Source: Amanita rubescens (Eukaryota; Basidiomycota; Agaricomycetes; Agaricales; Amanitaceae). From it: a stretch of 64,000 nt of DNA. Below, piece after piece: positions 1 through 64,000 of the stretch (position 1 is its first letter; the number at the start of each line of letters is the position of its first letter). The stretch spans positions 248,001 through 312,000 of the forward strand of contig WION01000001.1 of the NCBI GenBank assembly GCA_015039365.1. Direction: 5' to 3'. The translations under genes were made by a program, and so were the position numbers. The notes under the pieces were generated by a model. It was not told the origin of the DNA and ran no database searches. It saw nothing but the letters and a program-made list of their open reading frames with translations.

Positions 1-2
1 AA

Positions 3-185
3 ACACTTGGATCACACCACCCAGACACTCTGACAAGCATGGCTAATCTAGCAGTCACATACCAAAGTCAGGGGAGGTGGGAGGAGGCTGATGTTTTACT
101 TGCACAAGGTGCTATGTTGCAGGAGGAAACTCAGCCTAATTACAATCCACTTCAGGAAGCTCAGATTGAATCTGCTTCAAGTTGA
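3..185 (+). CDS. C-terminal fragment of a kinesin-light-chain-type TPR protein (cut by window start)
   Basis: Reading frame 3 from the window edge gives about 60 residues ending in TGA at 183-185. It starts with the pattern LGSHHPDTLTSMANLA, then YQSQGRWEEADVL. This is the TPR_10/TPR_12 (kinesin light chain) repeat signature: an HPDTL turn, then ANLA and G.W.EAE positions. In basidiomycetes such repeats usually form the C-terminal repeat region of NACHT- or NB-ARC-type NLR-like proteins or free TPR proteins. The N-terminal part lies outside the window, so the domain it was fused to cannot be seen. No intron is evident. TPR call is firm; NLR membership is only a possibility. Confidence 0.8.
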   Translation, partial: TLGSHHPDTLTSMANLAVTYQSQGRWEEADVLLAQGAMLQEETQPNYNPLQEAQIESASS

Positions 186-500
186 ACCATCAACTTGAAG
201 GAGAAATGACACCCATGATCACTTTCAATGGCATAACAGGAGTTTGCCACAAGTTATCTTGTAGTAACGTACTATGTTTAGTAGTTGTGAATATTATGTG
301 ATTTGAAGTTTTGTCAGTACTTCAGGGTAGGACAAATGGCACTGACTTGTTAAATATCTATCATTGCAATTGGCTCCGGGCAATATCATGATAATCTCAC
401 AAGTACTATGCAACCTTAGCTGCACGCAAGATCGGTGGACTAGCGATATTGCGACCATTTTGGGGTCTAACCGGACCTACCTGTTGCGGGAACCAGCATC
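186..500. other. Intergenic, no gene seen
   Basis: No coding pattern or repeat was recognised between the TPR stop codon and the duplicated oxygenase fragment. Confidence 0.4.
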
Positions 501-606
501 ATCGCACCAACCAGCATAATCCGTATAGCTCTCATCGCCGTAACTGATGAAAGATTGCTCTCCCCACTGCGCCTGTGCCAATTTTCCCACCCAATTGATA
601 TACGTT
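501..606 (-). pseudogene. Duplicated 3' fragment of the neighbouring 2OG-Fe(II) oxygenase
   Basis: On the minus strand this block reads YINWVGKLAQAQ, then GEQSFISYGDESYTDYA. It matches the C-terminal segment of the gene just downstream (INWVKDLVKAYQGEQSF, then INYGNESYTDHAY). The match is also visible in DNA as two similar stretches around 520-606 and 880-960. No promoter, start or catalytic region accompanies it, so it is a partial tandem copy. Its boundaries are approximate. Confidence 0.65.
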
Positions 607-771
607 TAAATCATTGTAGTCAGATTAAAAACTCGGGAAATGTATTCCATGACAGCAAGTTTATTTCGTATTGTGACCAAGTGCGATGTTCTGTTCCGCA
701 GCTCCTTTGTCCAACTGATCCTAATCCTCCTCGTCAAGTCCTTCCTCATCCGATTCTTCCTCGTCGTCAAA

Positions 772-2149
772 CTATTCATCATAGTCCTCATAGTCCTCAT
801 TTGAGATCGGTGGAGTCCCGCGCTTTCCTGGCTTGCCAACTTTCGCAATGAGACAGACGTTGTGATAAGCATGGTCAGTATAACTCTCGTTTCCGTAATT
901 GATGAAAGATTGCTCTCCCTGGTACGCCTTTACCAAATCTTTCACCCAATTAATACCGATATTGACCTTTGTATCGGAGTCTTCAGCTTGCAGGACTAAG
1001 GCACCTTCGTCCGCGATCATCCATTCCGTGAAATCTCTATTCTCTCCAAAAGAATCACCCTCTGAGTCCGGGATACGGTTCTCGCATGCAAATAGGTTGT
1101 AGCCATATTCGATTACACTCCAAAAGGATGTGACAAGTGAGAGTTCCTTGAATGCTTGCATGAGATCCGCGTCAACGCCTTTCAACCGGTCCTCGAGATG
1201 GCTCAGTTTGGACCAATTTGAAGTCGATATGGAATAGGCATATTCTAGACCGAAACCTAGGTAACCACCTTGGGGGAGAAATTCGGGATCAATCAGAAGA
1301 GAAGACAATTCATCTTTGAAATTATTCATGGCCGACACGGAAGACAGTGGTTTCGGCAGCTTATATGAGCTCGGGTGGTCAAAGTAGAGATTATAGGTGA
1401 TCGTGACGCGATATCCGGAGGTGACGGCTGCAACTTCATGCTCGACATCACTATATAGCGCAACGTATCCGAGACGAGGTTCCCCATCGTCGGCCAGAAC
1501 CTTTGAGGAATCAAAGGACCATTCGACACCATTCTTTCTCATCAAAAGGGATCCACCTTCATGGACCGTTGGAAAGAAGATGACCAAAGATCCGAACATG
1601 TTTTCACTGCGGGGCGTATCCACATGCGCCTTGAAAAAGGATCCTTCGCCTGTTCAATGATCGATCATCTAGATCAGAATCAAATGGCGCGCGAGATATT
1701 CCCTACCATAAACGTTAAGGTTGTACAGCTCTGCACGAATCACTTTGTCTTCTTTCGAGCCACAGAGTAATCTTTCATGGATAAGATCGATCAGCCCGGC
1801 AGCTTTGACATCTAGCATAGGCCTGAAGAATTCCGAACCAAGTCTTCCTGCCTTTCTGTACGATTCGTCATATATATTCTCCTTGTTTCTCCCAAAGCCG
1901 GCTGGCTCGCACGTATTTGCCAAGCGTTCAAGTGATGTATTAGAGCAATGATGGAGCTTCAACCAACTATGGACGAATGTCAAAGATATGTTACGTTGGG
2001 AAGAAAAGCCGATGTTACTGTGAGATTTCCTCTGTCCTATAGAAGAGACCCAAATCATTTGGCTTGACGGGTATGATGCCGCTGCAAAACGGCAAGGGGG
2101 AGCTTATAGAGCTCTCGAGACGCTTGCGCTGTTCCTTGGTAAGAGACAT
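772..2149 (-). CDS. 2OG-Fe(II) oxygenase family protein (fungal prolyl-4-hydroxylase-like)
   Basis: Three exons join in frame: 2149-2019, 1966-1707 and 1649-772, giving about 422 residues with GT-AG introns. Exon 2 has the family-typical CEPAGFG and DESYRKAGRLGSEFF, then ELYNLNVYG. The join into exon 3 gives GEGSFFKAHVDTPRSENMFG, which carries the iron-binding H-x-D, followed by LVIFFPTVHEGG. A distal His lies in YSDVEHEV and the 2-oxoglutarate Arg in TSGYRVTITYNLYF. The family uses Fe(II) and 2-oxoglutarate to hydroxylate a substrate that is unknown here. Only the final exon has a long open frame, so the start is chosen from splicing and family alignment. The TAG stop is followed in frame by a strongly acidic stretch, which may be a shortened C-terminus. 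Confidence 0.85.
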
Positions 2150-3218
2150 GTCTGAACTCTGATGTGAGAGCGAAGCGAAAGAACTTCACGTTTATATAGC
2201 GTCACCCATCATAGGGTGATATGATGTTTCGGATATGTCTCGGATCGAGTCAGGATTCATGGGGCATGAGGTGGTGACTCTCTTCTCGCTTCTCACACTC
2301 CGCCATCACCTTCCCGGGACCGCTCGTCTTCCATCGGACGGGAAAACCCTGACTCGTCGCTATCGATCGATTATATTTCTCGTGATTCAACCGTCCGTGT
2401 GCACACGGGAACGATCTAAATGCCATATAATTTCTGACTAGGGTCGAGAAGGCGGACAGCGGAGAGTGGCGATGAAAGAAGTCGTCGATGTCAATATAGA
2501 TAAGTTGTGGGAAAGGGAAGAGGTTAAGTTTATGTCTTTATGTCTACATCATCCGCTAAAAGGTACACACAAACGAAGTTGATATCGGTGTCATGGCGTT
2601 TGGTCGTGTGGTCGAATATGCGCTTTCGGCGCGCTGTTCAAGTCGTCTTCTCGCCCCGCTTCACCTGGTCCTGTCTCGCTCTCTCCTCATCCCCCCTTTG
2701 CTCCGTTCCGCCTGAGTAGATCTGAGGAGCCATGAGGACCAACGCAGGGGTAACACGTAACGAGCTGGGAGGACGTCCGCAAAGACGGAAAGCCAGTGCG
2801 CGGGTGTTGCGAAGCTCAACGTTTCCCTTCTAGATAGGCGAAAAGAACGAATATTGAGAAGCAACGGCGGATAGAGGAGCAATGTTGAGATTGGATGTTG
2901 GGCGCGAGATATAGTTATGCGCCAAGAAGTGGACAATTCAAAGAAGTGAGGCCAATTACCGTGTCAGGAGGGTGGAACTCGATCTCCGAGGGGTGTGTTG
3001 CCTTGTTATCTTCCTAGGCTCTAGCTCTATACCGTCCTACGCATCATGAACGGATATCATCCTGCAATCAACCGATAATGATTACTTGCGCACTTCCAAA
3101 GTGATGTTATCAAACGCATCTGAGCTCTTTAAGTCGTTGCCTCAGCCTCCCGAAGTTACATGATGTAGATGGTTTAGGTATAAATAAGGGAATCAATGGG
3201 TCCTCCACGAGAACTGGG
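2150..3218. other. Intergenic region, no convincing gene
   Basis: Open frames here are short, overlap on both strands and lack recognisable domains or consistent splice structure. The block probably holds the divergent 5' region of the oxygenase gene and the 3' flank of the GH16 gene. Confidence 0.4.
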
Positions 3219-4570
3219 TTAAGAACTGTGAGGGGCGTATACTCTAAGAGACGATATTTCCCAGTATGCATTGTCATATGTAGGGTGTCCAGGACCAATA
3301 ACATTGTCGTTCACCTACAAAAAAAACATTATTAAGCCATTGTGCTTTTTCTGTTGTAGAGCGGGAAACCTACGCAAGAGTTTGTTGGAGTGTGACAAGT
3401 GGTATCGTAGATATGGGTTACCCCAGCCCTGTTCGTGAAAAGGAAATACATCTGTTTTAGTTACCGGATGCAGGGGGAGGGGAAAAGCGGTAATTTACCA
3501 ATGACCGCATAGGGTCGTTGTGAAGATGAGCTGTTGAGCTGTGAAGAACGTGTTGAAATCGCAGGTTGTGCTAGAGTACGCAGCGCTAGGTGGTCCCCAG
3601 GTGGACGTGTCGAGGGTAGACGTCGATGTTGCAGTCTGAATGTTGTTCGGGACATCAGGTCGCTATACGATAAGAAAAGCGTGAGATGGAGCCAGATTAT
3701 TCAAAAAATACCCTTGGGTAGGGACTCACGCTCCAGAACCATATATTAATGCCCGACACGTCAATTTGAGTCGCATACACGCCTCCACCTGCTTGTGCAA
3801 ATCCCGCGCCGTAGCTGTTTGCTTTTGTCTCTGCCACGACGCATCCATCACGCACTGAACAATCTGTGCCATTGATTTTCCCCGTGTGCGGAGTGCTGGT
3901 GTCTACCATGCAGCCCGGGGTGGTGTGCAAAACATACTGGTTGTGGTTCATCAAGTTGATGGCTTCGACGATGTCGATTTCGCCGCCGTCTGGCCACCTT
4001 ACGCCTGCGCCTCTCGTCCAGAATCCAGGCCAGACCTGTTAAATGAGAAAAAATGTTTGTCGACGACGTGGAACCAGAGTCTTACTGAACAACCATAAGG
4101 TATATGAAGTGCATCGAGCACGAGGAGGTTTCCGGCGCCGTAGGTATCCTGGGATGTGATTCTGACCTGCAGCCATGGCATTTACTCGTGAATAATCCAA
4201 GGAAAATGACTGTTGTAAAAGTCGTACCGAAGCTCGGTGGACCTTGGGTGCCGGTGCGACGTATGTCGTGTCGTCAACTTTCATGATAACGTTTTCGGCC
4301 GAATTCACGGCCGCAAGGCCGCTGGAAAAGGCATCTCGGCGATTCAAGTACATCACGTTTCCTTGTGCGCGTAAGTACCATTTTTTGAGGAATCCAACGC
4401 GCGTAAGGCTTACCATGAGTCGTGTCATCGACATTGCCATAAAAATCCCACCTGTCAAAGAACGAGTTGCCGCTGTATTCCCGGAGGAGTGAATAGGACA
4501 CTGCTCCGGCTGGAGCAACTAGGGTAGTAGTCGCCAACAGGAGGGCTAGGAATTGACTGCCATAGCCCAT
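3219..4570 (-). CDS. Secreted glycoside hydrolase family 16 (beta-glucanase type)
   Basis: Seven exons (4570-4414, 4361-4228, 4166-4086, 4035-3730, 3662-3499, 3428-3374, 3314-3219) sum to 993 bp, exactly 331 codons including the stop. The N-terminus MGYGSQFLALLLATTTLVAP is a signal peptide ending near AGA. The mature protein has the GH16 core: FFDRWDFYGNVDDTTHGNVM, then WPGFWTRG and the catalytic GGEIDIVEAIN (E-x-D-x-x-E, nucleophile and acid/base). Later come STWGPPSAAY and FFTAQQLIF, then the C-terminal AYWEISSLRVYAP, all typical of fungal endo-1,3(4)-beta-glucanase-like GH16 proteins of about 330 residues. It is predicted to act outside the cell on beta-glucans of fungal or plant walls. 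No disruption was seen. The exact substrate cannot be read from sequence. Confidence 0.93.
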
Positions 4571-4699
4571 TTTGTGTGGGGACCGAACAGAGAGGTTGGT
4601 TAAAATTCTTCGGCTTTTTACAGAAAAATGCATGCTAGTGCTTTTTTAGGGTGGTCGGGCTAATTCCATCATGTGAGGCGAGTTTGATCAGTGGGCTTT

Positions 4700-5879
4700 T
4701 TTAAGTTGTGGGCCCGAACCGAAAAGTGGAATGCCACGTCACGGTGCTCGACTTGAAACGCGCTAAATTCTGATGAACATCAGGTCCTTGGATCATACAG
4801 CCAGGACCATCTGCGAGCGTAGGCATTCGATTGTAAATTTCGAGTTGTTGTTGAATAAGTTGGAGTGTAATGATTACGAAATCAAAATTTGTACATAGAT
4901 GGCAGCTAGTGACGAGTTGCAAAAGCAACCGTGTGGATCAGCTGTGCTATCGGGAGAGATATTTCAGCGGGCTCTGAAGGAGGGGTCACGGTGCAGAAAG
5001 TGTAGTCCAGACTTGGGCAGCCAATTGAGAGAATTTGCGGCCCTGTTCGCAGGTGAAATCGACAAAGCAGTTTCATCAGTTAGTGGATATAAGTATTTCA
5101 CATAATTGCTCGCTAACCACTAGCATGTCACAGGTTCAACTTATGAACACACAATGAGCAGGGCACGCCATTCACAGGTTATTGGTATTTCGTCCTTATG
5201 AAGGGTTAGTATGTACTTGGTTGTATAAATATACTATATCGATCATTCTGTCCTTCCACGAGTCTTTTGAACCACGCTCAAGGTCAATGTGATTTTCTGA
5301 GAAAGAGAATCTGAGGCTCGCCTTGCTTGCTGTTTGTAGCGACAGAACACAACAAAGATGAGCCGGCAGGCCGACGCACCTATTAGTTTCGCTCAATGTG
5401 ACGAATTCGAATCCTTGGCGTCTACGCGCCACGTCAGAGGGTCGTTCCAAGCGTTACTGTTTTGGAGGAGCTGGCCTGAGGGCGGGTGCCAGGAACGAAC
5501 TCGAATAGAACTTAAAAGCACTTTGATTAGCGTCCAAACGGCGAGAATCAAATGGACTTTGCGAGAACGCTATTTTCGACAATGCTCTTTAGCACGTAGC
5601 AGTATGAAGTATCTGTAATGGCCAAAGATCATGAATTAAAACTCTACGTGTTCATGTATCCACAGAAAGGCACCATAAAATTAAATAAATGACCTTACTA
5701 ACACAAGGATGGACTGGAAGCGTCGTTGGAAGGGCGGTTCATAATTCCCATTGAGTATAATGACATACAGTTCCGATTTTACAAAACTCCGATGATGTAC
5801 CAATGAAGCTGCGATACATTCCATTGTACCTCAGTAAATATCCATCCTGCTCGAGCAGTCAGGACAGCAAATCACAAGC
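4700..5879. other. Intergenic region with two unsupported small ORFs
   Basis: Small plus-strand frames at 4899-5105 and 5358-5618 have no domain, no partner exon and no family I recognise. The first (MAASDELQKQPCGSAVLSGE at its start) has ordinary amino-acid composition and could be a small gene, but nothing else supports it. Confidence 0.3.
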
Positions 5880-7596
5880 TTAAACAACGTACTTCAAGAC
5901 TTGTCTATAGTGAACCTTGTTTTCCTTAACGTTCCTCACGGCAGCCCCTGCTTCGCGCACTTGAAAAAGCCGAGCATTACCAAACGTTACATTGGCTTGC
6001 ACGTTTACGTACTTGGGAGGATCTGGATCACGCTCTTCACATTCTTTTGCACGGCGAGATTGAGCATACTAATAACTTCTTTCTTGCTTCCTCTAAGAAC
6101 AAGGTCGGTTCTGTATAAGTCATGCGATGAAGGCGTACGTACGTATGGCTCCCTCCCAGTAACGCTCCATATTGGATGAAGTCTAAAAAACGGGTTGAGC
6201 AAAGAGCCACACACAGCATAGAAAACATCATGACCTCCTGCATTGAGCGTGGGCAAATTTTCATCCGGTAACGCGACCAATATACAACGACCATGCACTT
6301 TCAGAGTCTTCAATAACGAGCTTAGAGGAATGGCGTGGGAGACATCCGTCGTGTTCTGAACACAGGTCAGAAGATATGGCCAGCGAGCGTATATATGCAT
6401 ACATACGATAATGAGGTCGACCTTTCCCAACCACGGATCGGCGAAGTTCTTGTCGCTGGTGAGAACAAAGTCGGTCGCACCCATTTCTATCGCATCCTCC
6501 TGAAGAACGTTGATGACAGGTACATGTCTGAAGTACCAAACGAACCTTTTTATGCAACGAATGAGAGAACGCTATGACTTTGTCGGCACCCAAGGCACGG
6601 GCGAATTGCAAAGCAAGATGCCTGACGTCTTGTTAATCAGAAATATCGTCACAGAGAGTATTCCATACCCTAATCCACCTATTCCGACGATACCAACAAC
6701 TTTTCCAGGTCTTGAAAAGTCAATTTATTAGCATCAGCTTCATGTAAAGACGGGGGTCTTACCCGGCGCCATTCCTGACCAAGGGTGAATAAACTGTCAA
6801 GCCGGCGCATAACATCGGCGCAATCACTTCTAACGGAAGCTCTTCAGGCAACGGAAAAACGAAGCGTTCGTGAGCTCGAATGGCGGTCGAATAGCCACCC
6901 TGTGCAATGTGACCCTGGAGTTCCCCGTTCAAATGACCTCTACGCTAACAGACGACGTAACTCACATTGGGATATTTTGAGTTGTACGTGTCAACCCCAT
7001 CCCTACAGCTACGAAAATTAGTGACGCGAAATTCACAAAGTAAAAGAAAGGTACTATTGTTCGCTGTCCGTCTCACATGGCAGACATTTGAAGCATGAAA
7101 GCACTTGAGGCCTAGGGAAAGCATGTCAATAAGTGTAGAAAGATGGATCTCCTTTGGCTTACCCGACGCCAGCACGATCTCCAACTTTAAACTCTGTGAC
7201 TTTGGATCCGACGCGCACTACGTGGCCAACAATCTCATGACCGGGAATGACGGGCTGAAATGTAATCAGCTCAGCATAAGCGTAGAGAAGAACGATGAAG
7301 TACAAGGATTGGTTTTCCCCATCCGGCTGTGATTGTATGCACCTATATGCGCTCAGCCAAGGCAAGTTGGTGAATATATCGCTAAGCGTACATCAGACGC
7401 GCAGACACCGCAGTAATCTATTTTAATGTCCACGTCGTACTCGCCGAATTCCTTGGGCTTGAAGTCGATAAGCTGAAACCTATCCCAATTGTTGGTATCG
7501 TGAATCCTGTCACTAGAGGTTAGAGAATGTGGTCCACGTCAAGTGGTGAGTCGCGTACGCGTAGCCTTTAAATTGCAAGTCTTGGTTGGAAGTCAT
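5880..7596 (-). CDS. Zinc-dependent alcohol dehydrogenase, cinnamyl-alcohol/ADH6-like MDR family
   Basis: Thirteen short exons from ATG 7596 to TAA 5880 sum to 1,083 bp (360 residues) with all phases consistent. The exons are 7596-7559, 7512-7392, 7342-7304, 7254-7163, 7111-7055, 7008-6966, 6914-6763, 6710-6669, 6621-6546, 6499-6407, 6355-6192, 6110-6013 and 5947-5880. The catalytic zinc site shows [10 protein letters not shown] and PGHEIVGHV. The structural zinc lobe is SCFKCLPC with a fourth Cys after ETDSEQY. The Rossmann motif is [20 protein letters not shown], and the C-terminus [10 protein letters not shown] is typical of NADP(H)-dependent ADH6/CAD enzymes. It is expected to reduce aldehydes or oxidise alcohols in the cytosol. 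No lesion was seen. Confidence 0.92.
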
Positions 7597-7599
7597 GTT

Positions 7600-8306
7600 G
7601 GGTAGAGGTTGGAAAGATGTGCGGAACAGAGGCCGTCTTTTATGTGTTTACCGCCAGACATGATGACGACGATGACGTATATGCAGTATGCCCCATTATG
7701 CCCGCAACGTAAGTTGTGGGTTTAGTACCCCCCCACCACTCAAACTTTGAAAACTCGTGCCGCGTGAGAAGTATGTCATGTGATAACCACATCTCCAACA
7801 CACCTTCACATCGTTCCTAAATCTTGATGATTGCTGTATCCGAAAACAATTCTTATTATTATTTTTACACACTTCCGTTACTTGCGTACAAACTTGTGGC
7901 TCATTAACATGCAGTTTAAGTGCGCGAAAGGTCAAAAAAAAAGAAACCAAAAAAACGTTGTGTGAGACATCTAACATGTCACGCCCGAAAATCATCATTT
8001 TGGATCTCTTTCGGAATGTTATGTTCCTCGTAGATCCACTTGCCGTCTCCCTGCATGCGTGTCTCCCCATTTTGAAATTTATTGCTCTAGAGACATATCA
8101 TCCGCTACTCCTTGAGACATCCTCTGGTATGACGTCATTCAGAAATCCGTGATTCGGATCTTGTCTCAGCCATGACGTGTACGCGCTCGGTCATATACCT
8201 TACACCTTCATCTGCCACTATTTCACGACCTGCTGTTTGCTACCAAAAGTATCGTCCTTTTTTCGGCTGCGTTTTTCCCGACGAATAACAGTCATCCTTA
8301 GGAGTT
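7600..8306. other. Intergenic region containing the unmapped Helitron 5' end
   Basis: No gene was recognised between the dehydrogenase start and the Helitron Rep frame. The 5' TC terminus of the Helitron should lie here or further left, but I could not fix it. Confidence 0.35.
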
Positions 8307-11041
8307 ATGTATGCAGAAACGAGAAACGAGGGAGCTCCCTCGATTGGCGCGAGAAATATAACGTCCCTCCACAACACTCTGTCCCACTTTTGTGAATTAT
8401 ATTTTGACACAACTGCTACTTTATTTTCTGCTTCTGGAGATGTGATGCGTGCCGTTCTTCAGGATCATGATTTGGATTGCACGAGACCGGTATCTTTGCA
8501 GTCTCGCCAACACTTTCTAGCCCATATCATCAACGGCATGTGTACGTGGAATCGAGGCAGCGTGTGTTCCATTCTTCACGGATATTCCGTGCCTGACGTC
8601 CAGAGAACTCTTGCTTCTTTGATTTGTGATCGCTTCCGAGAGCATAAAATGTCAGAGTTCGTTGTTCGTGAATTAGCATTGGCGATTGGAATCAGATTTG
8701 ACAATTGTCTGTCATTGCCCATCTTGCAGGCTTGTTTTCAAGAACAGTCGCAACTAATAGATTCTATATGTTCATTGCACTTTTTTTTGCAGCACGTTCA
8801 CAAAATGAATAGAAGAGAATTAGTCCTTCTTGCTTGCTGTCACGGTATTTTGCCCTCTTCATCCATCTCCACTATTCGAAATGATGTTCTTCGACATGTC
8901 ATATTTGCATCTTGTTTCGATGCCAATGCTGAGAACGTATATGCATGTAGATCTCTTAAGGAATCCACACCACCCGTCATTGATGGCGCTGATTCGACAG
9001 CCTCAATTCTTTCGTTGATATACTTGAATGACACTATACCTTTGTCCGTGCTACGCCAAATTGTATCATTGTTACCACATGGTCAAGATGTGTTAGATCA
9101 ATCGCGAACTGCTCTATATGCCTCTCTTAGATCACATATCTTAGCTCTGCGCCGTGGACCATCTGTTCTGTCCACCATTTCTTTACATTTTGTGCTTTTT
9201 TCTAATGCCTGTGACGTTTCGCGAGCGCATGCCAATTGGCCCGAATGTGCTAGCAAAGCATTGAAAGATAACATTCGTAAATCGTTTGAAGAGGAGTTTA
9301 GTCACGAAAACTTGCTTTTTTCAGTATGTGCTTCTTGCGACGGTTTCACGTCCAAGGACGATCGTTTCATTACACGTGAATCAGATCTTGATTGGAGCGT
9401 TTTGTGTCCCCCTCTCGATTACGCGATGCCTGACATTTTCGAAAGTGACGAACTGTATGTTTCCGAAGACCGCGTTTTGTCGGCCAAGGGTATCTCAATA
9501 GAGAATGAATGTTCGCAGTTTACTCTTTGTCGGACCTGCTATAATTCGCTTCGCATGAAAAAAAAACCTCGGTTTTCGCTGACGAACCACTTGCTATTAG
9601 GGACCGTGCCTAAAGATTTACAGGATCTCACTTTTGTGGAGGAATCTATGATTGCTCTCACTCGTTTGAAATGTATGATTGTACAACTCAAAGATGAATC
9701 TAAAAATTATTCGTCTATTGCTGGACAGAGAGCATATCGCGGACATACTATTTATTATCACCAAAACGTAGGCGAAGCGTATAATTGTTTACCTCCGTCT
9801 GTTGATGAAATTGTGAAATATGTTTGTGTATTGTTCGTCGGAGCCCAAATGCCTTCTCGAGATTATTTGCTCACTCATGCCAGGCCTGTCGCAGTTCGAG
9901 CCAACAAAGTTCGACGAGCACTAGAATGGTTGAAGAAAAACAATACTTTATACAAGGACGTCTCTATCAACGAAACCGTGCTCCAGCAGATCGATCAATT
10001 ACATTATTTGCCTTATGCTGTCCATCGTTTGAGTTCAAATGATGTTAACGATGATGCTGTATCTGGTTATGCCGAAAGTGGATCCGGTAGACCTTTGATT
10101 GATGAAAACGAGAATATGTTGTTCGAAAACGTGTTTCTTGCCGATTTGAGCGATTCGCCAACTTCACATGAAATGCGGGACGTGGCTTTGCGGCATTTAC
10201 TCTCAGGTAAACCCTTCATTCAAATCGGTCATGCCACGTCGCCTGAAAACGATTTTCACAACCACAACCTATTTCCTTCTTTGTTTCCTACTTTGTATCC
10301 ATATGGCGTCGGAGGTTTCGAAGATCCAAGCAGAACCGTGCCTGTCGCTTTTAAAGAACAACTAAAACATTTACTGAACTTGTCCGACAGACGCTTCCAA
10401 GTTCATCCGACTTTTTTGTTCACTGCATTTAACATCTTGCAGAGAAGAGAAGTTTTAAGACGTACTACAATGCGTGTAAAACGGGCTGATTTTGAAACGA
10501 AATCAGCATTATATGCTAGCATAACACCTGACACTGTCAAGCGAGTTGCCTCCATGATAAATGATAAGAGTACGGCAATAGATCCTAATTCAACAGAGTT
10601 TGGTGTGATTAAACTCATGCATGACGTTCAGTTGGTCAATTCTACCGTCTTGGGATCCAATTTCGCCAGATCTGCAATGCGAGAACAGATTAGGTCGTTA
10701 ATTATAAGCATGGGCGCGCCGTCGTTGTACATCACCATCAATCCCGCCGATATTTATAATCCGATTGTACGCGTTCTAACACGGGATGAATTAGAAAACG
10801 AGGAAGAGAACGAACGATTTTCCTTTTTGCGTCAAGCTAGATTGATTGCCCAAAATCCAGTTGTCGCAGCGCAATTCTTCCATATCTTATTAACCTTTTT
10901 TTTCCAACGCGTTCTTCGATTCCGACACGGAAGTGACAAAGAAAGAGGCTTATTTGGTTTCACGAAAGCATACTATGCCTGTGTTGAAGCTCAGGGTCGA
11001 GGATCTCTCCATTGTCATGGTTTAATATGGTTGGAGGGCGG
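8307..11041 (+). pseudogene. Helitron Rep-helicase, N-terminal half (split by LTR insertion)
   Basis: One open frame encodes the first ~911 residues. A Cys cluster (VCASCDGF and, near residue 407, LCRTCYNSL) introduces the DUF6570-like region: FSLTNHLLLGTVPKDLQ, then LTFVEESMIALTRLKCM. The Helitron_like_N (Rep) domain spans about residues 700-911. It shows FNILQRREVLRRT and GSNFARSAMREQI, then MGAPSLYITINPADI and the HUH motif GRGSLHCHGLIWL, with the catalytic-metal histidines at 11010-11018. The frame then runs by chance into the LTR for another 47 codons (to 11183). The start could be 8307 or a downstream ATG near 8442. The protein would nick and join single DNA strands during rolling-circle transposition, but as it stands it is cut off before its tyrosines. 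Confidence 0.9.
11038..11041. repeat. Target site duplication, left copy (GCGG)
   Basis: GCGG directly precedes the left LTR and recurs at 13197-13200 directly after the right LTR. Four bases is at the short end of the usual 4-6. Confidence 0.75.
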
Positions 11042-11380
11042 TGTAACGTACCGATTCCGGCTACGTTGGAATCGACACTCAAACCTCGCCGAAACCCTCG
11101 CTCAAGCTTCCGAGACTCGGAACCTCGGATCGGAGCTCCGAGACTCGGTATCGGATACGTTTCGGACCGTATTACGCACGTAGCACACGAGGCATGTAGT
11201 TTATATACCCCATCGTAGTTAGTTTTATACAGTTTACTTTCCCCTCACTTCGCATCTAAGTTCCTGAGCCCCGAGAGTGCGACCGAAGTTGGGCGAGCAC
11301 CTTTCGGTGCTGCCGAACTCGCTCGGCAAACACCGAGCCTCGGAGGTTGCACCCAACGCAACCTCCGTTTCGTTGTTTCA
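11042..11380 (+). repeat. Left LTR, 339 bp
   Basis: It starts TGTAACGTACCG and ends CGTTGTTTCA. By eye it is identical along its full length to 12858-13196. It includes self-complementary stretches such as GGAGGTTGC...GCAACCTCC near its end and AGCACC...GGTGCT, plus a TATATA-like stretch near 11202. Confidence 0.95.
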
Positions 11381-12857
11381 ACTGGAGCCCACCGCTCGGT
11401 CCAATTCGGGTTGCACTCACGCTCATTCACGCTCGCTTTCACTTGCGCACAGCCCCGGAGGCTTTTATTCTTTTGGACGGCCCCATCAGCTCATTCCGGC
11501 TCTCATACGTCTGTTGGTTACCGCCAAACGCGCCGCATCTGTACCCAGCTCGTCGGCATGCGCAACGACATCACTGCCTGCTTCCGGCTCTCGTCCGCTC
11601 CCATCTGCTAGTCATGCTTTGCCCCAGGTGCTGATATTCCTCTGCACAACGTTTACAGCTCGCTGCACCCTTATCGGATCCCATCGAGCTCTATCAACTG
11701 CCATCGCAGCCCATCTGCATGCACCGCACTGCAGCACGTGTCTGCCTCATGCACCACCTCTGCATTGCACTCCATCGCTCGATGACCACAGCTTGACGCG
11801 CCCCGTTCCCCTATCGGAGCCTACCAGCACCGCTGCAGCCTTATCGGACCCCATCAGCCGCCATCGCAGCCCATCCGCAGCCTACGCCTTTCCCTTGCAC
11901 ACACCTCGTGTATTGGATACTTCCGAAGTACAGCCGATTGCTCCACGCTAACCTGTCCCTTCATTCGCCAACCGAGCCGCACTCCTTCCCCCATCAACAC
12001 GCGTAGACCACGTTCCTCCCCCTCGTTTCTCTTCTCGCACTCGCCACAGCCTTCCGCCGCCACGTCCCATGCCTCTCGGACACTATCAGCACCCTCATAC
12101 ACTCCGGCGTCATTCCACCTCGGCACACGAGCAAGAATTTTTTTTTTTCAGCATTTTTTTTTCTTTTCTCCCCAGGATCGGTATACGGCGTAGCCGTATT
12201 CGTTCAAACGGCGCATTCCATGCTCAAATGGACCCTCAGCATCACGTCTCATCACCACCGGCATCCCTTCCGCACCAAGCCCCTCAACAAGCCAGCCCGA
12301 ATCGCCATAGGAGTGTGGGGGACGTTGGGTTGTTTCTGGATAACGGATATTAGTACGCACAACGCAGAATCACCTTAGGACCCTTTTTATAGCACGCAGA
12401 GCCGCCGAATGATTTACTGGAGCGCAAGGTACACCCCTCACCGAGCGGGGGTGGCCGGAAATGTGGGATGCGCACCCACACCTTTTCACTTTCTACTGCC
12501 GACGATGACTACCGCCAACATGCTGCTACTACCCTGCACCCTTGATACGCCCCTCCCCTACACTCTACCAGCCACCACATCACGCCGACCACTTCCGAGA
12601 CTACCGACGACCACTGAGCCCCTCATCGCCACTGCCGACTCCTTATTTGAATCATCGACTATCTACACATGCACGGACCCCGCCAACACTTTGTCTACGC
12701 CACCACCGGCCTCTGCTACTCGGCCGACACTACGCCTCATCTCCGACGTCCCATCCCCTCCTCGCCGACACTCCTCTCGCTTCCGACGTCCTATCTCGGT
12801 CTTCGCCAACGCGACGCAGGTTGACGAGGACGTCAACGTTTAAAAGTTCCCAGCGGG

Positions 12858-13196
12858 TGTAACGTACCGATTCCGGCTACGTTGGAATCGACACTCAAAC
12901 CTCGCCGAAACCCTCGCTCAAGCTTCCGAGACTCGGAACCTCGGATCGGAGCTCCGAGACTCGGTATCGGATACGTTTCGGACCGTATTACGCACGTAGC
13001 ACACGAGGCATGTAGTTTATATACCCCATCGTAGTTAGTTTTATACAGTTTACTTTCCCCTCACTTCGCATCTAAGTTCCTGAGCCCCGAGAGTGCGACC
13101 GAAGTTGGGCGAGCACCTTTCGGTGCTGCCGAACTCGCTCGGCAAACACCGAGCCTCGGAGGTTGCACCCAACGCAACCTCCGTTTCGTTGTTTCA
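12858..13196 (+). repeat. Right LTR, 339 bp
   Basis: Identical by eye to 11042-11380, with no substitution noticed, which implies a recent insertion. It is followed directly by GCGG and then the second half of the Helitron gene. Confidence 0.95.
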
Positions 13197-13200
13197 GCGG
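13197..13200. repeat. Target site duplication, right copy (GCGG)
   Basis: Second copy of the 4-bp sequence at 11038-11041. Counting it once brings the two Helitron reading frames back into register. Confidence 0.75.
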
Positions 13201-16200
13201 AATGAATCCATCCCAAATTAAACAACTGTTGTTATCAGTGAACCAATCACGTTTTGAAAAGAAATTGATTACCTATTTGGAAGACAACATAAGATCGAAT
13301 ATTCCATCCAATCCTGGTGACGTTGATAATGTTCCTTCATCCAACCGACATCCGAGTTCATGTCATCATGTTCAAATGCAGCCCAATGAAGAGCAACGGA
13401 CATTTGAGATCCGTCGAAAAAAGGATTTGTTTAATTTAATAAGCCAATGTCAACGCCACGCACACACCGCCACTTGTTATAAATATTGTGCTCCAAATGG
13501 CGACCGAGTCTGTCGGTTTGGTCTGGGAACGGAAACAGTAAATCCTCGCACTTTGGTCGACCGAGAAACAGGTGAAATCACGTATCAGCGTCTAGATGGA
13601 AACGTCAATCAGTACAATGAAACTATTATTGAACTTTTTCGTTGTAACATGGACTTGAAATTTATTGGATCGGGCCAAACAGCAAAGGCTATTCTTTATT
13701 ACATCACAGATTATATTTCCAAGTCGCAACTAAAAATGCATGTCATTTATGATGCACTCGAATTAGCGATCAAAAAATTACAAGATGCAGATTCTCTCAA
13801 CGCAATTTCGTCCAATTATTCGACACAAAACGCTGCACGTGCTATACTTCGGAAATCGGCCAATTCCATAATCGCACTGCAAGAACTATCCGCTCAACAA
13901 GTCGTGTTGTTGGCATTACAGGAAGCCGACCATTATACCAGTCACAAGTTTAGTTATTGTTATTGGACGTACGCAGAGCATTTTGTGAATTGTTTAAATC
14001 CTTTGTCTACAAATCATGATTCTTCAGATGACGGAAGTGCCGCCGACGACGACAATCTGGAGTTGAATGCCTCTAACACAAGAACTCTCATCGACCCTGA
14101 CTGTACTAATGAACGACCATTCGTTCGCATTTCCCATGATGCTGGACTCACAATCAAAAGTTCGCAGCTCGCCGATTATGTTTATCGCCCTATTGCATTA
14201 CAATCAATATCTTTTTGGGATTTCCTGGCATATTGTACCAAATCAAAAATGGCCTGCGACACATCTTTGACAACAGAATCTGACTTGGAGGAGAGTGGCA
14301 CTGATGACGACGTATCTGCGAACGAGGATGAGGAACAGACATTTTCGTTGGCCCGAGACGATACCTCTGAAATTAAAGACACAATCTTTGAATGCCTTAC
14401 CAAGACATCTAAACAAAAAAAACCTTTTCGTTTTCTACTGCAACATGCAGATTCGAAAAAAACTGGCATTAAAGTTTGCAACCATATAGATCGTACCGTC
14501 CCAGTCTTGATAGGACGTGGCTTTCCTCACCGTTCTGCTCCAGGTTCATTTGAGAGATACTGTCGTCTGATGCTAATTTTGTTTAAACCCTGGCGATCCC
14601 CGTTCGATCTCAAAAAAAAGGAGGAATCTTGGCCAAGGACGTTCACTCAATTCTGTGACAGTGACAACATGAACTATCAACATCTACAAATAATAAACAA
14701 CATTAACATGTTACACGAATGTAAAGAATCCCGAGATCTAGATTATCAACGGCGTTTTCGCTCTCAAAATACTATAGTTCCACAGATGATGCAAGACCGG
14801 ATCTTCGGTGAGAATTTAACGGATATTCACCATATGAATGAGCACTTGGAGGATGACAATGACGATGATCACACACAAGCCCTATTACATGTAGTGTCAA
14901 AGAAGGAACAAGAAAGAAATAGAGTTGTGAGTGATATCATTAGGAAAGGACAACTATCAGGATTGTTTGGGCTAGATAATTATCAAATTCCTGCCAGCTG
15001 TTCTGTAAATGACGTGCGCCCATCCTCATTGAGCGATCGTGAAATGGAGGGACGATGGGAATCCGAATATGAAGCACTAAAATTGCAATGGAGAGAAGAA
15101 CAAATGAAGTATGGCGCATTATACGCACTAACCGCAAATGAAGAAACTCTAACCTCAGTCCGTCAACTCAATACAACAGTTAATGAAAGTGGAGAATCAG
15201 AGATGAGGTCAATAACAACACCTCCGCAATCGCCAAACGAACTCATTTCTCACATTGCGGACAAATGGACTTTAGACGAAACTCAACGTGCCGCGTTTAC
15301 TTTAATAGCGAGACACGCTAGTGAAACAAAGCCTAAGCAATTGAAACTCTTTTTGTCGGGATCGGCAGGCTCAGGAAAATCTCAAGTGATTCGCGCCTTA
15401 CAAGATTTTTTTGCAATGAAAAGTGAAAGCAGGCGATTAAGATTAACAGCCTACACAGGTATCGCAGCATCTAATATTAACGGCGTAACTCTTCACTCGG
15501 CTCTAAATCTAAATATAAATCGTAAAAGTGGACGTCGTTCAAGCAAAACAGCTCAAGAATTGCGCGCATTATGGGCAGGGGTTGATTACCTTTTCATTGA
15601 CGAGGTCTCAATGATTAGCTGCGAATTTTTACTCCGAATCAGCGAAGCTCTTACACAAGCTACTGGCATATCAGAACCCTTTGGCGGTATCAACGTGATC
15701 TTTGCCGGAGATTTATGTCAACTGCCACCCATAAACGAAACAAAATTATTTTGGCAAGTGAAAGGTCGTAACAATGCCCTGTCAGAACGAACACAGCGAA
15801 AAATGAAGGGAAGAGCACTTTGGCTTTCGGTAGACTCCGTCATTACCCTTACAGGTAACAGCCGCCAAACCGGACCGTCTAATGAACAATTTCGTCAACT
15901 GTTGACTCGCCTTCGACACGGTTGCTGTACTCAAGATGACTTTCAACTGCTCTCCAACCGCACTATGTCTTTGTGCACTACACCCCGTACTTTAAATGAA
16001 TTTACGTCGGCGCCTATTATCGTTTCCGACAACGTTACGAAGGATCAGATCAACATCGCTCTAGCGCGACGATTCGCCGAGGCCACTAATCAAGAATTGA
16101 TCTCGTACTCGGCTGAGGACAGGGTCTCAGACCAAACGGTTGTCGATGACACAGCGTGCACGCGACTACTGAATGCGCTTCACACCGGTCACACCAATAG

Positions 16201-16867
16201 TCGGCTAAGAAAGCTTCCTATAGTTATAGGAATGCCCGTGATGATCACTCACAATGTTTGCCTAGAAGCAGGGGTTGTCAACGGCGTCATTGGCACTGTT
16301 CATGCAGTGAGGTACATCGAACACCCGATCGGATCACGTTCACTTTCATGCTGCTTGGTCCAAATTCCCGGAAAGGAAAACATAACAATGCCGAATCTTG
16401 AAAAAAATATTTTCCCAATCCTCCCGGACGTCATCTCCTTTACATTCAAAGATTCGTCCGGTTACTCGATTACGGTTACTCGAAAACAATGTCCTATTTT
16501 ACCAGCTTTTGCTATGACGGCTCACAAATCACAAGGTCAAACCATGGAGAAAGCAATTATTGATTTTGAATCGTGCAGGGGAACAGAGGCGCCCTACGTA
16601 ATGGCATCACGGGTGAGATCTCTGGCAGGACTACTCATTTTCAGACCTTTCAGCATGAAAAAAATCCGTTGCAACACATCGGAGGACATGAGGAAGGAAG
16701 ATGAAAGACTTAAAAAAATAAACGACACCACACTTCAACGAATCTCACTCATGCATACCCATAAACGGCCTAGAGACGACGACCCAACATCAGCAGAAGC
16801 ACCTCCAACCCAAAAAAGGCGATTAGCACACGTTTCGCGTGACAAAAACATGTCACAACTGGAATAA
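13197..16867 (+). pseudogene. Helitron Rep-helicase, C-terminal half (two-Tyr motif and PIF1 helicase)
   Basis: The continuation of the Rep-helicase begins at MNPSQIKQLL (ATG 13202) and runs to TAA at 16865. The upstream part of the open frame (13163-13196) lies in the LTR and is not native. Rep motif 3 is AILYYITDYISK, with the paired catalytic tyrosines at about 13700 and 13712. The PIF1-like SF1B helicase begins near 15250: Q-motif TLDETQRAAF, Walker A GSAGSGKSQ, Walker B YLFIDEVSMI, GDLCQLPPI, and the late motif AHKSQGQTMEKAIID followed by ASRVRS. The basic C-terminus KRPRDDD and PPTQKRR could serve in nuclear import. The frame is fully open. The first half and this half are separated only by the LTR element. 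Confidence 0.9.
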
Positions 16868-16968
16868 ACCTTGGCGAGACACACTCTCCTCAAACGTCAT
16901 CAACCGCTCCAATCAAAATTTCAACTAAACCTTTTCTTCGACAAAAATGGGGGGCATGCGACATGAGT

Positions 16969-16986
16969 GGGGTGCCAAAGCACCCC
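16969..16986 (+). other. Perfect stem-loop after the helicase gene
   Basis: GGGGTGC, loop CAAA, GCACCCC: a 7-bp perfect stem about 100 bases after the helicase stop. Helitron 3' ends carry such a hairpin shortly before CTRR, but the following bases (GATCGACATAG) have no CTRR, so the assignment as the terminus is not supported. It could be a 3' processing or regulatory structure. Confidence 0.4.
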
Positions 16987-17088
16987 GATCGACATAGATT
17001 TGGGAATCACTTATAACGCAAGACGTGCAATTGAGCTATATTCCCCTCGTTAATCCCAAACACCCAAGTGACCTCGCCTACAGTGCTC

Positions 17089-18598
17089 ATGGCCGCATTG
17101 TCCGCTTACCTTGGTTATCAAGAGAGAACCACAAGTGGTTTATATGATAAAATTTTTCAAAAACTGCAAGACCTCAATCCTTACCTCTTAGCGAATCTGA
17201 CCTGGGACACTGACTTCAAACATGATCCCGCGTATGCACGTGAATTTATTCATACATCAAATGGAGGACGCTTCTCCACATTCATTTTTGGCGAAATCGC
17301 TCCTGTAATCGATGGTACCATACATTCGGCAATGGGAAACCACTTCGTTGGAACGGCGCCTAAATACGTCAGTTGCCCTTATATTTCTCTGCTAATTTTC
17401 ACACTAACCAAATGAAGTTCTCCCGCGTTACTGACGATTCAACAATAAAAGACATCTTTATGCTACGGTCGCCCACGGAGGCTCCAGAAAACCTGAAACT
17501 CCTATTCGAATATCAACTAGCGGTTTTAAACAACATGCGAGAACATGATGCTGTAGTCGAAGATAGTAAAGGCATTCCGATTACGCACGTCACGGAAATC
17601 ATCCGCTCTGTGGATGAAGTTTCGCAACCAAACCTCATCGCGGCTCATATAGGTCCAAAATATGTCATCCCAAAGCACCTCGCAACCGTCGTTCCGTCTA
17701 ATGCCCATAAATCAAAACCCAAAGCTAAACGGGTGTACGCAGAACGAAACGAAATAAGTAATCCCGACCCTACGCCGTCTAATCCCGATACAGGCTCGGT
17801 GGTCACGCCGTCGGGTACATTTTTATCACATCTTCAATTTTTCCTATTTTCATTAACATTACTCTGCTAGATGTCACGATCGGAGAGTTGTACGATCCGC
17901 GACTGCTTCCCGACTACGGAGGACCAATGTTCCGTCACACACATGCAAAATTAGTACAAAAGGACATGACTGACGAAGATGGAAATTTAATCCCAGCATG
18001 GCAAACATACGACAAACTCAGAGCGGGGACTCTCGTTTTGATGAAAGGACAAATCACCATGTACCAAATGGAGGACAAGCAGAAAGACGGAATTAAAAAA
18101 GTGACTTCTTTTTTTCAAATGTTCAGATGAGAAGCGCTCACTACAACCAGTTCTACCACTTCAACATGCACCGAACATACGTCTTGGCGCGGTCTGATGA
18201 ACCGATGGAAGTTAAAGAGATCCCTCGTCTTCCAAACTTTATGACAGAAATGCAGGCTCCAACGAAAAGGGATGCGGCTGATGACGTATTGGACAGTGTT
18301 TTCTCCCTCAAACGCTCTAAAAACTCCTTGGAAGACTCGGTTGCATCCTCGAGTTCTCGAGAACCTGGCGAGTCTTCATCAGCACATACAGAAGCGCCTA
18401 AGGTGCGTAGGGCAAACCGTTAAGAACCTCATATCTGACAATCGAAAAAAGAAGGTGGTCAATCCACGAAAAGGCAAAACAACGAGGACCAAAAAAAACG
18501 ATGGGAAACAAAAGGATAAGAACCCAAATGATGCAGACGACATAGTAGAACATAATGATGACGAAGACGCAATGCCCATCGACGATAACGTTGAATAA
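17089..18598 (+). CDS. Unrecognised protein, possible Helitron accessory gene, with basic then acidic tail
   Basis: A spliced gene beginning MAALSAYLGYQERTTSGLYD. Exon 1 (17089 to ~17369) joins after APKY to FSRVTDDSTIKDIFMLRSP. A second intron (after about 17815, acceptor TGCTAG near 17871) leads to VTIGELYDPRLLPDYGG, then LRAGTLVLMKGQITMYQM. A short interruption near 18100-18126 precedes HYNQFYHFNMHRTYVLA. A 52-nt intron near 18401-18452 leads to a Lys/Arg-rich stretch and an Asp/Glu-rich end (PIDDNVE). The third segment has the look of a single OB-type beta barrel, which would suit a single-strand DNA-binding helper, but this is inference only. It lies 220 bp after the helicase on the same strand. 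The 26-nt gap near 18101-18126 is too short for a normal intron and needs checking. Confidence 0.55.
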
Positions 18599-18930
18599 AT
18601 ATTGGGTGTCGTTCTCAGCAAACCCCAATTACAACCTTTTTTCTTTCACAATAATTCGGACTTTCTTTCCTTACCGCAATGCAGCATGTCAACATATTCA
18701 TGATGCCCCCCTATGCCTATAATTACAGAACGTTCTAGTTAAACTTGTATTCGCATCACATAAATTAAGATTAATATTAACGCTGCCTCGTTTTCGGACT
18801 CCGCTAGGCACGACATTCACTCTCCCATCCCATGTATCGCCCACATCCAATTCGACAAATCATTTGAAGTTTCGTGGTGCCAATGAAACAGACCCTACAA
18901 AAATTCAAAAATGTACACGTGAAGCAGACA

Positions 18931-18941
18931 ACTATATAAAT
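18931..18941 (+). promoter_or_regulatory. TATA-like element
   Basis: ACTATATAAAT lies about 125-190 bp upstream of the possible starts (19065 or 19125) of the first small-family gene. Similar TATA-like strings precede other family members (for example CCTATAAATC at 21501). Confidence 0.3.
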
Positions 18942-19124
18942 GTTATGGGAGAACAGTCCCATCCATCCATTCCGCGTAATCCCATATGTGTCTTCCAACC
19001 ACATTTATATTCGAAGAAAAACAAACAAAGGGTTCTACTCATTATCACATCTTAATCCTTAACAATGAAGACAAAGAAAACGTACGTGACTAAAGAGTTG
19101 CCTTGTAAATTTCGGTACAGAATC

Positions 19125-19669
19125 ATGATTTTGCTTAGGCGTCAAACGAAAACTGACAATGAAATCGCACGTCCTCCATGCTTTTTCGCAACCGATGATT
19201 TTTCCTGTCGGCTTCTGTCAAACATGATCCAACAAGACGAGGTGAGAAACAACAACAATTTCGACATCTCGTCTGAGCTAAAGCAACATATCTCTAAACG
19301 CAGACACAACTAGTCACTGGGCTTTTATATGGAGTCCAGTGCACGACACCAGTTGAAGTCCCAATTCCGAAGTTGAAAGATATAGATGGATGGGACTACT
19401 CAACCTGGATATCTTTCAACAATGACAGTACCATCAAAACACGACCTCTCCTCATCGAAAACGGAGACGAGTACCGAAGAAGCTTTCTCATACTACATTT
19501 GCAACAATCCTCAATTCCTGAATGGTACGAAAACCAACTTTTATCAACAATGACTTTCAAGTGGCGAGGAAACGTCCTCCTACTGAACGCCAACGGCAAC
19601 TGGCCTTCCAATTTCACCATCGCTCCAAATGAAATCACAAAGTCTCTATCGATCCTTCACCACTATTAA
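19125..19669 (+). CDS. Small tandem-family protein, copy 1 (divergent, unrecognised family)
   Basis: Exon 1 (ATG 19125, or in-frame ATG 19065) ends SNMIQQDE at a GTGAGA donor. A 61-nt intron ends ACGCAG near 19302, and exon 2 runs TQLVTGLLYGVQCTTPVEVPI to the stop at 19667. It shares the family pattern (copies 2, 3, 5 and 7): G-L/I-Y then x-V-x-VP, then an acidic-aromatic run with TWI or AWI (here DYSTWISF), a basic/aromatic strand, then GNVLLLNANGNWPSNFT aligned with GDILMLK...VTDAD. No known domain is recognised. Its two-exon structure matches the others in size and intron position. Confidence 0.55.
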
Positions 19670-19898
19670 TGACGCGCTTCGTCGTAGACTCCATCAATAT
19701 GTATTATGAAATTGAACATAATGAGACAATCCTCTTTCTTCGTCCGGAGTTCGATTGAGAGGCGTGAAAACAAACCAATCCTGCTGCTTGGGGACGACCC
19801 CAAAAAAAACACCCTGACTCACAGCTGAAATATAAAGACAATCATAACAGACCAGAATCGTCTCTCTTCTGACACGCGACGACCTTTCACGTCTCAAC

Positions 19899-20429
19899 AT
19901 GCAAACGCCTCACACTATTGCTTTCAACGCTATAGAAGAGAAGGCTCTGTCCGTCGAAAAAGCATTGAAGCAACAAAACGGCATAAACAAAGTTCGCATT
20001 CTCGTCCTACCGCATTAGTATACGTCACATACTGACGCGATGACGCAGGCATTCCGCCGTTGTATTCTAATTTCCAACCAATGGAAAACAGCGAATATTG
20101 TTCCTGTGCCATTGAAAAAGAAGGAGGAATGGAACACAAACAAAATCGTTGACACACAGCTGCAGATCGAGACGTGGATCAAACTACCCGTCGAGAACAT
20201 ACGCGCTTCACAACGCAAATGGTACCTCATCACTAAACAATCCGATTCGTTTCTTGTGTTTTACTACGCAAAGGCCGACACAACCGACGAAAATGACAGG
20301 AACACCATCGCGTCGAAAGTCCAGACAATCGATGACATCCTCTACGTAAAGCTGGCGAACAACCAAATAGTTGACGTGGATGGTGACGACATTGAACCTA
20401 TGATGATGAATCTGAATTTTATTTTGTAA
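19899..20429 (+). CDS. Small tandem-family protein, copy 2 (unrecognised family)
   Basis: Exon 1 (19899-19991, 31 codons) begins MQTPHTIAFNAIEEKAL. A 57-nt intron with branch ATACTGAC is followed by exon 2 (20049-20429), which starts AFRRCILISNQWKTANIVPVP. Family landmarks are IETWIKLP, the aromatic/basic strand KWYLITKQSDSFLVFYYA, and the end motif IDDILYVKLANNQIVDVDGD. The protein is about 157 residues with no signal peptide or membrane segment. Function is unknown. It is a likely intact member of the array. Confidence 0.65.
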
Positions 20430-20728
20430 TAACACGTCAATGTCTAAAACGATTGTAATGACATCAGACAATTAAAAAACAAAATTCAGCCTTATAGAAC
20501 CTAGTGAAATTTGTCACGTGAAACGGCTTGCCGTCTCCAGTGAACGCAGTGATCGCCGCAACCCTCCCCCCACCTCCTTAATTGCGGGATTTGGACCTCA
20601 GACCATTGTAAATTGGGTCATCAGCATATTCAACTCTCTTTTCTCCCCCAAAATGAGTTTCAGATTCGTCTTAAATATGTCCCCGTCGCAGTTTTTTTTC
20701 TAACCCCTTCCTCTTCCAGTACCACGTC

Positions 20729-21233
20729 ATGCTTCATAAAAGAAACGTTGTCCCTTTTGATTTCGTTGAATCTACCAACGCCCATGTCGTGGGCACCTTA
20801 ATCGGCGAAAACAGCGTATGCATTCTTAATCATTCTCAATATCTTTTTTTTAATGTAATGTTGGCAGCACGACGCGCGCATCGGCATATATATCAATAAT
20901 AAATGGACTGCACAAATTGTTACCGTCCCCTTGAAAGAAGACTGGAGTGAAACAGTCGTCCCCGCTCAACCGGATTTATTCCGTTTGGACGCATGGATCA
21001 AGGAACCCGCCAGTCCCCCTAACCTGTACTGGACGCGAGTCACGAAACAATGTGCAAATTATATTGTGCATTACATGTTGGCGACCACGAACCCGTTTTC
21101 CTCGGCTTTTTTGACGACCCGTATCGAGTACATAGGAGGCATTTTGATGTTGAAGATCGAAGATGACATGGTGGTCAGCGTTACCGACGCAGATATCACC
21201 GACGCGATGGATTTCATTGACCGTCTTATCTGA
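20729..21233 (+). CDS. Small tandem-family protein, copy 3 (unrecognised family)
   Basis: Exon 1 (20729-20815, 29 codons) reads MLHKRNVVPFDFVEST and ends GENS. A 52-nt intron leads to exon 2 (20868-21233) starting HDARIGIYINNKWTAQ. The two exons are in phase, giving about 150 residues. The core is LDAWIKEP, then YWTRVTKQCANYIVHYM, TRIEYIGGILMLKIEDDMVV and SVTDADITDAM. It is the best reference member together with copy 7, with which it shares most of exon 2. No known family is recognised. The alternating beta pattern and conserved VTDAD suggest a small alpha/beta fold, which is inference. Confidence 0.68.
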
Positions 21234-21289
21234 TCCTTTTTTGGGGGGGTGATGTTACGCACGTACTGCCCTACGTAAACAGATTCATT

Positions 21290-21500
21290 AATGGTTGGAG
21301 TCGTCGAATTTGATAATTTGAAACCTGAATCGTCTTAGAGTGCCCTTGACGTCAAAAACGTCTACTGTTTTCATCATAACACAAATGAAGGGGTAACGTG
21401 CTTCTCGTGACGATGGGTGCACCGGTGATAACTGGCCTTCAAATCTCACAATCTCGGTGGAGAACGTTCGAGCCAGTCTACCGTTTGATAACGAAAAATA
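21290..21500 (+). pseudogene. Decayed copy 4 of the small tandem family
   Basis: Between intact copies 3 and 5, one plus-strand frame reads DNWPSNLTISVENVRASL. It matches NGNWPSNFTIAPNEITKSL of copy 1. Upstream frames are broken by stops and shifts, so only the last third is readable. Limits are approximate. Confidence 0.5.
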
Positions 21501-21574
21501 CCTATAAATCAGTGAGTCAATGCCAATAAAAAGTGAAACCAGGAGACATTCTAGCTTGCACATTGTTTCTGACC

Positions 21575-22086
21575 ATGACACAACACTCACGTACCTTCCT
21601 ACCCTTCGACTTCGTGACCGCAACTACTGCGTCCGTCAAATCGCATGAAAACGCGACCAACCCAGACGTATGATTTCTTCTTTTTCTTTAAAAAAAAAAA
21701 AACTAATGATGAATTAGTTCAACAGGTGTATCGCGATATATATCTCAAACGATTGGAAAACATCTCACGCCGTACCGGTTCCATGCTTAACGAACATGAC
21801 AACAGGTGTTTTTCCTGCCGACCCCGAACTGTTCTCTTTCGAGACATGGATCAAACAACCGAATGGGCCTCCAGACTTGATTTGGGAACGCGTGACAAAA
21901 AAAACAAGTCGATTCATCATACACTACATGTCGGCCAAATATAAAAAAAAAAAGAACACGATAAATTCAAGACAAGCGCGATACATAGGAGACATTCTGG
22001 TACTTAAACTGCACAAGAACGTCGTAGTTGACGTTACAGATGAAGAAGGAAGAAATGGATTAAAGTACCTAGATGAAATTTTTTAA
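21575..22086 (+). CDS. Small tandem-family protein, copy 5 (unrecognised family)
   Basis: Exon 1 (21575-21667, 31 codons) begins MTQHSRTFLPFDFVTATTAS. The acceptor GAATTAG at 21717 keeps frame into exon 2 (21718-22086): FNRCIAIYISNDWKTSHAVP. Then come FSFETWIKQPNGPPDLIWER, VTKKTSRFIIHYMSA and ARYIGDILVLKLHKNVVVDV, ending VTDEEG...YLDEIF. A second possible acceptor 12 bases further on would break the frame, which decided the intron. A TATA-like CCTATAAATC lies 70 bp upstream. The gene appears intact and its function is unknown. Confidence 0.65.
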
Positions 22087-22426
22087 TTCACGTTTGTTGC
22101 AGCCTGACAATAAATTCTGAACATACCGACGGATCTCGGCTACATCCTGATCTGGAAAAAGCGAGCTCCATCTTCTTGTTCTTCTATTCGCTCCTTCATC
22201 ATGTCGTTCCTAGCCTCAACACATTCTCTGCCAACCCCATTTTTTTTTCAAATTGTAGACTCAAGAGTGACGCGACGGACGTCTCAGTCCGTTTCAATTG
22301 ATCAACAGCAATCCCCTTTTTTTTGAAAACCGTCACCCTCAAAAAAAAATTTGGCGCGGTACATAAATACGTCTGGTCGTTTTTTTACCCTCAAACCCCT
22401 TATCATCGTTCAGCCAAGTCACTCTC

Positions 22427-22516
22427 ATGATGCGAAGAAGAAACGTTATTCCTTTTGACTTCCTGGAGGCTAATAGTTCGTTCATTGCTGCAACTGTTTG
22501 GGATGAAGACTTGTAG
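22427..22516 (+). pseudogene. Orphan first exon of the small tandem family (copy 6)
   Basis: MMRRRNVIPFDFLEANSSF and the following residues give 29 codons, the same length as exon 1 of copy 3, with the shared N-V-x-PFDF core. It is cut right after codon 29 by TAG where a GT donor is expected. Unrelated sequence then follows for 2.3 kb. Confidence 0.6.
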
Positions 22517-23039
22517 ATGTGGGCCACCAAGTGGCAGATCCGAGGCCCTGTTTTTTCTCATTGGATATGATTTGCAGTACTATGTAGTATGTACTATGAA
22601 GAGTAACTTCTTGTTATGAAATTGCTTGCATTCTACTCGATACAATATCCAGTTACTATTACTAATATAGTATTATTATATATGACAAATGTGTGACCTA
22701 TTGTCAATGTAAACTGGTGAAACATGGCAATGTGAGCATGACAGCGATGCGGTGCGCACGTGAGGTGGATGTGAGCGTAAGAGCAGGAGGGTCGCAGGTG
22801 GGTGTAGAGGGTCCCGTGTGGACCGTGGTTGTCAGGGGTGCCAGTTGGCGGGATTAGGGTGCTGGCAGGCATTGAGGGTAGCTGGGTAGCGCAAATAGAT
22901 GGTCAGCACCGTCAAATGGGAGCAAGGGAGCACATACCTGGTGTCGTTACTGGCGGTACTCACATGCAGGTGTCAATCGCTGCGGTGGGGAGTGGCGGTA
23001 CTGTGCTACGATTTGCAAGGTGTGACCGGGAGATGCGGT
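22517..23039. other. No gene recognised
   Basis: Left part of the unrelated 2.3-kb block that follows the orphan exon. Both strands have only short frames, and no repeat boundary was found. Confidence 0.3.
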
Positions 23040-24484
23040 TCATGTTGATGTCGCCATCTGTTCGGGCTTGTCCTCAGTTTCCGTCTCAGTGCGGGACGTG
23101 TCGGTGGAAGCGGAAGGGGGTGTCACGTCTGTATTCTGATGCGAGAGAAGCCTGCTGAGGTCGGGTATCATTGAGGAGACCGTGGGGAGCGGCGTGAGTA
23201 TGGCGTTGGGTGATATTGCGCATTGGAGAGGGAAGGGTCGGTTCGTCCCACGCTGGCCAAGCAACAATAGCTCCGCTGTGATCTCGGACAACATTGACAA
23301 TGACTGCGGAGCCAACAGTGGTGATGGAAGTATCGGTCCGGGATTAGATATCATCCGTTGTAAGAGAAGGAGTGAACGACTTACTAGCTAGAGCGGGGAG
23401 AATGTCGTCGTCGTCTTTGACGCGAATATCTTCTAGACTGAGAGTGAGAGAACCAGCGATTTGCAACGGACGAAAGCTGACGTCGACTTCGACGGCGTTT
23501 TCATTGTGACTGTACACGGCAGGAAGAGAAGGGACAGGCGGCGCATAAGCAGAATGTAATACATGAGAGACGCAGGAAGTGCTGGCTGTATGACGAGAAT
23601 CTGTGGAAAGGCGAGGTCGGTGGCAAGGGAGCACGGGAGACACAGGTAGCAGTGGCTGCGAATGAGATATGCGTTCATCGGAAGCAATAGCCTCAGCCAG
23701 AGTGGTGTTTCCTGGACCTGTACCTTGACAGCGGATCTGAACCGCGTCAAGTGAGGGGGAAGTTGCAATCATGCGGGGGACGAATAGCGCCGAATGAAAA
23801 AAAATCGGATTTGCGAGCGCCGCTATGGAGTGTCGGATGGCAGCCTGGGCACCTGCGCGGATATGGTTCAACTTCCAGTCTGTTGATATGGTCCACATGT
23901 GTTTGTTGACCGTCTCGGCTCAGCGCTTCCGTTTTCTTCGCCTTGGCGTCGCTCGACCTTGTCCCAGATCACGATGGCGCTGATGACGACGAGAGGAAGA
24001 AGGGCGGCAGCGGCGGGTTTTCCGTGGGAAGAGCAAGATTGGGAACCGAGGAAGATGAGGTCGTGTTGACATGAACGAGGGAGGCCCAGGCTGGTAAAGA
24101 TTGAGTTGGAGTACTTAAGAGGCAAAATGGGGGCAAAAGTTCGACGGACGTGTCACAGGAGTCGATGAAGTGCCAGACATTGCTGAGGGGACTTCAACGA
24201 TTTCTCGCTTAGCCTCATCTTCTGCATATCGCCAGGCCGTGGACCGTAAAAGATGTTGGCTCGATCATAAGATTGGTTAGCTTACGATGAATTAGTGGTG
24301 ACGCGAATAGAAGAATGTGGTTGGGGGGTGTTGGTAGCCTCGTTGTCCTCGTTTGCGGCACACGTGGCTGATGTTTTCCTGTAAAAAAACATTAGTTTGT
24401 CGATAAAAAAGGAGGGGCAGCACACCTGTTTCCTTTGCCTCGTTTGCCTTTCTTTGTCTTATTGATGGCATCAATGGGAACCAT
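23040..24484 (-). CDS. Unrecognised Ser/Pro/Thr-rich protein (tentative gene model)
   Basis: From ATG 24484 the minus strand reads MVPIDAINKTKKGKRGKGNR. A 47-nt intron leads to KTSATCAANEDNEATNTP. Later frames read EDEAKREIVEVPSAM and a long open stretch at 23898-23390, ending VKDDDDILPALA at a strong GTAAGT donor near 23390. An in-frame exon after the acceptor CCGCAG continues SLSMLSEITAELLLLGQ to the stop at 23040. The middle joins were not all resolved and may contain a lesion. Composition is Ser/Pro/Thr-rich and no domain is recognised. It sits in the block between the orphan exon at 22.4 kb and copy 7 at 24.8 kb. Confidence 0.35.
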
Positions 24485-24793
24485 CGTCGTCCTTCCCTTT
24501 CATGCCCTTCGACTTCTTCTTATAGTCACTTGTTTGGGTTGACAGCGTTGAAATGTTACGTTTGCGTGCCTTGCGCGATGGTGGGGAGGTGGTGGACGTG
24601 GACGTCAGTTTGGCTGAGCGCGACGAGACATATGTCACATGTGCGTGATGGGATAAGGCTGTGTTTTTATGTGAATTATATAATCCGGGATGTGCCGGCG
24701 TTTAACGGGAACAAGAATGGAGAGGAGGTTTCAGATTATAAAACCGAGACCTTCGTTTCACTACGGCCTCGGAAAACGTATGTTTATTAACAT

Positions 24794-25192
24794 TGTTCGT
24801 TGATTTTCCCTCATGCTTCATAGAAACATGGTCGCGTTGGAATTTATATAACGAACAAATGGACTTCACCTCGCATGGTTCCGGTTCCGTTTAAAGAACC
24901 CATGCAGTCTACCGATGCACGCGCTTCACCAGACTTTTTTTCATTGGATGCGTGGATCAAAGTCCCGAATACGCCCCCACATTTTTATTGGACTCGTGTT
25001 ACAAAACAGTGTGACAATTATATTGTGCACTACATGATGGCGTCCACGCATTCCCTTTCCAACAGCTCCTTGACAACCCGTATCGAATATATAGGCGATA
25101 TTTTGATGTTGAAACTTCAAGGCGATTTGGTTGTTAACGTTACCGATGCCGATCTTGATCACGCTATGGAAGTTTTGGACGATTTCCTTTAG
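24794..25192 (+). pseudogene. Small tandem-family copy 7, 5' end fused by deletion
   Basis: Exon 2 is complete: VGIYITNKWTSPRMVPVPF, then LDAWIKVP, YWTRVTKQCDNYIVHYMMAS, TRIEYIGDILMLKLQGDLVV and NVTDADLDHAM. It is close to copy 3. Upstream, the exon-1 start (MLHRNMV, with the same ATGCTTCATA string as copy 3) runs straight into exon 2 in the wrong frame and stops. The second half of exon 1 plus the intron are deleted. A shorter product from ATG 24875 is possible. A TATA-like GATTATAAAACC at about 24735 is retained. Confidence 0.6.
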
Positions 25193-26522
25193 TTTTTTTG
25201 TCTATGGCGATATGATGTAATAATCCTTCAGTCTGTTCCTCACAAAGTTTCTATTGCTCCCTCACGATCAAGGTCTTCATCAGCGTTAACGCTGTAGACG
25301 AAATCTTTTAAATACCGACTTCTACTTTGTGAACATATTATAGTTGCGGGATTTGCGGCACTCGTGCCGCGCTACGCGAATTTATGGACTTTCACTACCG
25401 TTTAACGCGACATGGCAACGGTTTATTATTTAGTCATGTTGTGGTCTAGGGTTAGGGGTCCCCTTCTGGCGAACGAAAATTGACATCCGGGTGAGCGCGG
25501 CTACTATATATGAGTGTCGTCGTGCATCACGTCAAAAAAGACCGAATTTATTGGTCTGACTACGGGAGACTAGCGGCTACTGGGTGTCCATGGTGAACGA
25601 CTTTTCTTCAGGTGGACTCGACCTCACAATTGGCTATCGAACACGGCTAACATTGCGTTTACTGGTCTTGTCGCAGTGACTGCCATGGTGTAGAGCATTA
25701 GCGCAAAGAGAGGCTCGCATTCCGTTCACACATCGTGAGGTGCTTATAGGTGTACAGAGAAGAATTATCGAGCTTGATAAGCCTATACGTACGTTCTGTT
25801 ACTTGTGCTACGTGATTCGGGCGATTGACGATTGGCATTGACTCTTCCGAATTCAGAGAGAAGGAACAGATTCGTTTCCAATTCTATTTGAAGCAAATTC
25901 ACGTCTGAGTGGCACCACAGGCTGGCACCTAATGTGATTGTACCCTAATGAAGTAGTCGAGGCGTACTCGTATTCGTTTTTCGCCAGCCTTTTCCGTCGT
26001 AGATGGACATGGCACCAAGCTATATACCCCTCGAAATTCGTCGAGTTACACACTCCCTGCCAGGTTTTACGCTTCGTTCATCGCAGTTTCCTGAATTCGA
26101 GGCCGAATATGAATGTATTCTGTTTGCGCCGACAGTGTCAGTCATTGACTACCTTGCAAGTTGAAAGTTGCCAACGTACAGTATTCATGGGACGCCACAG
26201 ACCGAGTCAGCCGGTGGTGAAAACCTGTCACCGCCTTCAAGGTGGGCGATCAGGCGGATAAAAGAGGGTGCTGCCTTTTGACTTTGAGGATATGGTGTAG
26301 GACAAAGGATCGAGCCTCGAGGGAGACTCGATGGAGGACGATGACGATTAAGGATTCCAAATCCCACGGAGCCTGGAGGGCGGTGATGGAGCGGAGTCAA
26401 GCCCGACTGGGTCTTTGTCGTCGATCACTAGGTGGTTGCGTGCTTTGTACACCACCAGACTGCCTTGATGAGATAGGTTGTGTGCCATTCCATCGAACTG
26501 AAGACCATAGGCCATGATTTTT
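25193..26522. other. Intergenic spacer between the small-gene family and the GTPase-kinase array
   Basis: No gene is recognised. A perfect 7-bp stem GCGGCAC-TC-GTGCCGC occurs at 25355-25370. Frames at 25938-26261 and 26242-26517 lack support. Confidence 0.4.
25355..25370 (+). other. Perfect GC-rich stem-loop
   Basis: GCGGCAC, 2-nt loop, GTGCCGC, followed by GCTACGCGAATTTATGG. This resembles a Helitron 3'-terminal hairpin in orientation and shape, but no CTRR follows within 12 bases. Confidence 0.35.
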
Positions 26523-29500
26523 ATGAAGAGTTTGCTCGGGCGCTCAAACTCCTTCCCGCAACCAATCACGGATTCTCCTCAGACATCCATACCATCTACA
26601 GCTCCCATCGAGCCAATCCTTGTACCTACAACAGACGAGATTGAGGAGGAATGTCCGAGGTAATGTACTTGCAGTTACTGATTGATGGAACCAACTAAAC
26701 ATGGTACAGATTCCGGATCCTTATCGTTGGTCGCGTAAGGCTTGTTTACCGTTCCACTTGCATGTTCAGTTCATGGATCCTCTGATAGTCCGGTGTGGGG
26801 AAATCGTCGCTTATCAACGCTATATTCAAGGGTTCTCTAGCGGTATGCCTTCTGTCACTGTTACCAATCAACAACTTCGAACGAAATTTAGGAAATCCGA
26901 CATTTCGAAGCAGGCACGGCCGATATCAACACAGGAATCACGTCGCCTCATAACAATCACCTCATCGTCCATGACTCTGAAGGTTACGAGCCAGGCGACG
27001 ACGAAGAACAGTTCCATATTATGGAGAAATTTATCACAGAGCGGAGTCGGAAAGAGACTATTGGCGAGAGGCTTCATGCAATTTGGTGTGTTCAAAGATG
27101 ATGTGAATTGGTCATTCCAATTCATGTTACTCGACAGGTTATGCATTACTGCACCTTACGTTGGTGGCCCAATATTCCAAGCATGGGACGAGAAGATTTT
27201 CAGGTTAAACCAGCGCAAAGGTAATTACTTGCGATCCTGATCCCGATTTTGCTGATTGTGATAGCAGTGCCGATAATCGTCGTTTATACCAAGTTTGACC
27301 TTTTCATGGCGAACAACCGGCGCAGGGGCAAAGGCAACCCGGAGAATGGTGACGGTAGTCTGGAGTCCGCAGAGAAGTATTTCAATGAGAAGTATGGCCG
27401 GTTATTTACGAAGAACATCGAGGGTCAGATACCATACACTATTGTCTCAAGTGCGTTCGTGTCTCCGGTTGATTAGTATTTATTCACACCTCCATCCAGA
27501 ATTTCAGCCCGAAACCTTGCTACGACTGGTCGAAACAACAAGGCAAAATATACGCGCCGAGTCTGCGAGCTTATTGCGCTGGCTCTCACCCGGTAGATGT
27601 CATTCCGCTAATGCAACTCTTTCAATAATCAGTTGGCAGAATCAGTTGAAGACTTTCTGGATGCAACACAGATTACTTTTGCAAGGGCGCAGCGTGTTGA
27701 TACCTCGGGTAAGATTGACGCATCAATAAAGTAAGTATCTGTCTAGAATAGACCTGGTGTCTTATTATTATCATAGAGTAGGGAAAAAGAGTAAATCAAA
27801 CCCTTAGTTTTTTTCAATGTCCTCACTACGATTCATAGAATATTGGAGAGCAATAGCATCTGGGATACACTTCCTCAATTTTAGCATGAAAGGGTGCTTA
27901 GATGTGATACACAAAGACCTCGTTGCTATTTGGAACATCCGGGATATGGAAGCGGTGCGTGCAAGAGAATACCTCAAATTCATTTTGGATTCATCGCATC
28001 TTGATAGTTCTTTCTCAGTGATGCATTTTATCGCCAGATGTTGATCTTTGTGGGTGAACTTGGTAATCAGGATCAAGGGAGTGACAGCCCACTGTGAGTG
28101 GATATGACACATCAACAACTAATTAAGATAATAATCAACGTAATTGACGAAAAGGATTATGATGGCGCCGGCGGGCCTAGCGAATTTGTGGGCCAGCGGT
28201 GTTTACAAAAGATGGTAAGCACGTGTGACTCTTTATTGCAACATATGTTCAATTCCTGACAGGCCCGAGCACGTCCGTTGTCTGATGGGTTATGTGGTGT
28301 ATCTCACGCTCATCCTACAAGCCGTTTTCCTAGTTTCCCTTCAAGATCATTCCGAGGGCAAAGTTTCACTAGACCGCGTAAAGGAAGTCATTTACGAGTT
28401 TTATTTCTCGGAAAAGAAAAAACGTATTCATAATGCAATCCGGGATTTTCAGCCCTCGTTCACAAAGGGCGGCGATGTGGTTGATAAGATCGAGTCTCTG
28501 TTAAAGGAAAATGAGGTATGCAAATTATATATTTACCTGAACTCATTACTGATCGCGCGCTTTCGACGATCCGCTATAGATGACGAAGATTGACACACAA
28601 TTTGACCTAAATAATAGACTAGTCCTTCCATCACTGCTCAGAATACTTAGGTTCGAAGTGGGTACTTTTGAACTATCACTGCACCGTCGCTAATGACCCC
28701 CAGCTAAGCTCTAATGGCCTGATAGTAAACCAGATTATCCTCGAGCTTACGCGCAGGCTATTTGAGTCACTATCCGATCCTCCAGACTATGTCAGGGTCG
28801 CCTCCGAAACAAGGGACCAATTCGATGCCGAGATGTTAATTGATTTCAACCTCCTTGTACATATTACCTTTTTGCTCCCCCGTTTGACGTACTTATTCCC
28901 CTTAGTTGCTCCGCACTGACAGCCTGTCAAAATGTGGCATTCAAGATGGCCACCGCAAAGCGAGGACACTGACGTTCAAACTGGTAAATGAGAGAAACAT
29001 TACACCAAGCTCTCTCTTTATTACAGACGTCAAGATCGATAACGGAGATGCCATCAATATAGGAGGTTTTGGACGTGTATTCAAAGGCGAATACAAAGGA
29101 AAGGCGGTTGCGCTGAAATTGATGGACAAGGGCCTCAAAGACGTGAGCGTTATGCTTTTCTTTTTTCACAATCCTGATTCATTTAAGTTCAATCAAAACC
29201 AAGATTTTGTTCTGGAAGTCCTAGCGCGGCAATCTCTGGCACATCGTTTCGTTCTCCCTTTATTTGGAATATTTTTAGACAGAAACCAGCCATTTTTCGT
29301 GTCGCCATACATAGAGACATCATTAACTCTGTGGAGAAGGACACAAACACGAGACATTCCTGAGATAAACAAGCTTGTAAGGCCCAGCACTCCTTAGAAC
29401 AATTAAAATGGGATCGCTGACATTGACTAGGTGCAGCAGGTGGCCGAGGGTGTTCGGTATATTCACTCAGAAGGAATTGTGCATGGCGATTTGCGCGGAG

Positions 29501-31492
29501 TGCGTATTATACCATATCTTGGCCATTGTTTAAATCTTCACCCGCTAGGAAAATATCTTCCTCGATGCTAAGAACAACTGCCAAATTGTTGCCGACGTCG
29601 GCTTAGCCCAACATTCGAATGCCATTGTTACGCTATCCGCTGCGGCCTTTTTTTCCAATTACGCTGCCCCCGAACTGTTCGTCATGCAGTTCGAGAACAA
29701 TGAACGCCATGAAGATCATGAAGTTCCGCATGGAAGTAAGACGGTGCAAACGGACGTATATTCTTTTGGTTGCCTTTATTATGCAGTAAGTCCAATGTGT
29801 TCGTCTATATATAAAACATATTTAGCAATGACCTGGGCAGATATTCTTTGATACCATTCCTTTTGTGGATAGAAATAAACATCAAATCATGCGGCTTGTC
29901 ACGGCAGGAGAACGCCCAGAGCGATTGACAAGCCCGAGGATGGGAGACGGTTTATGGAACCTCATCCACCGATGCTGGAGCGCCAATCCTCTTGATCGTC
30001 CCTCAATGACGAACATAACCAACGAATTGCCAAAATTTACACCCCTTCTATCATTACTTGCGATCCTCAAAAAGGTATACCTTCCTAGGTGTTAATGTAT
30101 TGCTACTGATAGCTACTAGTCGGCGCCATTCGACGGCGCGACGGTTAACAAGGGTACTCTTCGTCTCATGTGCGAATTATTCGAGCCATGTGAAACTGAT
30201 GTTACTGTGTCCGGACTGAAGAAATCTGAAGACGTTGAGTTGATACTTGATTCTCTTCTCCATGTGTGTACAAGTTTGCATAGCTCGTTCCTTTATCCTT
30301 AATATTTTCTTTTCTCTAGCTACTTCGCAACGGTAGCCTGATGAACCTGGGCATCCGGGATGCTAACCGGAAAGCTAGGAGGCTGATGTTCGAAGTGATA
30401 TCCAAAACACATGCCGTACCAAAATCTCTATTTATCAATAACGTCACGACTTTCACACATCTTGGCCCGATCGGTGTGGGTGGCTTCGGTCGTGTTTTCA
30501 GAGGCGAACACGCAGGACAGCAGGTAGCAGTGAAAGTGGTGGACAAGAGCCATAACGATGTTCGTGGATTGCCAATTGCTTTCTCTCAGAAATACTAATC
30601 GATCTGGTAAGAATTCGCTCATCAAAGCCATCTGCCGGGAAGCCTTAACATGGCGATCGCTCTCTCATCGCTTTATTCTTCCCTTTCTGGGAATATACGA
30701 GGAAAAATTCCAACTATCCCTAGTGTCACCATTCATGATAAATGGAACATTAGCTAAGTGGCGAGAACAGTGTACACCAGAAATAGCTGAGATCCATAGG
30801 CTGGTAAGACGACACGAATTGTCAAAGCAATAAAACAAATTCACTAACATCTCTCAGATGCTAGAGGTAGCGGAAGGTTTTCAGCATCTTCACTCGGAAG
30901 GTGTCGTTCATGGTGATTTACACGGGGTGCGTACTTTAATATTGAACCTTCCCGTTGAGTTCATTCATTGCCAACAAGGGAAATGTCCTTCTCGATTCCG
31001 AATTGCACTGCAAAATCGCTGATTTTGGATTAACACGACATGCTGAAGCCGCTTTTTCACGATCTACCAGAACGTTTTTGGCCAATTTTGCAGCGCCTGA
31101 ATTATTTGGTTTGTGCACTAAGTGCAGTGATCCCGAGTGTGATGGTTGCCCTGAGAACCATGGTGAGCATCGTAGAGGAAAAACAAAGGAGACGGATGTG
31201 TATGCGTTCGGTTGCCTTTATTATGCTGTGGGTTTGAGGTACTCCCAATAACTCGTTGGAGTTTACTGAGTAGCTACCTGCGCAGATATTCTTTAATACT
31301 GCACCTTTTCTCGGGAGGAGTGACTTGCAGATTATGGGCCTTGTCACGAAAGGAGTGCATCCAGAGCGATTAAACAGTCCAAGAATCGACGACAATACGT
31401 GGAATCTTATCACGAGTTGTTGGATATGTAATCCTTCCGAACGCCTAACAATGGATGTAATCGTAAAGAAAGTGAAGTTGTTGGCTTCATAG
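26523..31492 (+). CDS. GTPase - helical region - TKL kinase - TKL kinase fusion (array gene A)
   Basis: ATG 26523 begins MKSLLGRSNSFPQPITDSPQ. Exons 26523-26659, 26710-26734 and 26789 onward give FRILIVGRSGVGKSSLINAI, with an intron inside the G1 loop. G3 is HDSEGYEPGD (26973) and G4 is VVYTKFD (27288-27299). A helical region follows: FARAQRVDTSGKIDASIK, then MGYVVYLTLILQAVFL. The exon ending LLRILRFE joins in phase to LSSNGLIVNQI, so no new start is needed. Kinase 1 (28.7-30.08 kb) has INIGGFGRVFKGEYKGKA, VALKLMDKG, HSEGIVHGDLRG, DVG in place of DFG, and NYAAPELF. It ends LLSLLAILKK and splices to kinase 2 (30.12-31.49 kb): GVGGFGRVFRGEHAGQQVAV, HGDLHG, DFGLTRH, AAPELF. Kinase 2 keeps all catalytic residues. 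An automated annotation might split this into two or three genes. Confidence 0.72.
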
Positions 31493-32152
31493 AACTGGAC
31501 GACTTGGCATCTCTTATGGGCTTTCAGGGAGTGTAGCGGATGTGTAGTATACATATATATATTCATTTGCCCTAAGTCGTTCAACTCCTCCCCACTATCG
31601 ATATTTATCGTTTATCTCAAGCGCTAAACGTTATTCTCATCTCACAGCCCTGGTTTCCCTTCTGTGGTTCCCTGACAGAACTTGGCTCCGTAACGTGTCG
31701 TTAATCGAGTGACAAGTGTCAGGTATAATCGTTGCCTGCCCGCTATATTCGGGGCCTCATTGACAGTACGTTTCCTTGGTGATAGCCGGTGAGCATGAGC
31801 GTGCACGATCCTGACATTTTCAATGCAGCGTTTGTTAGAAATTACGGATCGTTTGAATGGGCACGGCAAGCGCTGTTGAGACAATCTGATTAACGAGCAG
31901 CATCTGTTGGATTTCGCGCAAAATGTTTCGTAATGGCATGTTGATGGACGAGGGGCAGGTCACAAACCGTGACCGTGACACTGACCAATGAACTTCCCAA
32001 CCATGCGGCGGTTCGTACCTGTGCAACTCTTGGCCAGCGCCTATCACAATCAGAATCGCGCAGCGTGAAAATGCAGAGCATTCTCAATATTTATAAACCT
32101 GCTGGCACGCGTTCCTCACGCTCTCACTCTGTCCTAGGATTCCACTCCTACA
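31493..32152. other. Spacer; left part duplicated downstream of array gene F
   Basis: 31,493-31,650 matches 56,180-56,370 (shared TTTATCGTTTATCTCAAGCG and CTCATCTCACAGC). The rest is the promoter region of the next gene, with TATA-like ATTTATAAACC near 32088. Confidence 0.5.
32032..32046 (+). promoter_or_regulatory. Conserved promoter block shared with gene E
   Basis: GGCCAGCGCCTATCA, about 120 bp before the start, matches GGCCGGCGCCTATCGATCA at 45709 upstream of array gene E at a similar distance. The helical-bundle genes may share regulation. Confidence 0.35.
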
Positions 32153-34206
32153 ATGCGTCATTCCACTTTCCCTGCCGTTCTCTGTCCAGTGGTTCAGATC
32201 GCAACAGCCGCCTCGCTGGTTCCAGGCTTGAGTCCTGCCGTAGGAGATCTCCTCGGCATCATCTTCAAGCTATGCGAAAGTGTCCCACAAAACAGGCACG
32301 TTCTACCCTTCTTTGCGCAGTATTACCTTTCTAACTCGTCTACAGGAACGCTGCTAAGCGACTGGCTGAGAGATGCGTGCAACTGTGCCAACCGTTGAAG
32401 CAGTATGAACAGATGGATATCCCCCAGCGGATGGTTCGATACCGGGATAATGTGTCCCAGTCAGTTGTCAAATCTTCGGATGATGGACTCTGCTGATAAT
32501 GTCTAGATGTCTTACACAGGTCAGGGACACAATGGAAAAATGGTCCCGGAAGAGCTGGTCCAATATGTTGGTGCATCAAGGCGAATTCGAGGCAGAATTC
32601 AACTATTGCGACGAATGCATATCCAATTGCTTGACGATGTTCTCTGTAAGCGTCGGTGGTTTAAAATGAGCGTATTTTGAACAATGTTTAGGTTGGTGCC
32701 CAAATGGAAGGGTTGGTATACCAGAACGAAGGCGAAAAATGGAAGAGAAATTTCCAGGACGAAGACGAAAAGTGGAAGAGAAATCTCAAAGAGAGTTGGG
32801 ACGCTGACCACGTGGACGTCATGAAACAGTTTTCGGCTGTAGACTTCAAGCAACGCGTCGTGGATAGTAAGGTTACAGAATGCCACGATGATATACGGGC
32901 CCTCCAAATGATGATGCAAAGAGTATGTTGGTTCCATAAGCGGGGGCATAGACTACATGACAATCGGGATTAGGGCTTAGCTGGACACAGAATCGTATCA
33001 GAAGAGGAGCAAAAGCGTATGGCGACGAATTTATACGATTTGCTCCAGTTATCGAATCAGCTTCCACCCGATTGTCAGCTGGATGGAATGGTCGAGTTGT
33101 CGCGTGACGTGCCCATCTCAAACGGCCACGCCGATATGTGCAAGGGGAGATATCTCTACAGCAAAGATGTCCGAATCAAGGTCATTCGCTCTGCCAATCC
33201 GAAGGATCCCGATACCATAAAAGTACGTCCCCTCGGTACCGGATACCTTTTCCGTAACTCATGTGCTTTTAGAGGATCAAGCGCGAAGTCGAGATATGGG
33301 CAAATTTACAAGAAATAGATCAAGGGATGCATGTTATGCCGTTTTATGGATTCTATACCCCAGATGGCCTTCGTCTGTAAGTGACTTTAACAATATTCAG
33401 GCACTGTCATTGATGTTATCATGCTAGTGCCCTAGTTAGCCCGTGGATGGAAAATGGTGATGCGCTGGCGTATGTCAAGAAGAACAAGTGTGTTGACTAC
33501 AAACAGCTGGTGCGTCCCTTTGTCTCATCTTCGCGTACAAATCTTGACGACGCTATTACAGATCGTTGGAATTGCTCAGGGGATAAAGGTCCTTCACTCT
33601 ATGGACCCGCCTATTATTCACGGAAACTTGAGAGCTGTTCGTGTCCTCTTTTCCTAACGATCTTTCCGAGTACTAAACCGTTCATAAGGAAAATGTACTT
33701 ATTGGAGAGGAAGGTCAACCGCTGATCACAGACTTTGCGCTTGCTAAGGCACGTTACGTCGATTCTACAGTCATATGTATCGCTAAATCTTCCTATGATA
33801 GCTCGAAGGGAACTTGATCACCCAAACCAGCGGCGTATCAGATAGCTGTCGATGGAGCGCACCAGAGATGTTTGAAGATCAAGCTACTGTGTCATCCAAG
33901 GGCGACATTTACAGCTTTGGGATGACGATTTTGCAGGTTGGTCCCGACTTGGTTTTATGGGTAAAGCTTGGGTGCTGATTGTTGTTTATGTAGTTGTTTA
34001 CGCAAGATAAACCGTATGCCAGTCGGAAAACTTTTCAGGTGTTTAGTAAAAAGGTAGCAGGTGCGCTTCCTGATCGTCCGCGAGATCCGGGTGTCATCAG
34101 GCGCGGGTTGGATGAAACGATGTGGAACTTTCTTTGTGCATGCTGGTCCAGGGAGCCGGAGGATCGACCTTCGATTGAACAGATTATAATGCAATTTTAT
34201 ATCTAG
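32153..34206 (+). CDS. MLKL-like four-helix domain plus pseudokinase (array gene B)
   Basis: Begins MRHSTFPAVLCPVVQIATAA. The N-terminal helical domain (LVPGLSPAVGDLLGIIFKLC, then AAKRLAERC, MEKWSRKSW and EFEAEFNYCDECI) has the pattern of the MLKL N-terminal four-helix bundle as found in Agaricomycete kinases. A charged brace-like segment follows (EKWKRN repeated twice, then LKESWDADH). The kinase-like part lacks a glycine loop. It keeps a Lys in VRIKVIRS and a Glu in KREVEIW, but has HGN (33619-33627) for HRD and DFA (33731-33739) for DFG, so it should be catalytically dead. SAPEMF and DIYSFGMTILQ are present. It ends at the stop at 34204. The first intron appears to use a GC donor. By analogy it would be an effector triggered by a partner kinase; that role is inference. 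Confidence 0.75.
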
Positions 34207-34491
34207 TAGGGTGCTTACTGAGGAATCAGTTGAACTGGTACCTTTGATATTCACATGTAAAGTTCAGTCAGAATTTGGAGTGGCGACCATGTGTGGATTT
34301 GAAGCCAGGACTTGGCAACATCATGCATCATGCATCATGTATGCGCATCTTTGACCTTGTGATCGCCACGCCCTAAATTTGAACTTGAGGGGCCGTCACG
34401 GGCGCAAGGCTGAACACGGTTACACCTTTGTTACTTGCGTGCCAGTGCGTTCAGGCTTACTTAAAGCTCGTCAAGCAAGCACCACGCCATC

Positions 34492-35792
34492 ATGGTGAAC
34501 ATTTATCTGCCCACCGTCCGCGGACAAGTTCTAGCACTCTCCATCCCCTTCAGTGACATCGAGAGGCTCTCCGTCCGCCCTGTCAAATGGCTTCGATTTG
34601 TTACATTCGCCATTTGTGGAGTTCGTGGACATCTCTCCGAGTCTTCGATGCCCAATGGCACCCCTGTCGACTATGACAGTATCTCCCTTGATAATATTGC
34701 CGAAGTTTACCATTATATTCATGAGGGTAATATCTGTCGCTTATCGCTAATATTTTGGTTTACGCCCCTATAGGGGATTATCATCTCATCGACCACAAAG
34801 CAATGAACGATCAAACCACCTCCTCTGAGCAAACGACACGCTCTTCAAGTTTCCGCCGTGATGTCATGGCGCGCGATGGCCCTGTGTGCGTCTTCGCAGG
34901 GTCCCATGCCGATGATTGCGATGCAGCACGCCTACTCGCCAAAAGCAAGGGCGATGAGGTATGTATTCGTCGTCATTGTTCCGTGTCACCACCTTGCTAA
35001 ACGCCCTTCTAGTTCATTGCGGTTGTTCTCCAAGATCGTCTCAATTCATACGACTCCGCTCTAGAACCTAATAATCTAGGCATTAACTCTGTTGAGAACG
35101 GGATGTTTTTGGCCAAGAATCTGCATTCGTCGTTCGCGCACGGGCTTTCATAAAGGTACGTAAAGTAGACATAAGTTCCGAAAATTACTGAATCTGGTGA
35201 TCTCTAGACGCCCAACTTTGCTTTGGACCCCGCCGACATCCCTAGGGTTGAGGCAGGTCCAATGCCGTCCAGTCGCATCACATTGCATACTTTGGCACCA
35301 GACACTAGCTTCCATCCGATTCTGCAAGGTGACGCGCGCATCACCGGTACGGGCACATCACTGCCATCTACTGTCATCCTTGACTACATGTATGGTGTTG
35401 CTGCCTATCGACGCTGGGGCAGTGGACAGGATATCGAGAAAGTGATGGATCAACATTTTTCCAAGCACTATAAATCTATACCTATGCCACCAGCCTCTCC
35501 GTACTTAAGTGGCAGCGATAGTTTTTCAGAACCTGATGATCCCAACGACGGCAATAGACGAAGGAGAAATCATAGCGCGAAAATGTCAGATGAAATGCTT
35601 CGTGCGATGGACAAGGTCCTTGCGCTCTCCATGTTGCTCAAGGGGACCACGCCTGAAATGATGGCCGCAGAAAGACAGAGGCGAGAGGAGGCGGAAGAGT
35701 TGCGTGCGAAGGAGGCTAGTCGAGTGAAAGTGCAGCAGTGGATGCAAAGTTCTCTGTGCGTTCTCTCTTACCTCCGGGCTATTTCCCACTAG
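34492..35792 (+). pseudogene. Fungal HNH-nuclease-domain gene with a frameshift and altered HNH site
   Basis: Exons 34492-34726, 34774-34958, 35013-35155 and 35208-35792. The core reads FRRDVMARDGPVCVFAGSHA, then DDCDAARLLAKSKGDEFIAV, LEPNNLGINSVENGMFLAKN and LHSSF. After a shift it continues FIKTPNFALDPADIPRV. This is the Agaricomycete HNH family in which CDAAH carries the first His; here it is Arg. Exon 3 meets TAA (LS stop) unless one base is gained near 35140-35150, because the conserved FIKTPNFAL is in the next frame. C-terminus: long, with an acidic/Ser patch and a predicted coiled coil rich in Arg/Glu (AAERQRREEAEEL). Probably a recent pseudogene, or a sequencing error in an otherwise typical gene. 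Confidence 0.75.
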
Positions 35793-35976
35793 AAGCTGAT
35801 CTTAGGTCAAACGGAGATAACGTACACCAGTCAAAACGCAGCTAGTGGGCTATTTCCACCAGAAGCTGATCTCGGGTCAAACATATTCAAGTCAAACGCA
35901 GCTAGTGGGCTATTTCCACCTGAAGCTGATCTTAGGTCAAACGGAAATAACGCTAGTACGCAAAAAACGCAGCTAT
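35776..35976. repeat. Three-unit tandem repeat of 60-71 bp
   Basis: Units start at 35776, 35847 and 35907 with GGGCTATTTCC. Each contains GAAGCTGATCT and GGTCAAAC and ends in ACGCAGCTA. The first unit overlaps the last codons and stop of the HNH gene. Confidence 0.85.
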
Positions 35977-36007
35977 TAAGCATCACGAAAGTCTCCCACC
36001 CGAGAAG

Positions 36008-36322
36008 TTACCTATATACGTCCTCGTCATCGCTCTCTTCTTTACGCTTCTTGACGTTACCGCCACGCATGGCTGCCATCTGACCGGCCAACGAATCTTC
36101 ATCTGGGTCCGAGATCTCATCTTCCATCTCGTCGACGGCAGATACAGGTCCTTCTTCTATTTTCATCTTATGAATGTCGTTAAATAAAAAGTCAAGACTT
36201 AAGTAAGGACTCGGGGGGCTTACGGTGATATCTCGCGTCACTCCTCCGCGTGTGGCTGATGATGTACACTTTCCATGTGATTGTTGCTCGAATCCACTAG
36301 AACGTTTGCGCCTAGTTGGCAC
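36008..36322 (-). CDS. Unrecognised acidic C-terminal exon (possible gene fragment)
   Basis: On the minus strand, TRGGVTRDIT ends at a GTAAGC donor. After an intron acceptor CATAAG the frame reads MKIEEGPVSAVDEMEDEISD, then DEDSLAGQMAAMRGGNVKKR and an acidic end DDEDVYR. Splice signals and the acidic/basic composition look like a real nuclear-protein C-terminus. The upstream part runs into kinase debris on the other strand, so only a 3' fragment may remain. No family recognised. Confidence 0.35.
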   Translation of the reverse strand: MPTRRKRSSGFEQQSHGKCTSSATRGGVTRDITVSPPSPYLSLDFLFNDIHKMKIEEGPVSAVDEMEDEISDPDEDSLAGQMAAMRGGNVKKRKEESDDEDVYR

Positions 36323-36620
36323 GTGGTTTGTCGGAATACGACGAATGCGACGAGGGTCATATCAGTTATTACGCAGTGCATTTCCAGTGTTACTTCACTT
36401 GTTGGCTCATTCAGAGATGGCGTGTGCGGGCACTCTCAGATGCTATTCCTCTCTATGGGAAGAGTGACTTCCAAATTGTTGGACTCTGCAGAAGTGGAGT
36501 ATGCCTAGACCATTGGAAAGTCTAACAATGGAAGGCAATACGTGGTTGAATCGCATTGAAAATCTGATCCTTCTGAGCGTCCGACAATACGACAAATAGT
36601 AGAGGCATTAACGTGAGCTG
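36300..36620 (+). pseudogene. Decayed kinase C-lobe remnant
   Basis: Broken frames read ISYYAV, AIPLYGKSDFQIVGL and CLDHWKV, with stops between. They match the end of array kinases (LYYA, then TAPFLGRSDLQIMGLVTKG). It marks a lost or displaced member of the array. Confidence 0.5.
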
Positions 36621-37944
36621 CATCGCTTCGCCAACCTGGCTCGCTATGGGATTTACTTGATTCTTCGCCCACTTCCAATTATATTCTACGCCAGCTTCCC
36701 TTAACACACTTGCACTGTTAGCCATGTACTTATATACGATGGAAATATCAATATCTTACCCGGATCAAGCGGGATATTCTTTCTTCATAAGGAAGTGGCA
36801 GGCAGCGATAGCATCCGGCATACGTCATGGTGCAGAGAAACGCCGCTACTGCGCCGTAGTGGACGGCGTTCTCAGGCGCTCTTCCTTTTTCCTCCACACC
36901 TCAAGTTCGAATCCCTCAGGGCCCCGTCGCCTCCCTTCTCTTCTCACTCACCGCTTCAGCCTCTCCGCATGGTAATCCAGATGAAGTATTTTTGAATGGA
37001 TATGCGCAGACAGGCTGGTTTCCCCTGATGACATCGCCACGTCACCTGGACCTGCTAGGGCCCACGACCCTCTTCCTGTACTTGTTGCCTAGATTCCGGA
37101 TGAGTTGCTAACCCCGTAACTCCGCGCGGATGAGCTGAAGACCAGAGGATTGGACTCCTTGCCGACTTTGGAGTATAACATGAAGGTAAGTCTTGCGTCT
37201 ACCAGACGGCGCCTCTATCGGCTCCTTGAGGCTCAAGTCGGCTGAGCCCTCTGGACGTTACACCGGGATTTTGACCTAGTCCCAAACGATTGGCCTGCTA
37301 AGCAACGATATCAGTCGTGTGGTTAATCCACGCTTTGTCTCGATCACTAACTGGAAGGGCATCATTCTGAACCCGCTACTTATGTAGCGAGAATCACCTT
37401 ATCTTATCGCAACTACACACACCGCGAATCATGATGATGGAACATTATTGCTCAGTACTTGTCAACGATTTCAGATGTGGGAAGCTGGACGCCCTTAGTG
37501 AGTGTTCGCCGCATCTGACGTGTGACCCACTCTCCCGCAGCTGGTTCAAATGAACAATTCCTTGTAGATAGCAGGCAGACTTGACTGAAGCACAGCTATG
37601 ATTGGTATCATCGTCGTGTCGTTTCGCTTCAAGATCCAGGAAAGTCTTGAACCAAATTCTTTTGTCAGTGTGACCCGAAGGTGAATAAGGGAGTGCTTAC
37701 TGGACGGAACTAAATTTGGACGATGGCTGAGTATATGGACTGACGGACAGAGCGGCGTTCTGAGACTAAAAATAGCATAGACCACGCGATGCAAACCTGG
37801 GGCCAGGGCTGCCTTGCCAAATCAGGTAGTTGAACTGGGTACTTCTCCTACTAAAACTCACGGCGCCAACCTTAGTTTATCACATTTCATGATTCATCAT
37901 CAATGCAACTTCTTGAGCGCTAAACATCTTTCTCACCAACCAAC
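36621..37944. other. Spacer before array gene C, nothing recognised
   Basis: No domain or spliced gene was recognised on either strand. Short frames at 36724-36995 and 37546-37794 have no support. Confidence 0.35.
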
Positions 37945-40900
37945 ATGCGATCTTCCTCAGGCAGGCCCGTCGAGTCGCACCACATGTGCAGCGACCCACC
38001 GCATACCCCCGACGCAGAATTTGTGCGTACTTCGGATCTAAATGCTAAGGAATACCCAAGGTGATGCAAATTGAGCGATTGATAATTCAGCTAAATATTC
38101 ATGTACTGTCACAGGTTCCGGATCCTTATCGTTGGTCGGGTAAGGCTTGTTAGCGTTTCCACTACCTGCTCGGTTTACGGGACTTTCTTCAACAGACCGG
38201 CACAGGGAGATCGTCACTTATTCATGCCGCATTCAATACTCCTCTGGCGGTACGCGTTGTGTTATGGTTATTTTTCAACCATTCAACGACATCTAGAGCG
38301 CCGGTATCGCAGATGTCAACGAAGAGATCAAGTCAACAAACAACAAGGACCTAATCCTTCATGATTCTCAGGGTTACGAGCCGGGGAACGTCGAGAAATT
38401 CCAAATCTTAGAGGAATTTATCACAGAAAGATGTCAGAAGAAGGATATTGCCGAGAAGCTTCATGCTATCTGGTGTGTTCATCGACCAAAGAGAAAAAAC
38501 CAACTGATATTGCCTCTCAGGTTGTGCATTGATGTGCCTTATGCTGGTGGTCGGATATTTGAAACGGGCGACGAAAGGATTTTCGAACTGAATCGAAACG
38601 AAGGTAACTACGCCCAAATTACCCTTATTCTAAGCTGATCATATTATCAGTGCCGATCATCGTCGTATTTACAAAGTTTGACCTATTTTTAACGGCATTG
38701 CACAAGCGTGGAGAGGCCAAGGATCCGATTAGTTTGGAGTTGGCCGAGAAAATTTTCAAGAAGAAACACGGGCCAGTATTCGACAAGTTAACCAAAAACA
38801 TTGGAGGACAAATACCATACGCTCTTGTGTCAAGTACGCTTGTACCCGGTGGCTCCTAATTCTGTACTATTAACATTAGCATGCAGTCCGGGTGCCTGAA
38901 ACTTTGAAACGACTGGTCAAAATCACGATGAAAAGTATACGTGCCAAGACGCCGACTTTATTCAGTAGGATCGTGCGCATTAGAGGCGCTTTATTCAATA
39001 GGTCTATTAAACGAGTTCATCTGAGAGGAGAGAATCAATATCTAGCAGAATTTGCTTTTGCAAGGGCACAACGTGTTGATATGGATGCCAGGATTGCCGC
39101 ATCGATCAAGTAAGCTCCCATATCCGGAAATGAATAGACTTAACATTTGGGTTCTTATTACAGAGTAGCGAAAAAGGGTGAGTTGTATCGATAATCTGTT
39201 GTCATCTATGTTCTGTGTACTTACATCAATTCAGGACATTGGAGAACAATGGTAGCGGGCATACGCCTTCTCAACGTTAGCCTTCAAGAATATCTATATA
39301 CGATACATAAGGGCATCATCAGGTCCTGGACTTCTAATGAGGTGTGCACAAGAATGTATCCTAAATGTGCCGTTGAATTTATTCTATGACCATAGTTTCT
39401 TATTACGGATTCAGCCTGTCATCGGATGATGGTTCTCGTGGGCGATCTCAATCATCAGAATATCAGCGCGACGTGGGTGGATAGGAAACGTTGACGAATA
39501 GCCAAGCTAATGGTAGTCGCCACAGGCAGAGTAAGACAACTATGGCGTTGGTGGGGGCATCGCTAGCAAAGGTATGGAGGAAAGGTGTTTACCAACAACG
39601 GTGAGTAGCGTCATTCATCAGTTACACCAGCAGAAGTGATATATTTCTCAACAGACCTGAGCATATGCGCTGTCTCATGGGCTACGTAGTGGATCTTACA
39701 CTTATCCAACAAGCCATATTTCTCGCTTCACTCCAGCACCCTCTCGAAGAAAAGGACCTGGAAGACCGCGTAAATGAAATCATATATGAATTTTGTTGCT
39801 CGAGAAAGAAGGATGATATACACAATGAAATTCGGGAATTCGTCGCTACTCAGGACTGGCACTCTAAAACCAACGTGGTAAACAAGATCGAGTCGTTGAT
39901 AAAGGCAAATGAGGTGTGGCGTTTGTGTTTCGCTGTCATCTTATTGTTAAACGAGTGTCTCCCCCGCTACGCTGAAGATTGACATCCGATTTGACCGAAA
40001 GAGGGATCAATTTACATCATTGCTTATAATCCTGAGGTTCGAGGTGTGGGATTTCAAAGCAACGCGATATTATTGCTCATGATTACCAGTTGATTGCGAA
40101 CGGTCTGACAATAAATAAAACTATTCTTGGCCTTGTTCGCGAACTGTTGAATTTACCAGACTGCGACACTAGTATTGCTTCCAGCGTGAAGAATATTTCG
40201 GACGTCGAGCTGTTACTTGATTTCTTCCTCTATGTAAGTACACCTTCGTGCTTGACATCATTGCTTACTCTTTCTAGTTACTACGCAATGATAGCCTGTC
40301 GAACGCTGGTATTCAAAATGCCAACCGAAAAACAAGAAATCTAATGTTCAAGCTGTTGTGCAAGGCAGATGTTAGGCCCAGAACTTTGGTGATTACCGAC
40401 ATTAGTTATACGGGTCCCGGTAGTACTGGGACCGGAGACCCTAGACAAGTTTTCGAGGGTGAACATCAAGGACAGCAGATCACGCTGACTGCGCTGCGCA
40501 AAACTCGTCTTGAAGATGTAAGTGTATTTTCAGATTCGCTCCTCAAGACGTTGATTTGTTGGTCAGGCTATATTTAAAAAAAGATTTCATAAGCAGGCTC
40601 TAGAATGGAAATCGCTTGACCATACTTTTGTCCTCCCCCTGCTGGGAATATTTGAGCAGGATCCTTCACGCCTATTTTTTGTGTCACCGTCGATGATAAA
40701 CGGAACATTGACTCAATGGAGGAAATCAAAAAACCCTTGTGTAGCTGTGGTGCAGACGCGGGTAATGCATCAACACACGTATCAATATAACATCGCTGAC
40801 ATCCGCTAGATACTGGAGGTAGCCAAAGGGGTTCAGTACATCCACGCGGAAGGGATTGTTCATGGTGACTTGTGTGGGGTAAGCAATAAACCATTTCATC

Positions 40901-42850
40901 ACTTAACTCTCATCTTTATAAACCAGGAAAACATCCTGCTTGACTCTGACTTCCACTGTCGAATCGCCAATTTTGGATTAGCGCAAGCTACCGACGTCAA
41001 CTTTCCACGACAATCAACCACGACACTTGATTCAAGCGATCCGAGCCCCGAACAATTTGGCATAGTTGATGAACGACCAAGAGATGTGCAAGCGTTCGGT
41101 TGCCTTTACTATGAAGTAAGTGCCCTGAAATCTGCAGCGCGCTTGACAGTGAATGTTCTAGGTATTTTTCGATGTTATGCCTTCCCCAGTGCAAAACGAA
41201 CCCCAAAGTGGGCGACTTGGCACAGGCGAGGATCGTCTTAACCAATCGGACACTCAGACAATGGACGACAACATTTTGGAACTTATCAATAATTGTCGGA
41301 AGAGCAATCCTTCAGAGCGACCGACAATGGAGCACGTCGTGACGATGCATATGAGATTCACTCCTCTCCCGGCTTTGCTTGCGACGCTCCGCGAGGTATG
41401 TGTTTCGGAGTCACCAACTTGATATCACTAACAAGTGCTAGTTAACGGTGCTCGGGCGCTCGATCGTCAATGAGATTACCCTCCGTCTTATTCACGAAAT
41501 CCTGAATCTACCTGAACTATTTACCAAGGTTACCGAACTAAAAACTTTTGAGCCAGACGTAGGGTTGTTGCTTGACTTTGTTCTCCGCGTTTGTATAATC
41601 TCTGTCCAGTGCACTTGCTCTATTGATCGTTTATTCCATCTAGCTAATCCGCAATGGCAACCTGACAAACTTGGGCATCCAGGATGCAAATCGGATAGCC
41701 AGAAAGTTGTTGTTCAAGCTAACATCTATGATAAATACCATACCAAAGTCTTTGTTTATTACGGACGTCAAGATCCATCATGAAACTATTGGTGCAGGAG
41801 GCTTTGGTCGTGTTTTCAGAGGCGAATACGAAGGATTGCAGGCAGCACTGAAAGTGGTGGACAGAGGTCGTTACGACGTGGGTGCATTGCTATTTCTCTC
41901 CGTACAATAGATCTTGATTCGTTTTGATAAGGATTCGCTCAAAAAAGACTTCTGTCGGGAAGCCATAGCATGGCGATCGCTTACACACCGTTTTATACTC
42001 CCTCTTTGGGGAATATTCGAAGAGAAATCGCAGTTGTACCTCGTATCACCACTCATGACAAATGGGACTTTGAATCATTGGCAACAGAAGCAGAAGAGAG
42101 ATGTAACTGAGATACGCAGGCTGGTAATACTCCTGTCATTATCAAAGCGGTAGAACAAATTTGCTGATGTTGGTTAGATGCTAGAGGTAGCTGAGGGCGT
42201 TCGGCATCTCCATTCGGGAGGAATTGTCCATGGTGATCTGCATGGAGTAAGTACCTTGCTACTGTACACTCTCGTCGATTCATCCCATTATCTATCAGCG
42301 GAATATTCTCCTCGATCCACAATTCCACTGTAAAATCACTGATTTTGGATCAACCCAACATCACGAGGTCACCGTTACACGTTCCACTGCAGCTCTTTCT
42401 ATAGATTTCTCAGCGCCTGAACTATTTGGCGCATGCACTTTGTGTGGCGTGTCTGATAACAAGGACTGTCATGGCGATCAAGATGAAAGGACGATACGCA
42501 AAACTCAGGAAACTGACGTTTACGCATTTGGTTGCCTTTATTATGCCGTCAGTTTCTGATTTGTTTTTTCTTACCTTATTTAGCACATTGAACAATGATC
42601 TGCAGACATTCTTTGATGCTCATTTGTTTCCTGGGAAAAGTGAACTATCAAATTATGCGACTCGTTATAGAAGGGAGGACGCCCTAAACGATTGGAAAAG
42701 CCAAAAATGGCAGACAACACATGGGAACTCATCCAAAGTTGTTGGCGACCTATTCCTTCTAAGCGTCCGAAGATGGAAGAAATAGTGACGGCATTGACTT
42801 TGTTTGCCGAGCTTCACCACGAAGCAAAGAGTGCGTCAACTATATACACC
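37945..42850 (+). CDS. GTPase-like - pseudokinase - kinase fusion (array gene C)
   Basis: Starts MRSSSGRPVESHHMCSDPPH. FRILIVGR joins TGTGRSSLIHAAF, so the G1 lysine is Arg (codon 38208-38210). G3 is HDSQGYEPGN and G4 is VVFTKFD. The helical region includes FARAQRVDMDARIAASIK and MGYVVDLTLIQQAIFLASL. Kinase 1 (40.09-41.40 kb) has a degenerate loop (TGTGDPRQVFEGEH), Thr for the beta-3 Lys (ITLTALRKT), HGDLCG, NFG for DFG and SPEQF for APE. It is a pseudokinase. Kinase 2 (41.43-42.85 kb) has GAGGFGRVFRGEYEG, AALKVVDRG, HGDLHG, ITDFGSTQHH and SAPELF, and looks active. Phases GEL/LLATLRE to LTVLGRSIVNEI support one transcript. The coding end is unclear because kinase 2 runs, through a GT-AG intron after HHEAK, into the decayed pseudokinase that follows. 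Confidence 0.68.
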
Positions 42851-42879
42851 AAGAATTCGATTTATAACTAGTATTAGAC

Positions 42880-44103
42880 CTCAGCGGGGCTCGTAATCGT
42901 GCCAGAAGAGAAACGCCAGCGTATGTCGAACGGATCTATATGATTTGTTGCCCTAGTCGTCTCCCGCCCAAATACCAGCTAGATGGGAAAGTCAAGTGGC
43001 CGGGCGAAGTGCCTACGAGGCGCAGGAAGAAGTGTCGACTCGAATATGTACAAGGGAAGACTCCGAGGGCCAAGATGTGAAAATTAAGATCATCTCCTTG
43101 GTCAATCCGAATGATGAGAACGGAGTAATAGTACGTTCCTTGGCACTTTGGACCCGAAACTCTACAGTAACATGCATACCTTCAGAGGATTAAACGTGAA
43201 GTTGAGCTGTTAGCAAAGATAAATGAAATGGATCAGGGAAAGCATATTATACCATTTTGTGGTTATTACTCCCCCGACGGCCTTCGTCTGTAAGTGTGCT
43301 CAGCAACATCATCCATTGTGCTTCTTGCCGATGTCATATCAGTGCCCTGGTTTTGCCATGGATGGAAAACGGAGATGCGTTGGCGTATGTCAAGAAGCAC
43401 AAGTATATTGACTATAAAAGCCTGGTTTGTTTCCTTTTATTTTCGTGGTTGTCAATCGATTGTGTGGTCGTAGATCGTTGGAATTGCTCAAGGAATGAAA
43501 GTCCTCCACTCTATGGATCCACCTATAATACATGGAAATTTCAGAGCAGTTCGTGTCTTATTGCTCAAGGACCCGAAGGAGAGCGCTAATCCTATCGTAA
43601 GGAAAAGGTATTTATCGGAGATGAGGGTCAACCACTAATCTCGGACTTTGCGCTTGCCAAGGTACGTAACGTCAAGCTACGCTCGTTTTTATCTAAACCT
43701 CTTCATCATAGTTTGATGGGAACTTGATTACCCAAGTCATTCACGTGTCGGACAACTGTCGATGGAGTGCACCAGAGATGTTCGAAGAACAAGCTACTGT
43801 GTCGGCCAAGTGCGATATCTATAGCTTTGGTATGACTATTCTGCAGGTTGGCTCGACTCCTTTGGACCCGAGACAAGGATACTGAATTTAGCCCAGTTGT
43901 TTACGCATGAGAAACCTTACACCAACAAGAAAACTGCTCAGGTCTTTTCCGAGAAGCAGACGGGTGAGCTTCCCGACCGTCCGCAAGACGAGCGTGTCGT
44001 CAGCCGCGGATTGGATGACAGAATATGGAAGCTTCTCTGCCAATGCTGGTCCAAGAATCCAACAGACAGACCTTCGATTGAGGAGCTTTTAGCAGAGTTT
44101 TGA
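42880..44103 (+). pseudogene. Decayed pseudokinase module (third copy, no helical bundle)
   Basis: From GLVIVPEEKRQRMSNGSI the copy matches the middle of genes B and E. It then shifts frame at least twice before DVKIKIISLVNPNDENG. Later exons are clean: GKHIIPFCGYYSPDGLRL, PWMENGDALAYVKKHK, PPIIHGNFRA, ISDFALAK, SAPEMFEEQATVS and IYSFGMTILQ, ending LLAEF and a stop. HGN and DFA are the same as in B and E. The N-terminal helical domain is missing, and the sequence joins directly to kinase 2 of gene C. It looks like a recombination junction followed by decay. Confidence 0.65.
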
Positions 44104-45810
44104 CATTTATTGACATGGCTAGTCAGGATACCAGAGTTCTACTTGTACGATTGAGAATGCGTAATCAACGTGGATGTGTTCTATAGTTCTGTTAAGACAA
44201 CCGAGTGCAGCCGGGAGCTAATACCTTCTCGGTCGGAAAAGGGAGTGACGATTCCTATATGCGTCCGTTCTCGTCGATCAGTTTCTACCGAAGACCTCAT
44301 GAAGGAAGATGCCAAACTTCGTAATCGTTCAGCCCTCGCATTCACGGTTCCCTCCCAAACAGACGGAGATTTGGGTCAAACAACCCAACTGACCCTACTT
44401 TGGCAAACCAGGTAAGCCCTTCGGAGAGTTACGGCGCTCGAGCGTCCAACAAGAACTGCAACGAGAGGTCGAGCGAGGCATGAATTGCTAGCAGTGGATG
44501 CGCTCGCCGGAAAATCAGGGAGTTTTACGTGGACATTAAAACGAGCCAGAGGTCAGGAGCAGGTAACATGTAGGTGACGAATGTCACGGAGGAAGATCAG
44601 GAGAGCGGAGTCTAGAATGGAGGAGAGGGACTTCAGAATTCACGAGGGTGGAATTTTTCGCTGATGAGAGGCGAGGTGAGAGGACGATAAACGGCGCTTG
44701 GCGAACGCACACGCTCCTTTTCCGACAAAACAGTCCTGTTGATCCCCCAGTCGTATAGTTAACGCACTGTTTGCATTATCATAAGATCACCGTTTCATGT
44801 ATACAAAGTCTTTTCACACGCGAGGTGGTCTGGAGGATCATCAGTGATACATCCTTTTGGAACCTAGGTACTCACAGTGAATAGCGTGAGCAGTGGCGGA
44901 GAAAGTAGAAGCCTGAGGCGCGGACGTGGTATGGCGGATGAGTCATAGAATCATAGAACAGAAATTGAACGTTGTTTACTACTATTATCGGCACACCGAA
45001 GTAATGAAAATGACGAGGGGACGACTTTCCAAAGGCGGGTAGCATCTTGGTCAATGACGAGAAGCTCTAGGGTGTTATGCTGTTACTACATTAGTATTAC
45101 AGTAATAGGGTTAGACTCAACACAATGACGCAATCGTCCGAGTCGAATGATGCCTGACAACCGACTCTAGGGTAAGGGTTAAGGCTTGCAGCGGCATCCA
45201 GGCAACGACAATTGACCTGAACATGTCCCGATGGTGACTCGCCGCCCGCTCAGGACCTCGAAAGCTTCTGCTACTTAAAGATTTGCACATTTGTCCACAA
45301 GTCTCTCGATCAGGCTAAGAGTCATAGCGTTCCTGTAGACAAACAGACATGTGAGGATAAATACGGGGAAGTTCACAATGAGGAATGATACGAACTTGTT
45401 TTGAGGACACTACTGTCACATAAGATGATGACCCGGGTGCAGGGGGAAGGCGGGACCCAGGCCTGGGATCAGTGATGGCGGTTGTAGCGACCTGGATCGA
45501 CCATAGAAGGCCTGACACGTGGCGGGTTTAGAATCATAACACAAAACGTGAACGTTGTTTATTATTGGCACAGAAACAGGCAACGAAGATGCATATGACG
45601 AGCGTCGACTTTCAAAAGGGATTTACGATAGTGGAGCCGAAATAGCAACCGAGCGCATTGCCGGATTAGGAAATGATGAACATGTATACTCATACCAATC
45701 GAAGCTGGGCCGGCGCCTATCGATCACAAGCTAAACCAGCACCACGCAGCGCAAACGTGGGGTATTCTCAGGATCATATTCGCATTTTGCCTTAGGTTTC
45801 TTGGTCGGCT
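44104..45810. other. Spacer with a diverged direct repeat
   Basis: No gene is recognised. 44,944-45,035 and 45,530-45,622 are similar direct copies (GAACGTTGTTTA and CGACTTTCCAAAG/CGACTTTCAAAAG in both). The right end carries the gene E promoter. Confidence 0.45.
44944..45622. repeat. Diverged direct repeat pair, about 90 bp each, 585 bp apart
   Basis: Both copies have AGAATCATA, A-C-A-x-AA, GAACGTTGTTTA(C/T)TA, GGCACA, TGACGAG and CGACTTTC(C/A)AAAG in the same order and spacing. Confidence 0.5.
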
Positions 45811-48800
45811 ATGCCATTAGGCTCTTGTTTCTCGGCTATTTTCAGATGGGGGCCGACGCGCAAGGTCAAGTTTGCTTCACCCGTCATGTCAAGCGTAGGG
45901 CCTGCCTCAGCTCTTCTGGCTGCCATCGTCGACCTATCTGAGAAGGTACCTCAAAATAGGTCTGTACAATCTCGCACAGTGCAAATTTACTCGAGTCTCA
46001 CACTCTTTGCAGGAATGCTGCTCGCCGGCTGTCTGATAGGTGTCAATACCTGCACAATACCCTAAATCAATATGAAAAGAAACACCTTTCTGCTGATCAT
46101 ACGGGTCGATTTCAGGATACGGTGTCCAAGTTGGTCATTGGTTCTTCAATGATGAATTAACTGACCTACTGCTGCGTGTAGATGTCTTAACCAGGTCAAG
46201 GATGCGATGCAAAAATGGTCAGAAAAAAGCTGGATTGAGATGTTGGTGCATCGAGGCGAATTTCAGGCCGAATTCAATGATTGTGATACTGCGATCGCCA
46301 ATTGTCTTACGATCTTCTATGTCAGTGCGCTCAGATTGTTCGTGACATAACGGGAATTTATCTCCAACAATTTATCAGACTATTTCACGGATGGTTGCGT
46401 CGGCAATCTGGAAAGAAAACGAAAAATGGACAAGGGATCTAAAAGAGAGCCTGGATGCCGACCACAAGGCTATTATGGAACAGCTCGCCGCTGCTGATTT
46501 CATACAACGAGTGACAGAGAGCAAGGTCTTGGAGGGCCAGAATGACATAAAGGGGATTTTGGTGATGATGCAAAAGGTACGTGAACTGTACACGTGGAGG
46601 CTTGGATTGCTTAATATACGCGATTAGGGCCTAGCGGAACACAAGGTCGTGTCTGATGAGGGACGCAAGCGTATAGCCAAGAATCTATATAGGTTGCTTC
46701 AGTTGTCGAATCTGGTCCCACCCGAATGTCAGCTGGACTCCGGAGAGATTGAGTGGTCTGGAGAAGTTCCCATTGATGGCGGCAACAAAAACGTTGATAT
46801 GTACAAGGGTCTATATCTCCAAAGCGAGGACGTGAGGATCAAGGTCATCCGCTCTGTCAATATGAAGGACGAGAATACGGTCAAGGTATACCTTCCTAAC
46901 GCTGAGACCTACCTCGCTTGTGACTCAAAATGCTTTCAGAGGATAAGACGCGAGGTCGAACTGTGGTCAGAGATTTACGCAGTGGACAAGGGAAAACACG
47001 TTATACCATTCCATGGTTTTTACAGCCCCGATGGCATTCGTCTGTGAGCGTTCTTGGGAATGTTATACAACGCCCCTTATGCTAATGTTTCTGCCAGTGC
47101 GTTGGTTAGCCCATGGGTTGATAACGGAAATGCTTTAGCATATGTCATGAAAAACGACAACGTTCTCGATTATAAAAAGCTGGTACATTGCCTTGCCTAC
47201 TTTTCACGCCGAGTCTAATTGCATCAGTAGATTGTCGGCATTGCAGCAGGGATCAAAGTCCTGCACTCTGTGAAACCTCCCATTATCCACGGAAATTTGA
47301 GAGCAGTCCGTGTCGTTGTTCATCAGTGACATAATAAATCATTGATCTCTTCGCCAGGAAAAGGTACTTATCAGCGATCAGGGCCAACCACTAATCACGG
47401 ACTTTGCGCTTGCCAAGGCATGTTTTCGCGATCTGTTTTCATACGTATTGCTAATCTTATTGTTGAAGATTGAAGGGAATCTGATCACCCAAACCACTGG
47501 TGAATCCGAAAGTTGTAGGTGGTGTGCACCAGAGATGCTTGAAGAAAAGGCCATTGTGTCAACCAAGGGTGATGTCTACAGCTTTGGCATGACAATTCTC
47601 CAGGTTAGGCTCAGTTCCTTCTACTTTTTGTCTAAGATGCTCAACTCTTCTCAGTTGCATACACATGAGATGCCATACGTTAATATCAACAAAGCCTTTC
47701 ACGTGTATTCTAAGAAGCGGGAGGGTGACGGGCTACCCGATCGCCCGCAGGATGAGCGTGTCGTCAAGCGTGGGTTGGATGAAGGAATGTGGGGGCTTCT
47801 TTGCCTCTGCTGGTCCAGGGACGCGGAGCACAGACCTTCAATTAATGAGTTGGAGATGAAACTGTTGAAACCGGCTGAGCAGTTGCCTCATGAATCTTTA
47901 ACCGGGAAAGGGCTGGTCGTGGAGGATGATGCAAAACTGTTGAAATCCGCGGAACAGCCGCTTCAGGAACCGATCACAGTTTTGGTAGGGAACACGCTGG
48001 GAGTTGAGGACAATTTCGGCGGTGAGAATCACAGAAATGGCGCTGATGAACTGACGGCGAAGCTTTCGGAAGGCCACGTTACTATACATGGATCCATCAA
48101 GTCGTCGTTTGCAGCAAATAGCGAGATAGATACAAGCAAGTCATCGAATAAGGTTGGAGTTCATATCTTAATGTCAAGTCAATCGCTGATCGTATATCTC
48201 CCGCACTGCGTTAGATGGAGACGATCAATGATATCCAACTTAACCAAAAGAAACTTCTGACGTTTACTTGCATCTCATTATTACTTGCAACCCTAAGCGA
48301 GGTGTGCACTGGCACATCTGAGGCGCTAACACCCCCCACTGATATGGGCAATGACTAGTTAAAGGCGCTCGGTAAATCTCCAGTTACTGAGGTCACCCTA
48401 CATCATGCACGCGAACTATTGGATCTACCAGATTTTTCTGCTATTCAAATTCCATCCGAAACATGGAGTAGTTCAAATGTCAAGCTATTACTTGATTTCA
48501 TCCTTTATGTACGCTGTTTCATTTGAATTTTTGTCTGTCTTGACCTTCCGCCATGTAGTTGTTCCATGAAGATAGGTTAATGAATTTCGGTATTCAAGAC
48601 GCAACTCAAAGGGCCAGACAGCTGATGCTCAAGCTGACATTGACGGAAGTCATGCCTGAGTCCTTATTTATTACTGGCATTAAGAAGGATGCTAAGCTGT
48701 TCGCTGTGGGGGGCTTTGGACGTGTTTTTAGAGGCGATTACAAGGGGAAGCAAGTAGCGCTCAAGATGGTGGACAAAGGCCGTAAAGATGTTACCCCATA

Positions 48801-49726
48801 ATCATTCTTTTTCTTGCCAAGTGCTGATTAGTTTGGTAAGGGCTCACTCAGACAAGACTTCTGTCGCGAAGCATTAGTGTGGAGATCACTCTCCCACCGT
48901 TTTATCCTCCCTCTACTAGGGATATTTGAAGATGAATCAGAGTTATACCTCGTGTCACCGTTTATGACAAACGAAACATTAAGACAATGGAGAAACAAGC
49001 AAACTCCCACAACAGCTGATCTACATAAGATGGTAAGGTTACCGTAACAGTGGTTATCAGAACTGTCAAACGATATCGATAATACTCTTTAGATGCTAGA
49101 GGTGGCTGAGGGTGTTCAGTACATTCATTCCGAAGGGATCGTGCACGGCGACTTACATGGAGTAAGAGTTTTGACATCCGATGCTCCCCAATCAGTTCAT
49201 CTCATCCTCGACCAGGGAAATGTCCTTCTTGACTCCAATCTTAGCTGCAAAATCACTGATTTTGGTTCAAGTCGACATTTTGAAACAGTCATTTCGCGAT
49301 CCACAAGAGCGCTGGTTATAAATTTTGCTGCACCTGAGCTATTGGGTTTGTGCATCAAGTGTGGCCAGTCCCAGTGCAGCAGATGCTATGAAGGTGACGA
49401 GAAGGAGCCTACGGGCAAAACGATGGAAACCGACGTTTACGCATTCGGCTGTCTTTATTATGAGGTGCGTTTCAGGTTCTCCCTCGCTTATGCAGCACAT
49501 TGAGCGACTGGTGACACAGATATTCTTTAATACCGTTCCCTTTCATAAGTCTAACTACGTTCAAGTCATACAACTTGTCGCAAGGGGAGAACGCGCAAGT
49601 CAGTTACAAAGCCCAAAAATGGGAGATAACACGTGGAATCTCATTCAGAGCTGTTGGAAATCCGTTCCTTCTAAACGTCCGAAGATGAAAGAAATAGTAG
49701 AGGTGCTGCCAACTCTACTTGCATAG
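45811..49726 (+). CDS. MLKL-like helical domain - pseudokinase - active-type TKL kinase fusion (array gene E)
   Basis: Starts MPLGSCFSAIFRWGPTRKVK. The helical bundle reads PASALLAAIVDLSEKVPQNR, then NAARRLSDRC, AMQKWSEKSW and GEFQAEFNDCDTAIANCL. The brace-like segment is EKWTRDLKESLDADH. The pseudokinase lacks a glycine loop and has HGN (47288-47296) and DFA (47400-47408), with CAPEML and DVYSFGMTILQ. Then comes a linker with a twofold KLLK(P/S)AEQ repeat. An intron 48153-48214 removes the apparent stop at 48258-48260 and joins to TFTCISLLLATLSE; another (48302-48358) joins in phase to LKALGKSPVTEV. The final kinase reads AVGGFGRVFRGDYKGKQVAL, HGDLHG, ITDFGSSRH and AAPELL, and has all catalytic residues. 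It ends VLPTLLA. If splicing is as read, effector, pseudokinase and kinase are in one protein. Otherwise it is two adjacent genes. Confidence 0.65.
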
Positions 49727-51254
49727 AGCGTGTCTATGATGTGTTGTGTGACATTGCAGGTCGTCATTGCTGCAATTGTAAAGTAGTACACATGTACGCT
49801 AGTCTGATATCCCCAACTATGAAGTGTAGCATTTTACAGGAAAGTATAATCGCCGTGCTGCTGGAGTCAATGGTTGATAGTGATATCGTCGCTTCCATAT
49901 CCGTACCATAACGCCGAAAGAGACTCGAGTCACAACAGACCGCTTTTCTCGGGACAATACCCCTTCACGTTCCGGTTCCATAACGGAGGCCTAGATCAAT
50001 TCATCTACTTCCGCCCGTTCAACTGATGAAAAGATGCACCCCTGATTGTAGACAGTCCGACGTACTAGTCTGGCAGTGGGAGGTGGGTCCGGCGTGATCA
50101 TTTGGTTATAGATAGGAAGCAGAAGCAGAATCCACGCATATATCCATTTCTTGGTAGAGACTACTCGCTTGATGTACAAGATCATGTGCACCAGTTGAAT
50201 TCACAAGTCGAGTTTGAGAAAAAAGGGAGCTGCGACGCACGAGCTCCAAGAGTTGTTGAACAGACCAGTCGAATTTATAAGAAAGGAACGTTCAAAAATT
50301 GAGAGCGTTGTTTTTTTATACTCGATGGAGGAGGATGTCTTGCATCAGCGCACGTTGAATAACTTTCTAGTGTGAGCGGGTCGATAAGAAGCTATTGAAG
50401 GAATAGTCAACACAAATGGCAACCTGGCTTTGGTAGGACCCACTGGACTCTTCGTCCGCGCTTACCCGAAAGCAACTTCATAATCTGCCCGAGTGCGCGC
50501 CCTGGACGATGCAGGTCGGTCGTAGAAAGCTTGGTTGTGAGAGGCGAGCTACAACGGTATCAGTATGTCTACCATCTGGTACCAACATTGAAGGAAAACT
50601 TACAACACATGAACGTAGCTTCACGGTGCTTCAAACGCTTTCCCGAGTCTCGACTCTCGCTTACCCTCTCCCCGCCTACCTGTCACATGTAAACCCATCC
50701 CTGGTCTTCAAGCACCGATGCCACATCTGCAGACCCGGAAATTTCATGTTGAATTGCCGTACGAGGATATCTGTAACTTAGAAATTGCTGGCGTTCTCTC
50801 CGTGCGGCACTGGCCAATTTGGAGGTCAGGCGGAGTATGAATGGGTGAGTCCCGAGCTCGTGACTTGGACGCGTAAATTTTTGAAATGGGACGCGCTACG
50901 TCATAAATAGCCACCGAACTACCTCTTTTCTTGCCATCCAACGCGATCAGTTTCCTCTACTCGAGTCATTGCAGAAACACAATGTACACACCAGAATTAT
51001 TACCGCGTACTCAAACATTATCGAGTGCGCATATTCCATGTCAGATGCTCATGCATCGTGGTTTCGCCTAAATCTGAATAGGAAGAATTCGGTATGCCTT
51101 GTCTGTTACTTGTGTAATGCCTAAACATCATCCGACGTCCTTGTCGATGCGCACCTTGACTTGGAAGTTGGTCGGTCATAATCAATTCGTTCGCCTGGCG
51201 TTTATCCAACTGCGGCATGACTTTGGGCGCTAAACCTTCTTCTCACCGCCTGTC
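49727..51254. other. Spacer containing a block repeated before gene G
   Basis: 49.98-50.78 kb matches 56.43-56.97 kb at moderate identity. No intact gene was recognised. Confidence 0.4.
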
Positions 51255-54200
51255 ATGGATGCCCCTCAGGCATCCATGTCCTCTCCCTCTGCCATCGAGA
51301 GAACCCTTATACCTACGACGGATGAGATTGCGGAGGAATGTCCAAGGTCACGTCAATCAAGCCACAGATGATATCCAGCTGAATATAAATACAGGTCTCG
51401 GATCCTTATCGTTGGACGTGTAAGTCTTGTTGCCGTTCCGCCTGCGTGTTTAATTCATGGACCTCTACCCTTTCGTAGTCAGGTGTCGGGAAGTCGTCGC
51501 TTATCAAAGCTATATTCAAGGTTGATCTGGCGGTATACTGGAATCTGTCACGATTGCTCTTCAGCAGCTCAATGGCACTTACTAGGATGGCCGACATTTT
51601 GGGGCTGGCTCGGCCAATATTAGCGAAGGAATTACGTCGCCTCACAACAAACACCTCATCATACACGACTCAGAATGTTATGAGCCAGGAGACGAACAAA
51701 AATTCCGTATTTTGGAGGAATTTATCGCGGAGCGAAGTCTGAAGGAATCCATTGCCGAGAGACTCCATGCAATTTGGTGGGCTCATGATAATGCGAATCA
51801 ATCAATCAATTCATATTATTCGACAGGTTGTGCATTGCTGCGCCTTGCGTTGGTGACCCAATATTCCAAACATGGGATGAGAGGATTTTTAGTTCAAATC
51901 AACGCAAAGGCAACTCTCCGAGATTCCTATACACACTAGCTTTGGCTGATCGTGATAACAGTACCGATAATCGTCGTGTACACAAAATTTGACATTTTCA
52001 TACAGAACAACTTGCTCGAAGGAGGGGACAGCACAACGAGGTCTAATTGTAGTTTGGATTCTGCCGAGAGGCGTTTCAGTGAGAAATACGACGAATTGTT
52101 CCGGGAATCCACGAGGAACATTGGGGGTGAGATACCATACACTGTTGTGACAAGTAGGTTCGCAATTTAGGTTGCTTCGCCCGCTTTGATGTGTGCATGT
52201 AGGTTCAATGCAACGAACCTTGCAGCGACTGGTCGAATTGACGATGAAAAACATTGCCAAGTCTCCGAGCATCTCGAGTGGTCTTGCGCTCGGTATGAAG
52301 CATTACTTTAATGGAAATCCTGATTAATCAGTTGACAGGGCAAGTGGAAGATTCCTTGGATGCAACACAAATTACCTTTGCTACGGCGCAGCGTATTGAT
52401 ACGTCAGGTAAGATTGATGCATCAATAAAGTAAGTTTCTATCAGGAAGTGGGATAGGACTGGCGTCTTACTATTTTTATAGAGTCGGGAAAAAGAGTAAA
52501 TTGAGCCCGTAGTTTGTTTTCAACCCCCTCACTTTGATTTCCAGAGTATTGGAGAGCGATAGCATCTGGGATACACTTTCTCAATTTTAGCCTTAAAAAG
52601 TGCTTAGATGTGATACACAAAGACCTTGTTTCTATATGGAATATCCGGGACATGGACGAGGTGCGCGCAAAGGAGTGTCTTGAATATGCTATTCATCACG
52701 ACTTGATAGTTCCTTCTCGGTGATGCATTCTCTCGCCAGATGCTGGTTTTCGCGGGTGATCTCATTCATCAGGACCAGGGGAATGACAGCGCACTGTAAG
52801 TGAATATAGCACGTTGGTAGGCATTTACACAATTGACGACTGTTGCAAGGCAAGGCAAGGCAACGATGGCAGCGGCAGCAGGGGGACCAACTTCGAATCT
52901 GTGGGCCAGCGGTATTTTCAAGAGATGGTGAGCATATACCGGCTCTTTATCACAGCACATGTTAACATCTGAACAGGCCCGAACACGTCCGTTGTATGAT
53001 GGGCTATGTAGTGGACCTCACGCTTATCCTACAAGCCGTGTTCCTAGTTTCTCTTCAAGATTATTCCAAAGGCAAAGTTACACCGGATCTCATAAACGAA
53101 GTCATCTACGAGTTTCATTTGTCGGACAAGAAAAAACGCATTCATGACGCAATACGGGATTTTCCGAAGCCCTCGCTTTCCAAGGGTGATGTAGTGGATA
53201 AAATCGAGTCATTAATAAAGGAAAACGAGGTGTGAAATTTCTATTTCCGCCTGAGCTCGTGACTAATCGTGTCTTCGACAATAAAACATTACAGATGACG
53301 AAGAATGACACAAAATTTGACCAAAATAGATCTACACTTCCATCATTGCTTAGAATACTTAAGTTCGAGGTGGGGACTGCTGAAGTATCGCCGCGCCGTC
53401 ACTGACAACTACTAGCAAAGCGCTAATGGCCTGATAGTAAATCAGATGATCCTTGATCTTACGTGCAAACTGTTCAATTCACCGGACTACGACACGATTG
53501 TCGCTGAAATGAGGGATCCTTTTGATGGCGAGTTATTGATTGATTTCAACCTTCTTGTACGTATCACCTTTATCCCTTGTTTTACCTCCTTACCTATTCC
53601 ATAGTTACTCCAAACCAACAGCCTATTAGATTCTGGCAATGAAGATGGCAACCGTAAAGCCAGGACGTTGATGCTCAATCTGCTAAAGAAGGCAAACGTT
53701 ATACCCAAATCTCTTTTTATCGCGGACATCAAGATTGATATAGAACAAGGCATGATCAATATCGGAGGTTTTGGGCGTGTATTCCTAGGCAAATACAAAG
53801 GAGAGTTAGTCGCACTAAAGTTACTGGGAAAAGGCCTTAAAGACGTTAGTATTGCGCTTTTCCCTCCTCACCATACTGATTCTTTGTAAGGGCAAGTTCA
53901 GTCAAGAACTCGTTCTGGAAGTCCTAGCGCGGCGATCGCTCTCACACCCTTTTGTTCTCCCCTTACTCGGAATATTCATAGATAGGTCCCTGCCATATTT
54001 TGTGTCGCCGCACATGAAAATTTCATTAACTGAATGGCGAAAGACACATACACCAACCGTACCTGAGATAAATAGGCTGGTGAGACTTCAGCGATTGCCA
54101 CGAGAGTTTGATGGTTCTATCATTGATCAGGTACAGGAGGTGGCCGCGGGCGTTCGGTACTTTCACGAAGAAGGAATTGTGCATGGAGATTTGCGCGGAG

Positions 54201-56177
54201 TGCGTATTTTAATATTGTATCTCAACCATAAATTCATGTATTGGCCCACTAGGAAAATGTCCTCCTCGATGCTGAACACCACTGCCGAATTGCCGCTGAT
54301 GTTGGTTTATCCCAACAAGATAACGCCATTGTTACGCTATCCGCCGAAGCTGTTTTGTTCAATTTTGCAGCGCCAGAACTGTTTGTCAACCTCGAAAATC
54401 GTGAAGCTCGGGTTGGAAGTAAGACGACGCAGACGGACGTGTATGCTTTTGGTTGTCTTTACTATTCAGTGTGTTCCATGCGTTCCTCGACATATTAATC
54501 CACTTAAAATCGATTTGCGCAGATATTCTTTAATACCGTTCCTTTTGAGGGGGAAAATGAATATCAGATCATGCAGCTTGTTTCGGCTGGAAAACGGCCG
54601 GATCGATTACAAAACCCGAAGATCGCAGAAGGTCCATGGAATCTCATCTTGAAATGCTGGAAAGCCCATCCTTCTGAACGTCCGTCAATGGAACGAATCG
54701 TAATGATACTGCTAAAATTTACTCCCCTTCTATCATTACTTGCGATCCTCAAAGAGGTATACATTCCTAGGGTGTTGATGTACCGTTACTGACAACTACT
54801 AGTCAACGCCATTCGGCGGCGCGATGGTTAACAAGGGTACTCTTCGTCTCATGTGCGAATTATTCGAGCCATGCGAAGCTAAAATTACTGGGCCCGGACT
54901 GAAGAAATCTGAAGACGTTGAGCTGATACTTGACTCTCTTCTCCATGTATGTACAACTTTGCATGGCTCGTTCCTTTATCCTCAGTATTTTCTTTCCCCT
55001 AGCTGCTTCGCAACCGTAGCCTGACGAACCTGGGCATCCGAGATGCTAACCGGAAAGCCAGGAGGCTGATGTTCAAAATAATATCCGAAACACATGTCGT
55101 ACCAAAATCTCTATTTATCAATAACGTCAGAACTTTGACACATCTTGGCACGATCGGTGCGGGTGGCTTTGGTCGTGTTTTCAGAGGCGAACACGAAGGA
55201 CGGCAGGTAGCAGTGAAAGTGGTGGATAAGGGTCATAAGGATGTTCGTGCATTGCCAATTGTTTTCTCTCAGAAATACTAATCAATCTGGTAAGAATACG
55301 CTCATTAAAGCCATCCGCCGGGAAGCCTTGACATGGCGATCGCTCTCTCACCGCTTTATTCTTCCCCTGCTGGGAATATACGAGGAGAAATTACAGCTAT
55401 CCCTGGTTTCACCACTCATGGAAAATGGAACATTAGCCAAGTGGAGAGAACAGTGTACGCCAGACATAGCCAAGGTCCATAGGGCGGTAAGATGACAGGA
55501 ATGGTCACAGCAATAAAACAGATGCACTAACACCTCTCAGATGCTGGAGGTAGCTGAAGGTGTTCAGCACCTTCACTCGGAAGGCGTTGTTCACGGTGAT
55601 TTACACGGAGTGCGTACTTGAATATCGAACTTTCCTATTGAGTTCACGCTATTGCCTACAAGGGAAATGTTCTCCTCGATTCCGAATTTCACTGCAAAAT
55701 TACTGATTTTGGATTAACACGACATGCTGAAGCCGCTTTTTCACGATCTACCAAAACGTTTTTGGCCAATTTTGCTGCGCCTGAATTATTTGGTTTGTGC
55801 ATCAAGTGTAGTAATCCTGATTGCGGTGGTTACCATGAGGGCCACGGGGAGCATCATATAGGAAAAACAACGGAGACGGATGTCTATGCGTTCGGTTGCC
55901 TCTATTATGCTGTACGTTTGATGTGCTCCCGAATAGCTCGCTGGAGTTTACTGAGCAGCTACCTGCGCAGATATTCTTTAATACTGTACCGTTTCTTGAC
56001 AAGAGCGATTTGCAGATTCTGGGCCTTGTCACGAAAGGAGCACGTCCAGAGCGATTAAACGGTCCAAGAATCGACGACAAAACGTGGAATCTTATCACAA
56101 GTTGTTGGATAGGCAATCCTTCTGAACGCCTAACAATGGATGTAATCGTAAAGAAAATGAAGTTGTTGTTCTCATAG
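51255..56177 (+). CDS. GTPase - helical region - TKL kinase - TKL kinase fusion (array gene F)
   Basis: Starts MDAPQASMSSPSAIERTLIP. The G domain has RILIVGR and SGVGKSSLIKAIFK. G3 reads HDSECYEPGD: the Gly of DxxG is Cys (51667-51678). G4 is VVYTKFD. The helical region includes FATAQRIDTSGKIDASIK and MGYVVDLTLILQAVFLVSL. The exon LLRILKFE joins in phase to kinase 1 (53.4-54.75 kb): NIGGFGRVFLGKYKGELVAL, HGDLRG, DVG for DFG and NFAAPELF. It ends LLSLLAILKE and splices to kinase 2 (54.80-56.18 kb): GAGGFGRVFRGEHEGRQVAV, HGDLHG, ITDFGLTRH and NFAAPELFGLC. Kinase 2 is nearly identical to that of gene A, so A and F are a recent segmental duplication. The gene ends KLLFS. Because G3 is altered, GTP hydrolysis may be impaired while the kinases look intact. 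Confidence 0.7.
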
Positions 56178-57120
56178 GATACCCAGCGACTTGACATCTC
56201 CTATGGACTTGTAGGGAATGTAGCGGATCATGCATCATGTGTATATATATATATATTCATTCTTCTAATTATGCAGATTGGTGCGGTCGTTCAACTGCTC
56301 CCAACCATCAATATCCAGGTTTATCGTTTATCTCAAGCGCTAACCTTATTCTCATCTCACAGCGCTGGTTTCCCTCAAGCCTCGAAGCCATCTATTGAGT
56401 CGTTCCTCGACACCGTAACATTTTCATCGATTAAGGGTGGTCGACGCCTACTTGCTGCCAGCCGTAATTACTGTGATCGTCAAGTCCACGCCTTCGGGTA
56501 ACGCAACTACTTTCCCTTCGTGAGCGCCAGCGCGGGACGTGGATGCCATTGAGCTCGTGTATGAGATACGGAAGCAGAATACACCTATATATGCATTTCA
56601 TCTTCGAAACCATTCGCTCGGTACATATGATCAGGTACACCTGTTGGATTTACAAGCCGAATTTGAGGAGGAGGGGGGGCAGAACCTGGATTCGGGTACT
56701 AAGATTCACTCGGCTTTTCGCCTGCGCTCACTCAAAAGCAATCAGATATTGACGAGGCAGATGGGTCGTTAAAAGCATGGCTTTGAGAGGCAAGCTGTGT
56801 CGATGTCAGCATGTCTAGTATCATCTGATATCAAGAGGAAAAGCTTACCGACATTGATTTAGCGACTGCTTCCAACGTCTTTCCGACGCACACGTAAGCG
56901 AATCCTGCCTGGTCTTCAAGCAGATGCATCAACCGACGTGACAGATCCGCGTCGAGGGCAGTCAGCCATCTTTTGTTTGTTGAGGTTGACGGCATGCCAA
57001 ATGATCACGGGAAACGATGTGCCTGTGTCCTGGGCCCTGTGTTTGGAACGGCCGGGAGCTTGGTTCGAGTCCGCCTACTGACCGTAGCGCTGAACGATCT
57101 TCACTGTCTCTCACTTCATC
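56178..57120. other. Spacer: duplicated 3' flank of gene A, then a paralogous spacer block
   Basis: The first ~190 bp copies the flank of gene A. 56.43-56.97 kb is related to 49.98-50.78 kb. A (TA)n run lies near 56243-56257. Confidence 0.45.
56853..56995 (-). pseudogene. Small minus-strand exon in the repeated spacer (unrecognised)
   Basis: The minus strand reads MPSTSTNKRWLTALDADLSR, then RLMHLLEDQAGFAYVCVGKT and LEAVAKSMS, ending at a GTAAGC donor. The next exon reaches a stop quickly. The related block at 50.5-50.77 kb has the same region broken by stops (SVLEDQGWVYM). Real coding ancestry is likely, but the present gene seems incomplete. No family recognised. Confidence 0.35.
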
Positions 57121-60100
57121 ATGGCCCCCCCTATGTCACCTGTCTGTACCGTTGAGCAATCCCTAGACCGCATTGCCGAAGAATCTCCAAGGTGGCGTTA
57201 GTTAGAGCTATCGATAACATCCACCTGACTATCATGTAATTCCAGGTTTCGAATCCTTATCGTTGGTCGGGTACGACTAGCTGCTATTTCAATTACATGC
57301 AGTGTTCATCGTCGTTCTATAACAGTCTGGAATGGGGAAATCGTCTCTGATCAATGCAAGACTTCTCTGGCGGTATAATCTCTTTATCGGGTATCTTTCC
57401 TCTGCTCACCGGAATCTAGGATGTCCAACACGACCGAGCCGGTTCTGCTAACATCGACGAAGGAATTGCCTCACCTCACAACAAACATCTAATCCTTCAT
57501 GATTCTCAAGGTTATGAGCCGGGGGACATAGGAAAGTTTGGTATCTTGGAGAGATTCATCACAGAACGAAGTCAGAAGGAGCCCATTGCTGAGAGGCTCC
57601 ATGCAATTTGGTGTGTTCAATGATATTAATCAATCTTTTCAACTCAAGTCGTCAAATAGGTTGTGCATTACTGCCCCTTTCTCTAGAGGTCGAATATTTG
57701 AAACAAGAGAAGAAAAGATTTTCAAGCTGAATCGCAACAAAGGTAATAAACATCCTCAATCCCTGCCTAATGCCACGCTTACCGTGACAACAGTGCCCAT
57801 AATCGTCGTTTTCACAAAGTTTGACCTTTTCATAGCGTGCTTAAGCAGGCGGAATAGGGGGAAGGAAAATATTAGTATGGATTTAGCTGAAAAAAAGTTT
57901 AGAGATGAACATGGCGTGGCTTTCGAGAAGGCGACACAAAACATCTCTGGCAAGATCCCATACACAACTGTGGCGAGTACGTTTACATCTGGGGGTGTTT
58001 CGTTCGTATTGATATCCTCACATAGTTTCGATGCCTAATACTTTGCATTGGCTTGTCGAAATTACGATGCAAAGCATAGCCGAGAGTCCCGGTCCATCGA
58101 GTATGTTCGCGTATGAGGTCACGCCATCTGCTCTGACAGTGTGTAGGATCGACACGTAAAACCTTACAACGTCTAGTGACGATGAACAGAGAAACCCCGA
58201 TTTCATCGCTCACGCGCATTAAGAGCTTATTCGGCAGGTCTACGTGGCCGACGAGAGCAGATGGCGCTTCTTCCGCCCAAATTGCTCTCGCGCTGGCGCA
58301 ACGTGTTGATATTGCGACCTGGATTGCTGCATCAATAAAGTAAGCACCCTTATCCGACTTAGAATAGATTTGACAGTTTGTTGTTGCCGCAGATTCGGAG
58401 AAAAGAGCAAGTTAAACTGATATTATGCTGTCAACATTCTGCGTCCTTACCTCGAATCACAGGATATTTGGGTACAGTAGTATCTGGTATGCGCTATCTC
58501 AGCGTCAACATTCGAGAGTATCTATTTGCGATACATAAGGACATTGTCATGTTTTGGAATATGGATGAGGTATGTGCAAGAAAGCGTCTTGGATGTATTG
58601 TTGTACTTATCGTACTCTGATAGTTATTTCTCAGTGATGCGTTCTGTCATAAAATGATGGTCATCGTGGATGATCTCATCCAGCAGAATTCCAGTGTTAT
58701 GTGAGTTAATATGAAACGTTGAAAATCGGCACAGCTGATGTTCATTACAAGGCAAAGAAAGGGAGTGTTGACGACGGTAGCGGCGCGTTTATCTGTCTAC
58801 CAACGACGGTAAGCAGCGTCCCTCGTCATGTATCCAAGTGTGCTGGACTTCTGAATAGGCTCGAGTATACCCGTTGTCTCATGGGTTACGTGGTTGATCT
58901 TACGCTTATCTTACAAGCCGTAGCCCAGCTTTTTTCTCCGTCCCGAGTTTGGTTCACGGAAAAGGCTCAGGATCGCGTAAATGAGATCATCTACGTGTTT
59001 TGTTGCTCGGAAAAAAGGAACCGTATCCATAAAGAAATCGTGGACTTTGTCAGCTTTCAGCGCCCATTTGGAAAGCGTAGGGTGTTGGATAAAATCGCGT
59101 CCCTGATACGTGAAAACCAGGTGTGAAGTTTGATATCTCCTCGTCAACTCGCTGCTAAACGTATCATTCATATGCTGTGCTATAGATAACGAAGGATGAT
59201 GTTCAACTTGACAAAGAGCGGTCTCAAGTCCTTAAATTTGAGGTATGGGATTCTGAAGTGTCACCACATTGTCGCTCATAAATGCTAGTTATCTGTGAAA
59301 GGCCTGACAGTGAACAAGACCATTCTTGACCTTGTCCGCAAACTGTTAGATTTGCAAGAATATGATACTATTATCTCTGAATTGGGAACTTCTGACGACA
59401 TCGAACTGGTACTTGACTATATGCTCTATGTACGTCTTCATTTTCATTCCGATCGTTAGCATTTATCCTTACATTCCGCAGTTACTACGCAATAATGCCC
59501 TATCAGATTCTGGAATTAAATATCCCCGAGAAGCCAGAAAACTCATGTTCCGTCTGATATCTAAGGTAAATATTATGCCCAGATGTCTGGGTATGACCGG
59601 CATAAGGACCGAGATGGATCTTATCGCCCTTGACGTGGGTGACTTTGGACGTGTTCTCGAGGGTGAGCACAATGGACAACAGGTCGCGCTGACAGCGCTG
59701 CACAAAGCCCGTCATGACGATGTAAGCGCATTTCCTATCTTTTTCCCTTCACGATGCTGATGCATTTGGTAAGGATCTGCTCAGAAAAGATTTTCATCGG
59801 CAAGCCCTCACGTGGCGATCGGTCATACACAGTTTCATCCACCCTCTACTAGGAATATTTGAGCATAGTTCACAACTATTTCTTGTGTCACCGTTGATGA
59901 GAAATGGGACGTTAACCCAATGGAGGAAGGACAAGACGCGAAGTATTGCCGAGATACAGACGCGGGTAATGTATTATTGCACTCATCGATATACAATAAC
60001 TGATGCCTATTAGATACTAGAGGTAGCTAAAGGTGTTCAATATATCCACTCTAATGGAATTGTTCATGGCAATTTGCACGGGGTAAGTGTTACAGATACT

Positions 60101-62069
60101 GTACGCCATCCATTAATTCGTTTTTTAACCTCAGGACAATGTCTTCCTTGACTCTAACTTCCGTTGTCAAATCACTGACTTCAGTTTAACACGGTATTTT
60201 GATGCCGCCCATGTATCGTCTACTATGCCATTTTCAGCAAATTTTGCTGCACCGGAGCTTTTTGGTCGGTGTAACAAATGTGATCGCCCCAAGTGTGATA
60301 CGGTTTGTAACGCAAAGAGGAAAACGACGCAGACAGATGTGTACGCATTTGGCTGCCTTTACCATGCGGTGAGTTTCGCGGTTTATTCGCTAAGCTTAAT
60401 GTTGACTGATTCAGATATTTTTCGATACCGTGCCTTTCCGAGGTGAAAACGAATCTCAAATTATTCAGCTTATCACGACTGGAGCACATCCGGATCGATT
60501 GGATGCTCCAGCCATGGAAGACTATATATGGGATCTTATCCGACTCTGTTGGATTAACAACCCTTCAAACCGTCCGACACTGGGGCAGGTCATAATGGAT
60601 CATATGGAATTTACTCCCCTTCCATCGTTAATTGCGATCCTCAGTGAGATACGCATTTGCGATACATCGAGACACTATTGCTTATAGCTCTTACTAGTCA
60701 GCACAATTCGGCGACGCGACGGTCAATAAAGACGCCCTTCACCTCATGTGCACATTATTGGATACATTTGAAGTTGAAGCGATTGTCTCCGAATTGAGCG
60801 TTACATCGGACGTTGAGTTGTTACTTGATTTTCTCCTTCATGTATGCAAAAGATTTGCATAGCTCGTTTCTTCATATTTAACATCCCCTCCCCAGCTGCT
60901 CCGTGACGGTAACCTGACGAACTTGAGTGTTCCGGGTGCAAATCGGAAGGCTAGAAGGCTGATGTTTAAACTGATATCCGTGACAAACATCGTACCAAGG
61001 TCTCTATTTATTACTGATGTCAAGATTGAGACACATATCACGATCGGCATGGGAAGCTTTGGACGTGTTTTCAGAGGCGAACACGACGGGAAGCCGGTAG
61101 CGCTGAAGCTGGTGGAGAAGGGTCGCAAAGAGGTTCGTTCATCGCATTGCCTTCTTTTTATCAGGATAATGGTAATTGATTTGGTATTGAAGAATTCTCT
61201 CCTCAAAGACTTCTGCCAGGAAGCCCTGGCGTGGCGATCCCTTTCGCATCGCTGTATCCTTCCGCTGCTGGGGATATATGAAGAGAAATCGCAGCTATAT
61301 CTTGTGTCACCGTTCATGCCAAATGATACGTTGAATCGGTGGAGAAAAAAGCATACACCTCCCGTAGCTAAAGTTGATAGACTGGTGAGACTACGGTGAT
61401 TGTTAGAGAAATAAATAAATTTACTGATATTGTTTAGATGCTAGAGATAGCTGAGGGTATGCACCATCTTCACTCGGAAGGAGTTGTTCACGGCGATTTA
61501 CACGCCGTGAGTGCGTTCTCTTTGATTCAAATTTCTCATCGAGCTCACGTTTTTGTCTGTCAGGGAAACGTCCTCCTTGATTCGGAACTGCACTGCAAAA
61601 TCGCCGATTTTGGATTGACACGCCATTCTGAGACTACTGTTGCAGCATCCACTAGGGCATTTTCACCGAATTTTGCTGCACCGGAACTGTTTGGCCTGTG
61701 CACCACATGTGGTCAGTCGGGTTGTGATGGATGTGATGAAGGTCGCGGTGTGCAACATAGAAGCAAAACGACGAAAACGGACGTGTATGCTTTTGGTTGC
61801 CTTTATTATGCGGTGCGTTTCGTGCTTTTTAATTTGTTTGGGGTATTGAGCATTAAGCGCAGATATTCTTTGGGGTTGCTCCTTTTCACGAGAAAAACGA
61901 CTTCCAAATCTTGCGACTCGTGATGGTTGGCGAACGTCCATGTCGATTGGAAAATCCAAAAATGGCGGATGGGACATGGAACCTAATCACGAGTTGTTGG
62001 ATATCCAAACCTTCTGAGCGCCCAACAATGGCTGAAATCGTTGAGATAATGAAGTTGTTGTCTCAATAG
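57121..62069 (+). CDS. GTPase - pseudokinase - kinase fusion (array gene G)
   Basis: Starts MAPPMSPVCTVEQSLDRIAE. The G domain has FRILIVGR, SGMGKSSLINA, G3 HDSQGYEPGD and G4 VVFTKFD, all intact. The helical region includes LALAQRVDIATWIAASIK and MGYVVDLTLILQAVA. The exon ending QVLKFE splices in phase to LSVKGLTVNKTILDLV. Kinase 1 (59.29-60.66 kb) has LDVGDFGRVLEGEHNG, Thr for the beta-3 Lys (VALTALHK), HGNLHG and DFS (60177-60185), so it is a pseudokinase. Kinase 2 (60.70-62.07 kb) has GMGSFGRVFRGEHDGKPVAL, HGDLHA, IADFGLTRH and NFAAPELF, and looks active. The arrangement matches gene C (pseudokinase, then kinase). It is the best-preserved member of that lineage: both switch motifs and the second kinase are complete. 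Membrane segments or a signal peptide were not seen. Confidence 0.72.
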
Positions 62070-62940
62070 GGTGAATTTCGGCCAGTCGAGGTCCTACACC
62101 ACCTAGCTATGACAGATTTGGTATATGAGATGTAGGAGGAGAGGGAAGACGTTCACACTCTCGGAGCCTCGTATAATTACAGCCTTTCTATCTATGATCT
62201 TCCTATGCGGTTTTGCCGGTTGCACATTTACAATTGCGAAGTAGACATATACCAGTATGTACTATCGAGATTGCATTTTGTAAATTACAGAAAGGTCTTC
62301 ATGTCATTGCCTTTGTCATTTTGTACCAACCAGCGGCGAGTAGAAGTATTACCACTTCCTTCCGCCCAAGTGCTGAAAGTACGACCACTATTGTGGTCAA
62401 GACAATGCAGAAGCTGGCAATTGTAGGAGGTACAGCTGGTTGATCGATTTGTGAATATTCTGTTTGTGAGGTTTATCTTTCGTAGGGATCGAAAGCGGGA
62501 GGTGGATCCCGTCAGACGAATCGTGAGTTAGTGTTTGCGCAGCCATAGGCCGAAGCTAGATCAGAAATCACCCAGAGCGGGTCGGACAACCATGATGCCG
62601 AGGCCTCGCCGCCAGTGTTTGCCGATGTTTGCCGCCGCGGTGCTGCGATCAGGTGTGCGTCGCAGATCTAGATCGGTGTTACACCCACTTTTTGACAAAT
62701 ACGGAGTGAAGATAGCGCTCCGAGTCAGCGTCGACGAGTCCATGCATTCAGTGGTGCGTTCATTGCTGATATGAATTAAATGATGTCGTCTAAGGGTAAC
62801 GTTTGTACGGAGGTTTGATTGAATACTAATGTTTAACTCTTAGTCCGGCTGTTTCCAGATGACATTCCCAACAAAGTAGCGCCAGTACTCACTGGGCGCT
62901 CAAGTGATCCAAATCGGCCGGTCATCTTTCACAGCCAACC
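62070..62940. other. Spacer, no gene recognised
   Basis: Short frames on both strands lack domain or splice support. Confidence 0.4.
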
Positions 62941-64000
62941 ATGGCTTCTCCCCCAGGCTCTCCAATAGCTAGCAGTCCTTCCATTGGTCCCATGGGCGAG
63001 ACGAGACTTGTTGACGAATCGGAATGTCCCAAGTGACGTAGTTTGTGTCATCCATAGAATCCAACTCAACATCCTACAGGTTTCGGATCCTTATCGTTGG
63101 TCGCGTAAGATTCCTCATCGTCATCAGTACATGATCTGCTCATGAATGCCATTTGGAAGTCTGGCACGGGAAAGTCATCCCTTATCAATGCCATATTCGG
63201 GGCATCCCTCGTGGTAGAATCTATGTCACAGTCGTCCCTCAAACACTCAACGGCACTTAGGATATCAAGCATAATCAAGCTATATCAGCAGATGTTAATA
63301 AAGGAATTACCTCAGCTCATAACAAACATCTAGTCATCCATGATTCGGAAGGTTACGAGCCAGGAAATGGGGAGAAAGTTCGTGTTTTAGAGAAATTTAT
63401 CAAAGGGAGGAGCCAAAAAGAGCGCTGTGATAAGCTTCATGCAATCTGGTGCGCTAATACATGGGATCGATTTTTCCAGCTCACATTATTTACTAACAGG
63501 TTATGTGTTACGATGCCACCCTTTGGTGGCCCTACCTTAGACAAATGGCACGAGAAGATTTTCGAGCTAAAACTAAACAAAGGCAATCTTGATCTGCAAT
63601 TTCATAAGTTCTGACTCCCGACTTACTACGACAACAGTGCCGATCATTGTCGTCTATACAAAGTTTGACCTTCGTGCCGAAAGATTAGATGAAGATGGTA
63701 AAGAATTCACCGAATTAAGTTTCAAGGAAAAATATGGTCAAAAGATCGAACAGCGAACGAGGCACTGCGTCATGCGCCAGATACCATACACTGTTGTCAC
63801 GAGTATATTTATTCTAATTACTCTCGCCTTGAAGCTTCGTTAACATCTTCTTTATAGCCTTGCGACCTGAAACTATGCAGCAGCTGGTCAAAATCACGAT
63901 GGAAAGTATACGGCATGTAAATGTAGAGATTCCCAGTCCATATATTGGGTTCGTCCTCCGCGATAACGGATTAGGGAATGGTGGATCAGCAGCATCAGAA
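62941..64000 (+). CDS. GTPase domain of a fifth array gene (gene H, cut by window end)
   Basis: Starts MASPPGSPIASSPSIGPMGE. FRILIVGR splices to SGTGKSSLINAIFG (G1 intact). After an intron the frame gives INKGITSAHNKHLVIHDSEG and YEPGNGEK (G3 intact). G4 is VPIIVVYTKFD. The region LRPETMQQLVKITMESIRH near the window edge matches the start of the helical region in genes A and C. The exon layout equals that of the other array genes. Whether kinase domains follow cannot be seen. Confidence 0.78.

Follow-up and report, generated by a model that had tools for sequence, protein, structure and literature searches.

Interleaved MLKL-like pseudokinase and GTPase-kinase genes in Amanita rubescens: a possible fungal version of the necroptosis switch

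The window, a 64,000-nt stretch of Amanita rubescens DNA, lies on one contig (C1) of a genome whose other contigs (C22, C129 and others) are also referred to below. Genes were predicted with a spliced protein-to-DNA aligner built for this analysis, and 22 of the 26 gene models are free of frame breaks and stops. Positions prefixed C1 count along the contig; all others count along the window, which carries the following features:

26892..31468, + strand: gene A, a GTPase-kinase-kinase gene directly upstream of gene B
32153..34207, + strand: gene B, MLKL_N four-helix domain, brace and pseudokinase (HGN/DFA); 514 aa, 11 exons, two GC donors
32153..32922, + strand: helical N-terminal half of gene B
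32983..34203, + strand: pseudokinase half of gene B
37945..44104, + strand: middle gene, GTPase, kinase 1 (NFG), kinase 2 (HGD/DFG) and pseudokinase F
42886..44100, + strand: pseudokinase F (HGN/DFA), without a four-helix domain of its own
45811..48260, + strand: gene E, MLKL_N, brace, pseudokinase (HGN/DFA) and C-terminal tail
48215..49726, + strand: D3, helical segment and kinase (K, E, HGD, N, DFG), with its own ATG or joined to gene E
51592..56159, + strand: GTPase-kinase-kinase gene
57308..62051, + strand: GTPase-kinase-kinase gene, with kinase 1 reading HGN/DFS and K and E lost
63151..64000, + strand: start of a further GTPase-kinase-kinase gene, which continues beyond the window end

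The cluster extends well past positions 32153..49726, the span of the preliminary description: over 107 kb of C1, ten GTPase-kinase genes, eight loci with an MLKL_N domain and a pseudokinase, and two pseudokinase-only loci are all interleaved, bearing out its claim that MLKL-like genes adjoin GTPase-linked kinases. The aligner returned the same set of ten introns for gene B, with B itself as the query. A public annotation (P0078) spans the first part of the middle gene, whose window copy has three frame breaks; on C22 and C129 the gene is unbroken and reads as a single GTPase-kinase-kinase-pseudokinase frame of 1504 and 1502 aa, respectively. Frame breaks are also seen in C1:338006-341237. We set aside the breaks counted in GTPase-kinase genes A, G5 and G6, which came from chimeric queries with artificial joints.

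The boundary between gene E and D3 allows two readings. The frame of gene E opens at the ATG at 45811 and ends at 48260, or at 49726 if it is spliced on to D3 through a possible 62-nt intron (48153-48214). A single E-D3 gene is open in C1 and C22 but broken in C129, C6 and C74 (one, one and three frame breaks, respectively, plus one stop), and the fusion is therefore not decided either way. A Pfam search with the helical segment that precedes the D3 kinase gave no match.

Both B and E match the Pfam family MLKL_N (PF22215) above its cut-off of 27.0 bits, gene B with 39.4 bits and gene E with 30.1 bits from the ATG at 45811 (28.9 bits from a later start), in agreement with the MLKL-like N-terminal helical domain proposed for them earlier. 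At E ≤0.1, ten of the 12 N-termini have a match to MLKL_N, and two family members fall at the Pfam cut-off (P0003, 27.1 bits; P0004, 27.0 bits); the distant relatives P0018 and P0019 gave none at E 0.01. For these helical N-termini, SesA and nine further Pfam families were considered and rejected, each matching weakly in one of the 12. An exon-by-exon search of the whole genome with PF22215 returned no matches, and neither did 14 controls, so we read this blank as a limit of the exon-by-exon search and used gene B as the query. Against 177,635 PDB sequences, the N-terminal profile had a single match up to E 10, to residues 8-155 of MLKL (4btf_A, which we take to be mouse MLKL) at E 0.013; an hhalign alignment of the profile to the same residues gave a probability of 60% and E 8.7e-5. 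Taken alone, the PDB profile match is weak.

A cluster paralogue of B and E, P0003 (C1:372666-374716), was modelled as a whole protein with AlphaFold2 (pLDDT 83.4, pTM 0.80). In this model of the paralogue, bundle helices are predicted at residues 26-41, 46-68, 76-97 and 108-133, with a short helix at 101-106, consistent with the four-helix bundle described for B and E. Brace-like helices (137-166, 171-178, 184-198 and 206-222) are predicted to follow, with the kinase fold after them, which is where a brace-like segment had been placed. Residues 1-23, the region of any extra helix before helix 1, have pLDDT below 50. By its position in the model, the short helix between 76-97 and 108-133 fits a BaMLKL and not a Goodbye-like domain; Goodbye-likes are described as having no short helix that lies perpendicular between the third and the fourth (PMC9815663). 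A structure search (VIA-align) with the whole model gave only kinase-domain matches among those listed. The first 30 residues contain at most one D/E in all 19 proteins scanned, and the best 19-residue hydropathy within the first 60 residues is at least 1.6 in 14 of the 19 (B 1.78, E 1.52), these being raw values with no background set compared. The Pfam matches, the PDB profile match and the model of the paralogue support an MLKL-type architecture for B and E.

The kinase folds of B and E keep the beta3 Lys and the alphaC Glu, and in both genes we read HGN in place of HRD and DFA in place of DFG, as first noted. HGN is found in all ten loci modelled on C1, and DFA in nine. By our own tally of 19 rows of the Amanita clade, which include three metagenome proteins, 18 carry N, E, Q or G in the place of the HRD Asp and 17 have another residue for the DFG Gly, with no row keeping both; among more distant mushroom relatives, seven of nine retain HGD/DFG. 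The motif losses support a pseudokinase state that is conserved in the cluster. Alleles of gene B have dN/dS of 0.03-0.09, and strong purifying selection acts on this gene.

The preliminary description had credited the neighbouring kinases with complete catalytic sites, which is true of one part of them. The second kinases of the window pairs and D3 carry the complete motif set in five of five cases (one with two frame breaks here), but the first kinases do so in none of four: two read DVG and two are without the beta3 Lys and alphaC Glu. Several of the nominally active kinases are thus altered or degenerate, an observation that counts against an obligate module.

At C1:353.3 kb, a kinase continues into an MLKL-type bundle within one exon, in all three contigs read, leaving the fused bundle without a free hydrophobic N-terminus. 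The chain at C1:351344-358182 is predicted to comprise a P-loop GTPase, two kinase domains, an MLKL-type four-helix bundle and a pseudokinase; its kinase 1 keeps K, E, HGD and DFG, and in its kinase 2, which adjoins the bundle, we read DFG as changed to GFG and the alphaC Glu as changed to Gln. A single break at the joint of kinase 2 and the bundle is absent from direct translation and was dismissed as an artefact of a chimeric query. Two other chimeric queries gave two breaks and three stops, or one break and three stops, for the chain at C1:351-358 kb; the stops vanish with a query that starts from its own annotated part, P0062. Two fusion designs, plus the undecided third, thus link the GTPase-kinase and MLKL-like gene kinds, which supports a shared pathway.

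MLKL-like loci also lie on at least 11 other contigs (C760, C385, C412, C246, C75, C270, C608, C484, C193, C473 and C726), where no GTPase is among the matches listed. Since MLKL-like copies without listed GTPase neighbours exist, an obligate module of MLKL-like and GTPase-kinase genes is rejected; of the earlier idea of a module encoded as a cluster, the cluster is real and includes fusions. In A. brunnescens, AX14_000496 (GTPase-kinase-kinase) and AX14_000497 (MLKL-like) have consecutive tags and are on contigs of equal length, and the neighbour order appears to be common to the two species. An exon-by-exon search, with the best candidates scored, placed no NACHT among the matches listed on C1; NB-ARC matches lie at C1:235334 and C1:245093, some 30-40 kb ahead of the point where the cluster starts, and neither NACHT nor NB-ARC is among the matches listed inside the cluster.

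Computed directly were the domain composition, the shared loss of catalytic residues, the selection, the clustering and the fusion of reading frames; from these we lean towards a reading in which gene B, gene E and the paralogues of both encode MLKL-like executioners switched by their GTPase-kinase neighbours or fusion partners. The N-terminal four-helix bundle, with its hydrophobic, acid-poor leading segment, would be the executioner part, and the brace helices would let the pseudokinase, presumably devoid of catalysis but with beta3 Lys and alphaC Glu kept, restrain the bundle. The upstream switch would be the P-loop GTPase with its two kinase domains (at least one with complete motifs in the window genes), the GTPase being the putative trigger. 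GTP-dependent assembly may bring a complete kinase to the pseudokinase, whose activation loop, LITQTSGVSDS in gene B, would be phosphorylated, and the released bundle would then attack membranes. The outcome would be cell death, probably in self/non-self recognition or induced by pathogens, pointing to a possible immune or allorecognition role. A more speculative extension, which we put forward tentatively, is that the fused chains are single-chain necrosomes, with GTPase, two kinases, four-helix executioner and pseudokinase lock in one polypeptide (C1:351344-358182) and partial versions nearby (GTPase-kinase-kinase-pseudokinase and, possibly, bundle-pseudokinase-kinase), all of them together making up a locus for recognition and cell death that is diversifying.

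The same genes could instead reflect a lineage-specific expansion of tyrosine-kinase-like signalling in symbiosis or development, with the helices as a dimerisation scaffold and the pseudokinase as an allosteric kinase partner, without membrane attack. Such kinases are reported to be expanded in the mushroom Laccaria (PMC2838846), the kinases of solved structure closest to B in sequence include CTR1, TNNI3K and RIPK4, and the fused form hides the bundle N-terminus inside a longer chain; at the same time, the N-terminal profile matches MLKL alone in the PDB and an acid-poor, hydrophobic N-terminus recurs across the proteins scanned, and we regard this account as a minority prospect.

It seems improbable to us that the HGN/DFA domains retain residual or re-routed catalysis, B and E then being kinases like wheat Pm13. 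The beta3 Lys, alphaC Glu and DFG Asp that B and E keep would fit, as would the catalytic motifs of most of the more distant mushroom relatives and the report that Pm13 has all key kinase residues (PMC10951266), but the losses of the HRD Asp and DFG Gly in the Amanita clade point to a lost constraint on catalysis. We give similarly little credence to a fast-turnover family without a coherent pathway, in which tandem duplication, ectopic exchange and fusion would have created random neighbours and many copies would be decaying. Identity between contigs is indeed mosaic, the pseudokinase half of gene E is 93% identical to that of the paralogue at C1:319154 while their N-terminal halves are not close, and the frame breaks in C1:338006-341237 and in the middle gene of the window would agree with decay; against this stand the predominance of unbroken gene models, the low dN/dS of gene B, the neighbour order apparently common to A. 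brunnescens, and fusion designs that join the same two gene kinds.

Set beside known systems, our executioner reading has several partial parallels. Vertebrate MLKL is described as a four-helix bundle, brace helices and a pseudokinase keeping the beta3 Lys and alphaC Glu (PMC7305131), and the Amanita proteins, as predicted, share this make-up with animal MLKL; they differ in their HGN/DFA motif and in being clustered, and partly fused, with GTPase-kinases. Plant MLKLs, including wheat Pm13, have the same order of MLKL_NTD, brace and kinase domain, but Pm13 is a complete kinase, and the available text on it mentions no GTPase-kinase cluster (PMC10951266). Like the RIPK3-MLKL necrosome, the Amanita locus brings complete-motif kinases together with an MLKL-like pseudokinase, even within a single chain, although the Amanita kinase chain is led by a GTPase domain. 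Basidiomycete MLKL_NTD domains are described as a large effector superfamily (PMC9815663). What is known of necroptosis-like death in fungi comes mainly from HeLo/HELL domains that NLRs and amyloid motifs switch on; in the published accounts consulted, HeLo, HELL and BaMLKL domains sit on NLRs or are NLR-switched via amyloid motifs, whereas the Amanita partner is a GTPase-kinase. Fungal HELL-kinase/pseudokinase proteins are already mentioned in a review, and a 2025 review calls for broader study of fungal HeLo/4HB proteins to settle the extent of necroptosis conservation. We see in the cluster a possible fungal counterpart of the necroptosis switch, in which an MLKL architecture locked by a pseudokinase has candidates for its activating kinases adjacent or in the same chain. 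It would make the kinase-to-pseudokinase switch directly testable outside animals and plants, and the mushroom relatives that keep the catalytic motifs would provide a stepwise record of the change from kinase to pseudokinase.

The cluster of MLKL-like pseudokinase and kinase genes that the preliminary description put forward as a fungal necroptosis-like module is real, larger and stranger than first noted, and runs past the window. The stretch of contig C1 that we read gene by gene (C1:274,892-382,000) carries, on both strands, 10 GTPase domains, each followed by a helical segment and a kinase, mostly twice, together with eight loci joining an MLKL_N half to a pseudokinase, two pseudokinases alone and one N-terminal fragment; beyond it, GTPase matches continue to about C1:420 kb. 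Complete catalytic sites had been claimed for the neighbouring kinases, which holds for the window's second kinases and D3 (beta3 Lys, alphaC Glu, HGD for HRD, N and DFG present in 5/5) and fails for the first kinases of its pairs, two of which read DVG and two of which lack the Lys and Glu. In the GTPase-kinase-kinase genes at 28906-62051 a complete second kinase follows an altered or degenerate first one, an arrangement reminiscent of JAK kinases. Helitron-type mobile element genes lie at 8307-11183 and 13163-16867 (Helitron_like_N with DUF6570; a PIF1-like helicase).

Spliced gene models were predicted from DNA alone with our own aligner, allowing GT/GC-AG introns. The features discussed below are as follows (positions lacking a contig name count within the window).

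32153-34207: gene B (MLKL_N four-helix domain, brace, pseudokinase); 11 exons, 514 residues, its 10 introns repeated by the spliced aligner with B itself as query
37945-44104: middle gene, one chain of GTPase, kinase 1, kinase 2 and pseudokinase F (which has no four-helix domain) between B and E
45811-48260: gene E (built like B), reading frame from its start through the pseudokinase to the stop at 48260
48215-49726: D3, a helical segment and kinase downstream of E, with an ATG of its own
C1:351344-358182, minus strand: chain of GTPase, kinase 1, kinase 2, bundle and pseudokinase, about 39 kb beyond the window

Parts of the cluster recur on six contigs (C1, C22, C129, C74, C6 and C334) of this assembly of 786 contigs and 75.7 Mb; the copies, which we compared contig by contig, may be haplotypes or segmental copies. 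The middle gene has three frame breaks in its window copy and reads as one frame of 1504 residues in C22 and 1502 in C129 (31 introns, no break or stop in the spliced alignment). Models at C1:372666 and C1:375162 match the public proteins P0003 and P0004 end to end, with the same first residues. Three introns of B and E apparently start with GC in place of GT (32296, 33749 and 47418), and a possible split gene lies between B and the middle gene (34494-35792), its exon 35223-35789 giving no Pfam match.

The MLKL-like N-terminus proposed for B and E is borne out by Pfam MLKL_N, which matches both above cut-off; the cluster paralogues P0003 (27.1 bits) and P0004 (27.0 bits) fall right at the cut-off, and at E 0.01 MLKL_N matches neither of two distant relatives, P0018 and P0019. 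We built a profile from 12 N-termini (those of B, E, Paxillus P0018 and nine proteins that are from Amanita or are unnamed metagenome entries); searched against 177,635 PDB sequences, it returned a single match up to E 10, MLKL 4btf_A (chain residues 8-155); at E 0.013 this match is weak by itself, though the sole one, and hhalign aligned the MLKL stretch with 60% probability across 99 columns. An AlphaFold2 model of P0003, standing in for B and E and based on an alignment of 17 sequences (pLDDT 83.4, pTM 0.80), has four bundle helices, a short helix at 101-106, brace-like helices and then a kinase fold. A structure search using the whole model listed kinase-domain matches only. Those MLKL-like family features that could be settled in sequence and predicted fold are present.

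HGN and DFA each occur in 25/26 gene models (a gene may be counted on more than one contig), and 22/26 are free of frame breaks and stops; with each locus on C1 counted once, HGN is found in 10/10 and DFA in 9/10. By our own tally of 19 Amanita-clade proteins (P0001-P0017, P0178 and P0181, three of them unnamed), the HRD Asp position is N in 12, E in 4 and Q, G and D in one each, the DFG Gly is kept in two, and none has both Asp and Gly. Nine more distant mushroom proteins (P0018, P0019, P0173-P0177, P0179 and P0180; P0174 unnamed) read HGD/DFG in seven cases, HGN/DFG in one (a Mycena) and HGY/DFG in one, and four still more distant ones (P0020-P0023) read HGD/DFG three times and HGD/GFR once. 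In a tree built with the catalytic-motif columns removed (a quick search, no bootstrap, with several forks left open and long branches to the outgroup), the Amanita proteins form one clade (SH-aLRT 96), within which the cluster genes make up an HGN subclade (SH-aLRT 99). The A. rubescens copy on C760 and P0005 of A. phalloides, which both read HGD/DFA, join the tree next to this subclade but outside it, so catalysis was probably lost stepwise within Amanita. The state of B is not decay, judging by its dN/dS of 0.03-0.09 between contigs (dN 0.005-0.011, dS 0.086-0.148). A. brunnescens has consecutive tags for a GTPase-kinase-kinase gene (AX14_000496) and an MLKL-like gene (AX14_000497), whose contigs are of equal length, and since the tree places the latter (P0001) together with B and P0002, the window's pair of B and the GTPase-kinase-kinase gene A may be older than the species split.

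Fusions join the same two gene kinds by two designs, the middle gene and the minus-strand chain, with E-D3 as a possible third. Within the minus-strand chain, the end of kinase 2 continues into bundle helix 1 inside one exon, and the same 114-residue stretch, identical, is found in C6 and C334. Aligned with a query starting with P0062, the chain is free of stops and its one break falls at the query's artificial joint; two other queries gave 1-2 breaks and 3 stops. Public annotation divides this gene into P0062 and P0002. By our reading its kinase 1 keeps K, E, HGD and DFG, and its kinase 2 has HGD, but GFG, with Gln replacing the alphaC Glu. A public model, P0178, has a pseudokinase joined to the next helical-kinase segment, although we read five frame breaks in the DNA of that locus. 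E and D3 can be read as a single frame of ~1000 residues through a 62-nt intron (48153-48214) in C1 and C22, yet D3 has its own ATG, and the two may be one gene or separate genes; the joint frame is broken in C129, C6 and C74. Since these designs join the same partners, they are the best evidence in this analysis that kinases and MLKL-like pseudokinases would act together. Among the best title and abstract matches in the open-licence literature (subscription papers and preprints being outside its scope), we found no Amanita MLKL-pseudokinase cluster and no GTPase-kinase-MLKL fusion.

Variation across the locus is uneven. Identity between three contigs is 97.7-98.8% for B and 90-94% for the middle gene, while E has 71-74% amino acid identity between C1 and C129 (dS 0.61-0.66) and D3 is 85% identical, against 98% for B (window 45501-49500 versus C129:50000-53800 for E and D3); nucleotide identity to C129 is back to 91-100% across 51.5-62.5 kb. 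Gene A gave 72-75%, an unsure figure since the compared stretches differ in number of kinase domains. E looks like a chimera, because it is near the paralogue at C1:319154 in the pseudokinase half (dN 0.03) but not in the N-terminal half (dN 0.28). The high diversity fits a recognition locus, and ectopic exchange accounts for part of it.

MLKL-like loci are also found on C760, C385, C412, C246, C75, C270, C608, C484, C193, C473 and C726, with no GTPase on these contigs among the matches listed; 10 kb read around the C760 copy held neither a GTPase nor a kinase partner, and C726 carries a D3-like kinase match ~2 kb away from its MLKL-like one. Two NB-ARC matches (C1:235334-245398) lie some 30-40 kb ahead of the first cluster gene. 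PMC9815663 places basidiomycete MLKL_NTD domains on NLRs, and PMC10197012 gives background on the subject. Since the copies on C246, C75 and C608 have NB-ARC matches about 10 kb away, more than one switch may make use of MLKL-like proteins. Judged by its architecture, the Amanita locus would function like an MLKL switch.
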